64,000 nt of DNA, taken from NCBI RefSeq assembly GCF_018310535.1, contig NZ_CP074103.1, positions 248,001 to 312,000 of the forward strand. Direction: 5' to 3'. Positions within the stretch are counted from its first letter, which is position 1. Each line of letters begins with the position of its first letter. The DNA is from Streptomyces mirabilis (GTDB taxonomy: Bacteria > Actinomycetota > Actinomycetes > Streptomycetales > Streptomycetaceae). The notes below the pieces were generated by a model. It saw nothing but the letters and a program-made list of their open reading frames with translations. It searched no databases and was not told the DNA's origin. A program made the position numbers and the translations under genes. Positions 1 to 64,000 of the stretch are shown one piece after another.

Positions 1-192
1 GACCGCAACGCGGCCGTCGCCGCGGCACGGACCTACCTCAGCCACGCAGGGGTCAGCGGCACGGTGAGCGTGAGCGAGGACGGCGGATCCCTGGAGGTGA
101 CCGTGACCGAGTCGTACAGCGCCGTGTTCCTCGCCGGTGCCAGCGGGTCCGTCACCGGCCACGGCAGCGCCAACCTCGTCTACAAGGGGTGA
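1..192 (+). CDS. C-terminal end of a TadE/TadG-like pilus assembly protein (partial)
   Basis: An open frame enters from the left edge and ends at TGA 190-192, giving 63 residues. The fragment is Ala/Thr/Ser/Val-rich with alternating beta-like residues (TVSVSEDGG, EVTVTESYSAVFL), as in the C-terminal part of TadE/TadG minor pseudopilins in actinomycetes. The stop overlaps a possible GTG of the next gene, so the two are probably co-transcribed. The family call rests mainly on this context (TadE genes often precede LysM-BTAD genes) because the N-terminal membrane anchor lies outside the window. It could be another secreted protein. Confidence 0.5.
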   Translation, partial: DRNAAVAAARTYLSHAGVSGTVSVSEDGGSLEVTVTESYSAVFLAGASGSVTGHGSANLVYKG

Positions 193-197
193 CGATC

Positions 198-3100
198 ATG
201 AGAAACCGCAGTACCGCCGCCACCCTGGTCCGTGCGCTCGTCGCCCTGGTGGCCCTGGTCGCGCTCCTGGTGGGCGTGCCCGCCGTTCTGCTCGGCATCG
301 GAGTCCTGCCCGACCACGTCCCCGGCTTCGACGAGATCACCGCCGCGCTCACCAGTCCCGACTCCGGCCAGCTGTTCCTGGGCGCCATCACCCTCATCGG
401 CTGGTACGGCTGGCTCAGTTTCGTGGCTTCGGTCGTCCTGGAGACGGGCGCCGCGCTGCGCCACGTCCGGGCTCCCCGGATCCGCCTGCTGGGCGGATCC
501 CAGCAGCTTGCTGGCGTGCTCGTCGGCGGCATCCTCGTCCTGCTGCCGGCGGGCACCGCGATGGCAACTCCCGCCAGCGCCGCCCCCGCCAACGTGGCCA
601 CGGCCAGCGTCACCGCCGACGCCCACTCCACAACGGCCACCGCAACCAAGGCTGCGTCCTCTTCTTCCGCGGCCTGGGACGGCCCCGTCCACCACGTCCA
701 GGACGGCGACACGCTCTGGGACATCGCGGAGAAGCGCCTGGGTGCCGGAATCGAGTGGCACCGGATCGTCGACGCCAACGAAGGCGTACGCCAGGCAGAC
801 GGCTCCCTCGTCACCGCCGACACCACCGTCCTGCAGCCCGGCTGGACCCTGCGCCTTCCCGCCGACGCCGCACCCGCCGCCGATCACGGCGGAGCCCGTC
901 CGCAGACCGCCGGCTCCAAGGCCGCGGCCGAGACCCACACCGTCCGCGCCGGCGAAACGCTGACCGGCATCGCCGAGGACGAGCTCGGCGACGCCGACGA
1001 CTATCCCCGGATCGTCGAAGCGAACAAGGGCGTGAAGCAGGCCGATGGGCGCACCCTCGGCGACCCCGACGAGATCTACCCCGGCTGGAAACTGCAGATC
1101 CCCGCCGCGGCCGGCAGCGACCAAAGCGACTCAAAGCCGCACGAGGCCCAGCCGCCGCGCGAGCAGCCCACCGACCAGGGCAAGGACCAGGGCAAGGCCG
1201 AAGACCAACCTGGCTCTGACCAGACGCAGCCGCCCGCCCAGGACAAGCCGGGCCCGGGCGCCGAGAACGGGGAGAAGGGCGGAACTGCCCAGACCCCCGG
1301 CCCGGGCACGGACAAGGACGCCCAGGACGGTGAGCAGCCGACCGCCCGGCCGGAGACCCCCACCCAGCAGCCCTCCGTGCACACTCCCGCGCCGGATCGC
1401 GAACAGCACGGCACGCCCACCCAGGCACCCCAGGCCCACGACACCGCGGACGGCTCCGACAGCGGGGACCAGAGCGTGCAGACGATCGCCGCGGCGGGAA
1501 GCATCCTGGCCGCGGCCGTCCTCGCGGTCATCGCGACCCGTCGCGCGCGCCAGCAGCGCCGCCGGCGCCCCAAGCGGCGCATCCCCATGCCCTCCGGTGC
1601 CACCGCGGACTTCGAAAAGCAGCTCCGCGTCGCGTCCGACATCACCGGCACCGAGCTCGCCGACCGCGCCCTGCGCACCCTGGCTGCCAACTGCCGCCAA
1701 GCCGGCCGGCCCCTGCCGGAAGTCGAAGCGATGCGCATCACCGCGCGCGGAGTCGAGCTCCACCTGGCCGCCGCCACCCCGCCGCTGGAACCGTTCTCCG
1801 AGCACGAGGACAACCCGACCGTGTGGTCGTGCCCCACCCGGGGCGCGAACCTCCTCGACGAAGACGAGGCCGCCGACATCACCGCGCCCTACCCGGCCCT
1901 GGTGAGCCTCGGCGAGACCGAGGACGGCGACGCGGTCCTGGTCAACCTGGAGAGCATCGGCCTGCTGCGCCTGGCCGGCAGTCCGGCCGACGTCCGCGCG
2001 GTCATGCTCGCCCTCGCCGTTGAACTCGCCTCCTCCAAGCTGGCGCCCGACACGCAGATCGTCCTCGCCGGCGCCGGCAGCGACCTGCACCACCTCTACC
2101 CCGACCAGATCGAGCACCACGCAGACCTCGGCCCGGCCGCCACCGAACTCCAGGCGCACGACGCCTTCCAGCGCCAGGCCCTCACCGACGGCGGCCACGA
2201 CCACCTGCGGGCCGCCCGGCTCGGCGAGGACGGCGGCGACACCTGGATCCCCCGCATCCTCATCGCCACCGCCCCGCCCACCGGCCCGGCCGTCGCCGAG
2301 CTCGAGGACCTCCTCGCCTCCCGGCCCCGCACCTCGGTCGCGGTCGTCACCGCCGCGGGCGGCGAACTCGACCTGCCCGGCGCCTGGACGCTGCCCGCCC
2401 AGCCCGGCACCACCGTCGAACTGCCCGACCTGAACCTCGCGGTCAAGCTCCAGCACCTGGACGACGACTCCTACGACCGGCTCGTCCAGTTGATCGCCAC
2501 CTCCAGCCGCACCGACGACGTCCCCCCGCCGGCGTGGACGGGGCACACCGGATTGGCCGACACCAACGGCCCCCGCCCCACCGTTCCGGTCAGCGAGGAC
2601 TCCGCGCTCGCTCCGGAGACCACCGCCGCCCCTGCAATGACCACCACGGTCGCCACGCAGGGCAGCGGCCTGGCGACCGCTCTGCCGGCCTTCACCGCCT
2701 TCTCCCCCGCCCTGATCGACGACGACGCCCAGAGCGGAAACGGCGACAGCTGGGAGGAAGAGGAGGACGGCAGCGCCCTGTCCCCCGCAGTCGCGGGCTC
2801 CCCCGCCCCCGACGACCAGCCCGACGAGCACACCGACAGCAACGCCGCCGGTGAGCCCACCGACTGGGAGGACGGCGAGCCTGCTGAGGACGGCGACCCC
2901 GAGGAAGCGTCCGCGCTGGGTGCCGCGGTGTGGGACACCGCCGAGCCGGAGCAGGACTTCGAAAAGGTCCTCGACGAAGTACTCGGCGAGCAGGAGGACG
3001 ACTCCCCGGCGCCGCCCGACGAGGAGGAAGCCGACTCCGGACTGTCCGCCGCCGCGCTCGGCGACGGCCGGGACGAGGAGGAGCCGCAGGAAGCGGACTC

Positions 3101-4040
3101 AGCCCTGGCCGACGACGAGGACGAGTCCGGCCTGACCGCGGCCGCGCTCGGCGAGACCACGACAGCCGCGACAGCGACCGAAGCACGGATCATCCCCCGC
3201 CCCAGCGCCGCGACCTCCACCGTCCTGGCCGCGCTGGCCACCCCGCCGGCCGAGCCCGCAGGCCCCCAGGTCCAGGTCCTCGGCCCGGTGAAACTGGCCG
3301 GCGCGCAGGGCCGGGTGGGCAGCAACCGGCACAACCACCTTCTGGAGATCGCCGCCTGGCTCGTGCTGCACCCGGGCCTGGGCCGCCAGGACCTCGACAA
3401 CGCGATCTGGCCCGGGCTGCGAAAGACCTCCAGCACCCGCAACACCGCGATCTCGCGGCTGCGTTCCTGGCTCGGCCCCAACCCCCACCTTCCCGCCGAC
3501 GACCCCCGGGGCGCCTACCTTCCCGCGGTCACCGAAGGCGTCTACCGGCTCGGCCCCGCCGTCACCTCGGACTGGGACCGCTTCAAGGAGCTGTACCAGC
3601 AGGGCATGCACCACGACGGGCAGGACGCCGACGTCGCCCTCGCCCACGCCCTGGCCCTCGTACGCGGCCGCCCCTTCGCGGATGTCGACCCCTCCAAGTA
3701 CTGCTGGGCGGAAGCCGACATCCAGGAGATGATCAGCGCGATCGTCGACGTCGCCCACGAACTCGCTGAACGCCGCCGCCAGATCCGCGACTACCGGGCG
3801 GCAGCCCAGGCCGTCACCAAGGGCATGCTCGTCGACTCCCAGAGCGAGCTGCTCTACCGGGACCTCTTCACGATCTGCCACGAGATGGGCGACCGGGAGG
3901 GCCTGGAGCGCGCCGCCGCCCAGTTGGCCCGAATCAACGCCGAGGAAGGCGTCGACTCCTCGCCCGAGACCGTGGGCCTGCTGCGCACGCTCCTCAAGGG
4001 CGAGAGGATCCAGCCCACTTTGGGGTCCGCGGCCTCATGA
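198..4040 (+). CDS. Membrane-anchored LysM protein with C-terminal BTAD (SARP-type) domain
   Basis: This protein of about 1280 residues begins with two or three hydrophobic segments (roughly residues 10-130). Two LysM modules follow at about 165-221 and 247-305, each opening with a GDTLWDIAE/GETLTGIAE-type motif. After a Pro/Gln-rich linker there is a further transmembrane segment near 428-449, followed by an Arg-rich stop-transfer stretch. The cytoplasmic part has an Asp/Glu-rich linker with repeated SGLxAAALG motifs. It ends at about 1023-1278 in a winged-helix plus bacterial transcriptional activator domain of the SARP/AfsR type. LysM modules bind peptidoglycan, so a link between envelope and regulation is possible but inferred. 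ATG 198 is preferred because AAGGGG lies 8 nt upstream; GTG 189 overlaps the previous stop. Such proteins accompany Tad-type loci on Streptomyces plasmids and islands. Confidence 0.85.
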   Translation: MRNRSTAATLVRALVALVALVALLVGVPAVLLGIGVLPDHVPGFDEITAALTSPDSGQLFLGAITLIGWYGWLSFVASVVLETGAALRHVRAPRIRLLGGSQQLAGVLVGGILVLLPAGTAMATPASAAPANVATASVTADAHSTTATATKAASSSSAAWDGPVHHVQDGDTLWDIAEKRLGAGIEWHRIVDANEGVRQADGSLVTADTTVLQPGWTLRLPADAAPAADHGGARPQTAGSKAAAETHTVRAGETLTGIAEDELGDADDYPRIVEANKGVKQADGRTLGDPDEIYPGWKLQIPAAAGSDQSDSKPHEAQPPREQPTDQGKDQGKAEDQPGSDQTQPPAQDKPGPGAENGEKGGTAQTPGPGTDKDAQDGEQPTARPETPTQQPSVHTPAPDREQHGTPTQAPQAHDTADGSDSGDQSVQTIAAAGSILAAAVLAVIATRRARQQRRRRPKRRIPMPSGATADFEKQLRVASDITGTELADRALRTLAANCRQAGRPLPEVEAMRITARGVELHLAAATPPLEPFSEHEDNPTVWSCPTRGANLLDEDEAADITAPYPALVSLGETEDGDAVLVNLESIGLLRLAGSPADVRAVMLALAVELASSKLAPDTQIVLAGAGSDLHHLYPDQIEHHADLGPAATELQAHDAFQRQALTDGGHDHLRAARLGEDGGDTWIPRILIATAPPTGPAVAELEDLLASRPRTSVAVVTAAGGELDLPGAWTLPAQPGTTVELPDLNLAVKLQHLDDDSYDRLVQLIATSSRTDDVPPPAWTGHTGLADTNGPRPTVPVSEDSALAPETTAAPAMTTTVATQGSGLATALPAFTAFSPALIDDDAQSGNGDSWEEEEDGSALSPAVAGSPAPDDQPDEHTDSNAAGEPTDWEDGEPAEDGDPEEASALGAAVWDTAEPEQDFEKVLDEVLGEQEDDSPAPPDEEEADSGLSAAALGDGRDEEEPQEADSALADDEDESGLTAAALGETTTAATATEARIIPRPSAATSTVLAALATPPAEPAGPQVQVLGPVKLAGAQGRVGSNRHNHLLEIAAWLVLHPGLGRQDLDNAIWPGLRKTSSTRNTAISRLRSWLGPNPHLPADDPRGAYLPAVTEGVYRLGPAVTSDWDRFKELYQQGMHHDGQDADVALAHALALVRGRPFADVDPSKYCWAEADIQEMISAIVDVAHELAERRRQIRDYRAAAQAVTKGMLVDSQSELLYRDLFTICHEMGDREGLERAAAQLARINAEEGVDSSPETVGLLRTLLKGERIQPTLGSAAS

Positions 4041-4147
4041 CGCGTCTCAGATTCACCGACCTCCGGTGTCACACCGCACCGCTCGATCACACCTGTAGAG
4101 AGCGAGGGGCCCTTTCGGCCGTCCGTCCGACGAAGGAGACCGCGCAC

Positions 4148-4234
4148 ATGAGCCGCCGCCGGCAGAACGCCGCCGTCCCGCCCGCCGGGCCCACCACCGC
4201 GGCGGGCCACACCAGGGAAGGAGGACAGCGATGA
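4148..4234 (+). CDS. Small translationally coupled ORF (28 aa)
   Basis: A 28-residue ORF starts at ATG 4148 behind a strong AAGGAG site and ends at TGA 4232-4234, overlapping the ATG of the next gene at 4231. It is rich in Arg, Pro, Ala and Thr with no recognisable domain. It may be a real small protein or a leader that couples translation into the DUF2637 gene. Confidence 0.4.
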   Translation: MSRRRQNAAVPPAGPTTAAGHTREGGQR

Positions 4235-5871
4235 CCACCGTCCAGTGGGCGCTGCCCGCCGGCCTCGCCGTGGCCGGAATCGGCGCCGCGGCCACCGTCG
4301 CCATGGTGTTCGGCAACCGACGCAGAGCCGCCGAGCAGAACGCCACCGCCGAGGAGCGCACCCAGCTCGCCCTCCAGCGCCGCAACGCCTGGCAGCGCCG
4401 CCTCGCCGTGATCGCGCTCGGCGTCGGCTGCCTGATGATGTTCGTCCTCGCCGGCATCGCCGCCTGGCTTTCCTTCGGGGCGCAGCGCGAGTACGCCCAC
4501 GCCCACAACGGCGGCGACTGGGACGCCGCGACAGGGTTCGCGCTGCTCCTGGACGCCGGCGCCCTCAGCCTCAGCCTGATCCGCTTCTTCGAGGCTCTGA
4601 CCCTGCGCTCCAGCGCGATCACGCGGATCCTGCTGCTCGGGTTCGTCTCCGCGTCAGCGGCGATGAACCTCCTCCACGCCCCCGAGGCGGGCGCCGGTTC
4701 CGCCTTCCTCGCGATGGTCCCCCCGCTGGTGTACGCGGTGCTGCTCGAGATGCTGCTCTTCAAGATCGAGCAAGTGATCATGGGACGGCAGAAGCGTCGC
4801 AAGGCCGACCGCGACCGCAACTACAGCCTGCTGCTGTGGCTGCCCTGGCCGATCGGCGCGCCGGTGAAGATGTGGAAGGCGTGGCGGGCCGAGCTCCTGG
4901 CGACCGTCGACAACGTCCGCGTGATCGGCTCCCAGCGCCCCCTCCCGTCGGCGGCTGCGCCCGCCACGGCAGAGGTGACCGTGGAGCGGGCCGAGACCGC
5001 CGCGCCCCCGGCCGTCACCACGGCGCCCATGAACGCCCTGACCGCCGGTCCCGTGCAGCCTGCCGCCCAGAAGGCCGAGGAGCCTGCGCCCACAGCGGTG
5101 GCCGCGACGGCACCGCCGGCGGCCGCGGCCATCGAACCCGGTGCCGTACCGCACGAACCCGCACCGGCGGCACCGGCGACCGCGGCCCCGGCGCCCGCCG
5201 CAGTGCCTGAGCCGCGCCCGGCCCCCGAGCCGGCGGCAGCTCCTACAGCAGCGGCGGCACCCGAACCGGAGCCGGAGCCGGTGGCGGAGCCTGCAGCTGC
5301 GGCCATGACCGAACCGGAGCCGGAGCCCGAGGGCATGGGTTCTGCGCCGGAATCCGGCGACCTCGCCGCGAAGCGTGCGCCCGAAGGCCAGCCGGGCGAG
5401 GCTGAGCCGGGGTCGCGGGAGGGCGCGGCAGACCCTGTCGAGGCTTCCAAGGTGGGCGAGCCCGCGAAGCAGGCTGACGAGGACGAGCTGCTGCCTGGCG
5501 ACGAGAATGCGGACCTGGACCAGGACGAGCCGGACCCGGAGCACGACACCCCGCCGGACGAGGACGCAGAGGAGGATGCACGAGAGCGGGTGAGTATCGA
5601 GATCGACCTGTCGGTGCTGCCGCCGAACCTGTCCCAGCGCCAGCGGGCCGAGCGCATCTATGTCGCCCACCAGGCCGCGGGTGTGGCTTTGACACAAGCC
5701 GACTTGGGCAAGTGGGCCGGCTACAAGAACCCGAACTCGGGCGGCAACGAGTACCGCCGGCTGGAGAGGACGCACGGACCCATCCTGGTCCGCGAGGGTG
5801 CCACCCACGTCGACCTGAACTGGTCCCGCCACCAGCAGCAGGCTGACTCCGGTCACGCAGTGGCGGCCTGA
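4231..5871 (+). CDS. DUF2637 family membrane protein
   Basis: A 546-residue protein. The N-terminal 200 residues hold about five hydrophobic segments separated by a charged loop, matching the DUF2637 pattern found on actinomycete plasmids and integrative elements. Residues about 255-430 form an Ala/Pro/Glu-rich linker of low complexity. The C-terminus (about 450-525; LPPNLSQRQRAERIY, ADLGKWAGYKNPNSGG) looks like a small helix-turn-helix-type domain. In this family the N-terminus is thought to sit in the membrane while the C-terminus stays cytoplasmic; its exact role, often proposed in plasmid spread or replication control, is not established. The start overlaps the preceding small ORF. Confidence 0.8.
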   Translation: MTTVQWALPAGLAVAGIGAAATVAMVFGNRRRAAEQNATAEERTQLALQRRNAWQRRLAVIALGVGCLMMFVLAGIAAWLSFGAQREYAHAHNGGDWDAATGFALLLDAGALSLSLIRFFEALTLRSSAITRILLLGFVSASAAMNLLHAPEAGAGSAFLAMVPPLVYAVLLEMLLFKIEQVIMGRQKRRKADRDRNYSLLLWLPWPIGAPVKMWKAWRAELLATVDNVRVIGSQRPLPSAAAPATAEVTVERAETAAPPAVTTAPMNALTAGPVQPAAQKAEEPAPTAVAATAPPAAAAIEPGAVPHEPAPAAPATAAPAPAAVPEPRPAPEPAAAPTAAAAPEPEPEPVAEPAAAAMTEPEPEPEGMGSAPESGDLAAKRAPEGQPGEAEPGSREGAADPVEASKVGEPAKQADEDELLPGDENADLDQDEPDPEHDTPPDEDAEEDARERVSIEIDLSVLPPNLSQRQRAERIYVAHQAAGVALTQADLGKWAGYKNPNSGGNEYRRLERTHGPILVREGATHVDLNWSRHQQQADSGHAVAA

Positions 5872-5982
5872 CCCCTGCGGTTACGACCTCCCCGGCCGGT
5901 GGCCCTGGCCGGGGAGATTGCTGTGTCGGACCGTGCGGGTAACCTCAGGGCGACACCAGACCGGGGACAGAGGGGGCGGCCG

Positions 5983-7269
5983 GTGAGCAGCCACTGGCAT
6001 CGGGCCATCGCCGAGTTGAGCGCCCAGGGTGACGCCGCCCGAGCAGCCGCCCAGCGCGTGGACGACGCTCCGAGCACAGAGCGGACGACCGCCGTCGCGA
6101 TCTCCTATGCGGCCGAGACCGACTATCTCCGCAGCGCGGGCATGCTGCTGCGTGCCCACCTGAGCGACCGGCGTCCGCCCCGGCGGCTACCGGTCGCCCT
6201 CATCTGGCCGTACTTCCGCGATGCGTGGAAGGCCCGGACGGTGGACCGGCTCGGCGGAGTGTGGCGGGCCATTCCCCGGGACGCCGCACTGGAGAAGATG
6301 CGCAGCGCCCCGACCGATCCTCTCCTCACCGCGGTCCTCGAGCAGGCCGAGGCCCTGCAGGCCAGCCTTCATGGCGAGCGGCAGGTGGACCGGCTGTACG
6401 AGTCCTTCATCCCCGAGCGGACGGGCCATGCAGTGGCCGATCTGGTCGGCGGTGGGGGCCGGTCGGCGCCCACGCTTCCCGGTTTCCCCGACCCGGGTCA
6501 CCCGATCAACCGTGCCTTCCCCCAGGGCAGCGGAACGCGCATCCAGCCCGGTCGTGAGGCTGAGTTCACCCGGTTGTCGAGCGACCGGTTCGCGGTGCAC
6601 ACCCGAGCCGTTGCCTTCGGGGACGCAGTCCTTGCACTCCTCGTCGAGCACCGGGCCGCAGGCGTCCCACCGCAGCCGGGGCGGCTGCGCGGCGCCGGGC
6701 GCTGGGTGGGACGCGAGCGGCAGCTGGTGCCAGACCGGGCGAAGTGGCCGGCGAAGCTGAACGTCTACCAGGGTGTGACCCTGGCCGGACTGGGCTGGCT
6801 GGTGCTCGCATGCACGGGGTTGCCGCTGACCTTCGGGAAGGAGGCCGACCTGCTGTCCCACGCCCTGTTGCTGTTCATGGCAGCTGGCCTCATCGCCTGC
6901 ACGGGCATCGGGCTCGTCATCCGGTACGGACCGAAACTGATCAAGGGGCCCGGCTTCGGCGCAGCGGTGCCCGGCATCGCAGCGGGCCTGATCGCCCTCG
7001 TCGTGTGGCAGGGGCAGGGGCCCGTCGCGAGCTACTACTTCGCCGGCCCGTACGAACGCTACGAGCGGGAGTACGCGAACGGCTGCCTCGCGGCCTCCCC
7101 CTACCGGCACGATGCAGTCCAGGCCACGGCGGACGGCGGCGTACTCGTCGTCACCCCCATCAGCGGAGAGACGACGCTGCGCCTGGGGCCGGCCGAGGAC
7201 GGCGGCACCCACCCGCTTGGGCCGCTGGACCAGGCAACCCGTGAGGTCCTCGACCGGTACGGGTGCTGA
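5983..7269 (+). CDS. Hypothetical membrane protein
   Basis: About 428 residues from GTG 5983, chosen because AGGGGG lies 8 nt upstream; the frame is open further 5' to 5899. The first 260 residues are soluble, rich in Ala and Arg, and helical. Three or four hydrophobic segments fill about residues 263-345, and a roughly 80-residue extracytoplasmic tail follows. I do not recognise a family. It lies downstream of the DUF2637 gene on the same strand and may belong to the same module. It converges with the polymerase cassette. Confidence 0.6.
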   Translation: MSSHWHRAIAELSAQGDAARAAAQRVDDAPSTERTTAVAISYAAETDYLRSAGMLLRAHLSDRRPPRRLPVALIWPYFRDAWKARTVDRLGGVWRAIPRDAALEKMRSAPTDPLLTAVLEQAEALQASLHGERQVDRLYESFIPERTGHAVADLVGGGGRSAPTLPGFPDPGHPINRAFPQGSGTRIQPGREAEFTRLSSDRFAVHTRAVAFGDAVLALLVEHRAAGVPPQPGRLRGAGRWVGRERQLVPDRAKWPAKLNVYQGVTLAGLGWLVLACTGLPLTFGKEADLLSHALLLFMAAGLIACTGIGLVIRYGPKLIKGPGFGAAVPGIAAGLIALVVWQGQGPVASYYFAGPYERYEREYANGCLAASPYRHDAVQATADGGVLVVTPISGETTLRLGPAEDGGTHPLGPLDQATREVLDRYGC

Positions 7270-7315
7270 GACCGGACCTTGTCTGCGGCCCTGAGGTGGG
7301 GACTCGGAGCCGGAG

Positions 7316-8320
7316 TCACCCGAAGGTCGATGCGGCCCCTGCGATGCCGGGACCGTAGCGACGGCGCGCCCTGTCGAGGGCAGCCTCAAGGCGGAGAAGT
7401 TTCTCGTCGCGATCGTCGAGCGTGAGCTGGTGGACGGCGTACTCGGCGGGGCGAAGGCGTTCCGCTCGTAGGGCGAGCGCGCGGACCCGGGCGCGTTGGA
7501 GACCGAGGCCGGCGAGGAGGTCGCGGGCGGCGGCCGCCAGGGCGGGGGTGTGGGCAGTCGGCTCGGTGAGGCTGCGGGTGCAGGTGGTCTGGGTGCGGTC
7601 GGCGTAGGTGACGGTGAGTGTGAGGGCCTGGGTGATCTCGCCGGCCGTGCGCAGCCGGGCGCCGAGTTCCTGGACCAGGCCGAGGACCGTGCGGTGGTGC
7701 CGGTCAGGGTCGAGCTCGTCGCCGTCGAACCGGTGTCCGGCGCTCATGGTCTTGGGGGCGGCGCCCGGGACGACGGGGCGCTCGTCGCGGCCGTGGGCGA
7801 AGTCGTGGGCTTGCCGGGCCGGTCCGGTGCCGAGGATTCGCTGGAGCGTGGTGAGCGGGGTGTCGGCGATGTCGCCGACGGTGGTGATGCCGTAGCGGGC
7901 GAGGGTGCGGGCCGTCTTGGGGCCGATGCCGGGCAGGGCGGCGGCTGGCTTCGGTCGGAGGAACGCAGCGATCTCGTACGGGTCGTCGACGACCACCGTG
8001 GCGGCGCCGGGCGGGGTGGCGTCCGCGGCCATCGCCGCGATACCGCGCGTGGGACCGGCGCCGGCCGAGCTCTGGACGCCGTGGAGCGCGAGCAGGCGCA
8101 GGCGGAGCACGGCGATGAGGCCTTCGACATCGCGGTCCCAGAAGGTGAGGGCGCCGGTGAGGTCGACGTATGCGGACCAGTCGGCGGGCAGCGGCTCGAT
8201 GCGGGGGCTGATGCCGTCCAGCACGGTGAGCAGGTGTCCGTACAGCTCGTCGTTGCGCTCCACGGGATGGAAGTGGATCCGCAGAATCGCGCGCGGCCGC
8301 GGGTTCCTGGCAGGGGTCAT
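7316..8320 (-). CDS. Y-family DNA polymerase-like protein lacking catalytic carboxylates (ImuB-like)
   Basis: A 334-residue protein related to DinB/ImuB. The helix-hairpin-helix region (LPGIGPKTARTLARYG, about 130-145) and the thumb and little-finger-like parts are clear. The palm motifs are degenerate: where active polymerases carry a D-x-D-x-F-F motif there is RIHFHP, and the S-x-D-E motif is SAYVDLTG. The protein is also shorter than DinB in the fingers. This fits the non-catalytic ImuB type, which recruits DnaE2 to the clamp during error-prone lesion bypass. Its ATG overlaps the dnaE2 stop (ATGA), so the two are co-translated and share the upstream LexA-like box. No ImuA-like gene is seen in the window. 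Confidence 0.85.
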   Translation of the reverse strand: MTPARNPRPRAILRIHFHPVERNDELYGHLLTVLDGISPRIEPLPADWSAYVDLTGALTFWDRDVEGLIAVLRLRLLALHGVQSSAGAGPTRGIAAMAADATPPGAATVVVDDPYEIAAFLRPKPAAALPGIGPKTARTLARYGITTVGDIADTPLTTLQRILGTGPARQAHDFAHGRDERPVVPGAAPKTMSAGHRFDGDELDPDRHHRTVLGLVQELGARLRTAGEITQALTLTVTYADRTQTTCTRSLTEPTAHTPALAAAARDLLAGLGLQRARVRALALRAERLRPAEYAVHQLTLDDRDEKLLRLEAALDRARRRYGPGIAGAASTFG

Positions 8321-11300
8321 CCGGCGCTCCCTTGGCTCTTGTGCCCGAAGCGGGTGAGGTCGGCTGATCGGCTTCCGGCGGGCTGAAGATCGCTCCAGGG
8401 GTGCATGAGAGCGCCCGCGGTGCCGACGGGGATCGTCCGCGACGGGCTGGCCTGTGCGGGGGTGGGCGCGGGGGCCTGGCCCAGGAGCTCAAGGACGGCT
8501 TGCGGCCCGTGGGTGGCGCGGGCGGCGGCGAGCTCGTCAAGATCCCAGGCCATCTCGCCGACGACGGTGCGCCTCGGTCCGCGGGCTTCGACGGTGCCGC
8601 GGACGAGGAGCAGGCCGTGGTGGAAGATCGTGTGCGCGCACCGTTCGTGGGAGTCCTCGAAGAAGGCGAGGTCGACGAGGCCGGAGCCGTCTTCGAGGGT
8701 GACGAAGATGATGCGCCTCCCGGACGCGATCGGCGGAGTCTGGGTGGATGCTCGGACGCCGGCGACAAGGACGCGCTGTCCGGGATGCATGGCGCGCAGG
8801 TGCTTGGCGTCGGTGGCGCCGATCTCGCGCAGCAGCCGGTGGTGGTCCTCCATCAGGTGCCGGGAGACGTCGATCTTCAGGACGCCGAGCTCCGCCTCCA
8901 GCCGCTCGCGGGCGGTCATCTCCCGCAGCCCGGACGGATCGGCGGCATCGAGCGGGGTGTCCAGCTGCAGCTGGCCGACGCCCGGCCGGCTGCGGGTCTG
9001 GCGGTGGAGCTCGGTCGCCTGCAGCAGCAGGTCCCGCCGCGACGACTCCCCCTTGAGCGGGTCGAGGGCGCCGATGCGGATGAGCCGCTCGACCGTCGGG
9101 AGCTTGGGGTGAGCACGGGCGTAGAGGTCCTGCAGGGAGGTGAAGGGCTGGCCCTCGGCGATTCTCGTGACCTCGTCGTCCGAGATGCCGTGCACGGAGG
9201 CGAGGGAGATCCGCACGCCCCAGCCGGATGCGGTCTGCTCGACCGTGTACTGCGGCTGTGAACGGTTGATGTCGACGGGCAGGACGGGAACGTCATGGCG
9301 GCGGGCGTCGGCGACGATCACCCGGGCCGGCCACATGCCCGGGTCGTGCTCGAGCAGCCCGGCGTAGAGCGCGGCGGGGTGATGGGCCTTAAGCCACGCG
9401 GACTGCAGCGCCGGTACGGCGAACGCCACCGCGTGGGCCCGGCAAAATCCGTATGCCCCGAACGACGAGACGATCTCCCAGACGTTGTCCAGCACGGTCG
9501 GGCTGTAGCCGTGGGCCCCGGCGAGCTGCCGGAACCAGGCCTCGACCCTCGCCAGGCGCTGCTCGTCGCTGAGGGCGCGGCGGGCTACTTCGGCCAGCGC
9601 GCGGTCGCAGCCGGTCATGACCGCCAGGATGTCGATGATTTGTTCGTGCCAGATCGTCACCCCGTACGTATCGCGCAGGACCGGTTCCAGGTCGGGGTGC
9701 GGGTAGACGGGTGCGGCGCCGTGGCGGGCGGCGATGAAGAGGGCGGGCATGCCGCCCTGGACCGGACCCGGGCGGAACAGGGAGATGTCCGCGATCACGT
9801 CCTGCGGGCCGCGGGGCTGGAGCCGGCCGACCAGATCTTGCTGGCCGGGCGACTCGAGCTGGAACATCCCGACCGTGTCGGAGTTCTGGATGAGCGCGAA
9901 AGCGAACCGGTCGTCGAGCGGGACGTGGTCGGCGTTGTCGAGGTCGATCGCCCGGCCGGTCGTGCGGCGGATCTCCTTCACCGCGTGAGCCATGGCGGAC
10001 TGCATCCGGACCCCCAGGACGTCCAGCTTGAGCAGGCCCATGTCCTCCACGTCCTCTTTGTCCGCCTGGAGCATCGGGTACTCGCCGCCCGGCGTGGGCT
10101 GCACCGGCAGCCGGTCCAGGAGGCTCACGTTGGAGAGGATCACCCCGCACGGGTGCATGGCGATTCCGCGCGGCAGAGCGTCCAGCCCTTCGGCGAGCTC
10201 CCACAGCGGCCCGAACTGCTCCGCCTCAGCAGCGAGTTGCCGCAGCTCGGGGAGCTCGGTGAGGGCCGAGCGGATGTCGCAGGCGCGGATGTGCGGGAAG
10301 GACTTCGCGATCCGGTCCACGGTGTCCGGCGCCAGCCCGAGCGCGAGGCCGGCATCCCGGAGGGCGTGCCGGGCTCGGTAGGTCTCGGGCATGCCCGTGA
10401 CCGCGACCCTCTGCCGTCCGAAGCGGTCGATGATCCGGTCGTAGACCTCCAGGCGGCGCGCGGACTCGACGTCGACGTCGATGTCCGGCAGCGACGTCCG
10501 CCGCTCACTGAGGAAGCGTTCGAAGAGCAGCCCGTGTTCCAGCGGGTTCGCGGTGGCGACGAAGAGCGAGTGGTTGACCATGGAGCCGGCGCCGGAGCCG
10601 CGGGCTGCAACCCGGATGCCCATGTCCCGCACATCGGCGACGACTTGGGCCACGGCAAGGAAGTACGGCTCGAAGTGCAGGCGGCCGATGATGCCGAGCT
10701 CGTAGTCGAGCTGGTCCATCGAGCGCTGGTCGCGGTCGAGGCTGCGGGCGACCATGCCGCTCTCGCACCGCTGCCGCAGCAGCCGCATGGCCCCGTCAGG
10801 CCCCGGCTCGGCGCCGACCACGGAGGGCTCGGGGAAGTGCGGCACCCCGAGCCCCAGATCCCGGGCCGGGTCGACGTCGCACGCGTCCGCGACCAGGGCG
10901 GTATCGGCGATCAGCCGCTCGGCGCGGCGTCGGTCCGCCCCGGCGGCCGCCGCCACCCGCTCGGCGATCTCGGTCATCGCGGGCCCGTCCTTGAGCCAGC
11001 GTTCACCGCAGTCCAGGCGCCGCCGGTCGATGGGCCGCAGCAGCCGGGCCGCGTCCAGCACGTCCGCGATCCGGTGCTGGGCGGGGTCGGCGTAGCGGAC
11101 GGCGTTGGTCAGAACGGCCGGAATGGCAAGGCGGTCGGCGAGCGTCAGGGTGTGCGCGGCGAGGCGGACAGAGCCCGGGCCGGTGCCGGACAGGCCCCAG
11201 CACACGATCTCCAGCCGCAGTCCGTCGCCGGCGACCTGCCGCCAGGGGGCGAGGAGTCGTTCGGCGACGTCCGGGCGGCCGGCGGCGAGGGCCCGCAGGG

Positions 11301-11763
11301 GCTCCGATGCGGGACCGAGCAACACCGTCAGGCCATCGCCGGCGTGCTGGGCGAGCATCTCCCACGACGCTGTCGGCGGCTTGCCCGCGGGGAAGGCTTC
11401 GGCGTGCGCGCAGGACACCATCCGGCACAGCCGCGCCCACCCGCTCGCATCCTGGGCCAGGAACGTGGCCCGGAAGGCGGCCTCGGTGACATGGGCGCCG
11501 CCGCGTACTGGGGACCGGTGGCGTACCTCGGCCGGTGGGACATGGGCGGCGACGCCGAGATCGACGCCGAATACAGGCTTCACTCCGGCGGCCGCGGCGG
11601 CCTTCGCGAAGCGCACCGTTCCGGTGACCATGTCGCGGTCGGTCAACGCCACCGTCCCGATCTCGCGTTCGGCGGCTCGGGCGATGATGTCGCGCGGGTG
11701 CGAGGCGCCGTAGCGGGCCGAAAACCCACTGCTGACGTGTAGGTGTGGGACGCCTCCTCGCAT
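8317..11763 (-). CDS. dnaE2: DNA polymerase III alpha subunit, error-prone DnaE2 type
   Basis: A C-family polymerase of 1148 residues. An N-terminal PHP domain begins within the first residues (HLHVSSGFSARYGASHP, then ALTDRD). The palm carries the catalytic PDIDVDVE motif near residue 424. FRPGPV and HEQIIDI motifs follow, with an OB-fold (LVAGVRASTQTPP, FVTLEDGSGLVDLAFFE) near the C-terminus. Known DnaE2 proteins perform translesion synthesis with ImuB. Start ATG 11763 is chosen because the PHP domain begins immediately and GGAGGG precedes it; the frame stays open to 12078, but that stretch holds the promoter region and an SOS-type box. The gene is translationally coupled to the ImuB-like gene. 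Confidence 0.93.
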   Translation of the reverse strand: MRGGVPHLHVSSGFSARYGASHPRDIIARAAEREIGTVALTDRDMVTGTVRFAKAAAAAGVKPVFGVDLGVAAHVPPAEVRHRSPVRGGAHVTEAAFRATFLAQDASGWARLCRMVSCAHAEAFPAGKPPTASWEMLAQHAGDGLTVLLGPASEPLRALAAGRPDVAERLLAPWRQVAGDGLRLEIVCWGLSGTGPGSVRLAAHTLTLADRLAIPAVLTNAVRYADPAQHRIADVLDAARLLRPIDRRRLDCGERWLKDGPAMTEIAERVAAAAGADRRRAERLIADTALVADACDVDPARDLGLGVPHFPEPSVVGAEPGPDGAMRLLRQRCESGMVARSLDRDQRSMDQLDYELGIIGRLHFEPYFLAVAQVVADVRDMGIRVAARGSGAGSMVNHSLFVATANPLEHGLLFERFLSERRTSLPDIDVDVESARRLEVYDRIIDRFGRQRVAVTGMPETYRARHALRDAGLALGLAPDTVDRIAKSFPHIRACDIRSALTELPELRQLAAEAEQFGPLWELAEGLDALPRGIAMHPCGVILSNVSLLDRLPVQPTPGGEYPMLQADKEDVEDMGLLKLDVLGVRMQSAMAHAVKEIRRTTGRAIDLDNADHVPLDDRFAFALIQNSDTVGMFQLESPGQQDLVGRLQPRGPQDVIADISLFRPGPVQGGMPALFIAARHGAAPVYPHPDLEPVLRDTYGVTIWHEQIIDILAVMTGCDRALAEVARRALSDEQRLARVEAWFRQLAGAHGYSPTVLDNVWEIVSSFGAYGFCRAHAVAFAVPALQSAWLKAHHPAALYAGLLEHDPGMWPARVIVADARRHDVPVLPVDINRSQPQYTVEQTASGWGVRISLASVHGISDDEVTRIAEGQPFTSLQDLYARAHPKLPTVERLIRIGALDPLKGESSRRDLLLQATELHRQTRSRPGVGQLQLDTPLDAADPSGLREMTARERLEAELGVLKIDVSRHLMEDHHRLLREIGATDAKHLRAMHPGQRVLVAGVRASTQTPPIASGRRIIFVTLEDGSGLVDLAFFEDSHERCAHTIFHHGLLLVRGTVEARGPRRTVVGEMAWDLDELAAARATHGPQAVLELLGQAPAPTPAQASPSRTIPVGTAGALMHPWSDLQPAGSRSADLTRFGHKSQGSAG

Positions 11764-11824
11764 GACACCCTCCGCCCAGATACCCCCAAACCTGTACCAA
11801 CCGATCCAGTCACTCTCGACTGTA

Positions 11825-11840
11825 TCGAACATTAATTCGA
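11825..11840. promoter_or_regulatory. LexA (SOS) box-like palindrome upstream of dnaE2
   Basis: TCGAACATTAATTCGA matches the Gram-positive/actinobacterial SOS consensus TCGAAC-N4-GTTCGA at 11 of 12 defined positions. It sits about 62 bp upstream of the dnaE2 ATG, in the gap between divergent genes, and a TACAGT -10-like element on the minus strand overlaps its edge. DNA-damage control of the dnaE2-imuB-like pair is therefore likely. Confidence 0.65.
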
Positions 11841-11990
11841 ACATGCGAGTTCCGGACATCATTGTTCGGCCATCCAGGGTCGCGAGGGAGGTGTACAGAG
11901 GGGGCAGGACCGCATGTCTGAGTACGTGACGCCCGAGATCTGAGTAGCCGATCGGCTGTGCGGCGCCGGCCGCCCACCTTTGATGGGGGC

Positions 11991-12332
11991 ATGAACGCCT
12001 CCGCACCCGCTTCCGCTCGCATTGTGCAGTCTCCGGCCCCGAGGGAGCGCACACGACTGTGGGCCGCCCTGGCCGCACTCCTGTTCGTGCCGGCAGCTGT
12101 GGTGACCGGGATCCTGACGCTGGCCTCGGAGCAGGCCTCCCGGTGCGTGACCTACGGCGAGCAGTGCACCCCCGGCCTGCCCAGCTGGGTGTTCGAGGGG
12201 AGTGCGGGCGTCGGCACGGTGGCGCTGCTTGTCGCGCTGGCCGCGCCGGCCGTACGGATGCGGCAGGCGGCGCTCACCGTCCAGGTGCTCGCCGAGGGCA
12301 CCGCGCTGCTGGTCATCCTCAGCCACGCCTGA
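11991..12332 (+). CDS. Small hypothetical membrane protein
   Basis: A protein of 113 residues from ATG 11991. There are three hydrophobic segments, at about 24-46, 70-86 and 93-110. The loop after the first segment contains two cysteines (ASRCVTYGEQCTPG) that could form a disulfide outside the cell. No family is recognised. It is divergent from dnaE2, so the LexA-like box could in principle affect both. It ends 91 bp before the ligase gene on the same strand. Confidence 0.6.
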   Translation: MNASAPASARIVQSPAPRERTRLWAALAALLFVPAAVVTGILTLASEQASRCVTYGEQCTPGLPSWVFEGSAGVGTVALLVALAAPAVRMRQAALTVQVLAEGTALLVILSHA

Positions 12333-12422
12333 GCCAGCAGCAGGCGCATCCGGCCGTATCGGCACCGAGTCCCGGCCGCCAGCCGAAGGGCGGGCGTGGG
12401 GCGGATCGCGTAGGAGTGGAGG

Positions 12423-13385
12423 GTGCACCTCTCGCCGCCCGTCGAGCCCATGCTGGCCCGCTCCGTGACCGCGCTGCCGCGCGCCGGATCAAGGCCGCCG
12501 CTGTTCGAACAGAAGGCGGACGGTTACCGAGCCCTCGTCTTCGCCCGCCCGACGCCCTACATCCAGTCCCGGCGTGGCGCGGACCTCGGGCTAGCGTTCC
12601 CGGAGATCGTCCGGGCCGCGGCCGCCCTGGGTGTGGAGGCGGTCCTGGACGCGGAGCTGGTGGTGTGGAGCGAGCACGGGCTCGATTTCTCCGCCCTTCA
12701 GCGGCGAGCCCGCCGCCGGGGAGCCACCGCGGAGCACGCCGCCCGCCAGGAACCCGCCCACTTGATCGTCTTCGACCTCCTGGAAGTCGCCGGAACCGTC
12801 CTCCTGGGCGAACCCCTTCACCGGCGCAGGGCCGCGCTCGAGGACCTCTTCACCTCGCGCCGACTGGCCGCCCCCTGGGCCCTGTGCCCGCAGACCTCAG
12901 ACCGGGAGACCGCGTTGTCCTGGCTGGACCCGGCCTGGGGCACGGTGGGCGTCGAGGGCGTCATGATCAAGGATCCGGGCTCCCGGTACCGGCCCGGAGA
13001 GCGCGGGTGGCAGAAGCTGCGGACGCGCACGACGGCGGAGGGGATCATCGGAGCGGTCACCGGAACCGTTCACGCTCCGAAGAGCCTCCTGTTCGGCCGT
13101 CTCGACCCCGCCGGCCGGCTCCAGCTGATCGCCCGCTCCACACCGCTGTCCCGGCCCGCGTCAGCCGAACTGGGCGTCGCACTGCGCCCCGCCGGGCAGG
13201 AGCACCCCTGGTACGGCCGTCGCTTCTCCGCCGGGTGGGGCGCCTCCGAGCCGCTCATCTTCCAGACCGTCGTACCCGACCTCGTCGCCGAGATCGACGT
13301 CGATACCGCTGTGGACCTGGGAACGTACCGGCACCCCGTGCGCTTCCTGCGAATTCGTGACGACATGACCTCGGGGGAGGTCTAG
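12423..13385 (+). CDS. ATP-dependent DNA ligase
   Basis: A 320-residue ATP-dependent ligase. Motif I is EQKADGYRAL, with the adenylated lysine at K31. Motif III-like DAELVVW and IVFDLLEV, motif IV EGVMIKDP and motif V WQKLRT are all present, and a C-terminal OB-fold follows. The size matches the compact LigC/LigD-ligase type of actinobacteria that acts in end joining and repair rather than the NAD-dependent replicative LigA. There is no fused primase or nuclease domain and no Ku gene nearby. The GTG start has GGAGTGGAGG just upstream. Proximity to the SOS polymerase cassette suggests a repair module. Confidence 0.9.
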   Translation: MHLSPPVEPMLARSVTALPRAGSRPPLFEQKADGYRALVFARPTPYIQSRRGADLGLAFPEIVRAAAALGVEAVLDAELVVWSEHGLDFSALQRRARRRGATAEHAARQEPAHLIVFDLLEVAGTVLLGEPLHRRRAALEDLFTSRRLAAPWALCPQTSDRETALSWLDPAWGTVGVEGVMIKDPGSRYRPGERGWQKLRTRTTAEGIIGAVTGTVHAPKSLLFGRLDPAGRLQLIARSTPLSRPASAELGVALRPAGQEHPWYGRRFSAGWGASEPLIFQTVVPDLVAEIDVDTAVDLGTYRHPVRFLRIRDDMTSGEV

Positions 13386-13474
13386 GTTCCGGGTGCTTCG
13401 CCAGCCTGCGCGGCCTGATGGCGCGGGCACGTCACCGGGACATGCCCGCGCATAGGCGGTGCCTCACTCCACGA

Positions 13475-13490
13475 GGCCCCGTTCGGGGCC
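13475..13490. terminator. Hairpin between convergent genes
   Basis: GGCCCC-gttc-GGGGCC is a six-pair GC hairpin with a tetraloop, in the 120-bp gap where the ligase gene (+) and the next gene (-) converge. It is a plausible bidirectional terminator without a clear T-tract. Confidence 0.5.
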
Positions 13491-13505
13491 CTGGCGCGCT
13501 GCGGG

Positions 13506-14630
13506 TCAGAACAGGACGGGCCGGGGCTGGTGGAAGTAGCCCGTCTGCTGGGCTGCGGCGATGGCTGCGGCGGCCGGGCTGTCTCCGCCGGCCGGGATGT
13601 GCGGATAGACGCAGTCGACAAGGTCGTACGACTGCGCGTCGCCGCATCCGGAGCCGACCACCGCGCAGACCGGCGAACTGTCTCCGCCGGCCTCGGTCCA
13701 CACGCCGGGCCAGTCGGGATGCTGCTCGGTCACATGCGCGGCGCAGTGCCGGCACTGGACCTTCTGTTCCTTGCCGGTCAGCCGCCTGGCGGGCCGTGCC
13801 TGGGTCGCGTCGACGACGTGCGGCACCCTCTGCGGCGAGTCCATTCCGGTCAGGAGCGAGCGTTCGCAGGACGGCCCGAACTCGTTCTCCACGCTGACCC
13901 ACACGTCCGGCCAGTGCGGGTGCCGGTTGGTGACCGGCATACCGCAGCCGGCGCAGCTGTGCGCGTCCAGACCGTGCGCCTGGAACAGGGTGAAGATCTC
14001 TGCCGGCAGAGGGTCGCAGACGCCGCCGGGTCCATCAGCGAGCGGTGGGAGGGCGAACAGCGGCAGGCCCTTCTCCGCAAGCCGTACGTCCTCCCAGGTC
14101 TCCAGCCCGGCCACGGGCACACTCTGTGTCCAGCCGACGCGGGGCACGCTGGTGGTCGACGGCCGCTGTACGACCTCAAGGTCGGGGCGGCGCAGCCCTG
14201 CGGGCACGTACTCGGACAGTGCCCGGCGCAGCTGCTCAACGGCCTGGCCCCGGTCCTCCGCGCTCAGCCAGGACGTCTTCACCAGCTCCCGTAGGTAGCC
14301 CCGCGGGTACAGCGTCACCTCGTACCGCCAGCCGTCCTCGCCCCGGCGCAAGCCCCGCTCGTACTCACCGGAGTCGTCGAACGCGAAGCACGACAGCAGA
14401 CCGCCGGCTTCTTCCGCCGCTGCGAGCGCCTCGGCGACCGTCGCGAAGGAGTCGGTGAAGTCACCCCACGGCGTGCTCATCGGCTCGTAGTCGTCCATGG
14501 AGGTCAGACATGGCATCTGCGCCGCCAGCGCGTTGAAGACGGCGGTGTTCCGCGATGCTGCGGCCGTGCGCTGCTTCGCCTGCTTCGCGTGCTTGGCCGC
14601 CCGCTTCTGCTGCGCCCTTTTCCCCATCAT
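13506..14630 (-). CDS. Hypothetical protein with two repeated CxxC motifs
   Basis: A 374-residue protein of unknown family with a Lys/Arg/Gln-rich N-terminal helix (GKRAQQKRAAKHAKQ). Its C-terminal half has two copies of a module: C-x2-C followed by a PVTNRHPHWPDVWV segment, then C-x2-C followed by HVTEQHPDWPGVWT. Later cysteines could complete each metal site. This looks like a duplicated zinc-binding knuckle that may bind nucleic acid or protein. ATG 14630 and ATG 14627 are adjacent possible starts. It lies alone on the minus strand, with a hairpin between it and the next minus-strand gene upstream. Confidence 0.65.
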   Translation of the reverse strand: MMGKRAQQKRAAKHAKQAKQRTAAASRNTAVFNALAAQMPCLTSMDDYEPMSTPWGDFTDSFATVAEALAAAEEAGGLLSCFAFDDSGEYERGLRRGEDGWRYEVTLYPRGYLRELVKTSWLSAEDRGQAVEQLRRALSEYVPAGLRRPDLEVVQRPSTTSVPRVGWTQSVPVAGLETWEDVRLAEKGLPLFALPPLADGPGGVCDPLPAEIFTLFQAHGLDAHSCAGCGMPVTNRHPHWPDVWVSVENEFGPSCERSLLTGMDSPQRVPHVVDATQARPARRLTGKEQKVQCRHCAAHVTEQHPDWPGVWTEAGGDSSPVCAVVGSGCGDAQSYDLVDCVYPHIPAGGDSPAAAAIAAAQQTGYFHQPRPVLF

Positions 14631-14737
14631 GCCTGCCTGTGTCGAAGAGGTGGATCTCTCGCCGGTTCAACTGCATGGCGGGTTGTTCGTCACGTGACGC
14701 GGGAAAAGAGTGCCTGTGTGGCCGTGCCGAGGTGATG

Positions 14738-14771
14738 GATGGGTGCGGTCTTGCACGCGGCCGCACCCATC
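14738..14771 (-). terminator. 11-bp stem hairpin after the 14784-16298 gene
   Basis: GATGGGTGCGG and CCGCACCCATC form a perfect 11-bp stem around a 12-nt loop, 13 bp past the stop of the minus-strand gene to its right. Position and strength fit a transcription terminator. Confidence 0.6.
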
Positions 14772-14783
14772 GGTATGGGTGTT

Positions 14784-16298
14784 TCAGTTGGTACGCGGCG
14801 GGGTCATCCGGGCGTGCAGCAGGGTGCTGCGGGTGAGTTCGCTGCCCTGCCTGTGGTCCTCGTTGAGGAGTGCGGTCAGGCCCTTGGGCGCCTTCCAGTG
14901 CTCGCGGAGGTTGAGGGTGGCGCCGAGGTCGTCCAGGAGCGCGTCGATGACCATCGCGGCTTCGCTGGGACGGTCGCCCCCTCCGTTGCCCCACCACAGG
15001 TGCTCGGAGGGTGTGCACGGGGCGGGGTGGACGTGGTCGTCGCTCGTCAGGACCCACACCGTGTGGTGCAGCACGACCGAGGTGAGTTCCGCGCCGCCGG
15101 CCGGAAGGGACAGCGGGGCGTAGAAGCGCCACACCGGCCTCCCTCCGTCGTCGGGGGTACGCAGGACGGGCATGTCGGTGAGCGGGTCGATGAAGAACGC
15201 GTCCGCCTTCTTGCCCTGGGCGAGGACGACGTGGGCGGCGGTCGGGTCGCACATGGTGAGCCGACGGGTCCACCGGTCGCTGATGGTGCCGGTGCTCACC
15301 GGCACCTCGGCGAGCGCGCCGAACGGCAGCAGGGCCGGCTCGCGGCCGACGGCGACTTCGAGGGCCGCGACGGCTTCCGGGTGATTGCTCAGGGCGAGCT
15401 TGCTCCAGCCGGCCTTGAGGATCTGGCGCTCGCCCCCGACGGGCAGGGGGTGGTGGCTGCGGTCGGGTACGGCGGCGATGGCAACGGGATTGCGGGTTTC
15501 GCCGTATCCCTCCTTGCCGAAGATCTCGTTGTCGTGCGTGGTGTGGTCGATGCGCTCGTTACGGATGTCGTTGGCCATGTCCGTCGCGGCCAGGTGTGAG
15601 GTGACGTCGAAGGCGTCATTGCGCGCTGCGCGGCGCAAGATCTTCTCGTTGGCGTTGGGCGGCACCTCCACGACGGCCGCCGGAGCGCCGGGCTGCCACT
15701 CACGGATCAGCTGGGGCAGGCGCAGCAGGTGAGGCCACCAGGGCAGATCCTGCCCGGCGAGTGCGGCGACGTCGCCCCAGTCGGCTTCGTACTCGATGCC
15801 CGGGTGCGCGGTGTCGGAGGCGACCAGGGACGGCCCGCGGAAACTCATGTCCCCGTACAGGGCGCAGACGGTCACCACACTGTCCGGGTTGCCGGAGGCG
15901 GCAAGGGCGGAGGCGACGTCGGTGGCGACCCTTCGATCGTCGCAGTGCACGACGCGGATCGTGCCCACGGCGGTGTGCCAGTCGAGCGCTGGCCCGCGCA
16001 CCGTGTCCTGGAATCCGGCCCACCGGCCGGCCGGCAGGTCCTGCTCCCGCGGGCGCAGCAGGACGGCGCCGCGGTGGGTGAACTCGGGGGTGTCCGCCGC
16101 CCATCGGTAGACCTGGGTGCCGTCCCAGACCTCCTCGGGCTCCTTCTTCTCGCCGAACCCCGCGAACGGGTTGTACGGCGGCTCGGTCGGCTGTGGGAAG
16201 TCGTCGTACTTGCGTGCCAGGCGCCACAGCCCGAAGGAGTTGATGCCCAGAATCTGCTGGACCTCCGCCCTGGACAGATAGCTGTCACTCACGCCCAT
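14784..16298 (-). CDS. Hypothetical protein with N-terminal AlpA/MerR-like helix-turn-helix
   Basis: About 504 residues from ATG 16298, preceded by AGGAG; the frame is open further to 16409. The first 40 residues (SYLSRAEVQQILGI, WRLARKYDDFPQP) resemble the AlpA/excisionase-type DNA-binding motif. The rest is a large soluble region I cannot assign. It is Trp-rich and Pro-rich, with a central segment (NEKILRRAARNDAFDV) and no visible Walker, nuclease or protease motif. A regulatory or DNA-binding role is inferred only from the N-terminus. It is divergent from the gene at 16544. Confidence 0.6.
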   Translation of the reverse strand: MGVSDSYLSRAEVQQILGINSFGLWRLARKYDDFPQPTEPPYNPFAGFGEKKEPEEVWDGTQVYRWAADTPEFTHRGAVLLRPREQDLPAGRWAGFQDTVRGPALDWHTAVGTIRVVHCDDRRVATDVASALAASGNPDSVVTVCALYGDMSFRGPSLVASDTAHPGIEYEADWGDVAALAGQDLPWWPHLLRLPQLIREWQPGAPAAVVEVPPNANEKILRRAARNDAFDVTSHLAATDMANDIRNERIDHTTHDNEIFGKEGYGETRNPVAIAAVPDRSHHPLPVGGERQILKAGWSKLALSNHPEAVAALEVAVGREPALLPFGALAEVPVSTGTISDRWTRRLTMCDPTAAHVVLAQGKKADAFFIDPLTDMPVLRTPDDGGRPVWRFYAPLSLPAGGAELTSVVLHHTVWVLTSDDHVHPAPCTPSEHLWWGNGGGDRPSEAAMVIDALLDDLGATLNLREHWKAPKGLTALLNEDHRQGSELTRSTLLHARMTPPRTN

Positions 16299-16543
16299 AC
16301 CGCTGCTCCTCACCGTCCCCAGAGCCGAGTTGGCCCAGGCCAGATCATGGAGCGGACCGGGCAAGCAGCACGCCAGAGCCGCTCTTCCTGCCCTGTTTCC
16401 CACCCGCATTGGCCGAGAAGGTGCTGTTGCCGCCGCGGATCAGGGCGTGACGGGCTGCAAAGCCCGTACAGGTCACGGCACTCGGGAGGGTGAGCAACCG
16501 AGAACGCCCCGGGCCGGCGCAGCGCAGCCCGTACGCTTTCCCC

Positions 16544-17029
16544 GTGACGACCGCCCCCGCCCCGCAAGCTGTCCAAGACCTTCTGCGGCGGGCCCTGCTC
16601 GCCTTCGACGCCCGCGCCCTGCACACCGGCGGTGAGGCCGGCGCCCATACCGCTGTGTTCCTCGGCGACCTGGCCGCGGACATCCTGCCTGCCATGGACG
16701 CCGCCGAAACCGAAACGGCTCGCGAGGAGCTCGCGGAGGCGTACCGGTGCCTCTCGCTGGCGGGCGAGAACCCGCTCCGCCAGAGCTGCACGGAACGCGA
16801 GTCGATGGTGAACATCGCCGTCCACGCCCTGGCCCGAGCCATGTTGCGCTGCGACACCGGCAGGACCCCGTCGGAGGAGGAGGTGCACGAGCTGCTGAGT
16901 GGTCTGTGGACCGCCTCGCTGCTGGCGTGGGCGCAGATCTTCCCCGCCCGCCTGGACGGCGGGTCACCGCCGTGCGCCTGCGGAGCTCTGGGCACGCGCC
17001 CGGTCATGGCCCCGGCGACGGGGGCCTGA
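16544..17029 (+). CDS. Hypothetical protein
   Basis: A soluble, mostly helical protein of about 161 residues from GTG 16544; an upstream GTG at 16490 is in frame. It is acidic and Ala/Glu-rich, with regularly spaced hydrophobic residues, and ends in a CACGAL cysteine pair. No family is recognised. It lies 4 bp upstream of the next gene on the same strand, so the two likely form an operon. Confidence 0.55.
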   Translation: MTTAPAPQAVQDLLRRALLAFDARALHTGGEAGAHTAVFLGDLAADILPAMDAAETETAREELAEAYRCLSLAGENPLRQSCTERESMVNIAVHALARAMLRCDTGRTPSEEEVHELLSGLWTASLLAWAQIFPARLDGGSPPCACGALGTRPVMAPATGA

Positions 17030-17032
17030 GCG

Positions 17033-18841
17033 GTGCGGCGGGCCTTCCCTGAGATCTCCGGCCGCGGGCTCGCCGCCCTCGGGACCGAGCTGCCGGCCCT
17101 GGCCGCGATCCGGGTGGCCCTGACCGGCGGCCGCAGCGGGAAGTTCCACGTCCCCCACCCCGACCTGCGCCGCTTCAGTTCCGACGCTTGCCGGTTCGCC
17201 AAGCCGGCCGCCGAGGCCTCCACTCATCCGCTCGTCGAGGTCTTCGCGCAGATCTGCAAGAAGTGCGACATCGTCCTGCCGAAGGCGCCCGATGCCCTGT
17301 GGCGGGCGGCCGCTTTCGCCGCCCAGCGCCAAGACCAGCTGGACCGCTGCCGGACCGACCGGGAGCCGCAGACCTGGCTCGGGTACGCGCGGCACGCCGC
17401 CCGGTGGGCACCGGGTGACGACGAGCAGTTCCGGCGCTGGCTGGACACCGCCCGCACCGACTCCACTTTGGCCGCCGATGCCGCCGTGCTCGCCGACGCC
17501 TGGCAGCAGCTGGCAGCCCAGTTCCGCGGCTTCCTGGAGGAGTACGCCGCCCAGTGCCCTGAGGTCGAGGCATACAACGGCGCCCGGGACGCGGTGCGAC
17601 GCTGCGCCGACACCGACCAGCGCCGGGAGCTGGACCAGATCGGCGCGGCGGTCGGCAACCTCTCGCGCCGGCGGGCCCGGATGTACGAGCCAGAACCGCG
17701 CCTGGACGTGTGGACCCTGGTATGCGGGGTGTGGCTTGCGGCCCGCTCGCGAGGCCGTGGCGCCGAGCAGTCCGCCGACCTGGCCCGCGCCGCCGTCGCG
17801 GACGAGCTGAAGGGCGCCCGAGTGCGGGACGTCACCCGGCTGCCCGTGCCGCCGCGCACCCCCAGCGACCGGCACGCAGACCCGGCAGCGTGGGCGGACG
17901 CCGAGCTGGCCCTGTGGTGGCCGCAGGCCGTGACAGCCGCGTGCACCCGCCTTGAGGAAGAGTTCGAGGCGGAGTCCGCCGCCATGTCCGCGCGACTGCT
18001 GCTGGTACGCGACTGGCCGCTCACCGGCACCCGCGACACCCCGGTCGCCTACCTGGCCGCCTCCCCCGTACTGGGCCCGGTCGTCCCCCACGGGCACCGC
18101 GAGGTCGACGACTACGTGTCCTGGAGCGGCGGCGACACCGCCGGACCGTCCTACGCGGCGGTCGTTGCTGCCCCGGCGCACCTGGTGGCGAAGCTGGAAC
18201 GAGAACAGGCAGCCCAGCCCTCCCACTACGAGCCGCGGTTCACCGCCGGCGGCCCAGTCACCGGCGGCGCGGCAGACCAGGCCGCAGCCGAGGCACTGCT
18301 GCGGCAGGCGTTCCCATTCCTGCCCGGCGACGGCGACCGCGAGCCGTCTACCCCGACGGACGAGGTCCTCGAGCAGCGCCGCGCCCGGCGTGCGGCCGAC
18401 CGGCCGTGGCGCGACGGAGCGGGCGAGGAACGCACCTACCGCATCGCGAGCGCCCTACGCGACGGGTACGGCTGCTGGATTCCCGACAGCCCACAGGCCC
18501 TGGCCGAGCTGGAGGAGATGGCGCCCTGGCTGCGCTGGAGCGCGCTGCGCCTGGACGTGCTGTGCGGCCGTGACGCTGAACAGCACTCGTGGGCCACCCT
18601 GTTCGGGACGCTCGAAGCCGTCGACAGCGCCGGCATCGCACTCAACCCCGGCGGCCGACACCTGCCGCTGCACGTCCCCGTGCACCGGATCGTCGCCCTG
18701 ACCGGCGCCCCGCACTGGGAGCGCAGCCAGCAAACCCCCGCACTGTGGCAGCCCTACCAGCTGCTTCCCACGCCACCCACAGGTCCGGGCTCCGAGCCCG
18801 GCCGCCTTCGCGTCGTACCGGGATCCGCCGGCGCGCGCTGA
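17033..18841 (+). CDS. Hypothetical large protein with CxxC motif
   Basis: A protein of 602 residues from GTG 17033. An N-terminal CKKC motif sits near residue 79 within a helical region. The middle is rich in Arg, Ala, Asp and Trp, with long amphipathic helices. No membrane segment and no nucleotide-binding, nuclease or helicase motif can be seen. The start is weakly supported because there is little ribosome-binding sequence, which fits coupling to the gene ending at 17029. The function is unknown. Confidence 0.6.
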   Translation: MRRAFPEISGRGLAALGTELPALAAIRVALTGGRSGKFHVPHPDLRRFSSDACRFAKPAAEASTHPLVEVFAQICKKCDIVLPKAPDALWRAAAFAAQRQDQLDRCRTDREPQTWLGYARHAARWAPGDDEQFRRWLDTARTDSTLAADAAVLADAWQQLAAQFRGFLEEYAAQCPEVEAYNGARDAVRRCADTDQRRELDQIGAAVGNLSRRRARMYEPEPRLDVWTLVCGVWLAARSRGRGAEQSADLARAAVADELKGARVRDVTRLPVPPRTPSDRHADPAAWADAELALWWPQAVTAACTRLEEEFEAESAAMSARLLLVRDWPLTGTRDTPVAYLAASPVLGPVVPHGHREVDDYVSWSGGDTAGPSYAAVVAAPAHLVAKLEREQAAQPSHYEPRFTAGGPVTGGAADQAAAEALLRQAFPFLPGDGDREPSTPTDEVLEQRRARRAADRPWRDGAGEERTYRIASALRDGYGCWIPDSPQALAELEEMAPWLRWSALRLDVLCGRDAEQHSWATLFGTLEAVDSAGIALNPGGRHLPLHVPVHRIVALTGAPHWERSQQTPALWQPYQLLPTPPTGPGSEPGRLRVVPGSAGAR

Positions 18842-19010
18842 CCGATTTCCGAAAATGACCGCCGCACCCCGCACCGGGACCGGCCGGCTGCGGAACACCG
18901 CCCGCAAAGTGAGATCCGGGTCACAGCCGTAGCGTCCAATCGTGGACGACGGCGCACCCCCTTCCATGACCATGATCGGACCCTCACCGCGACCAGGAGG
19001 GGGTACCGCT

Positions 19011-19493
19011 GTGCCGGTCCTGCGCCAGCTCACGACATGCACCGCACCGTCGACCGTCGTCATCGAACGCCGCACCCGGGCACGGGACCGGCCGATGGAC
19101 TACCGGCTGGAGGTCTGCCACCGTCACCGTTGGCTGGCCAACAGCTGGACCGGGCGGCGCGGCCCCGAGGGCGCCGGCGGCCGGTGTGGCACCGTCACCG
19201 ACTACCGGCCCTTCGCCGCGATCGTGCAGTCCCATGCCGACCTGTGGCTCCGAGCGTTAACTACGAACGCCCCCGAGGACCACGGTGGCGACCTCGCGGC
19301 CGCGCTCCGCGCGGGATTCGAGTGGCTGACCACCTACCGGGAGCCGACCGGTGTGGCCACAGCACTGGAACACGCGGCCCGGATCGCCGAGGCGACCGCG
19401 GCCGGCACCTTGCAGCCGGCCGAGGGCCAGGCGCAGGTCCTGGCCGCGCTCAACCTGGCGGAGACTCTCGACGCCAGCGGACGGGGAGCATGA
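19011..19493 (+). CDS. Hypothetical protein
   Basis: About 160 residues from GTG 19011, chosen because AGGAGGGGG lies 7 nt upstream; in-frame starts also exist at 18942 and 18966. The N-terminal half contains CTAPSTV, VCHRHRW and GGRCGTV, with Cys and His spacing that could bind a metal. The C-terminal half is helical (FEWLTTYREP, EHAARIAEATAAG). No family is recognised. It precedes the prepilin peptidase gene by about 150 bp. Confidence 0.5.
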   Translation: MPVLRQLTTCTAPSTVVIERRTRARDRPMDYRLEVCHRHRWLANSWTGRRGPEGAGGRCGTVTDYRPFAAIVQSHADLWLRALTTNAPEDHGGDLAAALRAGFEWLTTYREPTGVATALEHAARIAEATAAGTLQPAEGQAQVLAALNLAETLDASGRGA

Positions 19494-19646
19494 GCCGGCG
19501 CTTCGGGTTCTGCAGCCCGGCGGCCTCACCGGGCGCGGTGTAGGGACTCACGGAGGCGGGCCGGAGGGAGTCGTCGCAGCGAGCCGTAAGGTCGAAGCAG
19601 ACCGGCCCGTCACGGTGAGGCCGGGCTGTGTACGTAGGAGTCTCTC

Positions 19647-20366
19647 TTGTCCGCCCTCAGCGTTGCCCTGACCGCCGTCGTCGGAGCCCTGGCCGGTGCT
19701 GCGGCCCGCCCTGCGGTCTTCGCCCGCTCGGTCCCGGCGCCCGCGTCCGCCCGCAGTGCCTGCCCGCACTGCGGCAGCGCCGTCCTGGGACGCCGGCTGC
19801 CCGTACTGCCCGTCTCCGGACGCTGTCCGGCGTGCGCACAGGCGATCGGACCGCGCGCCCTCGTGCCGGAGACGGTGGCCGCCGCCGCGTTCGCCGTGGT
19901 CGCAGCGGGCGCAGCGAGCGGCTGGTTCGCCGCCGCCCAGTACTGGGTCGCCGCGTGCGGTGTCGCCCTCGCGCTGATCGACCTCGCCGTGCAACGGCTT
20001 CCCGACGTGCTCACCCTCCCCGCCTGCGGCGGGACTCTCATCCTGCTCACCGCGGCCGCGCTGGCCGGCGAGACCGGCAGCCTGGGCCGCGCGGCGGCCG
20101 CCGCCGGCGTGCTCACCGCCGTCTTCCTCCTCATGGCGTTCTCCGGCGCCATGGGACTCGGCGACGTCAAGCTCGCACCGGCCATCGGGGCTCTCCTGGG
20201 CTGGAGCAGCTGGACGGCCCTGTTCTGGGGAGCAGCCGCGGGATTCGTCGTCGGCGCGGTGTCGGAGGTAGCACGGCTGACGGCCCGCCGCGCCCGCCGC
20301 ACGCACGTCTCCTTCGGCCCCTACATGGTCATCGGGGCCCTCGCCGTCTCCGTCACCACAGCCTGA
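19647..20366 (+). CDS. Type IV prepilin leader peptidase (A24 aspartic peptidase)
   Basis: A 239-residue polytopic protein. An N-terminal zinc ribbon (CPHCGS and CPAC) as in PilD-type enzymes is followed by about six membrane segments. The two catalytic aspartates are visible: D112 in ALIDLAVQRLPD and D173 in GLGDVKLAPAIG (G-x-G-D-x-K). Enzymes of this family cut the leader of prepilins and pseudopilins at the membrane. The TadE-like gene at the left edge of the window is a plausible member of the same pilus system, although the genes are not adjacent. The start is TTG 19647, where the first membrane segment begins. Confidence 0.9.
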   Translation: MSALSVALTAVVGALAGAAARPAVFARSVPAPASARSACPHCGSAVLGRRLPVLPVSGRCPACAQAIGPRALVPETVAAAAFAVVAAGAASGWFAAAQYWVAACGVALALIDLAVQRLPDVLTLPACGGTLILLTAAALAGETGSLGRAAAAAGVLTAVFLLMAFSGAMGLGDVKLAPAIGALLGWSSWTALFWGAAAGFVVGAVSEVARLTARRARRTHVSFGPYMVIGALAVSVTTA

Positions 20367-20664
20367 CCGTCGCCGCCGCGGGGCTCTCGGAAATACCGCT
20401 TCCTGTAATAGCTCTTCCTGCATATCGATTCCCGGAACGGCCTCTACCTGACACCACCGTTCCGGAATGCGGTTTCACGGAATAAACCGAGCCTGGTCAA
20501 CTCCCCTGCTCAGCAAGAAGATCGAATCCGGAACGAAGACGAACCTGTCGGGTTCCGGATTCCCTTCTCGCTCGCCTTCATCGCGCCGCCTGAGCACCGC
20601 GGTGAAGAAGCCTTGCACAGGCGGCCGAGCGAATTCTGGCCGACGACACCAGGAAGAGCCGCAC
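20367..20664. other. 298-bp gap with no convincing gene
   Basis: The gap between the prepilin peptidase and the SH3 protein is less GC-rich than its surroundings at its left end and contains several short CGGAA repeats (near 20390-20480). It probably holds the promoter and leader of the SH3 gene. An in-frame start at 20467 would add 66 residues lacking signal-peptide character, so it was not used. Confidence 0.4.
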
Positions 20665-21024
20665 ATGAACACCCTCACCCGCCGAGCCGCGACCGTGGCA
20701 TCCACCGGCGCGCTGCTCCTCGGCGGCGCCGTCGCCACCGCCTCGACCGCCAGCGCCGCGACGGTCGGCAGCGGCGCCTGCACCCACCAGATCAAGATCA
20801 ACACCGACGTGTACACAACGGTGAAGTTCCGCACCGGCCCGGGCACCGGATACACCGCCACCGGCCAGCTCTCCAAGGGCACCGACGTGTACTGGCAGTG
20901 CAACAAGGGCCGCAACGACAAGCCGGGCGCCTGGGGCTACGTCACCGTCAAGTCCGGGGCTCACAAGGGCCAGAAGGGCTGGGTCGCCGCCCAGTACATC
21001 AACGTGCCCATGCAACTGGACTGA
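20665..21024 (+). CDS. Secreted SH3-like domain protein
   Basis: A protein of 119 residues with a Sec signal peptide: a positive N-terminus, a hydrophobic core, and a likely cut after SASA near residue 32. The mature part of about 85 residues is one bacterial SH3-like domain (VKFRTGPGTGYTATGQL, GWVAAQYI), with two cysteines likely paired. Such domains bind peptidoglycan or act as small extracellular modules in Streptomyces. ATG 20665 has AGGAAG 8 nt upstream. A strong hairpin terminator follows. Confidence 0.85.
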   Translation: MNTLTRRAATVASTGALLLGGAVATASTASAATVGSGACTHQIKINTDVYTTVKFRTGPGTGYTATGQLSKGTDVYWQCNKGRNDKPGAWGYVTVKSGAHKGQKGWVAAQYINVPMQLD

Positions 21025-21109
21025 CCCTCACCGGCCGACGGAGACGAATCGAGCTCTCCCGGCCCACCAGCGCCTGAGCCGACACCTCGTGAAGGCTCAG
21101 GACGACGCA

Positions 21110-21144
21110 ACGGCGGCCCGGCCCCCTGTGATCCCGGGCCGCCG
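21110..21144 (+). terminator. Strong GC hairpin after the SH3 gene
   Basis: ACGGCGGCCCGG and CCGGGCCGCCGT form a 12-bp perfect stem with a short loop, about 85 bp past the stop of the SH3 gene. Its position fits a terminator. Confidence 0.7.
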
Positions 21145-21262
21145 TCGGCGTACCCGCACGCGGAGCCCAGCTCCCACCTCGCAGGGCCTCCATCGCCTGC
21201 TTCGCAGCCCCGGGCCGGGCTGACCACCGTCGGCCAGCCGATCGAGCCCCAGGACGGGCACT

Positions 21263-21655
21263 ATGAACCCCACCCCTTCGTCACTCGACGCACCGCCATC
21301 CCGCCTGGGTCAGGCCCTGGCCAACGCTCGCGGACAAGGCCGGGCCGCACTCGCCGCCTACCTCCCCGCCGGCTACCCCACGCTCGGGCAGAGCCTCGAC
21401 GCCCTGCATCTCTTGTCGACGACAGTCGACGTGATCGAGATCGGCCTGCCGTACACCGACCCCCTCATGGACGGCCCGGTCATCCAGCACGCCGCCGCAC
21501 AGGCCCTCCGGGCTGGCTTCCGCACCGAGCACCTGTTCACCACCGTGCGCGAGCTCGCTGCTGCCTCCAACACCGCGCTGGTCGTTATGAGCTACTGGCA
21601 GCCCATCCACCACTTCGGGTCCTCTTATGCCAAGGTCCTGAGCCTGTCTCAGTAG
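21263..21655 (+). pseudogene. trpA: Tryptophan synthase alpha subunit, N-terminal half only
   Basis: The frame encodes the first half of TrpA, which is normally about 260-270 residues; here it stops after 130. Both catalytic residues are in the preserved part: the Glu in VIEIGLPYTDP and the Asp in LMDGPVIQHAA. Similarity to TrpA ends after VVMSYWQPIHHFG, and the last residues (KVLSLSQ) look foreign. The recombinase genes of a transposable element begin about 80 bp later, so insertion probably cut the gene at about 21637. I could not find the missing half downstream. No trpB lies next to it. Loss of the rest of the barrel makes it non-functional. Confidence 0.85.
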
Positions 21656-21736
21656 TGATTCCTCGGTGACATGAGGCCCCAGGTGCGGCTGTTAGGGTCC
21701 TGCCGCCTGGATGTCTCATGATCATGGTGGTACGGG

Positions 21737-23194
21737 GTGGACTACTTCTTTGTCTCACGTAGCAAGGTGCGTCGCTTCTACGAGTCGCCTCCCGGCGTCG
21801 ATCTCGACGCGTTGGCGTACGTGTCGCGGCCGGGGGCGTTGAAGGAGGGCACTCCATTCTTTTTTGACTCGCAGATGCGCCCGGCGGAGCCGTTGGTCTC
21901 GTTCTTTCTGGAGATGGCGAAGACGCTGAAGGCGAAGTCACTGCAGGACTACACGTACGACGCCCTCGACTTGACCGAGTTCCTGGAGAACGAGCTCGAC
22001 CCGCCGGTCGACCTGTTATCGGTGATCGAGGAAGACCTCGTGGCCTACCGGGAGGACTGCACCGAGCACCGTGAGTCGCCCGATGCGCCGGCGACGTGGA
22101 AGCGACGCCGGGCCATGATCAATGGCTTCTATGGGTGGGCCGAAGACCAGAAGCTGATCGACAAGCGTCCTTACTTCCGTCGCCGCAACGGCCGGGACGT
22201 GCTGTCCTGGGGTGCCACGACCCAGCTGGACGTACGCCATCTGACTTGGCGGCAGTGGAACTTCTTCAAGCAGGTGGGCCTGCGCGGCTACCTGCCCAAC
22301 GGGCGCGTCGATCGCGCGTATCGCGGGCGCTCCCCGCTGCGCAACAGCGCGGCGCCGGAGCTGGCGATCACGACGGGGATGCGACTGCAGGAGTTCAGCT
22401 GTTTGTTGGACATCGAGGTCGGGCCGCCCCGCCGGGACGGCTCCCCGGCTGAGGTGCAGCTGCAGGCGATCGCGAAGTACGGCCTGCCCCGCACGGTGAT
22501 GGTCCAGGATCCGACGCTGCGAGAGCTGGACATGTACCGGCGTACCGAGCGTGCGGCGCAGGTGCGGGCTGCGGCGAAGGCGCTGTGGAGGCGGCGCGAG
22601 GAGCTGTTCATCGTCGAGGACATCGACCTTCGGCGGATGAAGGTGCGCGGGAAGCTCGATGGCCGACGTCGCACCTTTCGGGTCGAGAGCATGAACGCGG
22701 ACAAGCGCCGCCGCGCCGTCATCGAGGGGAATCACGGTCTTGAGCCGATGGCTCTGTTCGTCGGCCGCGGTGGCACGATGCCGACCAGGCAGCGCTGGGA
22801 ACAGATATTCGACGAGGCGCATCTGCGCGCTCTGCGGCTGAGCGAGGAACATGAAGTCGGCTTCGTCATGCCGCGCCAGGTGCGGATTCACGACACCCGG
22901 CACACGTTCGCCGTCTATATGTTGCGGCTGCTGACCAAGCTGATTCTCCGGGAGGAAGCCGAGGAGTACCTGGCCGGCGGGCACACCGGCTACCTGACGG
23001 ACCACATCTCGCGGAACCCCCTGCTGATCCTGCAGGACCTGTTGGGCCACCGCCATCCAAGCTCGACCTTGCGTTACCTGCGGTACATGCGTGACACCAA
23101 CGCGCTGGTGGCGAAGGCGATCGCCGAGTGGAACAACCAGGATGCCACCTACGCCGACTATGCGACGGCAATCGCTGGACGGAGGGCAGCCTGA
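21737..23194 (+). CDS. Tyrosine recombinase, first of three (TnpA-like)
   Basis: A protein of 485 residues with the complete tyrosine-recombinase signature in its C-terminal half: the first Arg in TGMRLQEF near residue 215, the His and Arg in IHDTRHTFA near 384, His in LLGHRHPSSTLRYL, and the nucleophilic Tyr a few residues later near 447. A core-binding N-terminal domain precedes it. It should cut and rejoin DNA strands when the element moves. The GTG start has a weak ribosome-binding site. The stop overlaps the ATG of the next recombinase. Confidence 0.88.
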   Translation: MDYFFVSRSKVRRFYESPPGVDLDALAYVSRPGALKEGTPFFFDSQMRPAEPLVSFFLEMAKTLKAKSLQDYTYDALDLTEFLENELDPPVDLLSVIEEDLVAYREDCTEHRESPDAPATWKRRRAMINGFYGWAEDQKLIDKRPYFRRRNGRDVLSWGATTQLDVRHLTWRQWNFFKQVGLRGYLPNGRVDRAYRGRSPLRNSAAPELAITTGMRLQEFSCLLDIEVGPPRRDGSPAEVQLQAIAKYGLPRTVMVQDPTLRELDMYRRTERAAQVRAAAKALWRRREELFIVEDIDLRRMKVRGKLDGRRRTFRVESMNADKRRRAVIEGNHGLEPMALFVGRGGTMPTRQRWEQIFDEAHLRALRLSEEHEVGFVMPRQVRIHDTRHTFAVYMLRLLTKLILREEAEEYLAGGHTGYLTDHISRNPLLILQDLLGHRHPSSTLRYLRYMRDTNALVAKAIAEWNNQDATYADYATAIAGRRAA

Positions 23195-25155
23195 TGCCCC
23201 GCCGCGGCGAGCGCAAGCCACGGGTCCGCAGTACAGCTCCCAAGCCGATGCCCACCCAGGAGCCAGACCACATCGGGATCCGAACGCTGACCCGGACGCG
23301 CCGTGGTGCGAAGGCCAGCCACATGGTGGATCCGGCGAAGTACCGGTGCAGCGCCCTGGCGGCGCAGCTGGCCGACGAGTGGATCAGATACGCCCGCGCA
23401 ATGGCAAGGATCGATGGTGGGGCCGACATGGCTGGGGCGGTGCGGGGCTTCGCCAGGTTCGTCGACAAGCACCTCCCTACGCTCGGCATGGATCCGGCAG
23501 GTGCCCGCCTCGACGGATGCGGGGTGGATCTGGTCGAGGTCATCCACGCGTGGGAGGAGGATCTCCGGCAGCATCACGGTCTGCGTTCCAACTCCCCATA
23601 TGCGAAGACGAACTACCTGCTGACGCTGATCGAGCAGCGCTCGTTGAGGGACGCGAGCATGCCGGAGGCGCTGCGGCTGCGCTCCCAGGCCCCGCCCGCC
23701 TATCCCACATGGAAGGGGGAGCCGCTGGACGAATTCTCCAACGCGGAGCGGATCGCGCTGCGAGACGCGGCGCGTAACGCAGTCCGTGCGCTCGAGGCCC
23801 GCCTGGCCTGGGGCCGGGAACTGCTGGCCCGTGGGGTCGATCCCCGCGAGGGCGGGTGGCATGAGCCGGCGAATTTGGTGTGGGCGGCGACGCACCCGCG
23901 GCTGCTGACCGTGGAGGCGCTGAAGCCGCAGTTCCGTCAGAATGTACTGAGCTGGCCGGAGCCGGTGAAGGCCCTGCTACCCACCGGGCCCGATGGCACC
24001 CTCCTCAAGCGCGGATTCCGCTATCTCGTCGCCGCGTTGAGCGCCCTGCTGTTTCCGGCCGAGACGGACCTCCAGGCCTTCCGAGTGCTGTTGATGCTGG
24101 GCATGAGCGATACGAGCCCGGAAGAACTCCACGCTCTCCAGCTGTCCGACATCGAGTTCACCGACGGCGGTGTCCGACTGGTCCAGCGCAAGAACCGTGC
24201 CCACCGGGTCCGTGCAGACCTGCACCCCAGCCCCGATCCGGAGGAAGGGGCGGCAACGGAGTTCGCCGGGGACGGCGCCTGGGACGTTCCGGGCCTGCTG
24301 CGGCGGCTCCTGGCATCCACGGAGCTGTCCCGGAAGGTCTTCCCCGACGCTGAACCCTGGTTGTTCCTGGCCGTGGAGCGTCGCCTGAGGGGTGTCCTGG
24401 ATGCGGACATCGCCTATTTCAAGGATCGCGAACGACGCTTCGGTGGCTGGATCAGCGAGCAGCGCGATGCCGCCGGGAAGCCTCTGGAGATCTCCAAGCC
24501 ATTCGAAATCCGGCGGCTACGCAAGACGACCAAGGTCCTGCGTGCGGTCGCGCTCGGTGGCACGGTGAGCGACTTGGCGGGAGACGACCACCATGTAGAG
24601 GTCTATCGCATGCACTACGCGCACGGCACGACCGCGCACATTCTGGCCGGCCGGTCGATCAACCGAGCCCAGAAGTGGGTCTTCGAGCGCATGAGCGATG
24701 TCGTGCGCCCGGTGCTCGTCACCGAGGAGGCCGAGAAACATGTGGAGGAGCCCGAGGTCGCTGAAGATCTCGGGCTGGACATCGAGCAGGCCAAAGCCAT
24801 GCGGGCGGGAAAGTTGGACATGGGCCTGGTCAATTGCCGCAACCCGTACGACTCGCCGCATCGCAAGGACACCAAGGTCTGCCATGTCGCGCCCGCGATG
24901 TGCATGCTGTGCCGCAACGCCGTGGTGTTCACCTCCCAACTCCCCCGCCTTTTGCTGCTGTCCGATCACATCGAGCGGATGCGAATTGCGCTGGCCCCGC
25001 CGCACTGGCGGGCCCTGTGGGGCAGACAGGCGGAGGCCTTGTCGGAGGTCTTCGAGGAGTGCGCGGACCTCGTGCCCGCCGCCCGGCGTGAAATCGTCGA
25101 ACTCGGCCTACGCCTTGATCTCCCCTTGGGGATGAGGACGGAGTTCGACCGATGA
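23191..25155 (+). CDS. Recombinase-like protein, second of three (TnpB-like), degenerate catalytic site
   Basis: About 654 residues from ATG 23191, overlapping the previous stop by 4 bp. The tyrosine-recombinase fold can be followed, but the first catalytic Arg position reads GMSDTSPEEL with no Arg, and the H-x-L-R motif is RRLRKTTK. The likely Tyr region is VYRMHYAHG. A Cys cluster near the C-terminus (VCHVAPAMCMLC) suggests a zinc site. In Tn554-type elements all encoded recombinases are needed, with some acting structurally. The stop overlaps the start of the third recombinase (ATGA). Confidence 0.8.
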   Translation: MMPRRGERKPRVRSTAPKPMPTQEPDHIGIRTLTRTRRGAKASHMVDPAKYRCSALAAQLADEWIRYARAMARIDGGADMAGAVRGFARFVDKHLPTLGMDPAGARLDGCGVDLVEVIHAWEEDLRQHHGLRSNSPYAKTNYLLTLIEQRSLRDASMPEALRLRSQAPPAYPTWKGEPLDEFSNAERIALRDAARNAVRALEARLAWGRELLARGVDPREGGWHEPANLVWAATHPRLLTVEALKPQFRQNVLSWPEPVKALLPTGPDGTLLKRGFRYLVAALSALLFPAETDLQAFRVLLMLGMSDTSPEELHALQLSDIEFTDGGVRLVQRKNRAHRVRADLHPSPDPEEGAATEFAGDGAWDVPGLLRRLLASTELSRKVFPDAEPWLFLAVERRLRGVLDADIAYFKDRERRFGGWISEQRDAAGKPLEISKPFEIRRLRKTTKVLRAVALGGTVSDLAGDDHHVEVYRMHYAHGTTAHILAGRSINRAQKWVFERMSDVVRPVLVTEEAEKHVEEPEVAEDLGLDIEQAKAMRAGKLDMGLVNCRNPYDSPHRKDTKVCHVAPAMCMLCRNAVVFTSQLPRLLLLSDHIERMRIALAPPHWRALWGRQAEALSEVFEECADLVPAARREIVELGLRLDLPLGMRTEFDR

Positions 25156-27680
25156 CGGCCCGCCCCGCGACTGAATCCTTGCCCTCGCAGTCCTTCCGCG
25201 ACGATGAGAAGGTCTTCAGTCACGGTGGATATCAGCTTCTCGACGACATCGTGGTGCCGCGGTTCGGTGACACCCGCTGTTGGCTGGCCGACTGTATCGG
25301 CCGCGCGGCCAACCGGAGGCCGTCAGAGTGGCGGATCGTCTTCCCGGAGAACGATCCGCTGATCAATTTGCAGCTGCGGGAGTACTGTTTCGCCCTGCTC
25401 AACCCCTCCCATCCCCTCCTGCGTGAATCCCTGATCTTCCTGTCCGGTGTGCCCCTGTCCGTCGCCACCATCCGCCCGTCGATGCTGGAGATCAGAAAGG
25501 TCATGCGCTGGGGCCACGAGCAGGGACTGCCGCCCGATCTCGGCCTGTGGGACCCGGAGGACTGGTATGCGGAGATAGCCCACAAGGCGTCTCAGGTCGA
25601 AGGAGCGAAGACCGTCGCCTTCCATGTGACGGCGATCCGGCGCTTGCGCCAGCTCACCGCGGTCATCACCGGTATCAGCGCCTTCGAGGACCCATGGGGC
25701 GACGAGCCCGCCTCGAATATCGGAGCCAAAGCGTACGACGAGGACGCCCCCAGCCTGGACACACTCGCCACCCCGTCCATCCCGCCCGAGACCTGGTGGC
25801 CGCTCCTGCGCGGAGCCTGGACCTACATCCACACCTTTGCTCCGGACATCTTCCGCTGGCGCGACCAATTCGCCCGGGAGATGGAAGTGCCCTCAGATCT
25901 GCCCCGCTCAACCAAGGCGCGCCCGACGCGCCCGCAGGACACGGACGCGCTGCTGGAGAAGTGGCTGCGCACGCCGGGCAACGCGGTGCCGGTCCACGAG
26001 GTCGACTACGTGAACACCAAAGCCGGCACCCCGATGTGGACGGCCCTCAGTAAAATGATCACCGACGGCAGGACCATGAACGTCTTCGCGGACAACATGA
26101 GCGACAGAACCCGCAAACGGCGGACCATGGTCTGGGCCGCGATCGGCGAAGGACGCGTGGCGACCGTCAAGGCGAGCGTGGGCCGCGGCAAGGGCTCCAC
26201 CGCGCCGAGCTACGTCGCACCGGGCACCAGTCCTGGCGTCACCCGGGAACAACTGGACGAAGATGTGCGGCGATGGCTCGCCAATCCGGCCACGCTGGTT
26301 CCGGTGCACGCCACCGACGACCACGGGAGAGCCGGTGAGCCGATCTGGGCAATGGCCGCCCGCATGGTCTGGGGACACACTCCGTCGGAGGCCCACCGGC
26401 ATCGTTACGCCAAGCGACTTGACCAGCGCACGCGGACGGGGGCCGCGCGCGCACGCCTGCTCTTGCAGGCCGTGGCCGACGGGCGAGGGATTCCCGTCGA
26501 CGTGGAGGCAGGAATCGGCTGGCGCGCCTACCAACTTGAGTGCCCGGACGCCGCTCACATCCAGCGTGAGGATGGCACGTCTGCGCCGTGGCGTACGCAG
26601 ATCAGCGCCGTAGAGCTGGCCTTCGAACTGCACATGCTCCGGGCAGCTGTGTACGTGTTCGTCAGCGCCTTGACACTGATGCGCGACTCGGAGGTTCAAG
26701 AGATTCAGCGTGACGCCGTGCGTACCTACTTCGGCTCCCCGGCTGTCGTCTCCCGCAAGACCAAGATGGACCCGGCCCGCCCGGAACTGCACTGGTGGAT
26801 CATCGAACCGGTCGCCGAGGCGCTCGCGGTCCTCGAGCAGCTGTCCCGGCACCCCACCCATCTGTTCGTGCGGCTGGCTCCGCTCACCGGCAAGCCGGCC
26901 AACGGCGAGCCCGGGATCGCCTCTGAGGCCGAGATCGACTTTTTCATCAACGGCATCAACCACGTTGCCCACCAGCACGGACTGGCCAAGATCCCGCCCT
27001 CTCACGTCCGCTCGCACATGTTCCGCAAGACCATGGCGCAACTCGCCGGACGAGAGCCGGACTCCGAGGTCGCGCTCGGCATCCAGCTCAAGCATGCCGC
27101 CCGCCGCGCGGTGGCCAACCGCACCACCCAGGCGTACGCGCAGATGGACGCGAGCTGGGCCAAGGAATTCGACACCGAGCTGCAGCAGGCCGCCGCACGG
27201 AAACTCGTGGACCTGCTCCGAGGCCGCCGCCAGGGCCAACGCGTCGCGGTCGGTCCTGGCGCCGCCCGACTCCACGCCGGCCTCGACAGGGTCATCGCCA
27301 CCATCGACAACGACCCTCAGCTCCGGGCCCAGATCGCCGACGAACGGGTCGAAGAAGCCCTGCTCGCCGACGAGTTCCCCAACTTGCACCTGGGCACCCT
27401 CAACCACTGCATGTTCGACGCCCCGCAGGCCGAGTGTCAGGGCGAGCTCCCCGAAGGCCAGCGCGGCCTGGCCCCGCTGCTCGGCGCATGCCAACCCGCC
27501 CGCTGCCGCAACTCGACCATTACCCGCGCCCACGCCCCGTACTGGGTCGCAGAGGAAGACGACCTGACCGCCCTGTCCAAGAATCCACGGCTGTCGCCGC
27601 CGAACCGCGAGGCGGTCTTCATCCGCCTCGCCGACGTCAAGCGCATCACCCGCGCACTCGAAGAGGAAGGCAGCGCCTGA
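25152..27680 (+). CDS. Tyrosine recombinase-like protein, third of three
   Basis: A large member of 842 residues. Its C-terminal half carries an Arg in LTLMRDSEVQEI, H-x-x-R in SHMFRKTMAQL, a later His in LKHAARRAVANRT, and a candidate nucleophile Tyr in TQAYAQMD. Near the end a Cys/His group (NHCMFDAPQAEC, GACQPARCRN) probably binds zinc. The N-terminal 250 residues resemble a core-binding domain, and two repeated segments (about 255-330 and 365-440; VPVHEVD and VPVHATD) suggest an internal duplication. It overlaps its neighbours on both sides and is part of the transposition operon. Confidence 0.8.
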   Translation: MTARPATESLPSQSFRDDEKVFSHGGYQLLDDIVVPRFGDTRCWLADCIGRAANRRPSEWRIVFPENDPLINLQLREYCFALLNPSHPLLRESLIFLSGVPLSVATIRPSMLEIRKVMRWGHEQGLPPDLGLWDPEDWYAEIAHKASQVEGAKTVAFHVTAIRRLRQLTAVITGISAFEDPWGDEPASNIGAKAYDEDAPSLDTLATPSIPPETWWPLLRGAWTYIHTFAPDIFRWRDQFAREMEVPSDLPRSTKARPTRPQDTDALLEKWLRTPGNAVPVHEVDYVNTKAGTPMWTALSKMITDGRTMNVFADNMSDRTRKRRTMVWAAIGEGRVATVKASVGRGKGSTAPSYVAPGTSPGVTREQLDEDVRRWLANPATLVPVHATDDHGRAGEPIWAMAARMVWGHTPSEAHRHRYAKRLDQRTRTGAARARLLLQAVADGRGIPVDVEAGIGWRAYQLECPDAAHIQREDGTSAPWRTQISAVELAFELHMLRAAVYVFVSALTLMRDSEVQEIQRDAVRTYFGSPAVVSRKTKMDPARPELHWWIIEPVAEALAVLEQLSRHPTHLFVRLAPLTGKPANGEPGIASEAEIDFFINGINHVAHQHGLAKIPPSHVRSHMFRKTMAQLAGREPDSEVALGIQLKHAARRAVANRTTQAYAQMDASWAKEFDTELQQAAARKLVDLLRGRRQGQRVAVGPGAARLHAGLDRVIATIDNDPQLRAQIADERVEEALLADEFPNLHLGTLNHCMFDAPQAECQGELPEGQRGLAPLLGACQPARCRNSTITRAHAPYWVAEEDDLTALSKNPRLSPPNREAVFIRLADVKRITRALEEEGSA

Positions 27681-28108
27681 TGCCGGTATCCGCGGCGTCC
27701 GCCGAGAAACTCAGGGCAGCCATGGCCCGGCTGCTGGCCGGTGAACCCCTGCACACCGACGGCGCCCTCACCAAGGAGAACCTCGCGAGAGAGGCCCAGG
27801 TCAGCCACGCGACCGTGCACCGCGCCGAGGAAATCCTCGCCGAATGGGACGCCCAGGTCGCCCGCCCCGTGCTGCGCACGCCCGGCGAGGTCCGGCGCGA
27901 CGAGACCATCGCCGAGCTACGCAAACAGATGAGGGAAGCACGCACCCACGCCGCCGAACTCCAGGGGAAACTCGATGCCCTCGCCACCGTCACGGCCAAC
28001 CTCTACGCCGAGAACCTCGTATTGAAGAAACGGCTTGGCCGCACCCGGCTCGCTGTCCTTCCTGCGGAGGAAGGAACCACCGCCGACAGCCGCTCGCCCC
28101 ACCGCTGA
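27680..28108 (+). CDS. DUF6262-like / TnpC-like small coiled-coil protein
   Basis: A helical protein of 142 residues starting at ATG 27680 inside the previous stop (TGATG). The N-terminal half has a helix-turn-helix-like stretch (LTKENLAREAQVSHATVHRAEEI). The C-terminal half is a long coiled coil (RDETIAELRKQMREARTHA). In Tn554-type elements the third or fourth small gene (tnpC, DUF6262) influences the frequency and orientation of transposition. That role is inferred from position and shape. Confidence 0.75.
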   Translation: MPVSAASAEKLRAAMARLLAGEPLHTDGALTKENLAREAQVSHATVHRAEEILAEWDAQVARPVLRTPGEVRRDETIAELRKQMREARTHAAELQGKLDALATVTANLYAENLVLKKRLGRTRLAVLPAEEGTTADSRSPHR

Positions 28109-28338
28109 AACGACATCTTTGCCGCAGCACCCTGGCGCGGCCGCTGCCCAGAAGGAGCCTTGTCAGGGCACGGACCGCTCCGGGTGGGACGGCCTGTCGC
28201 CAGCGAGCCAGTGGTCGAGACCAAGTCCCAGCGCATGGCGGAGACGACAACGTCGGCGGTCTGTGCGACATTTCGTGAGTTCCCCTGAGCCCCGCTGAGT
28301 CTCTGGGCTCCGGGCAAGGGGGGTACCTCCTCCTTCGT

Positions 28339-28736
28339 GTGATCACCGACGGGTACGGCACCCCGCTGGCGGTCTCGCTGACAGGCGGCAATCGCAACGA
28401 CGTCCCCCAGCTGCTGCCGCTGCTCGACGCCATCCCGCCGCTCCGCGGCCGGGTCGGCCGTCCCCGCGGTCAGCGCGACTCCCTGTTCGCCGACCGCGGC
28501 TACGACGACGACATCTGCCGTGAGAAGGTTCGGGCCCCCGGCATCGTGCTGGCTATCGCCCCCCGCACGGCAGCGGCCTGGGCACCTACCGTTGGGTGAT
28601 CGAGCGCACCTGCGCCTGGTTCCAAGGCTTCTGACGCCTGCGCATCCGCTGGGAACGACGAGCTGACGTGTACGAGGTGTTCCTGAAACTCGTCTGCTGC
28701 CTCATCACCCTCCGGGAACTCAGCTCGTTGTGTTAG
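28339..28736 (+). pseudogene. Decayed IS5-family transposase
   Basis: The stretch encodes the middle and end of an IS5/IS4-type DDE transposase: SLTGGNRNDVPQLLPLLDA and SLFADRGYDDD in one frame. The frame then breaks near 28585, and GTYRWVIERTCAWFQGF continues in another frame to an in-frame stop. The last part ends with CCLITLRELSSLC. The N-terminal third, with the first catalytic region, is missing. It lies directly downstream of the recombinase element and marks this junction as an insertion-prone site. Confidence 0.8.
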
Positions 28737-28835
28737 CCGTTGTTCGGGCGATGGAGGGCGGTTCCGGAACGATTTCGCATAAGGATTCACCCGTCTCAGG
28801 AGCTGCCCTGCGCCCCTTCCTTGAGACCTCATTGG

Positions 28836-29864
28836 TCAACGGGCCCTTTCTTTCAGCACCCAATGCAGGTCTCCTGTCATCGCGGCCGCATTCCAGTGGC
28901 TGACAACGCCGGCAGTTGTCAGCTGGAGGAAGAGGGCGGGAAGGGCGGCGGCCGTCAGCCCGCATTCCCTGGCCAGGTGATCCGGTTCGGCCACTCCTTG
29001 ATCATCTCCCGGGCCAGTGCGAGCAGCGAGGCACAGGGTGGCGAGGCGGGGCAGAGGGGCCGCGTCCATGCGGAAGCGGCACGCAGTGCGTAGGGCCCAG
29101 TCGGCGGCGCGCAGTCGATCAGGGCGAGCTGGGCACTGCCCCAGAAGGCCAGAATCGAGCAGTTGGACTCGTTTCACGTGTTTGCCGATCTCTGGGCCGA
29201 CTGGGAGTGTGCGTAGCCATCGCGACTCCTTGAGCTCCCGCCATGGGTCCTTGGCTGTCCCCAAGCGAAGGCTGCGCAGTATCCCCAATGGCAACAGCAC
29301 CTGAGCCGAGTCGCTCATGCGCAGCGCGCACTGAAGGGCGATCAGCCGGGCGGCGGCGCCGGTGTCAGCCGGGAGGGCGCTGGCGAGGTAACTCAGCATT
29401 TCGCGTACTCGGGTTTGGCTGTCAGGATCTTTGGGACGGCGTGATCTGCGGCGGGTGTTCCTGTGCCCAGTCGGTGACGTCGTGGCGGTCAAGATTGTGT
29501 CGGGGACCACGGTGGCCTCCGAGGTGGCTGCGGAGCATGCGGTGCATGCGTCGGTGAGTCGCCACAGGCGTCCGCCGCGTTCGCGCGCGAGCAGGAGTCG
29601 GATGGGGCCCTGGCATCCCCGGTGGCGGCGGTGCCAGCAGCAGCCTCGTTCGTGGCACTGGCATGTCCGCAGGTGTGTCGGCAGTGGGGCCCGGCGTGCA
29701 TGGAGGGCCAGGTGGGCCAGGAGTTCGGCGCGGGCCGAGGGGCCGTTGAGCGGTCGGCCGGTGTGGGGGCACTGCTGGCACACGAGGACTGGGCCGCCAG
29801 GCTGCGGTCGCAGTTCAACTGTCCAGCTGCGCTGCACTCTGGGGTGGTTGAAGCGGAGCCTCAT
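28836..29864 (-). CDS. Hypothetical Cys-rich protein
   Basis: About 342 residues from ATG 29864; the frame extends upstream to 29924, but that would run into the operator-like repeats. The N-terminal 130 residues have several Cys and His pairs (LVCQQCPHTG, TCQCHERGCCWHRRHRGC, ACTACSAAT), so at least two zinc sites are likely. The C-terminal half is helical and ends in what looks like a winged-helix segment (LARECGLTAAALPALFLQLTTAG). No family is recognised. It is divergent from the XRE regulator gene and shares its control region. Confidence 0.6.
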   Translation of the reverse strand: MRLRFNHPRVQRSWTVELRPQPGGPVLVCQQCPHTGRPLNGPSARAELLAHLALHARRAPLPTHLRTCQCHERGCCWHRRHRGCQGPIRLLLARERGGRLWRLTDACTACSAATSEATVVPDTILTATTSPTGHRNTRRRSRRPKDPDSQTRVREMLSYLASALPADTGAAARLIALQCALRMSDSAQVLLPLGILRSLRLGTAKDPWRELKESRWLRTLPVGPEIGKHVKRVQLLDSGLLGQCPARPDRLRAADWALRTACRFRMDAAPLPRLATLCLAARTGPGDDQGVAEPDHLARECGLTAAALPALFLQLTTAGVVSHWNAAAMTGDLHWVLKERAR

Positions 29865-29928
29865 GGCGCGTGCGTTCCTCCTGTCGTTCCGCGCCGGCCC
29901 CCGTCGGGCTGGGATCGCGCACACGGTA

Positions 29929-30010
29929 GTGCAGACCTCTGCCTTTTGCTGAGCTACTGACGGGCGGAAATAGGGCAGAGGTCTGCACTGACAGGGCAGG
30001 TGTCTGCACC
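29929..30010. promoter_or_regulatory. Three-copy operator-like repeat between divergent genes
   Basis: AGTGCAGACCTCTGCC at 29929-29944 is the exact reverse complement of 29974-29989 (GGCAGAGGTCTGCACT). A third copy, GGCAGGTGTCTGCACC at 29995-30010, repeats the second with a 21-bp spacing, or two helical turns. The array fills the gap between the Cys-rich gene and the XRE gene. Autoregulation by the XRE protein is the simplest reading. The third copy covers an upstream GTG, which argues for the later start of that gene. Confidence 0.65.
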
Positions 30011-30023
30011 GTCGGATAGTCGG

Positions 30024-30287
30024 GTGACGATCTTCCCGCCCGATCCGGACTTCGACGCTCTGCGTCTGGAGCTCGCTCGGCTGCGTGCGGCGCGGGGATG
30101 GACATACGACGAGCTAGCCGCCCGGAGCGGCCTGGCCAGAAGGACCCTCATCGAGATCGAGCAAGGTCGCACGATCGGCACCCTTAAGACGTGGCACGCC
30201 CTCGCTCACGCGCTCAGCACTCCGCTCGACGAACTCTTCGGAGCCCTCTGCCGCGGGCACGAACCACCCCGGCGGGCGAGCGACTGA
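30024..30287 (+). CDS. XRE-family helix-turn-helix regulator
   Basis: A protein of 87 residues from GTG 30024; GTG 30000 is in frame but lies inside an operator repeat. Almost the whole protein is one Cro/CI-type helix-turn-helix domain (LRAARGWTYDELAARSG, RRTLIEIEQGRTIGTLKTW, ALAHALSTPLDELFG). Such short proteins bind as dimers to palindromic or repeated sites. The array just upstream is the obvious candidate, controlling this gene and the divergent Cys-rich gene. Confidence 0.85.
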   Translation: MTIFPPDPDFDALRLELARLRAARGWTYDELAARSGLARRTLIEIEQGRTIGTLKTWHALAHALSTPLDELFGALCRGHEPPRRASD

Positions 30288-30448
30288 CAGGCTGCCGGGG
30301 CCTATGTAACAAACCACCCGATCAGGCGAGCCCAGCGCGAACGCTCGAGCGGAGATTCGAATGAATGTCGCCTCGGATGGGGCCATTCGGCGGACTCCAC
30401 CGGCCTGGACGTCGCCCGTACGGCGTGTTGCCTGGCACCTTCGCGCGC

Positions 30449-31333
30449 ATGCGCCCCTCATCTACACGCCGCCACTGGGACGGCAGCCCCGTTCAGGCCC
30501 ACCAGCGACGGTCATTGCGTGTTGAGCCCGACAGCCCCACCCGGCTTCTGCGCTGTGCGCAGCGCGACCGTTGCCGTGAGTGCGGAAACCCCGTCGAGTG
30601 GTACCACCGAGTTCGTGACCGCCCCGTCCGCCTGCATCCGCAGGAGCTCCCGGTAGCCGAGGTGCCCGCCGACTACCGCTGGCACGTCAGCTCCGGCCTC
30701 GCACATCCCGCCGGGGACGGCACTGCGTGGTGCCGACTGGCCCACACCGTCGTCTGCCCGGCTCGTGATGCTGGCGCCGCCATCGTCCCCGCGCTGACCA
30801 GGCTGCGTCGGATGCTGGCCGTGAACACGCGCCGCCTGACCGACGCCGGTGTCTTCACGCCGAGCACGCCGACAGACCGTTCGCCGCAACAGCCGGAGGA
30901 TTCCTGCCGACCCGCCAGACCCGTTGTACAACTCCTGTACGTTCGCTACCTCGCCGCACGCCCCGTGGGCGAGATCCAGTGTGTGGCCCAGACGCGGCAG
31001 CGTGACCGATGCACCCACAGGATGCTCGCTTTGGACGGCTTGGCGGGCGTCTGGAAATTGGTCCCCGCAACGGCTGCTCAAGGTCAACTGGCCCTGCCCT
31101 CTGAGGCAATGGCTCTGTATGACCTGTCCTCCCTGCCGTACGCCGAGCAGTTGCGCTGGCGCACGCAGCGCTGTCCTCAGCACGCGGCTGCCCCGACAGC
31201 AGCGGACCTCGCACTGACGGACTGGGAACCCTTCGACCCGCTCGTCCACCACGCGCACGTGCATCCTCGTCTTCCGACCCATGTTCGTCGGCCACGCCCG
31301 GGTGGCGACGCGCGGAGAGCAGGCCGACGATGA
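30449..31333 (+). CDS. DUF6083-like protein
   Basis: About 294 residues from ATG 30449; the frame is open from 30365. The N-terminal part (RRHWDGSP, LLRCAQRDRCRECGNPVEWYHR, RPVRLHPQELP, WHVSSGLAHP) matches the Streptomyces DUF6083 pattern, with a C-x-x-C pair and further Cys/His likely to bind zinc. The function of the domain is unknown. The middle contains a second Cys-containing region (TRQRDRCTHRML). The stop overlaps the start of the next gene (ATGA), so it is co-translated with the unknown protein before the helicase. Confidence 0.6.
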   Translation: MRPSSTRRHWDGSPVQAHQRRSLRVEPDSPTRLLRCAQRDRCRECGNPVEWYHRVRDRPVRLHPQELPVAEVPADYRWHVSSGLAHPAGDGTAWCRLAHTVVCPARDAGAAIVPALTRLRRMLAVNTRRLTDAGVFTPSTPTDRSPQQPEDSCRPARPVVQLLYVRYLAARPVGEIQCVAQTRQRDRCTHRMLALDGLAGVWKLVPATAAQGQLALPSEAMALYDLSSLPYAEQLRWRTQRCPQHAAAPTAADLALTDWEPFDPLVHHAHVHPRLPTHVRRPRPGGDARRAGRR

Positions 31334-31863
31334 GACAGGAGCACGCCGTGGAGATCATCCTGACCAGGCCGACCACCCCTGGAGAGCTTCAGCGAGCGTG
31401 CCGAGCCATGCTGCTCGCGGTGAACGCAGACCGCACCCGCCTGATGACCGTGCGCCGGGCCAAGTCGTCGGGGCGTGTGCTGCGGTCACTTCGCCACGAA
31501 CTCGATCGACTACTGCCCATCGACGTTCTGACGACTTACTACCCCGACGCATCAGGTCAGGTTCTGCTCAGCCTTGCCCTCACCTGCGCCTTGCGCTCGG
31601 CGATTGGCCAGGCCGCGGCAGCCCGGGGGCAGAAGCCCGGAGACTTCCTCGGCCGGACCGTCGCAGCGGCCCTTGAACGGGATGAGCGGGACCGTACTCG
31701 GCAACTGGCCGCACAGCTCCAGGGTCTCCTCGTCCACCACGTCCCTGAAGACGTGCTGGTCTGTGTGGCCCGAGTCCTGCTCGACCGCTGTCACCTCGCG
31801 TCCTCTCCTCCCTTGCGCGACGCGGTCCGCTGCAGTCCGAACAGCTCCCACACGACCCCTTAA
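31330..31863 (+). CDS. Hypothetical protein of helicase operon
   Basis: A soluble, helical and basic protein of 177 residues. It starts at ATG 31330 with a 4-bp overlap with the DUF6083-like gene and ends 21 bp before the helicase gene. No motif is recognised. The close packing of the three genes argues that it works with the helicase. Confidence 0.6.
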   Translation: MRQEHAVEIILTRPTTPGELQRACRAMLLAVNADRTRLMTVRRAKSSGRVLRSLRHELDRLLPIDVLTTYYPDASGQVLLSLALTCALRSAIGQAAAARGQKPGDFLGRTVAAALERDERDRTRQLAAQLQGLLVHHVPEDVLVCVARVLLDRCHLASSPPLRDAVRCSPNSSHTTP

Positions 31864-31884
31864 CTCATCTCCCCCACGGAGTCC

Positions 31885-33357
31885 GTGTTGTACACGCCCA
31901 CCGACGAACAGGCTCACGCCGTCGAAGCCTTCCGTGACGGTCGCCACCTGGTGCTGCAAGCCGGCGCCGGCACCGGCAAGACCAGCACGCTGTGCTTGCT
32001 TGCCTCGAGTACCCGACGCCGTGGCCGCTACCTCGCTTTCAACAGGGACATCGCCAACGACGCCGCGGCCCGCTTCCCGCGTTCCGTGCTGTGCAAGACC
32101 GCGCACTCTACGGCCTATGCAGCCGTCGGCCACCGCTTCGCTCGCCGTCTCAGCAGCCCTCGTCAGCCCGCATGGCGGATCGGGCAGGCCCTCGGTATCA
32201 GGTCGCCCGTCCGCATCGGTGATCACGAGATCAGCCACAGGACCCTGTCCCACCTCGTGCTGCGTACGGTGACCCGTTTCTGCCAGTCCGCCGATAGGGC
32301 TCTGGCACCCCGCCACGTACCGGCCTTGCGCAGGCTCGGAACACCGGAAGAACAGACCCAACTCGCCGACGCAGTCATGCCGTTCGCTGAGAAGGCCTGG
32401 ACAGATCTGCAGAATCACGAGGAAGGCGTGGTCCGCTTCGAGCACGACCACTACCTGAAGATGTGGGCTCTTACCGAACCGAAGGTCGAGGCCGATTTCC
32501 TCTTCCTCGACGAAGCCCAGGACACCAACCCCGTCCTTGAGCAGGTCTTCACCGCTCAACGCGGCCACGCCCAGCTGGTGATGGTCGGCGACTCAGCCCA
32601 AGCCATCTACGGGTGGCGTGGTGCCCGGGACGTGATGACAGGCTTCGACGCCACCCACCTCACCTTGACCCGTTCCTTCCGCTTCGGCCCTCTCCTCGCT
32701 GAACAGGCAAACCGGTGGCTCGCCTTCACCGACGCGCCGATCCGGCTGACTGGTACCGACACGATTCCAACGAAAGTCGGTCTGGTCACTTGTCCGGACG
32801 CAGTGCTGTGCCGCACCAACATCGGCGCCATGGCCGAAGTCATGAGGCAGTTGGAAGCGGGCCGTCGGGTGGCTCTGACACGCGGTGGACAGACACTCAT
32901 CGTGCTGGCGCTCGCTGCCCGGGACCTCAAAGCCGGCCATCGCACTTCCCACCCCGAACTGGTCCTCTTCGCCTCCTGGGGTGAATTGCAAGACTATGCG
33001 GAGCACGATCCCGCCGGCCGAGATCTCCGGCCGTTCGTGGAACTTGTCGAGACCCACGGACCCGAAGCCATCATCGCCGCCGTCGACGCGCTGACCGATG
33101 AAAACAAGGCCGAGGTCACGGTCTCCACAGCCCACAAAGCAAAAGGCCGGGAGTGGTCCGAAATTAGAATCGCCGACGACTTCCCCCCGCCGCCGGACAG
33201 TGACCAGCAGGACGACAGCGGCCGCCCGATCCCGGAACCCGTGAGCGATACGGACGCGCGCCTCGCCTACGTCGCCGTTACACGCGCCCGCCGCCAACTG
33301 GACCTCGGCGGGCTCGCATGGATCGAGAATCATCCAGCTGCCGTCGACGGCGCGTGA
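31885..33357 (+). CDS. UvrD/Rep-type superfamily 1 DNA helicase
   Basis: A 490-residue SF1A helicase. Motif I (Walker A) is AGAGTGKTS near residue 28 and motif II is FLFLDEAQD near 208. Motif III is GDSAQAIYGWRGA, motif IV TLTRSFRFG, motif V VSTAHKAKGREW, and motif VI YVAVTRARRQLDL. It lacks the long 1B and 2B insertions of full-size UvrD (about 720 residues) and has no nuclease domain. It should use ATP to translocate on single-stranded DNA. The start is GTG 31885 or TTG 31888. It ends the apparent operon with the DUF6083-like and unknown genes, which suggests a mobile-element or defence role rather than core repair. Confidence 0.88.
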   Translation: MLYTPTDEQAHAVEAFRDGRHLVLQAGAGTGKTSTLCLLASSTRRRGRYLAFNRDIANDAAARFPRSVLCKTAHSTAYAAVGHRFARRLSSPRQPAWRIGQALGIRSPVRIGDHEISHRTLSHLVLRTVTRFCQSADRALAPRHVPALRRLGTPEEQTQLADAVMPFAEKAWTDLQNHEEGVVRFEHDHYLKMWALTEPKVEADFLFLDEAQDTNPVLEQVFTAQRGHAQLVMVGDSAQAIYGWRGARDVMTGFDATHLTLTRSFRFGPLLAEQANRWLAFTDAPIRLTGTDTIPTKVGLVTCPDAVLCRTNIGAMAEVMRQLEAGRRVALTRGGQTLIVLALAARDLKAGHRTSHPELVLFASWGELQDYAEHDPAGRDLRPFVELVETHGPEAIIAAVDALTDENKAEVTVSTAHKAKGREWSEIRIADDFPPPPDSDQQDDSGRPIPEPVSDTDARLAYVAVTRARRQLDLGGLAWIENHPAAVDGA

Positions 33358-33660
33358 CGAGCCGAGGCACAGGCTGGCCCGTAACTCGGTTCCAGGGCCT
33401 CATGCTGGGCAGTGGTTGGCGTTGCGCCCGGTTGGTGCGGGGTGTAGTCGGAAGTCGGCGGACGGCGAGTCGGGAAGCCTCGGAGGCACTTGAAAGTATC
33501 GTTCGGCGTGTCCCCCTGAGGTTCATGAGGAAGTTCGCCAAGCCGTCGAGACGGGGGCGCCGGAGGTCGCGCTTGTGCAGCGTGTCCTCGACGGGCTTCG
33601 AGACCTCGACCTGGCGTAGGCCGCTGACGCCCATCAGGATTCGTGTGGGGTCGGAGGGCG
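33358..33660. other. 303-bp gap without supported gene
   Basis: Between the helicase (+) and a small membrane protein gene (-), which converge here. Frames on both strands stay open, but the translated sequences are Arg-rich and look like nothing known. No strong hairpin was seen. It may contain remnants of an inserted element. Confidence 0.4.
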
Positions 33661-34032
33661 TCAGATGGTGACGACGTTGACGACGAGGGAGGCGAGGACG
33701 GCCAGGGCCCGGGCCTGCCCGTAGCGCGGTGGGTCGGCGGGCGGGCGCAGTTGGGCGTAGACGCCGAGGAAGACGTAGGTCAGGACGGGGGCGAGCCAGT
33801 CGTTGGCCGAGAAGCCGGACAGTCCGTCCGCGTTGAGTTGTGGCATGTTCGCCGAGACACGCCACAAGAAGACCGAGGCGCCGGAGAGCACCGTGAGTGC
33901 GGCGATGTCGCTCCACGCGCCGCGCGGCAGCCGCCACAGCGCGGCGGCGCCCGCGAGGACGGCGGTGACGGCGGCGGTGAGCAGGATATGCGGGCGGGTG
34001 AAGGTCTCGCCGACGGCCAGGGCGATGTTCAT
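33661..34032 (-). CDS. Small membrane protein of the chromate operon
   Basis: A protein of 123 residues with about four hydrophobic helices (HILLTAAVTAVLAGAAALW, DIAALTVLSGASVFLW, WLAPVLTYVFLGVYA, ALAVLASLVVNVVTI). It lies 22 bp downstream of chrA on the same strand and is likely the last gene of that operon. No family is recognised. It could support the transporter or be unrelated to chromate. Confidence 0.6.
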   Translation of the reverse strand: MNIALAVGETFTRPHILLTAAVTAVLAGAAALWRLPRGAWSDIAALTVLSGASVFLWRVSANMPQLNADGLSGFSANDWLAPVLTYVFLGVYAQLRPPADPPRYGQARALAVLASLVVNVVTI

Positions 34033-34054
34033 CTGCTGCTCCGTGGGGGTGTTG

Positions 34055-35314
34055 TCAGTGCAGGAGGACGCCCAGCATTCCGGCAGCGACCACGACGTAG
34101 GGTTCGGGGATCTTCTTGAACCGCCACAGCAGGGCGAGGGTGACCAGGGCGATGGCGGCGGTCGTGAGATTGGTGACGGCCTGCCGGGTCAGAACCACCA
34201 CGGCGCCGGACAGGGCGCCGGCCGCCGCCGCGGTGGCACCGGTGACGAACGCCTTGATCTGGCGGTTGTCGCGATGGCGGGTGAACCAGCGGCCGGGGAC
34301 GACAACGCCGAGGTAGATCGGCGTGAAGATCGCCACGGCGGCGACGAGGGCACCGACAGGGCCGGCGACCAGGTAGCCGATGAAAGCGGCGGTGATGACG
34401 ACCGGGCCCGGGGTTATCAGGCCTATGGCGACGGCGTCGAGGAACTGGGCTTGGGTGAGCCAGTGGTGTTGGGCGACCACGCCTTCGCGCAGCAGCGGCA
34501 CGATCGCCAGGCCGGAGCCGAAGACCAGGGCACCGGTCTTGAGGAAGAACAAGCCCAGCGAGGCCAGGGTCCCGCCTGAGGCCGTGGCACCCAGGCTGCC
34601 GGCGGCCGCCACTGGCAGCACGGTCAGAGCCTTCAGGCCGGTGCTGTCGGCGGGCGGTATGCGGCGGCGCCGACGCCAACTGGTGGGGCGGGCGTCGAAG
34701 AGGATCAGGAGGAGGCCGGCGGCGACGATGAGGTAGACGGGTTCCTTGCCGGTGACGGCGGTGACCGTGAACACCGTGGCGCTGATCGTCCAGGCCCGCC
34801 AGTCCTTGCCGTCGGTGATCTTGATGAGTTTGTAGGCGGCGATGGTGATGATCGCCATCACGGCGGGGGCGATGCCGTAGAAGAGGGACTGTACGACGGG
34901 AAGGCCCGCGTAGTGCGAGTAGACCGCCGCGACGGCGACGACCATCGCGAACGACGGGGCGATGAAGGCCAGCGCGGTGGCGGCGGCGCCCAGTGCTCCG
35001 CGGCGCAGGTAGCCGACCCACATGGCGACCTGGGCGGCCAGCGGGCCGGGCATGGTCTGGCCCAGGGCGACGCCGTCCAGGAAGTCCTGTTTGGCCAGCC
35101 AGCCGCGCTGCTCGACGAGGTCGCGCTGCATGTAGCCGACGACCGCGATGGGTCCGCCGAAGCCGAGTGTGCCCAGCCGCAGGAAGTACCGCAGCACCGC
35201 GGGGAAGCCGGCCTGCGGCGCGGCCGAGAGTTCGGTCGTGGTGCCGAGGGCCTTGCCGCGGACGCTGCTTTCGTCCCCGGTGCTGTCTCTGCCTGGACGT
35301 GTACCGGCGCTCAT
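34055..35314 (-). CDS. chrA: Chromate transporter ChrA
   Basis: A protein of 419 residues of the long-chain CHR family, with two homologous halves. Each half shows the family hallmark: GTLGFGGPIAVVGYM with ALGQTMPGPLAAQ in the first, and GSGLAIVPLLREGVV with AIGLITPGPVVIT in the second. About ten to twelve membrane segments are predicted. ChrA exports chromate from the cytoplasm, driven by proton motive force. ATG 35314 overlaps the chrB C-terminal gene by 4 bp; the same frame stays open upstream to 36202, but that is a shadow of the chrB genes. Confidence 0.93.
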   Translation of the reverse strand: MSAGTRPGRDSTGDESSVRGKALGTTTELSAAPQAGFPAVLRYFLRLGTLGFGGPIAVVGYMQRDLVEQRGWLAKQDFLDGVALGQTMPGPLAAQVAMWVGYLRRGALGAAATALAFIAPSFAMVVAVAAVYSHYAGLPVVQSLFYGIAPAVMAIITIAAYKLIKITDGKDWRAWTISATVFTVTAVTGKEPVYLIVAAGLLLILFDARPTSWRRRRRIPPADSTGLKALTVLPVAAAGSLGATASGGTLASLGLFFLKTGALVFGSGLAIVPLLREGVVAQHHWLTQAQFLDAVAIGLITPGPVVITAAFIGYLVAGPVGALVAAVAIFTPIYLGVVVPGRWFTRHRDNRQIKAFVTGATAAAAGALSGAVVVLTRQAVTNLTTAAIALVTLALLWRFKKIPEPYVVVAAGMLGVLLH

Positions 35315-35742
35315 GACGGTTCCCGTCCCAGGAGGCCGGCGCGGCGGTGGTATTCGTACAGGCCGTCGAAGAGCGGGCCGGTCAGTTCGAGGACGCGTTC
35401 GTCGTCGCAGATCATGGACAGGCCGCGCAGGGCGACGTCCAACCCCGGTGCTTCGGGGGCGTCGTAGCGTTCGTCGTCGAGGTCGGCCTCGTGCACGATC
35501 TCGGCAAGCTTCCACAGCACCGGGTCGGTGAGTTCGTAGCGGCGCAGGATCGTCTCGAAGGAGCAGTCCCCGCCGTGGTGGCCGAGGTCCACGCCGCGCA
35601 TGTCGAACGGCGTCGCGTGCTCGGGGACCTGGGCGGGGTCGGTGACGAAGACGAACTCCGCCTCCTTGTCGACGTGGCGGCGGATCAACCAGGAACAGGC
35701 AGCGCGGTCGATGTGGATTCCGGCGCGGGTTGCCCACTTCAT
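35311..35742 (-). CDS. chrB: ChrB, C-terminal domain as separate gene
   Basis: A 143-residue protein corresponding to the C-terminal domain of chromate-resistance protein ChrB (KWATRAGIHIDRAACSWLIRR, PFDMRGVDLGHHGGDCSFE). In most bacteria this is fused to the N-terminal domain in one protein of about 310 residues; here the two domains are separate genes overlapping by 4 bp. ChrB controls or senses chromate in the ChrBA systems. Conserved Cys and His residues (AACSW, GHHGGDC) may bind metal or chromate. Confidence 0.88.
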   Translation of the reverse strand: MKWATRAGIHIDRAACSWLIRRHVDKEAEFVFVTDPAQVPEHATPFDMRGVDLGHHGGDCSFETILRRYELTDPVLWKLAEIVHEADLDDERYDAPEAPGLDVALRGLSMICDDERVLELTGPLFDGLYEYHRRAGLLGREPS

Positions 35743-36317
35743 GATTTTTCCTCCTGGTGGTGTGTGGTCTCCAGCGGTACGTCGCCGACGCCGTCGGTCT
35801 GGGGCTGGCTCGGCTCATCGGTCTCGGACCCGTCGGGCGTGGCGGGTTCGTCGGCCAGGGTGCGTACGGCGGCGTGGGCCCGGTCGCGTTCGGGTGGCGG
35901 GAAGAAGTCGCGGCGGCCGATGCGGCGCAGCTCGGCGCGGAGTCGCCGCACGGCCGTGGTGGTGTTCGCGCCGCTCGCCGTGGCTTGGGCGGCCTGGTCG
36001 ATGACGCTCTGGTATTCGGCGGCGCGGGCGTCCGCCATGCCGGTGGCCAGTTCCCGTTCCTGCGTGAGCGTCGCGGGCCGGGCGAGCCAGATCGAGGCGG
36101 TGCCGCCCGCCTCGATCGCTTCGTCCGCGATCCACTCCAGCTGCTCGCGGGTACGGGCGTCGGCGGGCAGTGCGACCAGTCCGTCGGAGAGCTGGGCGAC
36201 ACCCAGCCGCTTCAGCTTGCGCCACACGGCGATGCGGGGCGTGGAGGGCTCCCGGGGCATCCGGTAGGACAACAGCATCCACTCGCCCGGATCGCGTACG
36301 GCCCGGTCAGCGGGCAT
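35739..36317 (-). CDS. chrB: ChrB, N-terminal domain as separate gene
   Basis: A 192-residue protein corresponding to the N-terminal domain of ChrB (WMLLSYRMPREPSTPRIAVWRKLKRLGVAQL, seen from residue 13 onward in two parts). It ends in an acidic, disordered tail where the fused form would continue. It is the first gene of chrB(N)-chrB(C)-chrA-membrane protein, all with 4-bp overlaps or short gaps. Two operator-like palindromes lie 70-100 bp upstream. The N-terminal region is thought to contribute DNA binding in ChrB regulators, so self-regulation is possible. Confidence 0.85.
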   Translation of the reverse strand: MPADRAVRDPGEWMLLSYRMPREPSTPRIAVWRKLKRLGVAQLSDGLVALPADARTREQLEWIADEAIEAGGTASIWLARPATLTQERELATGMADARAAEYQSVIDQAAQATASGANTTTAVRRLRAELRRIGRRDFFPPPERDRAHAAVRTLADEPATPDGSETDEPSQPQTDGVGDVPLETTHHQEEKS

Positions 36318-36386
36318 GACGGTCCCCGGCTCGCTCGGAATGCGGTGCGCGGATCATTCGGGCTCCTGAGGCTCCCAGTCGTATGT

Positions 36387-36417
36387 TGTAACCATGGTTG
36401 CATGTAACCGTGGTTAC
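36387..36417 (-). promoter_or_regulatory. Tandem palindromic operator upstream of chr operon
   Basis: TGTAACCATGGTTGCA (36387-36402) and GTAACCGTGGTTAC (36404-36417) are two adjacent copies of a palindrome with core AACC-RT-GGTT. They lie upstream of chrB and overlap the end of the sensor kinase gene by a few bases. A perfect 22-bp version of the same core occurs upstream of the FetAB-like operon at 39539. A shared repressor is likely; its identity is not shown by the sequence. Confidence 0.65.
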
Positions 36418-37487
36418 GACAATTTGGAGGGGAGTGTGATCCACACGGTTGCGCCTCCCTCGGGGTGGTTGGCGGCGCCGTAGTCACCACCGCACGAGCG
36501 GGCGATGGCGGCGGTGATGGCCAGGCCGAGACCGGTGCCGGTGGTGGCGCGGGCGCGGTCGGCCTGGGTGAACCGGTCGAAGGCGTGCGGCAGGAAGTCG
36601 GGCGGGAAGCCGGGGCCGTGGTCGCGGACCTGGATGCGCACCTGACCGCCGTGCGGGTGAGCGGTCAGCTCGATGGGGCCCATGGCGTGCTGCTGGGCGT
36701 TGCGGAGGAGGTTCGTCACCGCGCGCTCCAGCCGGTCCTCGGGGATCATGGCCGTCAGGCCGGTGGGGCAGTCGACGACGACCGGCCGGTCGGCCGCGCC
36801 GTTGCGCAGGCGATCGGCCACCCGGTGCAGTACGGGCTCCAGGTCACCTACCGTCGTGCCGGCCGCGGCGGGGGAGCTGTCCCGGTGATCGGTGCGGGCG
36901 AGGAGCAGCAGGTCTTCGGTGAGCTGGACCAGTCGTACGGTCTCCTCAAGGGCGGAGACGAGTGCGGCGCGCAGTTCGGTGGCGTCGCGTGGGTGGCGCA
37001 GGGCGAGTTCGATCTCGGTGCGCAACAGGCTGAGCGGGGTGCGCAGTTCGTGGCCGGCGTCGGCCACGAAGAGGCGTTCGCGGTCCAGGGCGGCCTGCAG
37101 CCGGGCCAGCATGTCGTTGAGCGTGGCGGCGAGGCGGGCGATCTCGTCGCGGCTGGGCGGCACGTCGAGGCGCCGGCCGGGGGTGTCCTCGGTGACGGCG
37201 GCGGCCTGGGTGCGCATGCGTTCCACTGGCCGCAGCGCGGCTGCGGCCAGCAGGTAGGCGCCGACGGTCGCCAGTACGAAAACGATGGGCAGCGCGGTCG
37301 CCAGCTCACGCGCCAGGTCGTCGAGGGCTGCCTGTTGGGCCTCGCGGGCCACACCGGTGGCCGTGCCGTACTCGGTCTGCGCCTCACGGAAGCGGCTGAG
37401 GGTGACATAGCCGGCTCCGGCCAGGACCAGGGCCATCGCCGCGGCGAAGATCGCGGTGAGGCGGATGCGCAGTGGGATGCGCTTCAT
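36414..37487 (-). CDS. Sensor histidine kinase
   Basis: A protein of 357 residues. Two membrane segments (about 8-28 and 67-88) flank a short extracytoplasmic loop of about 40 residues, then a HAMP domain. An H-box with phospho-acceptor His follows (DAGHELRTPLSLL, near residue 145), then the N-box (NLLRNAQQHA) and G-boxes (DHGPGFP, GTGLGLAI). The short sensor loop suggests sensing of the envelope or membrane. ATG 37487 overlaps the response regulator stop by 4 bp. The partner regulator lies directly upstream. Confidence 0.92.
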   Translation of the reverse strand: MKRIPLRIRLTAIFAAAMALVLAGAGYVTLSRFREAQTEYGTATGVAREAQQAALDDLARELATALPIVFVLATVGAYLLAAAALRPVERMRTQAAAVTEDTPGRRLDVPPSRDEIARLAATLNDMLARLQAALDRERLFVADAGHELRTPLSLLRTEIELALRHPRDATELRAALVSALEETVRLVQLTEDLLLLARTDHRDSSPAAAGTTVGDLEPVLHRVADRLRNGAADRPVVVDCPTGLTAMIPEDRLERAVTNLLRNAQQHAMGPIELTAHPHGGQVRIQVRDHGPGFPPDFLPHAFDRFTQADRARATTGTGLGLAITAAIARSCGGDYGAANHPEGGATVWITLPSKLS

Positions 37488-38212
37488 GGCGTTCGGCAGT
37501 CGGTGTCGCGAGCACCGACGGCGCCACCGCTCGGACGCCCGCCGTCGCGTCGCAGCCGGTATCCGGCACCGCGCACGGTCTCGACGGCCTGGGTGCCGTA
37601 GGGGCGGTCGATCTTGCCGCGAAGCGCCTTGATGTGGGCGTCGACCACGTTGGAGCCGGGGCTGGTGCCCAGGTCCCAGCAGTGCTCCACCAGCATCGCG
37701 CGGGTCAGGACGGTGCCGGGGCGGCGCATCAGGGCCTCCAGGAGCGCGTACTCCTTGGCGGTCAGGGTGATCTCCTCCGTGCCGCGTCGTACGGTGCGGG
37801 TGGCCGGGTCCAGACTCAGGTCGCCGGCGGTGAGGACCGCGGGTCGCTCGACGGGGCCGCGGCGGATCAGGGCCCGCAGCCGGGCGAGCAGTTCTTCCAG
37901 GCTGAACGGTTTGGTGAGGTAGTCGTCCGCTCCGCCGTCCAGGCCGTGCACGCGGTCGGCGACCGTGTCCTTTGCGGTCAGCATCAGCACGGGCAGCCAG
38001 TTCCCCTGCCGCCGTAGCGTGGCGCAGACGCCGAAGCCGTCCAGGCCGGGCAGCATCACGTCCAGCACCATGGCGTCGAACGCGGCCACGGCCGTCAGAG
38101 CGAGTGCCTGCGGCCCGTCGCCGGCGGCATCGACGGCGTACCCCTCCTCGGACAGGGCCCGGCGCAGCAGACCCCGCATCTTGGGCTCGTCCTCGACCAC
38201 CAGAATCCGCAT
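37484..38212 (-). CDS. OmpR-family response regulator
   Basis: A protein of 242 residues. The receiver domain has the acidic pair VVEDEP, the phospho-acceptor Asp in MVLDVMLPG near residue 51, and the conserved Lys in LTKPFS. A C-terminal winged helix follows (LTAKEYALLEALMRRPG, VVDAHIKALRGKI, VRGAGYRL). It ends in a roughly 20-residue non-conserved tail. It pairs with the kinase gene. The gap in front of it holds six 20-bp repeats and a GATGAAG direct repeat, both possible binding sites for it. Confidence 0.92.
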   Translation of the reverse strand: MRILVVEDEPKMRGLLRRALSEEGYAVDAAGDGPQALALTAVAAFDAMVLDVMLPGLDGFGVCATLRRQGNWLPVLMLTAKDTVADRVHGLDGGADDYLTKPFSLEELLARLRALIRRGPVERPAVLTAGDLSLDPATRTVRRGTEEITLTAKEYALLEALMRRPGTVLTRAMLVEHCWDLGTSPGSNVVDAHIKALRGKIDRPYGTQAVETVRGAGYRLRRDGGRPSGGAVGARDTDCRTP

Positions 38213-38268
38213 CGCGCCTTCCTCGTACGCCGTTCATGCCGCCGCTTCGTCTCACGGTGACTGTCCCT

Positions 38269-38286
38269 GATGAAGGAGGGATGAAG
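38269..38286. promoter_or_regulatory. GATGAAG direct repeat, possible response-regulator box
   Basis: GATGAAG occurs at 38269-38275 and again at 38280-38286, an 11-bp spacing typical of OmpR/PhoB-type half-sites bound by a head-to-tail dimer. It is about 57 bp upstream of the response regulator start and directly beside the 20-bp repeat array. Confidence 0.45.
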
Positions 38287-38290
38287 CCGC

Positions 38291-38410
38291 GCGCGGTGGG
38301 TCGTGTCGCCGCTCGGTGGGCCCTGGCCACGCTCCGTGGGCCTTGGCTTCGTTCCGTGGGTCTCGGCTTCGTTCCGTGAGGTGTGTCTTCGCGCGATGGG
38401 GTGTGTCTTC
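38291..38410. repeat. Six imperfect 20-bp tandem repeats between divergent genes
   Basis: Six consecutive 20-bp units fill 38291-38410. The approximate consensus is GYTCCGTGGGYCTTGGCTTC, with the central copies (38331-38370) best conserved and the outer ones decayed. The exact 20-bp period is two helical turns, so all copies face one side of the DNA. The array lies about 80 bp from the starts of both the response regulator and the DUF1259 gene, which suggests a cooperative binding array. Confidence 0.7.
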
Positions 38411-38491
38411 ACGTCAGCTTCATCGGGGGCGGCTTCGCTGATGTCCACGGGCACCTTCGACACCTGACAACGATTCCGACGAGGAGCAGTC

Positions 38492-39496
38492 ATGTCACCC
38501 CGTTCGCGCATGAAGCCGGTCGCAGGGACAGCAGCCGCCCTCCTTCTGGCGGCGGGCTCCGGCCTGCTGGCAGGGTGCGGCAGTGATTCGAGAGACAACG
38601 CCGCTGGCGGTACGCACGTGGTCGCGGCCCAGGCCGCCCGGCACGTCAGGCCGCAGCCGCCCGTGCAGACCACGGAGGCGGACTGGAAGCCGGTCGCCGA
38701 CACCCTCGGCCGCACCGGCACACTGATGGGCAACACCGTCTACCGCGTCCCGCTGCCCCGCAAGGACCTCACCGTCACCACCCAGGGGGTGACCGTGAAG
38801 CCGGGCCTGTCGCTCGGCGGGTACGCGGCCTTCGCCAAGTACCGTCACGAGACGATGCTCATGGGCGACCTGGTCGTCACCGAGACCGAACTGCCCAAGG
38901 TCACCGACGCGCTGCAGGCCGCCGGGATCGAGCAGACCGCGCTGCACAAGCACCTGCTCCAGCAGTCCCCGGCGATCTGGTGGACGCACATCCACGCCAT
39001 GGGCGACCCGGTGAAGCTCGCGCAGGGGGTCAAGGCCGCGCTGGCCGCGACTTCCATCCCGCCGGCCTCGCCGCCCCCGGCCACCCAACCGCCCATCGCC
39101 CTGGACACCGCCGGCATCGACAAGGCGCTCGGCCGCAAGGGCACCGCGGACGGCGGCATCTACAAGTTCTCCATCGCCCGCAACGAGACCATCACCGACG
39201 GCACGCACGTGCTGCCTCCCGCCTTCGGTATCACCACCGGCATCAACTTCCAGCCGCTGGGTGACAACAAGGCCGCCATCAACGGCGACTTCGTCATGAC
39301 CGCACCCGAGGTGCAGAAGGTCATCCAGGCGCTGCGCAAGGGCAACATCGACATCGTCGAGCTCCACAACCACTCTCTCAACGACCAGCCCCGCCTGTTC
39401 TACATGCACTTCTGGGCCACCGCCGACGGCGTCACCCTCGCCAAGGCCCTGCGCCCCGCCCTGGACGCCACCAACCTCGTCCCGCCCACCACCTGA
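38492..39496 (+). CDS. DUF1259 (LppY/LpqO family) lipoprotein
   Basis: A protein of 334 residues with a lipoprotein signal peptide ending in the lipobox LLAGC, acyl-Cys at 29. The mature part has two tandem DUF1259 domains (about 60-180 and 205-325). They share matching stretches such as GDLVVTETELPKVTDAL and GDFVMTAPEVQKVIQAL, each followed by a LHKHLL or LHNHSL His motif. The conserved His residues suggest a metal site. Family members are found in mycobacteria and streptomycetes with no known reaction. It is divergent from the two-component system, which probably regulates it. Confidence 0.87.
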   Translation: MSPRSRMKPVAGTAAALLLAAGSGLLAGCGSDSRDNAAGGTHVVAAQAARHVRPQPPVQTTEADWKPVADTLGRTGTLMGNTVYRVPLPRKDLTVTTQGVTVKPGLSLGGYAAFAKYRHETMLMGDLVVTETELPKVTDALQAAGIEQTALHKHLLQQSPAIWWTHIHAMGDPVKLAQGVKAALAATSIPPASPPPATQPPIALDTAGIDKALGRKGTADGGIYKFSIARNETITDGTHVLPPAFGITTGINFQPLGDNKAAINGDFVMTAPEVQKVIQALRKGNIDIVELHNHSLNDQPRLFYMHFWATADGVTLAKALRPALDATNLVPPTT

Positions 39497-39538
39497 CGCA
39501 CCCACCGATCCCATCGACTACTGACACCACCCACCATT

Positions 39539-39560
39539 CAGTGCAACCATGGTTGCACTG
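39539..39560. promoter_or_regulatory. Perfect 22-bp palindrome upstream of FetAB-like operon
   Basis: CAGTGCAACCA is followed directly by its exact reverse complement, giving a perfect 22-bp palindrome. It shares the AACCATGGTT core with the tandem operators upstream of the chromate operon at 36387-36417. It lies 33 bp before the likely start of the first transporter gene, where a repressor would block the promoter. Confidence 0.75.
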
Positions 39561-39592
39561 AAACTACTGTGACGAGGGAGGCCGGCCCTGTC

Positions 39593-40276
39593 GTGGACGC
39601 AAGCGCTCCCGCGTTCGCCCTGGAGCAGGTCACGGTGCGACGGGGCGCCGCGACCCTGCTGGACGCGGTGACCTGCCGCATCCCCGCCTCGGCCTGCACC
39701 GCGCTGGTCGGGCCGAGCGGTGCGGGCAAGACCACCCTGCTGCGGCTGCTCAACCGTCTGGAAGAACCCGTGAGCGGAACCGTGACGTTCCAGGGCCGCC
39801 TGCTCCCCGACTGGGACGTCCTCACGCTGCGTCGCCAGGTCACCCTCGTCGGCCAGCAGCCCGTACTGCTCACCGACACCGTCCTGGACGACCTGCGCGT
39901 CGGCCGACGCGATCTGGACGAACCCCGAGCAGCGGCACTGCTTGAACGCGTCCACCTGTCCGCCGCCTACCTCCACCGTGCGACCGTGGGCCTGTCGGGC
40001 GGTGAAGCCCAACGCGTTTGCCTGGCACGGGCGCTCGCCGTCAATCCGCAGGCACTGCTACTGGACGAGCCCACCTCCGCCCTCGACGCGGTCGGCGCCG
40101 CGACCGTCGAACGGGTCGTACGGGAGCTGGCTGTCGACGGTCTGACCGTCGTCCTGGTCAGCCACAACACCGCGCAGGCCCGCCGCGTGAGCGACCAGGT
40201 CCTCGTCCTCGACAGCGGACGACTCGTCGAACAGGGCCACGCACACCACGTCGGCTACCTCAAGGAGGGCGCATGA
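39593..40276 (+). CDS. FetA-like ABC transporter ATP-binding protein
   Basis: An ABC ATPase of about 227 residues: Walker A GPSGAGKTT, Q-loop VGQQPVLL, signature LSGGEAQR, Walker B LLLDEPTSALD and switch His VSHN. It pairs with a FetB/YbbM-type permease, as in the E. coli FetAB iron exporter. GTG 39593 is preferred because GAGGGAGG precedes it; GTG 39569 is also in frame and lies closer to the palindrome. The stop overlaps the permease start (ATGA). Confidence 0.85.
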   Translation: MDASAPAFALEQVTVRRGAATLLDAVTCRIPASACTALVGPSGAGKTTLLRLLNRLEEPVSGTVTFQGRLLPDWDVLTLRRQVTLVGQQPVLLTDTVLDDLRVGRRDLDEPRAAALLERVHLSAAYLHRATVGLSGGEAQRVCLARALAVNPQALLLDEPTSALDAVGAATVERVVRELAVDGLTVVLVSHNTAQARRVSDQVLVLDSGRLVEQGHAHHVGYLKEGA

Positions 40277-41064
40277 ACCCCGCCGTCCCCACCTGGGCAG
40301 GCGTGGCCGCCTCCGCCGCGCTGGTCGTTCTCGCTGCCGCCGTCGCTTGGCGCGGACGCCTACACCTGACCCGCGACATCGCCGTCGCGGGCGTCCGTGC
40401 GGGGCTGCAGCTGGCCGCAGTCGGCGCCATCCTGCTGCTGGTCTTCCGTCACACCGGACTGGCCGGAGCCATCGGCTGGCTCGCGGTCATGGTGCTCATC
40501 GCCGGCCGGGTCGGCGCCCGTCGCGCCCCCGGTCTGCCCCGGGCCCTGGCCACGGCCACCGCCGCGGTCGCCGTCGGCACCGCCGCGACCCTCGGCACCC
40601 TCCTCGCCCTGGGCGTGATCGCGACCCAGGCCCGGGTGGTGATCCCCGTCGGGGGCATGGTCGTCTCCGGCGCCATGCAGGCCACCTCCCTGGCGCTGAC
40701 CCGGCTGTGCGACGAGGCCCGCACCGCTCGGCCCGCCATCGAGGCCCGTCTCAGCCTCGGCCTCGCGGCGGCGGACGCGTTCGCCCCGCACCAGCGCACC
40801 ATCGTGCGCACCGCGCTGATCCCCGCGATCGACTCCACCAAGACCGTCGGCATCATCAGCCTGCCCGGCGCCATGACCGGCCTCATCCTCGCCGGAGTCG
40901 ACCCGCTCACCGCCATCCGCTACCAGATCGTCGTGATGTACATGCTGCTCGCCGCTGCCGCTCTTGCCGCCGTGACCGCCGCCCGCCTCGGCGAACGCGC
41001 CCTGTTCGACGACGCCCACCGCCTCCGCCCGCTGACTGCCGAACCCCAGGAGGCCCGCCGATGA
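40273..41064 (+). CDS. FetB/YbbM-like ABC transporter permease
   Basis: A protein of 263 residues with about seven membrane segments. Typical UPF0014/FetB features are visible: RAGLQLAAVGAILLLVF, PVGGMVVSGAMQATSLAL, and the ALIPAIDSTKTVGIISLPG loop. FetB proteins form the channel of an exporter linked to iron and oxidative stress in E. coli; the substrate here is not shown. It overlaps both neighbours by 4 bp, so ATPase, permease and beta-propeller are translated together. Confidence 0.88.
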   Translation: MNPAVPTWAGVAASAALVVLAAAVAWRGRLHLTRDIAVAGVRAGLQLAAVGAILLLVFRHTGLAGAIGWLAVMVLIAGRVGARRAPGLPRALATATAAVAVGTAATLGTLLALGVIATQARVVIPVGGMVVSGAMQATSLALTRLCDEARTARPAIEARLSLGLAAADAFAPHQRTIVRTALIPAIDSTKTVGIISLPGAMTGLILAGVDPLTAIRYQIVVMYMLLAAAALAAVTAARLGERALFDDAHRLRPLTAEPQEARR

Positions 41065-42104
41065 CCCCCCTCCCACGACGCCGGGTCCTCCTCGTCCTGG
41101 CCGCCGCCCTGCTCCTCGCCGCAGCCGGAGTGGTGGCCGGCGTGCTGCTGACCCGGACCTCCGAGCCGCCCCGCCGCGCCCTCCCCCTGCAGCGCGTCGG
41201 TGAACTGGCCCTGCCCGGCGACAGCTCCCGTTTCGACTACGCCAGCCTCGACTCCGGCCGCGGCCTGCTCTTCATCGCCCACCTCGGCGCGAGCGAAGTC
41301 ATCGAGGTCGACGTGCACACCGGCCATGTCGTACGCACCATCACCGGGCTGCCCGACGTGCACGGCGTCCTGGTCGTCCCCGCCCTGCACCGCGTGTACG
41401 CGACCGCGACGGGCGCCGACGAGATGGTCACTCTGGACGAGAACAGCGGCGCCGTCCTGCACCGCACGCCCACCGGCGCGTACCCGGACGGCCTCGCCTA
41501 CGACCCCGTACGCGGCACGGTGTGGACCACCAACGAATCCGGCGGCTCGGAAACCGTCATCGACGCCGCCACCGGCACCGTGCGCGGCACGGTCGACCTC
41601 GGTGGCGACGCGGGCAACGTCGCCTACGACCCCGTGGGCGGCGGCCAGATCCTCGTCGACGTCCAGAGCCGCAACCAACTCGCGGTCATCGACCCCGTCA
41701 CGCTGGTCATCACGCGCCGGATCCCGCTGCCCGGCTGCGACCACGACCACGGTCTGGCCCTCGCCCCCGACGACCGGCTCGCCTTCGTCGCCTGCGACGG
41801 CAACGCCCGCCTGCTCACCGTGGACCTCACCACCCGTCGGATCACCGGTACCGACGCGGTCGGCTCCGACCCCGACGTCCTCGCCTACGACTCCGCCGCG
41901 CATCGCCTCTACGTCGCCGCGGAATCCGGCTGGCTCACCGTCCTGGACAGCCACGACCACCGCCTGACGGTCTCCGGCCGCGCCCACCTCGCCGACGGCG
42001 CCCACGTCGTCGCCGTCGACCCCACGACCCACCGCAGCTACTACCCGGTGCCCCACGGCAGCGGCGGCCACCCGGCCCTCCTCACTTACCGGCCCGTACC
42101 CTGA
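41061..42104 (+). CDS. Secreted or anchored YncE-like beta-propeller protein
   Basis: A protein of 347 residues with an N-terminal signal anchor (VLLVLAAALLLAAAGVVAGVLL). Repeats of about 42 residues characteristic of YncE/YVTN beta-propellers follow, each with a motif such as TVIDAATGTVRGTVDLGG or AVIDPVTLVITRRIPL. The central CDHDHG segment could bind a metal. The ATG follows AGGAGG and overlaps the permease stop. Coupling to a FetAB-type exporter suggests an extracytoplasmic partner that binds the exported ligand; this is inference. Confidence 0.82.
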   Translation: MTPLPRRRVLLVLAAALLLAAAGVVAGVLLTRTSEPPRRALPLQRVGELALPGDSSRFDYASLDSGRGLLFIAHLGASEVIEVDVHTGHVVRTITGLPDVHGVLVVPALHRVYATATGADEMVTLDENSGAVLHRTPTGAYPDGLAYDPVRGTVWTTNESGGSETVIDAATGTVRGTVDLGGDAGNVAYDPVGGGQILVDVQSRNQLAVIDPVTLVITRRIPLPGCDHDHGLALAPDDRLAFVACDGNARLLTVDLTTRRITGTDAVGSDPDVLAYDSAAHRLYVAAESGWLTVLDSHDHRLTVSGRAHLADGAHVVAVDPTTHRSYYPVPHGSGGHPALLTYRPVP

Positions 42105-42127
42105 CGGCGCATTCGGAGCGGGGTAGG

Positions 42128-42164
42128 CGCCCTGGCGCGTAGTGTCCAGCCGTGTGCCAGGGCG
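42128..42164 (+). terminator. Hairpin after the FetAB-like operon
   Basis: CGCCCTGGC and GCCAGGGCG form a 9-bp perfect stem with a 19-nt loop, 24 bp past the stop of the beta-propeller gene. No T-tract follows, as is common in Streptomyces. Confidence 0.5.
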
Positions 42165-42392
42165 TCGTCGCCGGGGCCGCACCTGACGTGGAGGACTTTC
42201 GCCCGAGGTGAGGCCGACGTATGCCCCCATGCCGAAGGGGGAATGACAGGGCGCTGCGTCAAGCCTGCCTGGCGCGTGCGGATCCACAGGTGACTCCGCT
42301 GTGGGGCACAGGCGGCATCTCTAGGCTCCGCCTGCGGTCCGTGTGTTGCGGGTGCGCTTGGGGATGTCGGCGGCAGGCGGGGAAACGAGGGC

Positions 42393-43430
42393 GTGGAGAA
42401 CCAGGGTTACGCGGAGGATCGGCGAAGTCTGGCCGATGGGGTGTGGCTGGTCGCGCGCGTCCTCGTGAGGATGGTGGTGGGCGGCGTCGCGCTGATCACG
42501 ATCGGTATCGCTGCCACCATGGTGGGGCCGATCATCGCGATCCAGCTCTACACCCCGGCCGTGGCCGCTTGGTGGACGGTGTTCACGGCCGTGGTGGTGC
42601 AGGGCGTTCCGTTCCTGCTGCTGGGCACGGTGGTGTCGGCGGCGATCGGGGCCTTCGTGCCCGAGCGGGTCTTCACCAAGGTGCTGCCACGCAACCCGGC
42701 GCTCGCCGTCCCTGTTGCGGGCGTCGCCGGTGTCGTACTGCCGGGGTGCGAGTGTGCGTCCGTGCCGGTGGCCGACAGCCTGATGCGGCGTGGTGTCGCG
42801 CCGGCTGCCGCGCTCGCGTTTCTTCTCTCCGCGCCCGCGATCAATCCGGTCGTGCTGGTCGCGACCTCCATCGCCTTCCCCGGGCAGCCCGCGATGGTGC
42901 TCGGCCGACTCGTCGCCTCGCTCGCCACGGCCGTCGTCATGGGCTGGTTGTGGGTCAGGTTCGGGCGCGAGGAGTGGTTGCGGCCACCGAAGCGGCTTAC
43001 GGGGTCCGGGGTACCGAAGACGGGATGGGGGCGGCTGCTCGAATTCCGGGCCGGGCTGCAGCACGACTTCCTGCATTCGGGCGGGTTCCTGGTCCTGGGC
43101 GCGGCGGCCGCGGCGACGTTCAACATCGCCGTGCCGCGGTCGGTGCTGGATCTGTTCACCGGGTCGGGCTGGCTGTCGGTGCTGCTGCTGGCCGTGCTCG
43201 CGGTGGTGCTGTGCGTGTGCTCCGAGGCGGACGCGTTCGTGGCGGCCTCGCTGAGCGGGTTCTCGCCGATGGCGCGGCTCGCGTTCATGGTGGTCGGGCC
43301 GATGGTCGACCTGAAGCTCATCGCGCTTCAGGCGGGGACGTTCGGGCGGGCCTTCGCGGTCAGGTTCTCGGCGGCCACGTGGGTCGTCGCGGTGGTGAGC
43401 AGTGTGCTTGTTGGGTGGTGGTTGTTGTGA
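42393..43430 (+). CDS. DUF318/YraQ-type permease
   Basis: A protein of 345 residues with about eight membrane segments. It shows the permease-family signatures GVVLPGCECASVPVADSLMRRG and, later, LCVCSEADAFVAASL (each read in shorter pieces). Both carry conserved Cys and acidic residues able to handle soft metals or thiol compounds. In actinobacteria it is paired with TIGR03943 proteins and has been linked to zinc or copper handling, though transport is unproven. The GTG start has a GAGGG site. Its stop overlaps the next gene by 4 bp. Confidence 0.8.
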   Translation: MENQGYAEDRRSLADGVWLVARVLVRMVVGGVALITIGIAATMVGPIIAIQLYTPAVAAWWTVFTAVVVQGVPFLLLGTVVSAAIGAFVPERVFTKVLPRNPALAVPVAGVAGVVLPGCECASVPVADSLMRRGVAPAAALAFLLSAPAINPVVLVATSIAFPGQPAMVLGRLVASLATAVVMGWLWVRFGREEWLRPPKRLTGSGVPKTGWGRLLEFRAGLQHDFLHSGGFLVLGAAAAATFNIAVPRSVLDLFTGSGWLSVLLLAVLAVVLCVCSEADAFVAASLSGFSPMARLAFMVVGPMVDLKLIALQAGTFGRAFAVRFSAATWVVAVVSSVLVGWWLL

Positions 43431-44188
43431 GGCGATACGGTCCGGCGTTGTTGCTGGTTCTGAGCGGTGTCGCGGTTCTGCGGATCTCGCTGTTCAGCGA
43501 TCTGTATCTGCGGTACGTGCAGGCAGGGCTGCGGCCCTACCTGATCGTCTCTGGAGTGTTGCTGCTCGTCGTGGGGATCGCCGGTGCCGTCCTCATCAAG
43601 TGGTGGGCTCCGGACGCGTATGAGCACGACGGTGGCCGCGAGCACGATGCTGGTCACGGGGACGACGAGCATGAGCACGGCCACGATCACAGCCGTGGCC
43701 CGCGAGTCGCCTGGCTCCTGATGGTCCCGGTCGCCGTCCTCCTCCTCTTCCCGCCGCCCGCCCTCGGCTCGTACAGCGCCGATCGCGAGGCCGCGAAGTA
43801 CGCCGCCCAGGGCATCGGCAAGTTCAGCGCCCTCCCGAAGGGCGAACCGGTCGACCTCACCCTCAGCCAGTTCAGCTCCCGTGCCATCTATGACAGTGCC
43901 AAGACGCTGAAGGGCCGTACGGTCCGGATGATCGGGTTCGTCACCAAGGACGACGACGGCACCTGGTATCTGACCCGGCTCCTCATCTCCTGCTGCGCGG
44001 CCGACGCCCGCGCCGACAAGGTGGAGATCCGCGCCGCCGACGCCCCGCCAGCCGACAGTTGGGTGACGGTCACCGGTACCTGGCACCCCAGGGGCAAGCT
44101 CGGTTCGGACGCGGCGTGGCCGCCAGCGCTCGACGCCCGCAGCGTCAAGCACATCAAGAAGCCCGAGAGCCCTTACGAGAAGCGGTAG
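43427..44188 (+). CDS. TIGR03943 family putative permease subunit
   Basis: A protein of 253 residues from GTG 43427; GTG 43418 is also possible. Two N-terminal membrane segments are followed by a His/Asp-rich cytoplasmic or periplasmic loop (about 65-85; EHDAGHGDDEHEHGHDH) and a third segment. A soluble C-terminal domain carries a Cys pair (LISCCAADA) as in TIGR03943. It is always found with the preceding type of permease, and the His-rich loop supports a divalent metal ligand. Translational coupling (GTGA) implies a complex. Confidence 0.82.
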   Translation: MRRYGPALLLVLSGVAVLRISLFSDLYLRYVQAGLRPYLIVSGVLLLVVGIAGAVLIKWWAPDAYEHDGGREHDAGHGDDEHEHGHDHSRGPRVAWLLMVPVAVLLLFPPPALGSYSADREAAKYAAQGIGKFSALPKGEPVDLTLSQFSSRAIYDSAKTLKGRTVRMIGFVTKDDDGTWYLTRLLISCCAADARADKVEIRAADAPPADSWVTVTGTWHPRGKLGSDAAWPPALDARSVKHIKKPESPYEKR

Positions 44189-44260
44189 TTACGCGAGGCG
44201 GCCGGGCGAACGCATGCGGTAGTGACAGCGGGGCGCCCCACCCCTCATGATGGGCGGGTC

Positions 44261-44878
44261 ATGGCGACTTCGACCCTTGTGCCCGGCCTGCACCGTTCCG
44301 GCAGCGTGCCGTCCACGGTGCGGTTGGCGGCTGCCCGCGCGGGCGTCTTCTCGGTGACGAGCACGGTGCTCGCCGTCGTGGGACACCACGTCGTGTTCGA
44401 CGTCTCGCCGTCCTGGGCCGCTCGCGGTGTCCTCGCCGGGCTCTTCTTCGTGCTGGCTTTTCCTGGAGCCGGTCGACCGAGCCGCGTCGGGCGGCAGTTG
44501 GTACTCACCGTCGGGGCTCAGGTCCTCGGGGTCGGCTGGTTCACGGCGAGCACGGGGGCGGCGTACGAGCGGTTGTCTGCCGCCTGGCCCATGGTGGTCG
44601 CGCATGTCGTCATGACGGGGCTGCTCGCGTTCCTGCTGCACGGGGCACAGGACGGCCGTCTCGCGCTGTTCCGGGTGGCGGCGGCCGAACTGCGTTCGCT
44701 GTGCGCCTGGTTGTGGAGCCTGCTCTTCCCGCGGGTCGGAGCGGAAGTCCCCGTCGCCGCACCCGTGGTCGCGCCAGCCCTCTCGGGCCCGGCCCGCGCC
44801 TCCCCACGCGAACTCACGCTCGCGGACTGTGTCGTACGCCGAGGTCCCCCTCTCGGCGTGCCGTTCACCGCTGCCTGA
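44261..44878 (+). CDS. HH-motif small membrane protein, paralogue 1
   Basis: A protein of 205 residues with about four membrane segments. After the first segment lies VVGHHVVFD. A later segment contains MVVAHVVMTGLLAFLLH, and the protein ends with LADCVVRRGPPLGV. Two more proteins in this window (55422-56072 and 56268-56879) share the HH motif and the layout, and the first of these also shares the LADxVVRRGPP tail. The family is unknown to me. Neighbours on both sides concern metals, so a metal-related membrane role is likely but inferred. Confidence 0.7.
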   Translation: MATSTLVPGLHRSGSVPSTVRLAAARAGVFSVTSTVLAVVGHHVVFDVSPSWAARGVLAGLFFVLAFPGAGRPSRVGRQLVLTVGAQVLGVGWFTASTGAAYERLSAAWPMVVAHVVMTGLLAFLLHGAQDGRLALFRVAAAELRSLCAWLWSLLFPRVGAEVPVAAPVVAPALSGPARASPRELTLADCVVRRGPPLGVPFTAA

Positions 44879-44975
44879 AACGGCCGTACGCGGCCGCGCG
44901 GGCATCGCACATTCACGCACGCACCAACGCTCACACGTCATCGGTGGCCCGACGGGGCTGCCTCAGGGGGAATTC

Positions 44976-46151
44976 ATGTCCACGACCGTCGTCGTGATCG
45001 GGGCGGGCCCGTACGGCCTGTCCACCGCCGCGCATCTCACAGCGCGCGGCTTGCACGTCAGGGTCTTCGGCTCGCCGATGGCGAGCTGGGCCGAGAACAT
45101 GCCCGCGGGCATGCTGCTGAAGTCGCCGCCGAGCGCATCGATGCTGTCGGCGCCGGAGTCCGGGTTCATGCTGGACGACTACTGCCGGCAGGCGGGGGAG
45201 ACCCGGTTGGCCGGGCACGATCAGGTGCCGGTCGAGATGTTCGTACGATACGGGCGGTGGTTCGCCGAGCAGCTGGTGCCCGAGGTCGAGGACGTCCGGG
45301 TCCTCGGCGTCGACCGGCAGGCCGACGGCTTCCACCTCAAGCTCGCCTCCGGCGAGGAGTTGCGGGCCACCGCTGTGGTGGTGGCCAGCGGCATGGACGG
45401 CTTCGCGTACGTGCCGGAGCCGCTGACCGGTCTTGTCCCCGACGGGCTCGTCTCGCACAGTTCCCAGCATGCCGGCCTCGCCGGGTTCGCCGGGCGGGAC
45501 GTTCTGGTCGTCGGCGCAGGGCAGTCCGCGCAGGAAAGCGCGGCGCTGCTGCACGAGGCCGGGGCCAGGGTCCGGCTGCTGGCCCGGGCCAGGGATCTGG
45601 TGTTCGGAGCGGGGCCGACGCCGGGGCCGCACTGGCAGCCGGACACCCCGCTGGGCCGGTCCTGGGCGCTGTACGCGGTCGTCCATCAGGCAGCGGCCTT
45701 CCGCTTCCTGCCCGAGGCCACCCGGCTGCGGCTGGTGCGGCGGGTACTGGGGCCGTTCGGCTCCTGGTGGCTCAAGCCCCGCCTCGACGGGGTCGTCCCT
45801 ATGAGGTTGGGGGAGCGGATCACCGGCGCGAGGCGGGACGGCGACGGCGTCACCCTCACCACCCGGGGCGGCGACGGGCGTACCCACACGATGGAGACCG
45901 GGCACGTCCTGACCGCGACCGGCTACCGGGTCAGCCTGGACGCGCTGGACTTCGTCGCTCCTGAGCTGCGGGCCGAGCTGGCGCGTACGGGAGGGTTCCC
46001 ACGTCTCGACGCAGGGCTGCAGTCGTCTGTGCCCGGTCTGTACTTCACCGGTATCCAGGCGGCGGCGACCTTCGGTCCGCTGATGCGCTTCACCTGCGGC
46101 ACCCAGTTCGCGGCACCGCGGCTGGCGGCTGCTTTGGCGGCGCGCCTCTGA
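44976..46151 (+). CDS. FAD-dependent oxidoreductase (flavin monooxygenase-like)
   Basis: A protein of 391 residues with two Rossmann motifs: VVVIGAGPYGLSTAAHL at residue 4 for FAD and VLVVGAGQSAQESAALLHEAG (two overlapping pieces) near 175 for NAD(P). A TGYR motif (LTATGYRVS) follows toward the C-terminus. This is the arrangement of class B flavin monooxygenases and related SidA/dimethylaniline-type enzymes that oxidise amines or sulfur. The substrate is unknown. ATG 44976 has AGGGGG upstream. It precedes a His-rich protein and a PLP enzyme on the same strand. Confidence 0.82.
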   Translation: MSTTVVVIGAGPYGLSTAAHLTARGLHVRVFGSPMASWAENMPAGMLLKSPPSASMLSAPESGFMLDDYCRQAGETRLAGHDQVPVEMFVRYGRWFAEQLVPEVEDVRVLGVDRQADGFHLKLASGEELRATAVVVASGMDGFAYVPEPLTGLVPDGLVSHSSQHAGLAGFAGRDVLVVGAGQSAQESAALLHEAGARVRLLARARDLVFGAGPTPGPHWQPDTPLGRSWALYAVVHQAAAFRFLPEATRLRLVRRVLGPFGSWWLKPRLDGVVPMRLGERITGARRDGDGVTLTTRGGDGRTHTMETGHVLTATGYRVSLDALDFVAPELRAELARTGGFPRLDAGLQSSVPGLYFTGIQAAATFGPLMRFTCGTQFAAPRLAAALAARL

Positions 46152-46164
46152 GGGCGGCGGGGTG

Positions 46165-46191
46165 CGGGCGGCGCTCCGTGTGAGCGCTGCC
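46165..46191 (+). terminator. Hairpin after the FAD oxidoreductase gene
   Basis: GGGCGGCGCTC and GAGCGCTGCCC form an 11-bp stem with one G-T pair and a 5-nt loop, 14 bp past the stop. It likely ends or attenuates transcription before the His-rich gene. Confidence 0.6.
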
Positions 46192-46250
46192 CCGCGTCCT
46201 CCGCAAGTCACCGATGCGACGTAGCGTAGTTGATCGAATACGCTGTGTAG

Positions 46251-46721
46251 GTGATCGGAGTGCGGGTCGGGGCGAGCGCCGCCGGGCGTCCGGGCCGGGT
46301 CGGCCTGCTGCTCGGCCTCGTCATGCTGATCGTCGCCCATCTCTCCGGTACCGGGCACGGCGCGTCTTTCACTGGACCGCATGTGAGTGCCGCCGTCGAG
46401 GTCTTTTCCCACCACGACCACCACGACCACCACGAGGATGCCGACGACGGAACACTCGCGCCGTCCCTCGGGCATGACCACCCCGGGCACGACCACCCCG
46501 GGCACGATCACAAGGGGGACGGACACGATCACGCGGCGGACCGGCCCCGCGCCGCCGTCGACGACACGGTCGCCGAAGCCGAGCAGGATGGGCTCTCGCC
46601 GATCCTGCCCGCGGCCCCGGGGTCTTCCGCCGGGCCCGCTGCCTGGCATCGCCCACCTGGCGTTGCCCGCTCCCGGGACGGCCCTTCCACCCTCGCGCTC
46701 CACTGCGTCTGGCGGCAGTAG
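46251..46721 (+). CDS. His-rich exported protein, paralogue 1
   Basis: A protein of about 156 residues with an N-terminal hydrophobic segment ([17 protein letters not shown]) and a strongly His/Asp-rich middle: [11 protein letters not shown], then repeats of [21 protein letters not shown]. The C-terminus ends with LHCVWRQ. A second protein at 59759-60208 has the same plan and a closing LCLWRI. Such His clusters bind Zn, Ni, Co or Cu; the protein may be an extracytoplasmic metal buffer. The exact start is uncertain (GTG 46251 chosen). Confidence 0.65.
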
Positions 46722-46845
46722 GCGCGCCCGCATGCTCTGCCCCGACCGGGCCTGTCGCCCGGGGGCTGCGGCGTGCCCGCGCGTCCATCGAACCGCCTGC
46801 ACCGCACCCCTGCCTCCGTGCGGGGTGCGAAGGAGCCGTACGCAC

Positions 46846-47976
46846 ATGAACTTCTCCCTGCTCCACCTTCCCCTCGAGGCGAATGCCCCTCTGCCCGTGA
46901 TCGCCCGTCGTCCCGCTCAGCTCGTGGGCAACACCCCGGTCCTGTGGATTGACGAACCCTTCGCGCCGCTGGGCCGCGGCTTCTACGCCAAGCTGGAGGG
47001 GGCCAACCCCGGCGGCATCAAGGACCGCCCGGGTCTGCACATGGTCCGTGAGGCCCGGCGCCGCGGAGAACTCACACCCGGCGCGCCGATCGTCGAGTCC
47101 TCCAGCGGTACCCTCGGGCTGGGCCTCGCCCTGGCCGGACTGACGTATGGCCATCCGGTCACCGTCGTCTCCGACCCCGGCATGGAACCGTCCATGGTCC
47201 GGCTGCTCACCGCCCTCGGCGCGCACGTCGAACACGTCGCCGCCCCGCACCCCGAGGGCGGCTGGCAGCAGTCCCGGCGCGAGCGCGTCGCCGAGCTGCT
47301 GGCCGGCATCCCGGACGCCTACTGCCCGGACCAGTACCACAACCCCGACAACGTGGCGGCCTACCGGCCCCTGGCCACGGAACTCATCGCCCAGCTCGGA
47401 CGCGTCGACGTCCTGGTGGCCGCGGTCGGCACAGGAGGACACTCCGCCGGCACCGCCTCGGTCCTCCGTGAGTCCTTCCCCGGCCTGACCCTGATCGGCG
47501 TCGACGCGATCAGCTCGGCGATCTTCGGGCAGCCCGCCGGCCCCAGGCTGATGCGCGGCCTGGGCTCCAGCATCCATCCCGCCAACGTCGACTACGGGGC
47601 CTTCGCCGAGGTTCACTGGGTGGCCCCGGCCGAAGCGGTCTGGGCCTGCCGTCAGCTGGCCCGCCGCCACTACGCGTCCGGCGGCTGGAGCGTCGGTGCC
47701 GTCGCCCTCGTCGCCGGATGGGTCGCCCGTACGTTCTCCGACGGGACCCGGGTCGCCGCAATCTTCCCTGACGGCCCGCACCGCTACCTGGAGACCGTCT
47801 ACAACGACGCCTGGTGCGACGAACACGGACTCCTCGGCCAGGAGCCGCCGCTGGAGCCGGACGAGATCGCCGAGCCCGACGAGTGCGTGGTGACCGGCTG
47901 GACGCGGTGCAACAAGGTCCGCGATCCGCTGGGCCGCACTCCCGCCGCCGACCGTTCAGAGGCAGGTGTCCGATGA
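46846..47976 (+). CDS. Cysteine-synthase-like PLP-dependent enzyme
   Basis: A fold-type II PLP enzyme of 376 residues. The Schiff-base lysine is K59 in GGIKDRPG, the substrate Asn-loop is [12 protein letters not shown], and the phosphate-binding Gly loop is [10 protein letters not shown]. It resembles cysteine synthase/CBS and the SbnA-type enzymes that make amino-acid precursors of metallophores. The C-terminal about 50 residues ([13 protein letters not shown]) go beyond the usual core. ATG 46846 has AGGAG 9 nt upstream. Its stop overlaps the MFS gene by 4 bp, so product and exporter are probably linked. Confidence 0.85.
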
Positions 47977-49232
47977 GGGGCGGGGGCCTGCGGGTCCAGG
48001 TGGCCTCCTTCGACCGCCCGGCGCAGTTGTTGATGGTCAACCAGTTCGCCATCAACCTCGGCTTCTACATGCTCATGCCCTACCTCGCCGACCACCTCGC
48101 CCATGGCCTCGGCCTCGCGGCCTGGGCGGTCGGCCTGGTCCTCGGTATCCGCAACCTCTCCCAGCAGGGCATGTTCCTCATCGGGGGCACCCTCGCCGAC
48201 CGCTACGGCTGCAAGCCGATGATCCTGACCGGCTGCGCCCTGCGCACGGTCGCCTTCGGGCTGCTCGCGTTCGCGGACACGCTGCCCGCGCTGATCGCGG
48301 CATCGGCTCTGACCGGCCTGGCGGGCGCGCTGTTCAACCCGGCCGTACGCGCCTACCTCGCCGCCGACGCGGGAGAGGAACGTCGCGTCGAAGCCTTCGC
48401 CGCGTTCAACGTCTTCTATCAGGCGGGCGTCCTCATCGGCCCGCTCGCCGGCCTCGCGCTGCTGACCTGGGACTTCAGCGCCGTGTGCGCCGTCTCGGCG
48501 CTCATCTTCGGAGCTCTGGCCGTGCTTCAGGCCCGTGCCCTGCCCACGCGCGCGCCGGCCGATCGGGGCGCCGAGCCCGCCTGGCGCGCGGTGGCCTCCG
48601 ACTGGCGCGCCATCGCCGCCAACCGTCCCTTCCTCCTCTTCGCCGCCGCGATGAGCGGCTCGTACGTCCTGGCGTTCCAGGTCTATCTCGCCCTGCCGCT
48701 CCGGGCCCGCGAACTCTTCGGTGACCGGACCGGCTTGGTGACGGGCGCGGTCTTCGCCGTCTCGGCGCTGGCCGCCCTGTCGGGGCAGCTGAAGCTGACC
48801 GCGTGGGCGAAGCGGAACCTGTCCGGGCCGCGGGCCATCGTGTACGGGTTGGTGGTGATGGGGGTCGCCTTCCTGCCGCTGCTGCCCGGGCCTTATGACG
48901 GAGCGGCGGGCCTTGCGGCGGGAGTGCTCACCCTCGTCCTGTGTGCGGCGCTGCTGGCCTGGGGCGGGTCGCTGCTCTACCCGTTCGAGATGGACACCGT
49001 GGTCCGGCTGTCCGGGGACCGGCTCGTCGCGACCTACTACGGCGCGTACAGCACCGCGTCCGGCATCGCGATCTCGTTGGGGAACCTGGCGGTCGGAGCG
49101 CTCTTCGACACCGGGGTGCGCTGGCTGCCGTGGGCGGCTCTCGCCGCCACGGGGCTGGGCTGCGCGGGACTCGTGACGCGCTTGCACCGTACGGGACATC
49201 TCGCGCCGCGTCCGGTCGCGGTGCCGGGGTGA
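47973..49232 (+). CDS. MFS transporter coupled to the PLP enzyme
   Basis: A protein of 419 residues with about twelve membrane segments and the MFS loop 2-3 motif ([12 protein letters not shown]). It starts at ATG 47973 inside the stop of the PLP enzyme gene (ATGA). It resembles drug/metabolite efflux carriers. Coupling suggests export of whatever the PLP enzyme makes. It converges with the ArsR gene, whose stop lies 38 bp away. Confidence 0.85.
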
Positions 49233-49269
49233 TGCGAGCGAGGCGTACGCCCTGTATCCGGCTCGCCGG

Positions 49270-49653
49270 CTACAGGGCGGCTTCGGCCGTGGCGGCGGCC
49301 GGGGCGTCACGCAGGCCGAGACGCAGGTGCTCGACGTGGAAGAGGGCCTGTTCGAGCAGTTCGGCCACGTGGTTGTCGTACAGCGCGTAGATGACCGAGC
49401 GGCCCCGGCGCTCGCCGGTGACCAGGCCGAGGTTGCGCAGCAGGCGCAGCTGGTGGGAGCAGGCCGACTGCTCCATGCCGACGGCATCGGCGAGCTCGGT
49501 CGCCGCGCACGGGCCTTCCTGGAGCCTGGCCAGGATGCGCAGCCGGGAGGGGGTCGCGAGGGCCTGGAGCGTGGCTGCCACATCGGTGGCGCCCACGGTT
49601 TCCAGGCGCTCGCGCGCAGTGGCGGTGATCTTGGCGTCAGCTCCATGGCCCAT
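49270..49653 (-). CDS. ArsR/SmtB-family metal sensor (alpha5-type site), 1
   Basis: A protein of 127 residues. The winged helix (ATPSRLRILARL, GMEQSACSHQLRLLRN) is followed by the exact alpha5 metal motif D-x-H-x10-H-x2-H at D93, H95, H106 and H109. This is the site used by SmtB, CzrA and NmtR for Zn, Co or Ni. Cys65 in the recognition helix could add a ligand. It is divergent from the P1B-4 ATPase gene, and an ArsR-type palindrome lies between them, so the metal should release it from the ATPase promoter. Confidence 0.9.
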   Translation of the reverse strand: MGHGADAKITATARERLETVGATDVAATLQALATPSRLRILARLQEGPCAATELADAVGMEQSACSHQLRLLRNLGLVTGERRGRSVIYALYDNHVAELLEQALFHVEHLRLGLRDAPAAATAEAAL

Positions 49654-49668
49654 GGCCTCATCCTACGG

Positions 49669-49696
49669 ACATGAAGAAATGAATGGCTCTTCATGT
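49669..49696. promoter_or_regulatory. ArsR-type operator between arsR and the P1B-4 ATPase
   Basis: ATGAA-TGGCTC-TTCAT (49679-49694) has the 5-6-5 architecture of ArsR/SmtB operators, and ACATGAAGA (49669-49677) pairs with TCTTCATGT (49688-49696) as a longer 9-bp inverted repeat. It lies 16 bp from the regulator ATG and about 85 bp from the ATPase ATG. Confidence 0.75.
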
Positions 49697-49781
49697 GTTC
49701 CTGTATGGTCGGAGGGCAATGGCGGGCACCCTCGTGTGCCTGTACGCCCTCATGCGTCCCTCGTGAAAGACCACACCTCTC

Positions 49782-51770
49782 ATGACCTCCACCCTCACTT
49801 CGCCATCGGTCGACCGCGGCCCGGCCCTGCCCGAAGACGGTGCGCCCCGGCGGCGTACCCGGGTCTTCACGCTGCCCGAGGTGCGCTGGGCCGCGGCTGC
49901 CACCGTCCTCTTCCTGCTCGCGCTTCCCTTGCAGTTGGCCGGCGCCCCGGCGTGGGTTTGGGGGTCGCTGTACGCGCTGTCGTACGCCACCGGCGGATGG
50001 GAACCCGGCTGGGAGGGCCTGAAGGCGCTCAAGGACAAGACCCTCGACGTCGACCTGCTGATGATCGTCGCCGCGCTCGGGGCGGCCTCGATCGGCCAGG
50101 TGATGGACGGGGCGCTGCTGATCGTCATCTTCGCGACCTCGGGCGCGCTGGAGGCGCTGGCCACGGCCCGCACCGCCGATTCGGTACGCGGTCTGCTCGA
50201 CCTGGCACCCGCCACCGCCACCCGCCTCGACGCCGAAGGCGGAGAAGTGAGCGTGCCCGTCGAGAAGCTGGCGGTCGGCGACACGATCCTCGTACGCCCC
50301 GGCGAGCGCGTCGGGGCCGACGGCCGGGTATTGGACGGCGCGAGCGACGTGGACCAGGCGACCATCACCGGTGAGCCGCTGCCCGTGACGAAGGAGCCGG
50401 GGGACGAGGTGTTCGCGGGCACCCTCAACGGCACCGGAGCCCTGCGCGTCCGCGTCGAGCGCGACGCCTCCGACTCGGTCATCGCCCGGATCGTGCGCAT
50501 GGTGGAGGAGGCGTCCGAGACCAAGGCGCCCACCCAGCTGTTCATCGAGAAGGTCGAACAGCGCTACTCGCTCGGAATGGTGGCGGCGACCCTCGCCGTG
50601 TTCCTCGTCCCGCTCGCCCTCGGTGCGGCGCTGACCGGCTCCTTGCTGCGGGCCATGACCTTCATGATCGTGGCCTCGCCGTGCGCGGTGGTGCTGGCCA
50701 CCATGCCGCCGCTGCTGTCCGCGATCGCCAACGCCGGGCGGCACGGTGTGCTGGTCAAGTCCGCCGTGGTGATGGAGCGCCTCGGGCAGGTCGACGCGGT
50801 CGCGCTCGACAAGACGGGGACGCTGACCGAGGGCACTCCGCGGGTCACCGACATCCGGCCGCTGTCTGGATCCGGTCGGGAGAGCGAGTTGTTGGCGCTC
50901 GCGGCGGCGGCCGAGCACCCCAGCGAGCACCCGCTGGCCCGAGCCATCGTGGACGCCGCTCGTGAGCGCGACTTGGTGCTGACCGTGGCGGAGAACTTCG
51001 ACTCCACTCCGGGCGTGGGAGTGACGGCTACCGTGGACGGGCGCGTGATCGCGGTCGGGGCCCCTGCCCGACTGCTCCAAGGAGAGCCCGATGCGACCGC
51101 CGCACGCGCGCTGGTCCTGGCGGGCGAGCTGGAAGACGGCGGGCGTACCGCGGTCCTCGTCGAGGCGGACGGCGTCCCGGTCGGAGTCCTGGGGATCGCC
51201 GACCGCCTGCGCCCGGATGCCGCCGCCACCGTCGCTTCCCTCACCGCACTCACCGGCACCGCACCCGTGCTGCTGACCGGCGACAACCGTCGGGCCGCAG
51301 CACGCCTGGCCGCCGAGGTCGGAATCGACGACGCACGGGCCGGTCTCCTCCCGCAGCACAAGGTGAGCGCCATCAAGGAACTGGAAGGCGCGGGCCGCAA
51401 GGTCCTGATCGTCGGGGACGGCGTCAACGACGCCCCCGCCCTGGCCGCCGCCCACACCGGCGTCGCGATGGGCAGGGCGGGCTCCGACCTCGCCCTGGAG
51501 ACCGCCGACGCGGTGATCGTCCGCGACGAACTCGCCACTGTCCCCGCCGTGATCGCCCTCTCCCGCCGCGCGCGGAAGCTGGTCGTCCAGAACCTCGTGA
51601 TCGCCGGAGTGTTCATCACCGGCCTCGTCATCTGGGACCTGGCCGGCACCCTGCCCCTGCCGCTCGGCGTTCTGGGCCACGAGGGCTCCACGGTGATCGT
51701 CGGCCTGAACGGCCTGCGTCTGCTGCGTGACGCCGCCTGGAAGCGGGCCGCGTCGGAGGGCACCCGATGA
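49782..51770 (+). CDS. P1B-4-type heavy-metal ATPase (CoaT/CtpD-like)
   Basis: A protein of 662 residues with the P-type signatures ITGEPLPVTKE, DKTGTLTEG (phosphorylated D343), SEHPLARAI and GDGVNDAPAL. The transmembrane metal motif is SPC near residue 299 rather than CPC, and a HEGST motif lies in the last membrane part at H633; both define subgroup P1B-4, which exports Co, Ni, Fe or Zn. There is no N-terminal metal-binding domain, as usual for this subgroup. An alpha5-type ArsR sensor is divergent from it. The stop overlaps the ferredoxin-like gene (ATGA). Confidence 0.93.
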   Translation: MTSTLTSPSVDRGPALPEDGAPRRRTRVFTLPEVRWAAAATVLFLLALPLQLAGAPAWVWGSLYALSYATGGWEPGWEGLKALKDKTLDVDLLMIVAALGAASIGQVMDGALLIVIFATSGALEALATARTADSVRGLLDLAPATATRLDAEGGEVSVPVEKLAVGDTILVRPGERVGADGRVLDGASDVDQATITGEPLPVTKEPGDEVFAGTLNGTGALRVRVERDASDSVIARIVRMVEEASETKAPTQLFIEKVEQRYSLGMVAATLAVFLVPLALGAALTGSLLRAMTFMIVASPCAVVLATMPPLLSAIANAGRHGVLVKSAVVMERLGQVDAVALDKTGTLTEGTPRVTDIRPLSGSGRESELLALAAAAEHPSEHPLARAIVDAARERDLVLTVAENFDSTPGVGVTATVDGRVIAVGAPARLLQGEPDATAARALVLAGELEDGGRTAVLVEADGVPVGVLGIADRLRPDAAATVASLTALTGTAPVLLTGDNRRAAARLAAEVGIDDARAGLLPQHKVSAIKELEGAGRKVLIVGDGVNDAPALAAAHTGVAMGRAGSDLALETADAVIVRDELATVPAVIALSRRARKLVVQNLVIAGVFITGLVIWDLAGTLPLPLGVLGHEGSTVIVGLNGLRLLRDAAWKRAASEGTR

Positions 51771-52174
51771 GCCGCCGCCGCACAAGCGGTGCCGCGCCCT
51801 CGGCCGGTGCGCCGCAGTGCATGGTCACCGTCTGCCGGGGCTGCTGCTGCGGTACCCCGAAGGTCCCCGGCCTCGATCACGCTGCCCAGCTGTCGTCGCT
51901 GAAGACGGAGTTGGACGGGGTCGCGCGCGTCCGGGCCGTGAACTGCCTGGATGCCTGCGAACAGGCCAACGTCATCGTCGTCCAGCCCTCACCGGCCGGA
52001 CGCGCCGCAGGCGGGGCACCCGTCTGGCTCGGCCTGGTTAACGACCCCGACGCGATGGCCGACATCGCCGCCTGGATACGTGCCGGAGGACCGGGTCTCG
52101 CCGACCCGCCCGACATCCTCGACCTGTACGCGTTCGGCCCGTCCCGGCGCGTACGTCGAACCCTCGAAGCCTGA
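51767..52174 (+). CDS. Thioredoxin-fold [2Fe-2S] ferredoxin-like protein
   Basis: A protein of 135 residues with the Cys pattern of thioredoxin-like 2Fe-2S ferredoxins: VTVCRGCCCGTPKVPG (Cys 23, 26, 27, 28) and later VNCLDACEQANVIVV, where the last pair of Cys completes the cluster. It is translationally coupled to the P1B-4 ATPase. It might supply redox or metal handling to the exporter, or be a sink for iron-sulfur damage by cobalt. A cluster has not been shown. Confidence 0.78.
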   Translation: MSRRRTSGAAPSAGAPQCMVTVCRGCCCGTPKVPGLDHAAQLSSLKTELDGVARVRAVNCLDACEQANVIVVQPSPAGRAAGGAPVWLGLVNDPDAMADIAAWIRAGGPGLADPPDILDLYAFGPSRRVRRTLEA

Positions 52175-52177
52175 CCT

Positions 52178-53524
52178 CTACTGGTGGGCGTGCAGGCTGT
52201 CGGGCAGATAGTCGTGGCTGTGCCGCCAACCGGCCGGAACCCGATGAGCGTCGACGATGTGCGGATGCCCTTCGCCGAGATCGCCGTGCTCGTGTACGTG
52301 CTCGACGGTCGTCGGGGCGTGTGACGGCCACAGTCGCACCGCGAGCAGGGCGGCGAACAGGGCGATCATGCCCAGTGCGAGCACGGCCGACTGGAGTCCG
52401 GCTGCCGCGCCGAGCCAGCCGGCGAGCGGGTACGTCAGCAGCCAGCAACTGTGGGAGAGGGAGAACTGCGCGGCGAACGCGGACGTACGCTCCTCGGGCG
52501 GCGCCGCGCGGCGGATCAGCCGCCCGGTCGGCGTGAGCACCATCGAGCAGGCGGCGCCGAAGGCGGCCCAGGTGGCGAGCAGCGCGCCCCACCGCCAACC
52601 GCCGCTCCCGGCAGTCGTGATGGCGCCGAGCCCGGCGAAGACCACGGTGAGCAGCAGCGCCCCGCTCAGCATCACCACACGGTCCGAGACCCGGTCGAGC
52701 AGCCGAGGCAGCAGCAGCGCGACGAGCATCGAGCCCGCGCCGTACGCGCCGAGTGCGAGGGAGACGTCGGTGGCACTGCGGTCGAGGTGGTCGCGGACGT
52801 AGACCACGCTGTTGACCGTGACCATCGCGCTTGCGGCGGCCACCGCGAGGTTGAGGGCGAGCAGGGCGCGCAGTTGCGGCGTGGCGAAGAAGATGCGGGT
52901 GCCCGCAGTGGCTTTGGCGTACACGCTGCCACTTCGTGGCGTGGTGGTGGCGACCGGCTTGGGCAGTACGGCGGAGACCACCAGGGCGGCCGAGGCGAGG
53001 AAGCCGACCACCGTCCCCAAGAACAGCCAGTTGTACGTGATCAGCGAGAGCAGTGCGGCGGCCAGGGCCGGGCTGAACAGGCTCTCCAGGTCATAGGCGA
53101 GGCGGGACAGCGACAGCGCCTGGGTGTAGTCGCGCTCGGCGGGCAGCACATCGGGGATGACGGCCTGGAACGTCGGTGTGAACGCGGCCGACGCCGCCTG
53201 GAGCAGGAAGATCAGGACGTAGACCTGCCAGACCTGGTCCACGAACGGGAGCATCAGCGCCACCCCGGCCCGGGTGAGGTCGGCGCCGACCATGAGTGCG
53301 CGGCGGGGCAGCCGGTCGGCGATCGCGCCGATGGCCGGGGCGATCGCCACGTAGGCCACCATCTTGATCGCCAGCGCGGTGCCGAGGACCGATCCGGCAT
53401 CGGCGCCCGCGATGTCGTACGCCAGCAAGCCGAGGGCCACTGTGGCCAGGCCCGTGCCGACCAGGGCGATGACCTGGGCGGTGAAGAGGTGGCGGTAGGC
53501 GCGGTTGCGCAGTACGGAGAGCAC
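52178..53524 (-). CDS. MFS transporter with His-rich cytoplasmic tail
   Basis: About 448 residues from GTG 53524, with AAGGGA upstream; the frame is open to 53590. Twelve membrane segments of an MFS_3-type (enterobactin-exporter-like) carrier are followed by a His-rich tail (VEHVHEHGDLGEGHPHIVD, and SHDYLPDSLHAHQ at the end). The tail and the divergent alpha5-type ArsR gene suggest Ni, Co or Zn efflux. Convergent with the ferredoxin gene, its stop lies 4 bp beyond. Confidence 0.85.
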   Translation of the reverse strand: MLSVLRNRAYRHLFTAQVIALVGTGLATVALGLLAYDIAGADAGSVLGTALAIKMVAYVAIAPAIGAIADRLPRRALMVGADLTRAGVALMLPFVDQVWQVYVLIFLLQAASAAFTPTFQAVIPDVLPAERDYTQALSLSRLAYDLESLFSPALAAALLSLITYNWLFLGTVVGFLASAALVVSAVLPKPVATTTPRSGSVYAKATAGTRIFFATPQLRALLALNLAVAAASAMVTVNSVVYVRDHLDRSATDVSLALGAYGAGSMLVALLLPRLLDRVSDRVVMLSGALLLTVVFAGLGAITTAGSGGWRWGALLATWAAFGAACSMVLTPTGRLIRRAAPPEERTSAFAAQFSLSHSCWLLTYPLAGWLGAAAGLQSAVLALGMIALFAALLAVRLWPSHAPTTVEHVHEHGDLGEGHPHIVDAHRVPAGWRHSHDYLPDSLHAHQ

Positions 53525-53582
53525 GTGGCGGTCCCTTGGCCGGTCGAGGATGAGGCGCGGAGGCTCTCCACTGTACCTACAT

Positions 53583-53598
53583 GTGCGCACCTGCGCAC
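53583..53598. promoter_or_regulatory. Inverted repeat operator between MFS and arsR genes
   Basis: GTGCGCA-CC-TGCGCAC is a perfect 7-bp inverted repeat with a 2-bp spacer in the 140-bp divergent gap. It is a good candidate operator for the second ArsR sensor, although its sequence differs from the first ArsR operator. Confidence 0.65.
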
Positions 53599-53664
53599 CT
53601 ATTGACTCGGGAATTGACCCGCCGACCGCATCGATCGCTCCGTTCGGCCTCTACGCTGTGTGTC

Positions 53665-54024
53665 ATGCCTGTTCGCGAACCCCTGCCACCTGCGTCCGAT
53701 ACGCATCTGCGTGCCCCGGACAGCGAGCGCCTCGCGGCGGCGACCGGCGTGTTCTCGATGCTGTCCGACGCGACCCGACTGCACCTGCTGTGGCTGCTCG
53801 CCCAAGAGGAGTCGGATGTCGGCTCGCTGGCCGAGAACTGCGAGGCGTCGCGGACAGCGGTCAGTCAGCATCTGGCGAAGCTGCGGCTCGCGGGGCTGGT
53901 GGAGACACGCCGTGAAGGGCGGCACGTTTACTACAGCCTGAGCGACGGACACCTGCGCCGGCTCGTCATGGAGGCCCTCAGTCACGCGGATCACCGCGTG
54001 AGCGGCAAGGCTCCGCACGACTGA
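53665..54024 (+). CDS. ArsR/SmtB-family metal sensor (alpha5-type site), 2
   Basis: A protein of 119 residues from ATG 53665. The helix-turn-helix is clear (SDATRLHLLWLL, CEASRTAVSQHLAKLRLAG). It has the alpha5 motif D-x-H-x10-H-x2-H at D94, H96, H107 and H110, the same spacing as the first ArsR of the window. It is divergent from the His-tailed MFS carrier. Metal binding should release the repressor and induce efflux. Confidence 0.9.
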   Translation: MPVREPLPPASDTHLRAPDSERLAAATGVFSMLSDATRLHLLWLLAQEESDVGSLAENCEASRTAVSQHLAKLRLAGLVETRREGRHVYYSLSDGHLRRLVMEALSHADHRVSGKAPHD

Positions 54025-54043
54025 GGGAGAACCGCCAGGAGGT

Positions 54044-54225
54044 TCAGGCCGCCGAGGGGGAGGTGCCGTACGCGCCGGCTTCCTCGATCGTTCCGCCAAG
54101 CTTGTCGCGGGCCGCCTCCATGGCTGAGCGCGGGCTCGCCGAGAGTACCCAGCGGTTGCCGACCAGGTAGACGCCGCTGTACATCTGCGAGACCTTGAGC
54201 CAGTCGCGTTGGCCCGTGGCGGTAC
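54044..54225 (-). pseudogene. C-terminal remnant of an unidentified gene
   Basis: The minus strand encodes a coherent C-terminus (DWLKVSQMYSGVYLVGN, RWVLSASPRSAMEAARD, GTIEEAGAYGTSPSAA, stop) but there is no start. Its upstream end abuts a fragment of a peptidase gene on the other strand. The sequence resembles the end of a secreted protein or lipoprotein. Confidence 0.5.
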
Positions 54226-54552
54226 GCCGGTCAGGTGCGCCGTCTCGCCGAGATGGCCGCCGACGACCAGGCGGCGCTCAAGCACGGGCGGCGCACCGTG
54301 GCTTCGGCCCTGCTGGAGATGTGCAGCGCGCCCGGATCCACCGCCGTCGCACCGGGGATGCCCGCCATGACCGGCCGCGACGCCGCCGAACGCATCCGCC
54401 GACTGATCGCGTCGCCCCCCGCGCAGCCCGACAGGCTCACACGGGCCCTCACCCTGACCGCGACAGCCTTCGTGCTGACGCTGCCCCTGGTGATCGCCGT
54501 GGCCCCGGCCGTCCTGCTCGCCAACACCGCGCACCTGCCGGGAGCCGGGTGA
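54223..54552 (+). pseudogene. C-terminal remnant of an M56-type peptidase
   Basis: The plus-strand frame encodes VRRLAEMAADDQAALKHG, VASALLEMCSA and, at the end, a membrane segment (LTLTATAFVLTLPLVIAV). This is the C-terminal quarter of BlaR1/M56-type membrane peptidases of Streptomyces, with the E/D-x-x-A-D part kept. The catalytic HExxH and the N-terminal helices are missing. It abuts the other remnant near 54225. GTG 54235 could start translation, but the product would not be active. Confidence 0.6.
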
Positions 54553-54591
54553 CATACCCGGCAACTGAGCAGCAGGTCCGGTGAAGGCGAA

Positions 54592-54643
54592 GGCCCCTTC
54601 ACTCCGCGACGCGCCCTGACGGCGGCCGCGGAGTGAAGGGGCC
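54592..54643. terminator. 17-bp stem bidirectional terminator
   Basis: GGCCCCTTCACTCCGCG pairs perfectly with CGCGGAGTGAAGGGGCC around an 18-nt loop, between the peptidase remnant (+) and the YcnI gene (-), 6 bp from the latter's stop. Confidence 0.8.
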
Positions 54644-54649
54644 GATCCA

Positions 54650-55366
54650 CTACCGCTGTGCGCCCGACCGGCGTCGTACGGCGTAGCCCACCGCCAGCAG
54701 CGCGACCAGGACCGCCGCGCCGATACCCACCCAGGCACCTGCCGACAACCCGCCGTCATCGTCCTTCTTCGCCTCGGCGGCGGGTGAGGCAGAAGCCTCC
54801 TCGGCCGCCGGAGAAGCGGACGCCGACGGGGCCTCGGACGCGGTCTCGCTCGGGGACGGGCCGGCCGCCTTCGAGCCACCCGCGGCGGCCTTCAGCTTGA
54901 GCACCGGCGCCGGTTCCTCGCTGCCGTCGCCGAGCTCGATCCAGCGGTCGGTGTGACCGTCGCTGTAGGTCTGCAGCGTCTTGAACGCCAGTTCCTCGGC
55001 GTCCGGCAACTGCTTCGCAACGACCGAGTACTTTGCGTTCTCCCCGGTCTTCACGGCCGGGCCCTTGACCGTGTAGCCGTCGTCGTTCGCCGTGAACTTC
55101 CAGCCCTTGGGGCCTTCGCCGTACGTCACGTCGGCGGGCGCGATGCCCTCGGGCAGGACCACACGCAGCTCGGTGATCCCGGCCGAGTTGGACTCCGACT
55201 CGGCATCGAAGGAGAGCTCTACGTTCTCGGCGAGAGCCTGGGCCTTCTCCGACTCGACCTCCACGTGGGCGGCGGCGGGGCCGGCCGTGAGGAGAAGCGC
55301 GGTGACGGCCGTGGTGGTGGCGATGGTCAGGCGCCGTGCGGTGCCGTGGGTCTTGATGGGGGACAT
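54650..55366 (-). CDS. YcnI-family (DUF1775) copper-associated membrane-anchored protein
   Basis: A protein of 238 residues. After the signal peptide the mature chain begins with His (PAAAHVEVE), the histidine brace position that binds copper in YcnI. A beta-sandwich domain of about 130 residues follows (ITELRVVLPEGI, GYTVKGPAV), then a Ser/Ala/Glu linker and a C-terminal membrane anchor (WVGIGAAVLVALLAVGYAV) with an RRR tail. It lies 55 bp downstream of an HH-motif membrane protein gene on the same strand, so the two probably form a copper-related operon. Confidence 0.88.
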   Translation of the reverse strand: MSPIKTHGTARRLTIATTTAVTALLLTAGPAAAHVEVESEKAQALAENVELSFDAESESNSAGITELRVVLPEGIAPADVTYGEGPKGWKFTANDDGYTVKGPAVKTGENAKYSVVAKQLPDAEELAFKTLQTYSDGHTDRWIELGDGSEEPAPVLKLKAAAGGSKAAGPSPSETASEAPSASASPAAEEASASPAAEAKKDDDGGLSAGAWVGIGAAVLVALLAVGYAVRRRSGAQR

Positions 55367-55421
55367 GCGTGTCTCCAGGCGTGGTGGAACGCGGAGTGGC
55401 GCGATCGCCACCCCGGCGGGG

Positions 55422-56072
55422 TCAGATGGTGAGAGCCAGCTCCACCCACGGAGGACCCCGCCGTACCACCACGTCCGCGAGCACCGCCTCCTTGGGCGGT
55501 GGTCGCTCCATCCACTCCCGGGCGAACGTCGGCAATTCGCTGTCCGCCGACGTCGGACGGTCGCTCATCAGCGCCCAGGCCGTGGCGATGCGCGCCCGCA
55601 CCATGTCGACGGCGGCCGTCAGACCGCGGGCCAGCGACCAGCACACCGCGTCCGCGCGGTGCAACAGCACGGCGACGAGAACCGCCGCGACGGCGTGGAC
55701 GGCGGTCATCGCCATCGAACCGTGTAGACGCTCGTGCCACGCGCCATGGGCATCCACCCCGTGATGAGCGCCCGAGGGCATGGCCACGGCCACCGCACGG
55801 TGTGTGTGCGCGGTCGCCAGCCACAGGTGCAGCCCGGCCTGGCCGGCGGCGCTCGCCGCCACCACCGCGGTCAGCGTGCGCGGACGCCGCGTGCCGGCGA
55901 GACCCACGCAGAAGAGCACCGCGGCCGCACCGACGCTCTGCCGCCACGGTGTTGGTACCCCGGCGATCAGATGGTGCGCGCTCACCCCCAGCACCGTCCC
56001 CACGGCGGCGAACACCGCGGCCCGGAGCACGGGCAGGGGCGCACGGAGCGGCGTGGCACGGAGCTTGGTCAT
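55422..56072 (-). CDS. HH-motif small membrane protein, paralogue 2
   Basis: About 216 residues from ATG 56072; ATG 56093 is also possible. There are four hydrophobic segments. HH occurs after the first (LGVSAHHLIAGV), a His-rich loop follows (AHHGVDAHGAWHERLHG), and the tail is LADVVVRRGPPWVE, matching paralogue 1. It lies upstream of YcnI, which places the family near copper. The function is unknown. Confidence 0.7.
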   Translation of the reverse strand: MTKLRATPLRAPLPVLRAAVFAAVGTVLGVSAHHLIAGVPTPWRQSVGAAAVLFCVGLAGTRRPRTLTAVVAASAAGQAGLHLWLATAHTHRAVAVAMPSGAHHGVDAHGAWHERLHGSMAMTAVHAVAAVLVAVLLHRADAVCWSLARGLTAAVDMVRARIATAWALMSDRPTSADSELPTFAREWMERPPPKEAVLADVVVRRGPPWVELALTI

Positions 56073-56267
56073 GACCTGCCCATCATCAGGCATCGCCCAG
56101 CCGGCCTGGAGGCGGGTTCCGTAAAGAGACGGCTCGCCCGTAATTCCGCATTGGTTCACGGCGGTGTGTACCCAGGGAGGGGACGCAAAGCTGCACGACC
56201 GCGCCAGAGGCCACTCTGGCAAGGGTGAAATCACCGCATTCGTAACGGGATTCTTCAGCGATGCGTC

Positions 56268-56879
56268 ATGATGGCGGACATGTCGGCCATCCTCGTACTC
56301 GACCGCACCGCGGGCGGCACCGCGGCCCGCGCGGTCGGTCACGCCCTGGCCGGCGTCGCCCTGGCGGCCGGACTGCATCACGCGACGACGGACTCCACCG
56401 TCTCCTGGCCCGCCCTGCTCCTCGCGGCGGCGGTGCTGTCCGTATGCGCCTACCCGGTCCTGCGGGCCGGTGCATCTCGCACGAGCACCCTCGCCCTGGC
56501 CGCCGTGCAAGCCCTGCTGCCCGCCTGGCTGGAGCTGACGGGCGACGACATTCCCGCCGCGGCACTGGACGGCCATCTGAGGCTGCCATCCGCCTGGCAC
56601 CACAACCCACTGGCCATGGCCACGTTGAACTTCCTCGCGGCCCTCGCCCTCATCGTCTTCTTTCGCAGCGTTGCCGACCTGCCCGCACGCTTGTCGTACG
56701 CCGTCGCTGCCACCGCCAACCGTTGGTGGGACCGTCTGCCGTACGTCATCGGCCTGGTCCTGCGCCTGACGGGCACCCCCCTGCCGCAACCGCCGCGTCC
56801 GCATCTCCCCGCCATGGCGCTCCCGCAGCCACGCGCTCTCACGCTCCTGCTGTACCGCATACAGCCCTGCGCGCCGTAG
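56268..56879 (+). CDS. HH-motif small membrane protein, paralogue 3
   Basis: A protein of about 203 residues with four hydrophobic segments and HH after the first (AAGLHHATTDST). The later part (LALIVFFRSVADLPARL) matches the layout of paralogues 1 and 2, but the tail differs (LLLYRIQPCAP) and lacks the VRRGPP motif. It is divergent from paralogue 2, with about 195 bp between them that may hold a shared control region. ATG 56268, 56271 and 56280 are alternative starts. Confidence 0.6.
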   Translation: MMADMSAILVLDRTAGGTAARAVGHALAGVALAAGLHHATTDSTVSWPALLLAAAVLSVCAYPVLRAGASRTSTLALAAVQALLPAWLELTGDDIPAAALDGHLRLPSAWHHNPLAMATLNFLAALALIVFFRSVADLPARLSYAVAATANRWWDRLPYVIGLVLRLTGTPLPQPPRPHLPAMALPQPRALTLLLYRIQPCAP

Positions 56880-56923
56880 TTCCACGGCACTCCGCCGAAC
56901 CACGTCATCTCGCACGCCCGTGA

Positions 56924-57229
56924 TTGCGGCGTGCCTTCATCGACACCGGAGTGTCCATCGTGTCCGCACACCTGATTGCCATGTGCCGGGCGGCCCAGGG
57001 CTTCCCCGCATCCACCGTCGGCAGCGTCCTGCGAGCCGACCGGAGCCACGAAGCCGATCGCCACGTCCAGCCCGGAAAGGGCGGCGGAGTCATCGACTTC
57101 TTGACCACCACCCAAATGATCCTCGTACTCCTCATCGGGCTGATCGCGATGACCTTGCTGGTGTTCCAGCTGTGGGCGGGACGGCGTGACAAGGCGGCGC
57201 GGGAGGAGAAACGCGAAGGGGCGGGATAG
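56924..57229 (+). CDS. Small hypothetical single-pass membrane protein
   Basis: About 101 residues at most from GTG 56924. Only the C-terminal 45 residues look like a real protein: a membrane segment (MILVLLIGLIAMTLLVFQL) followed by a charged tail (RRDKAAREEKREG). A shorter start further in is possible. No family is recognised. Confidence 0.35.
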   Translation: MRRAFIDTGVSIVSAHLIAMCRAAQGFPASTVGSVLRADRSHEADRHVQPGKGGGVIDFLTTTQMILVLLIGLIAMTLLVFQLWAGRRDKAAREEKREGAG

Positions 57230-57739
57230 CCGGAGTCTGTCCGGCTGACGGTGTTTCTCGGGCCTCTACGAGCGGGTGGTCGGCGCGGCGTACGGCGACG
57301 GTGCGGGGGTGTACCGCCCGGTCGACCCACCATTGCCCGGTCCCGGTGGCCAGGGCGTGCGCGGCGGGGCCGGGCGCTGCGGCCTGGAACCACCGGAGAG
57401 GGCGGGAACTGGGGACCATCTCGCCTGTACGCACATAGGGGGACAACGAAGTCAGCCTCGCCGGGTATCTGCGGCTCACCGACGAGCCGGGATCGAACAA
57501 CCGACGCAGGGTGGAATACCCCGTCGAGCGCTCGACCTCGCGATTGCGATCACGGGCTAGTACCACGTTGACGGGAAGCGTGCGCTCAGCCTGTGGCTCC
57601 GGCCAGGGGGCGGGGATGAGCCGGCCAGGTGGCGGGGGCGTTCCGGACACATGAGGGATGGTCGTCCCTGTACGTATCGGCGACTGTGGGGCGTATGACG
57701 CCGGGAGCAGGAGTGGTCGTTCGGTCTGAGGAGGCGCCC
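57230..57739. other. 510-bp gap with a possible acetyltransferase remnant on the minus strand
   Basis: No intact gene is supported. The minus strand between about 57440 and 57240 encodes RPLRWFQAAAPGPAAHALATG and QWWVDRAVHPRTVAVR (in shorter pieces), which resembles the N-terminal region of Streptomyces GNAT-like proteins. There is no complete domain around it, so it is probably a gene fragment. The right end holds the promoter of the DUF418 gene. Confidence 0.3.
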
Positions 57740-58930
57740 GTGCCGGGAACACGCTTCTCCTCTTATCTGACGTCCTCCACGGGGCGGCTGATCGGCCTTG
57801 ACGTGGCTCGCGGTCTGGCGGTGTTCGGTATGTATGCCGCCCATGTGGGTCCCGAGCCGACGGTAGGCGGTGCTCAGGGCTGGCTGATGGAAGTGGCTCG
57901 CGGCCGCCCCGCCACCCTGTTTGCTCTGCTCGCCGGATTTTCCCTCGTCATCCTCACTGGGAGGCCGGAACCGAAGACCGGCCGCGAGGGGCGGCAGGCC
58001 ATGGGCCGTGTGCTCATTCGCTCAGCGGTTCTGATCGGCCTGGGGTTCGCTCTGACAACCCTCGACACCCCGGTCGATGTGATCCTCGCTGCCTACGGGA
58101 TGCTTTTCGTCCTGGCACTCCCGCTGAACCGGCTTCCGGCGGGCACCCTGGCGGTCATCGCCGCGGCGACCGCCCTGGTGATGCCACCGGTTCTGTACCT
58201 CTTGCAGGTCGCGACAGAGGACGGGAGCTGGTCGGACACCGTGATCGCCCTTGATCCGCTTGCGCGGATCACAGGCTCCGACGGGTTCGTCGAGCTGTTC
58301 GTGACCGGTGAGTACCCCGTGCTGACCTGGTTCCCCTTCATCATGGCGGGCATGGTCGTGGCCAGGCTCGACCTCACCCGGCCCCGGGTTCTCGGCAAAG
58401 TCGCCGTCACGGGGGGCGCGCTGGCCGTGCTCGGCTACGGCGGCTCCTGGCTGGCCCTGCGCCTGGTCCCGGGCGCCCAGTCCGCCGTGGCGGCGGCGAC
58501 GGACGGTGGTTCGGCCGCGTCCGCCTGGTGGTCCGACACCGTGGGCGATCCCACCGCCTTCACTCCGTACTGGCTGCTGGTGGCCGCGCCGCACAGCCAG
58601 ACGACCTGGTCCATCGTCGGCAACACCGGCGTCGCCCTCGCCGTCCTGGCCCTCTGCTTCATCGCCACGTCCCGGGCCGCGCTCGTTCGCCGACCGACCA
58701 GCCCCATCGCGGCGGTCGGCTCCATCGCCCTGACCGCCTACGTCGGCCACATCGTGGCGATCTGGGCCCTGGGTATCGACCACCTTCCCGACTCTGCCGC
58801 TCTGCCGGTGCTCTTGGGCTTCATCGCGGTGACCACGCTGCTTGCACTGGCCTGGACGTATGGATTCCGGCGCGGACCGCTCGAGTACCTGATGCACGCC
58901 GCCACAACACCGGCTCGCCTGATCACCTGA
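57740..58930 (+). CDS. DUF418 family membrane protein
   Basis: About 396 residues from GTG 57740, behind GAGGAGG; the frame extends upstream to 57629. Nine or ten membrane segments are present. The N-terminus (GRLIGLDVARGLAVFGMYAAHVG) is the DUF1624/heparan-type start with the conserved D-x-x-R-G. The C-terminal part (GSIALTAYVGHIVAIWALG) is the DUF418 signature. Members are thought to be membrane acyltransferase-like proteins of unknown substrate. It lies 17 bp before the phosphatase-like gene. Confidence 0.82.
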   Translation: MPGTRFSSYLTSSTGRLIGLDVARGLAVFGMYAAHVGPEPTVGGAQGWLMEVARGRPATLFALLAGFSLVILTGRPEPKTGREGRQAMGRVLIRSAVLIGLGFALTTLDTPVDVILAAYGMLFVLALPLNRLPAGTLAVIAAATALVMPPVLYLLQVATEDGSWSDTVIALDPLARITGSDGFVELFVTGEYPVLTWFPFIMAGMVVARLDLTRPRVLGKVAVTGGALAVLGYGGSWLALRLVPGAQSAVAAATDGGSAASAWWSDTVGDPTAFTPYWLLVAAPHSQTTWSIVGNTGVALAVLALCFIATSRAALVRRPTSPIAAVGSIALTAYVGHIVAIWALGIDHLPDSAALPVLLGFIAVTTLLALAWTYGFRRGPLEYLMHAATTPARLIT

Positions 58931-58947
58931 CCGAGGAGGACGATTCC

Positions 58948-59568
58948 ATGACGGTTCGTCTGACGCTGTGCGCGACCACCGCAGACCACAGTAGGGAAAC
59001 CGTGTTCGGCGACGGCTCCCCGAACGAGTACAGCCTGCGCGACGTGGATATCGTCGCGGCGGCACTGCGCCCGAACACGGTGATCCTCCACGCACCCTCG
59101 ACCCGCTGTGCGCAGACCGCTGCCGCCCTCGGACGGGAATCAGTCCCCGAGCTCGCGCTGCGTGACATCGACTACGGCACATGGCACGGCCGCACCGTCG
59201 GCGACGTCGCCGTCGCCGACCCGTACGGCCTCAGCGCATGGCTCACGGACCCCGACGCCGCGCCGCACGGAGGCGAGTCCGTACGGCAGCTCTGCCTACG
59301 GACGCAGCGCTGGCTGCACAGCCTGACGCCCGGCAGCGCTCGGATACTGGTCATCGCCGAACCCGCTGCGGTCCGTGCCCTGCTCGTCAACGCGATGTCC
59401 GTACCGGCGACCGCCTTCTGGCACCTCTTCTTGCACACCTCCACCCCGGTACCCCTCGCGTGGCACGACGGCGGCTGGAACGTCGAGCCCAGGAGCGCCG
59501 CAGTCATCAGGAGCAGAGAGCCTGCCGAGCGGTCCACATGCCAGGCCCCGCGTTGGCGGAGGTATTGA
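58948..59568 (+). CDS. Histidine-phosphatase-like protein lacking catalytic histidines
   Basis: A protein of 206 residues in the histidine phosphatase superfamily by pattern (HAPSTRCAQTAAALG, DIDYGTWHGRTV, PHGGESVRQL, AFWHLFLH). The N-terminal R-H-G is replaced by LCATTADH, and the second catalytic His region reads VIAEPAAVRALL. An actinobacterial subgroup with the same AEPAAVRA-type loop occurs beside cobalt transporter genes. Without the catalytic His it is likely a non-enzymatic or altered protein. ATG 58948 follows GAGGAGG. Confidence 0.75.
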   Translation: MTVRLTLCATTADHSRETVFGDGSPNEYSLRDVDIVAAALRPNTVILHAPSTRCAQTAAALGRESVPELALRDIDYGTWHGRTVGDVAVADPYGLSAWLTDPDAAPHGGESVRQLCLRTQRWLHSLTPGSARILVIAEPAAVRALLVNAMSVPATAFWHLFLHTSTPVPLAWHDGGWNVEPRSAAVIRSREPAERSTCQAPRWRRY

Positions 59569-59758
59569 GCGCGGCCCGAGTACCTGGCGGCACCGAGCCA
59601 GGGACCATGGTGAGTGAGGGAGGCGGTTCGAGGCAGCGGTTGAGCGGGCCCGAACCCCGCAGGAGCCGCCCTTATGCGTGGTGGCCTGTGGTGGCTCCGC
59701 ACCTCATATGGCGCAACGGAAGAGGCGGGCGGGTCTACCGCGCTCTAGCGTTGAACTC

Positions 59759-60208
59759 GTGTATGAGAACCGGTACGCACGGTTGCGAGCGCTGATCATG
59801 GCGATGCTCGCACTGTTCTTCTGTGCCGTTGCCGGTTCGCCCCTGCACGTTCATGAGGCGCTTCACCAGGAACTGTCGGTTGAGCACCACACGCACCACA
59901 CGGTGGCTGGTTCGCCGATGCACGTTCATCACGTGCCCCACCCCGCGGTAGCTGTTGAGCACAGCGTTGAGCCGCACGGTGAGCATGAGCCGCATGAGCC
60001 GCATGAGCCCCATCAGCCGGGCGACCACTTTGTGGCCGAGTCGAGTTCCCCTCCCTGGACGGGTGCACCACCGCTGATCTCCGTCGATTTGGCGACGACA
60101 GCCGTAGACGTCCCCGCCCCGCTGCAGCCGGTCGGTTGTGTTCGCGATCCGCGACCTCCACCGGGTAGCGCAGCTCTCCAGACTCGTCTGTGCCTCTGGC
60201 GCATTTAG
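59759..60208 (+). CDS. His-rich exported protein, paralogue 2
   Basis: About 149 residues from GTG 59759; in-frame starts also exist at 59708 and 59798. A signal peptide (LIMAMLALFFCAVAG) is followed by His/Glu/Pro repeats (HVHEALHQ, VEHHTHHTVAG, HGEHEPHEPHEPHQPG). The end, LQTRLCLWRI, matches the LHCVWRQ ending of paralogue 1 (46251-46721) in position and character. It may buffer or scavenge metals outside the cell. The phosphatase-like gene precedes it. Confidence 0.65.
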   Translation: MYENRYARLRALIMAMLALFFCAVAGSPLHVHEALHQELSVEHHTHHTVAGSPMHVHHVPHPAVAVEHSVEPHGEHEPHEPHEPHQPGDHFVAESSSPPWTGAPPLISVDLATTAVDVPAPLQPVGCVRDPRPPPGSAALQTRLCLWRI

Positions 60209-60335
60209 AAGACCGCCTTCGGACTCCCAAGGGGGTCCCTCACCCCTGCCTGCCCGCCTGCCTCCACGTCGGAGCCGCGAGCCCGGGTGAGTCGCTGTCA
60301 CACGGCGTTCTTCCCGCACCAGAAAGCAGATCATC

Positions 60336-60737
60336 ATGCACCAGTCTTCCCTTGGCATGCCCCCGCGCGGCGTCGGCCGCTCTCTCACAGCGGCGGAAGG
60401 CGACACACCGGCCGTCCGGATCTCCGCCCCACTCACACCGGCCGGCCGGGACTCGTGGGCCAGGCTCGAAGCCTTCCGCCCCAGCGGTCCCAAGGACCGC
60501 TCCGCCCTCCCCACGTTCGCCATGGTCCGCGCGCGGGGCGATCTGCTCCTCGGCGTCGCCATCATCGAGTCCAGCAACTCCCGGTCCCCCGACCAGTGCT
60601 CCAGCCCCGGCAACGCCGACACTGCACCGGCCCACGAACTCTTCGGGCGGCAGGGCACTGCCATGCCCGTACCCGGGCACCGGACGCCGGCCGCACGGGT
60701 CAGTTCCGACCTCCAGGTCCTCGGGGGGCGGTCGTGA
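60336..60737 (+). CDS. Hypothetical small protein coupled to Pls-like gene
   Basis: A protein of 133 residues from ATG 60336 that ends in TGA 60735-60737 inside the GTG of the next gene (GTGA). It is Ser/Pro/Arg/Ala-rich without a recognised domain. The overlap is the main reason to believe it. It might be a real partner of the Pls-like protein or a decayed gene. Confidence 0.4.
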   Translation: MHQSSLGMPPRGVGRSLTAAEGDTPAVRISAPLTPAGRDSWARLEAFRPSGPKDRSALPTFAMVRARGDLLLGVAIIESSNSRSPDQCSSPGNADTAPAHELFGRQGTAMPVPGHRTPAARVSSDLQVLGGRS

Positions 60738-63565
60738 GCCCCCACAGCGGCGAGAGCGTCGCCGCCACGACAACGACGACCGAGGACGCGACGGGCACGG
60801 GTACGGGAGTAGCCCGTACCGAGTACCGGCTGGCCGAGGTGCTGGCAGCCGTTCTGCGGTTGGAGCGGGTATCGGTCGACAGCCACTTCTTCGACGATCT
60901 GGGTGCCGACTCGCTGGTGATGGCGCAGTTCTGCGCCCGCGTGCGCAAGCAGGACGACCTGCCCACGGTGTCGATGAAAGACATCTACCGGTACCCGACG
61001 ATCCAGGGTCTGGCGACTGCGATTCCAGTCAGCGCACCTTCGCCCGACGCGGCCGGCGCGGCCGAGGTAGGGACGGCGATCGGCGCGTCACACGCCATGG
61101 ACGTGCGGCTGGCCGAGGTGCTGGCAGCCGTTCTGCGGGTGGAGCGGGTGTCGGTCGACAGCCACTTCTTCGACGATCTGGGTGCCGACTCGCTGGTGAT
61201 GGCGCAGTTCTGCGCCCGCGTGCGCAAGCAGGACGACCTGCCCACGGTGTCGATGAAAGACATCTACTGGTACCCGACGATCAAGACTCTGGCGGCCGCG
61301 TTCGCGGTCACCGAGCCGTCCCCGGCCCAAACCCAGGCACCGTCTGGAACTCCGTTGCCCAGCAGGGCTCAGCCCGTCGAGGCATCGCCCGGTGACGCGG
61401 AGGAGCCGCCGCTCGGCACTGTGCCGTACGTGCTGTGCGGGGCGGCGCAGCTCTTCTTCTTCCTCGTCTTCTCGTCCGTCGGTGGCCTGGTCGCCATCGA
61501 AGGCTACGAGTGGGTCATGGAGGACTCCAGGACCGTCGATCTCTACCTGCGCGCGGTGTCGTTCAGCGCGGCGGTCTTCTGCGGACTGTGTGCCCTTCCA
61601 GTCGTCGCCAAGTGGCTACTTGTCGGTCGCTTCACCCGGCGCAGAGTGCGGGTGTGGAGCCTCGCCTACCTGCGCTTCTGGTGCGTGAAAGCGCTCATTC
61701 GCACCAGCCCGGCGCGGCTGCTCGCCGGTTCACCGCTCTACGGGCTCTATCTGAGAGCCCTCGGCGCACACATCGGGAAGGGCGTCATCATCCTCTCCCG
61801 GACCGTTCCGGTCTGCACCGACCTGCTCTCCATCGGTGACGGCACGCTCGTCCGCAAGGACGTCCACCTGTCCTGCTACCGAGCGCACAACGGCTGGATC
61901 GAGACGGGCTCCGTCACCCTCGGCGCACAGGTGATCGTCAGCGAGCACACCGTGCTCGACATCGACACAGCGATGGGAGACGGCGCCCGGCTCGGCCACG
62001 CCTCGTCCTTGCAGCCAGGCCAGAGCATCCCGGTCGGCGAGTCCTGGCACGGCTCGCCCGCCGAGGCGACGACGACCGACTACGGCACTGTCCCGTCCGC
62101 TCCGTGCGGCACTCTGCGCCAGGCCACCTACAGCTTGGGGCAGCTTGCGGCCATGCTGCTGGTGTATCTGCCGATGTCGGTGGCCGGCGTGAGCATCGTG
62201 CTGTCCGTAGTACCGCAGCTGAACGCAGTGCTGAGCCCAGAGTCATCGGCCCTCACGGACCCGATGTTCGTCCTCGCCGCCCTGCTGGCTTCCCTGGTGG
62301 CCTTCATCGGTGCCGTGCTGGCAGGTCTGCTCCTGGTGAGCACCCTGCCCCGCCTGCTCAGCCTGGCGATCAAGCCGGACAGAATCTATCCGCTGTACGG
62401 CTTCCACTACAGCGTCCAGCGAGCGATCCTGCGGCTGACCAACATCAGATTCTTCACCACGCTGTTCGGGGACAGCTCCGCGATCGTGCACTACCTGCGC
62501 TGCCTGGGCTACGACCTCCGCAACGTCCAGCAGACCGGGTCGAACTTCGGCACGATGGTCAAGCACGACACCCCGTACCTGAGCAAGGTCGGCAGCGGAA
62601 CGATGGTGGCCGACGGCCTGTCGATCATCAACGCCGAGTTCTCCAGCACGTCCTTCCGGTTGTCCAGGACCTCGATCGGGGCGGACAACTTCCTCGGAAA
62701 CAACGTCGCCTACCCCCCGGGCGGCCGCACGGGCGCCAACTGCCTGCTCGCGACCAAGGTGATGGTCCCCATCGACGGGCCCGTACGTGAAGGCGTGGGA
62801 CTGCTGGGCTCGCCCAGCTTCGAGATCCCGCGCACCGTCATGCGCGACACCCAATTCGACGACCTGGCCACCGGCGACCAACTGCGACGACGCCTGGCGG
62901 CCAAGAACCGGCACAACGCGCTCACCGCGAGCCTTCACCTGCTGATGCGATGGTTCCACTTCGTCGTACTCGCCCTCATCGCCATGGCCGCCGTCGCCCT
63001 CTACGACGCCCGCGGCGCGCTGGTGCTGCCGCTGGCGAGCCTGGTCAGCATGGCGTTCACCATCCTCTTCTTCACCCTGGTCGAACGGGCCGTCGCCGGC
63101 TTCCGCCCTCTGAAGCCCCTGTACTGCTCGATCTACGACCCCGACTTCTGGTCACATGAACGTTTCTGGAAACTGACATCGCACCGCTACATGGAGGCGT
63201 TCAACGGCACCCCGTTCAAGCCCATGGTCTGGCGGTTGCTCGGCGCGAAGGTCGGACGCCGGGTCTTCGACGACGGCTGCTTGCTGATCGAACGCACCCT
63301 GGTGTCCATCGGAGACGACTGCACCCTCAACGTCGCGAGCGTCATCCAGTCGCATTCCCAGGAAGACGGCGCCTTCAAGTCCGACCACGCCACGCTCGGC
63401 CGGGGCGTGACACTCGGCGTCGGAGCGTTCGTCCACTACGGAACGGTCGTGGGCGATCAAGCGCAACTTGACGCCGACACCTTCCTGATGAAGGGCGAAG
63501 AGGTTCCGTCCCGGGCGCGATGGGGCGGCAACCCGGCCGTGGAGACTGGGCTCACCAATGAGTGA
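60734..63565 (+). CDS. Pls-like NRPS terminal protein with two carrier domains and no adenylation domain
   Basis: About 943 residues from GTG 60734. Two peptidyl carrier domains lie at about 31-95 and 124-188, each with the pantetheine Ser in GADSLVMAQF (Ser60 and Ser153). The rest is the C-terminal part of the epsilon-poly-lysine synthetase (Pls/PosA) type: six or so membrane segments alternating with three soluble domains rich in hexapeptide-like repeats (IGDGTLVRKDVHL, LGAQVIVSEHTVLDI, IGADNFLGNNVAY, LGRGVTLGVGAF). In Pls these domains join amino acids into a homopolymer. The adenylation domain that should load them is absent, so a separate enzyme must act in trans. A strong terminator follows. 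Confidence 0.88.
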   Translation: MSPHSGESVAATTTTTEDATGTGTGVARTEYRLAEVLAAVLRLERVSVDSHFFDDLGADSLVMAQFCARVRKQDDLPTVSMKDIYRYPTIQGLATAIPVSAPSPDAAGAAEVGTAIGASHAMDVRLAEVLAAVLRVERVSVDSHFFDDLGADSLVMAQFCARVRKQDDLPTVSMKDIYWYPTIKTLAAAFAVTEPSPAQTQAPSGTPLPSRAQPVEASPGDAEEPPLGTVPYVLCGAAQLFFFLVFSSVGGLVAIEGYEWVMEDSRTVDLYLRAVSFSAAVFCGLCALPVVAKWLLVGRFTRRRVRVWSLAYLRFWCVKALIRTSPARLLAGSPLYGLYLRALGAHIGKGVIILSRTVPVCTDLLSIGDGTLVRKDVHLSCYRAHNGWIETGSVTLGAQVIVSEHTVLDIDTAMGDGARLGHASSLQPGQSIPVGESWHGSPAEATTTDYGTVPSAPCGTLRQATYSLGQLAAMLLVYLPMSVAGVSIVLSVVPQLNAVLSPESSALTDPMFVLAALLASLVAFIGAVLAGLLLVSTLPRLLSLAIKPDRIYPLYGFHYSVQRAILRLTNIRFFTTLFGDSSAIVHYLRCLGYDLRNVQQTGSNFGTMVKHDTPYLSKVGSGTMVADGLSIINAEFSSTSFRLSRTSIGADNFLGNNVAYPPGGRTGANCLLATKVMVPIDGPVREGVGLLGSPSFEIPRTVMRDTQFDDLATGDQLRRRLAAKNRHNALTASLHLLMRWFHFVVLALIAMAAVALYDARGALVLPLASLVSMAFTILFFTLVERAVAGFRPLKPLYCSIYDPDFWSHERFWKLTSHRYMEAFNGTPFKPMVWRLLGAKVGRRVFDDGCLLIERTLVSIGDDCTLNVASVIQSHSQEDGAFKSDHATLGRGVTLGVGAFVHYGTVVGDQAQLDADTFLMKGEEVPSRARWGGNPAVETGLTNE
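60827..61295 (+). repeat. Tandem duplication of carrier-domain DNA (279-bp period)
   Basis: The stretch 60827-61016 recurs at 61106-61295 with only a few base changes, and both encode a carrier domain. Near-identity at the DNA level indicates recent duplication or gene conversion within the Pls-like gene. Confidence 0.88.
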
Positions 63566-63699
63566 GTGCAGCCCGAACGGGTTTGCTTCGGGCCCCGTCA
63601 CTGGGGTGCGCCGCAAGCCCTGAGCCCGAAGTGGGCTTGCTGACTGCGCATTCCAAGGGTGCGTGTGATGTGCGCTCTGAAGGGTGGTCAGCGGCAGAT

Positions 63700-63751
63700 G
63701 GCCGCCTCCCTGACCGGTCCGGTTGTCCGGCTGGGAGGGAGGCGGCCTTTC
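63700..63751. terminator. Rho-independent-type terminator after the Pls-like gene
   Basis: GGCCGCCTCCCT pairs perfectly with AGGGAGGCGGCC around a 24-nt loop, and the second arm is followed by TTTCT. It lies 135 bp past the stop of the Pls-like gene. It may serve both directions because an open frame on the minus strand ends at 63785. Confidence 0.8.
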
Positions 63752-63784
63752 TCGGCACTCATGTGTCGGCGATGTGCGGCGTCC

Positions 63785-64000
63785 TCAGTCGGTCAACTCA
63801 CTGACCGCTGCGAAGATCCCCGAGCCGGTGCCACCCGCTCCATTGGGATCGTGAACGCGGGCCGTGTCGGCGCCAGTGGCCTTCGCCGGAATCGTCCGTC
63901 TGCTGTGTGGTTCGGGCACTCGTGTTCTGCCTCTTCTTGCCCGAAACGAACGCCCGCCTTCGCGGCCGGCAGCGGATCGACGGACCTGGACCTCGGTTGC
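63785..64000 (-). CDS. Possible C-terminal end of a minus-strand gene (partial)
   Basis: The minus strand is open from the right edge to TGA at 63785-63787, giving 72 residues ending in ARVHDPNGAGGTGSGIFAAVSELTD (given here in two pieces: ARVHDPNGAGG and GSGIFAAVSELTD). It has no start inside the window. The convergent position and the terminator between it and the Pls-like gene support it, but the Arg-rich first half could be non-coding. No family is recognised. Confidence 0.35.
   Translation of the reverse strand, partial: ATEVQVRRSAAGREGGRSFRARRGRTRVPEPHSRRTIPAKATGADTARVHDPNGAGGTGSGIFAAVSELTD

Follow-up and report, generated by a model that had tools for sequence, protein, structure and literature searches.

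This locus raises the question of how a Pls-like polymer synthetase that begins with carrier domains and has no adenylation (A) domain obtains its activated monomer, and what that monomer is. The gene lies in a 64,000-nucleotide stretch of Streptomyces mirabilis (the window), which corresponds to positions 248001-312000 of contig C2 (517,982 bases) in a genome of 9.62 Mb in two contigs. The gene and its parts are as follows:

60734-63565, + strand: A-less Pls/PosA-type polymer synthetase of 943 aa (TIGR02353, 751 bits; PF00550 in two stretches)
60809-61051, + strand: carrier (thiolation) domain 1, with LGADSL serine (carrier HMM)
61088-61330, + strand: carrier (thiolation) domain 2, with LGADSL serine (carrier HMM, 138.1 bits)
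60827-61044, + strand: direct repeat, copy 1, 218 nt, 92% identical to copy 2
61106-61323, + strand: direct repeat, copy 2
61436-63538, + strand: membrane and soluble polymerase part, six hydrophobic segments and three hexapeptide acyltransferase-like domains (TIGR02353, residues 235-935)

A profile search identified the TIGR02353 C-terminal domain in the synthetase at 751.3 bits against a cut-off of 423.1, and hydropathy and an AlphaFold2 model both place six membrane segments around three soluble domains. The second soluble domain on its own was not among the fold matches listed, a comparison in which families missing from the lists do not count as excluded. As in Pls and PosA, carrier (T) sequence precedes the membrane part (PF00550, two stretches), and both carriers are intact with their serine present. 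This layout, with a carrier ahead of the six membrane segments and three soluble domains, is shared with the epsilon-poly-L-lysine synthetase Pls and with PosA, from which the protein differs in having two carriers and in lacking the N-terminal, same-protein A domain of that family; it is 31% identical to the canonical A-T-Pls of 1410 aa on its own chromosome (C1:7062025-7066257). A Pfam scan found no AMP-binding domain within the 943 residues, nor a classical condensation domain (PF00668), for which the 32 matches of the genome are all on C1. An A domain upstream in frame, named by the first-pass annotation as grounds for abandoning its reading, has no room, as only 149 codons of open frame precede the start. 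Profiles thus bear out that annotation in describing a gene with the full Pls-like membrane and soluble C-terminal part, two carriers and no A domain. The synthetase is a real, coherent and maintained split variant of a known enzyme type which probably works like Pls, and because it has no A domain of its own, loading in trans is required.

The annotation proposed looking on the replicon itself for a stand-alone A domain. The outcome was negative, since none of the 63 AMP-binding matches of the genome is on C2 and all are on C1, so that a partner on C2 can be rejected; a fitting partner is nevertheless present on the chromosome. C1 encodes an A-less paralogue of the synthetase (57% identical, one carrier), followed in overlapping frames by a C'-A-T-TE protein (1089 aa; C1:2576542-2579811) and then by TauD, SbnB (TIGR03944, 422 bits) and SbnA (TIGR03945, 384 bits). 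This cluster (locus L037) provides the genome with supply genes of the SbnA/SbnB type for L-2,3-diaminopropionate (L-Dap), and SbnB matches are found on C1 only. We consider it fairly probable that the window synthetase does the polymerising in a poly(diamino acid) synthetase divided between two proteins, and that it receives L-Dap in trans from a borrowed A domain encoded elsewhere. The same 63 AMP-binding matches, with the complete A-T-Pls among them, leave room for loading by a different A domain of the genome, such as that of A-T-Pls itself, to give another polymer or peptide. We regard this as unlikely, as in a carrier tree of family members the nearest sequences apart from other orphans are carriers of diaminopropionate clusters (L078, L072), while other NRPS carriers of the same genome are only 36-39% identical to those of the synthetase.

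Relatives of the synthetase were sought at E 1e-100 in 295 genomes of the genus, with the two best candidates per genome scored, which makes the counts of copies and linked pairs lower bounds. A relative occurs in 108 of the 295 genomes. A partner (A-T(-TE)) lies within 3 kb of 110 of the 130 relatives listed, usually together with the diaminopropionate enzymes TauD, SbnB and SbnA, and a linked polymerase-partner pair is present in at least 101 of the 295 genomes, one of them fused. The fusion is a single 2323-aa ORF (G105; L085:4161-11132) with TIGR02353 at residues 172-872 and an A domain at 1280-1688, an order of polymerase then A domain that is the reverse of canonical Pls. The 20 relatives with no partner nearby comprise five frames of 1388-1412 aa, of which the three fetched (L086-L088) show A-domain motifs; two polymerases (L083, L084) near a TIGR03098-type ligase that replaces the usual partner, a point in favour of loading by a different A domain; one (L082) in a cluster with a partner that the scoring of candidates did not cover; one (L202) at a contig end with a piece of a partner; one fragment; one (L200) in a partial cluster with SbnB and SbnA and no partner, in a genome (G240) with a linked pair elsewhere; and nine orphans. 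PF00501 occurs in five of 120 listed relatives. A scan of named genomes, from which 80 of 331 loci were kept, extended the material, giving 119 distinct fetched sequences, a non-random set as orphans were deliberately sought. Among these, 91 have a partner within 5 kb (84 of them with TauD, SbnB and SbnA too) as scored by tblastn, called ORFs alone undercounting partners. The other 28 include the three that bring an A domain themselves and two long sequences unscanned for one (L190 and L147_2; 1428 and 1608 aa). Loading in trans looks to be normal for the branch of the synthetase, judging by these gene arrangements. The conclusion of the first-pass annotation that adenylation must occur in trans is therefore backed by the missing A domain, the dedicated partner A domains of the family and the one fusion. 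Among the open-licence papers listed by a literature search, none dealt with Pls proteins that lack an A domain and have a partner to supply it.

All nine orphan genomes of the genus sample (G000, G290, G111, G218, G230, G273, G034, G263, G086) have a linked polymerase-partner pair elsewhere, compared with at least 101 of 295 genomes overall. Eight named orphan genomes were also tested, two of which (L112, L115) repeat G111 and G034; five of the six new ones (G296, G297, G299, G300, G302) have a linked pair, although in G299 the partner match beside the polymerase is only partial. A linked pair is thus found in 14 of 15 orphan genomes checked, a tally that leaves out the orphan copies L189, L191 and L147 and G240, and this co-occurrence argues against loading by a different A domain. 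The exception, Streptomyces sp. Tue6028 (G295), has the orphan closest to the synthetase (85%) among the 80 kept of 331 named-genome loci and retains it without the usual partner, which favours a different A domain. In this genome of unstated completeness no close partner was found, the six matches at E 1e-60 being 33-41% identical, and an SbnB above cut-off adjoins an NRPS. A FastTree reconstruction of the polymerase part groups twelve orphans with support, together with one linked locus (L082). The linked or orphan label switches nine times on this tree, at least six of them by supported branches, and some long branches are unsure.

The genes around the synthetase are the following:

60336-60737, + strand: decaying 133-aa fragment left from a CysM/SbnA-like PLP enzyme (TIGR01138, E 1.6e-5, 24.6 bits, far below the whole-protein cut-off)
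46387-47976, + strand: PLP-dependent enzyme (PALP; PF00291, 7.5e-52), real start inside the ORF
47814-49232, + strand: MFS transporter (PF07690)
57629-58930, + strand: DUF418 membrane acyltransferase-like protein (PF04235)
58948-59568, + strand: histidine phosphatase superfamily protein (PF00300, listed for 58948-59565)

The stop of the remnant overlaps the GTG start of the synthetase. It shares 49% identity over 70 residues with the PLP enzyme of a pls cluster in Kibdelosporangium. With the PLP gene of the window it shares 43% over 60 residues; that gene in turn is 66-69% identical, with its MFS neighbour at 43-44%, to the adjoining PLP-MFS pair of two Kibdelosporangium pls clusters. Histidine phosphatase relatives are found near two other orphans (58% in L071 and 51% in L075). 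No relatives of the partner, TauD, SbnB or SbnA were found near the window synthetase. This absence, and a dN/dS of 0.87 for the remnant against Tue6028 (131 codons), would fit a gene without a product, left over from a cluster that moved or decayed and now turning into a pseudogene, as would two features of other orphans: L075 (8532-11351; the same as L115) is missing most of the first carrier's core, including the serine, with the core kept in its second, and the match in the genome of L110 crosses one TGA. We think this improbable for the window gene, as dN/dS against Tue6028 is 0.32 over the full 943 codons, and the polymerase part gives 0.23-0.45 in comparisons with five other orphans; the synthetase is under purifying selection. 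With DUF418 also at 0.32 (397 codons), the comparison of 0.87 with 0.32 indicates that the PLP remnant decays and the polymerase is kept. The serines in both carriers, the clade of 12 orphan loci and a gene conversion that keeps the carriers intact (see below) also speak against a relic.

The DUF418 gene is found near 7 of 18 other orphan loci and 3 of 99 linked loci, and its protein may modify the product of the synthetase. This enrichment and the presence of linked pairs in 14 of the 15 genomes are what would be expected if the synthetase were an accessory to the chromosomal system, taking aminoacyl or peptidyl groups from the carrier of the partner to cap, branch or export its product; PMC10522769 mentions a poly[beta-(Dap-Dap)] of comb-like form. 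Such a role seems to us about as improbable as a relic, given that nothing is missing from the TIGR02353 part, which has the six hydrophobic segments and three acyltransferase-like domains of stand-alone polymerases. The region 42393-55411 of the window is metal-related, with an ArsP permease, a P-type ATPase, two ArsR-type regulators and a DUF1775 protein. Metal genes also lie near 4 of 18 other orphan loci (L109, L110, L113 and plasmid L189) and 0 of 99 linked loci in a search whose queries came partly from those loci, and a metal-resistance link of orphan polymerases is a lead only.

The preferred reading, loading with L-Dap by a borrowed A domain, goes beyond the view of the first-pass annotation that the polymer or peptide could not be guessed, as SbnA and SbnB in the partner clusters point to 2,3-diaminopropionate. 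At the nine positions that we take to form the substrate pocket, 12 of 13 partner A domains read by motif have D-I-W-Q-V-V-A-D-D, and L089 has A for the second V. Five of these nine positions are identical to those of DVWQMIGDDK, a code named for beta-OH-Dab in PMC12283262. The partner substrate can therefore be guessed to be L-Dap, a putative assignment from neighbour genes and the pocket code at these presumed positions.

According to PMC4668381, a Pls-type enzyme able to polymerise L-Dap is PDAPs, the poly-L-diaminopropionate synthetase of Streptomyces albulus PD-1, a 4,338-bp gene product with its own Dap-specific A domain, for which a cysteine-synthase-like and ornithine-cyclodeaminase-like pair, encoded at a distance from the synthetase, provides the monomer. 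Its C-terminal architecture as described there (likened by description rather than sequence) is that of the window synthetase, with the difference that the A domain of the latter would be on another protein. In capreomycin biosynthesis CmnA-A1 loads L-Dap in trans onto the A-less CmnI, a precedent for such loading across proteins (PMC12400406). Like the synthetase, CmnI has a carrier and no A domain of its own, but it has a classical condensation domain, in place of which the synthetase, with none by Pfam, has a membrane polymerase part. In streptothricin biosynthesis a free A domain and a separate carrier (ORF18/ORF19) make a diamino acid oligomer (PMC9606270), although chain growth there is described as mediated by the A domain itself, in contrast to a protein with a polymerase part.

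Based on the partner genes and the loading of CmnI by CmnA-A1, we infer that L-Dap is loaded in trans by the chromosomal partner and polymerised by the membrane part, with a role for both carriers. SbnA and SbnB would make L-Dap, which an A domain, most likely that of the chromosomal C'-A-T-TE protein, would adenylate; the activated residue would pass to the phosphopantetheine on the serine of each carrier, and at the membrane the three anchored acyltransferase-like domains would link the carrier-bound residues into a chain of isopeptide type. The carriers, whose likeness is maintained by gene conversion, would serve as parallel donors and so enlarge the stock of activated monomer. Plain poly-Dap offers no evident place for the TauD step, which counts against this explanation.

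The likeness of the two carriers had been ascribed by the first-pass annotation to recent duplication. Within one gene the two carriers differ by 0-6 synonymous differences over 44 codons, while orphan genes differ from one another by a mean of 12.4 and a minimum of 6 (61 pairs). In comparison with Tue6028, the carrier edges contain 36 sites shared by position and 1 shared by paralogue, against 0 and 8, respectively, in the core. Because about ten codons belong to the edge windows of both units, the edge counts are partly dependent on one another. Edges following position and cores following species rule out a recent duplication. This pattern indicates that the duplication is old, predating the split from Tue6028, and that the core has been homogenised by gene conversion.

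When the synthetase is counted together with its 120 listed relatives, a single carrier is seen in 36, two in 36, three in 42, four in four and six in one, with none found in two, a tally that is not a census because the scoring favours multi-carrier sequences. More than one carrier is found in 13 of 28 sequences without a linked partner and in 5 of 91 with one; these five (L117, L118, L125, L150, L186) all come from outside Streptomyces. The carrier count of L084 is uncertain due to a stretch of N. An association between multiple carriers and a missing partner was rejected, as a tree-based pairing test is not significant and the link vanishes once relatedness is allowed for. Several relatives have longer arrays. 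L083:8225-11623 has four carriers with a 261-bp period, the copies 88-99% identical to the reference copy, and lies near TauD, a 531-aa TIGR03098 (exosortase-associated)-type ligase and a 95-aa ORF with the look of a free carrier but no NCBIfam match (L083:4737-6818 was also noted). P0004 (1357 aa) has six carriers with neighbouring copies 79-91% alike, and L191:5818-8922, on an Arthrobacter plasmid, has three, with a ZIP metal transporter near and no listed partner gene. It is plausible that carrier number matters, because near relatives have from 1 to 6 carriers. PUFA synthases, a fatty acid system without A domain or amino acids, likewise have several carriers in a row. Productivity of their tandem ACPs is reported to rise with carrier number (PMC5067506, PMC3585217), and by analogy the two carriers of the synthetase may be parallel donors.

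These observations indicate that the Pls/PosA polymerase part and its likely activating enzyme are commonly the products of separate genes in Streptomyces (a polymerase with the partner beside it in at least 101 of 295 genomes, one of them fused), with a likely monomer and partner now named. As a doubtful extension, a polymerase on an accessory replicon could borrow the chromosomal A domain and so give hosts with the cluster, and no others, a further poly-diaminopropionate under its own regulation; this polymer might be branched or capped and tied to metal stress, and the one to six converted carriers would set its yield or chain length. A split, swappable isopeptide-polymer system becomes testable with two proteins, and arrays of one to six similar carriers, homogenised where testable, are natural variants for relating carrier number to yield or chain length.
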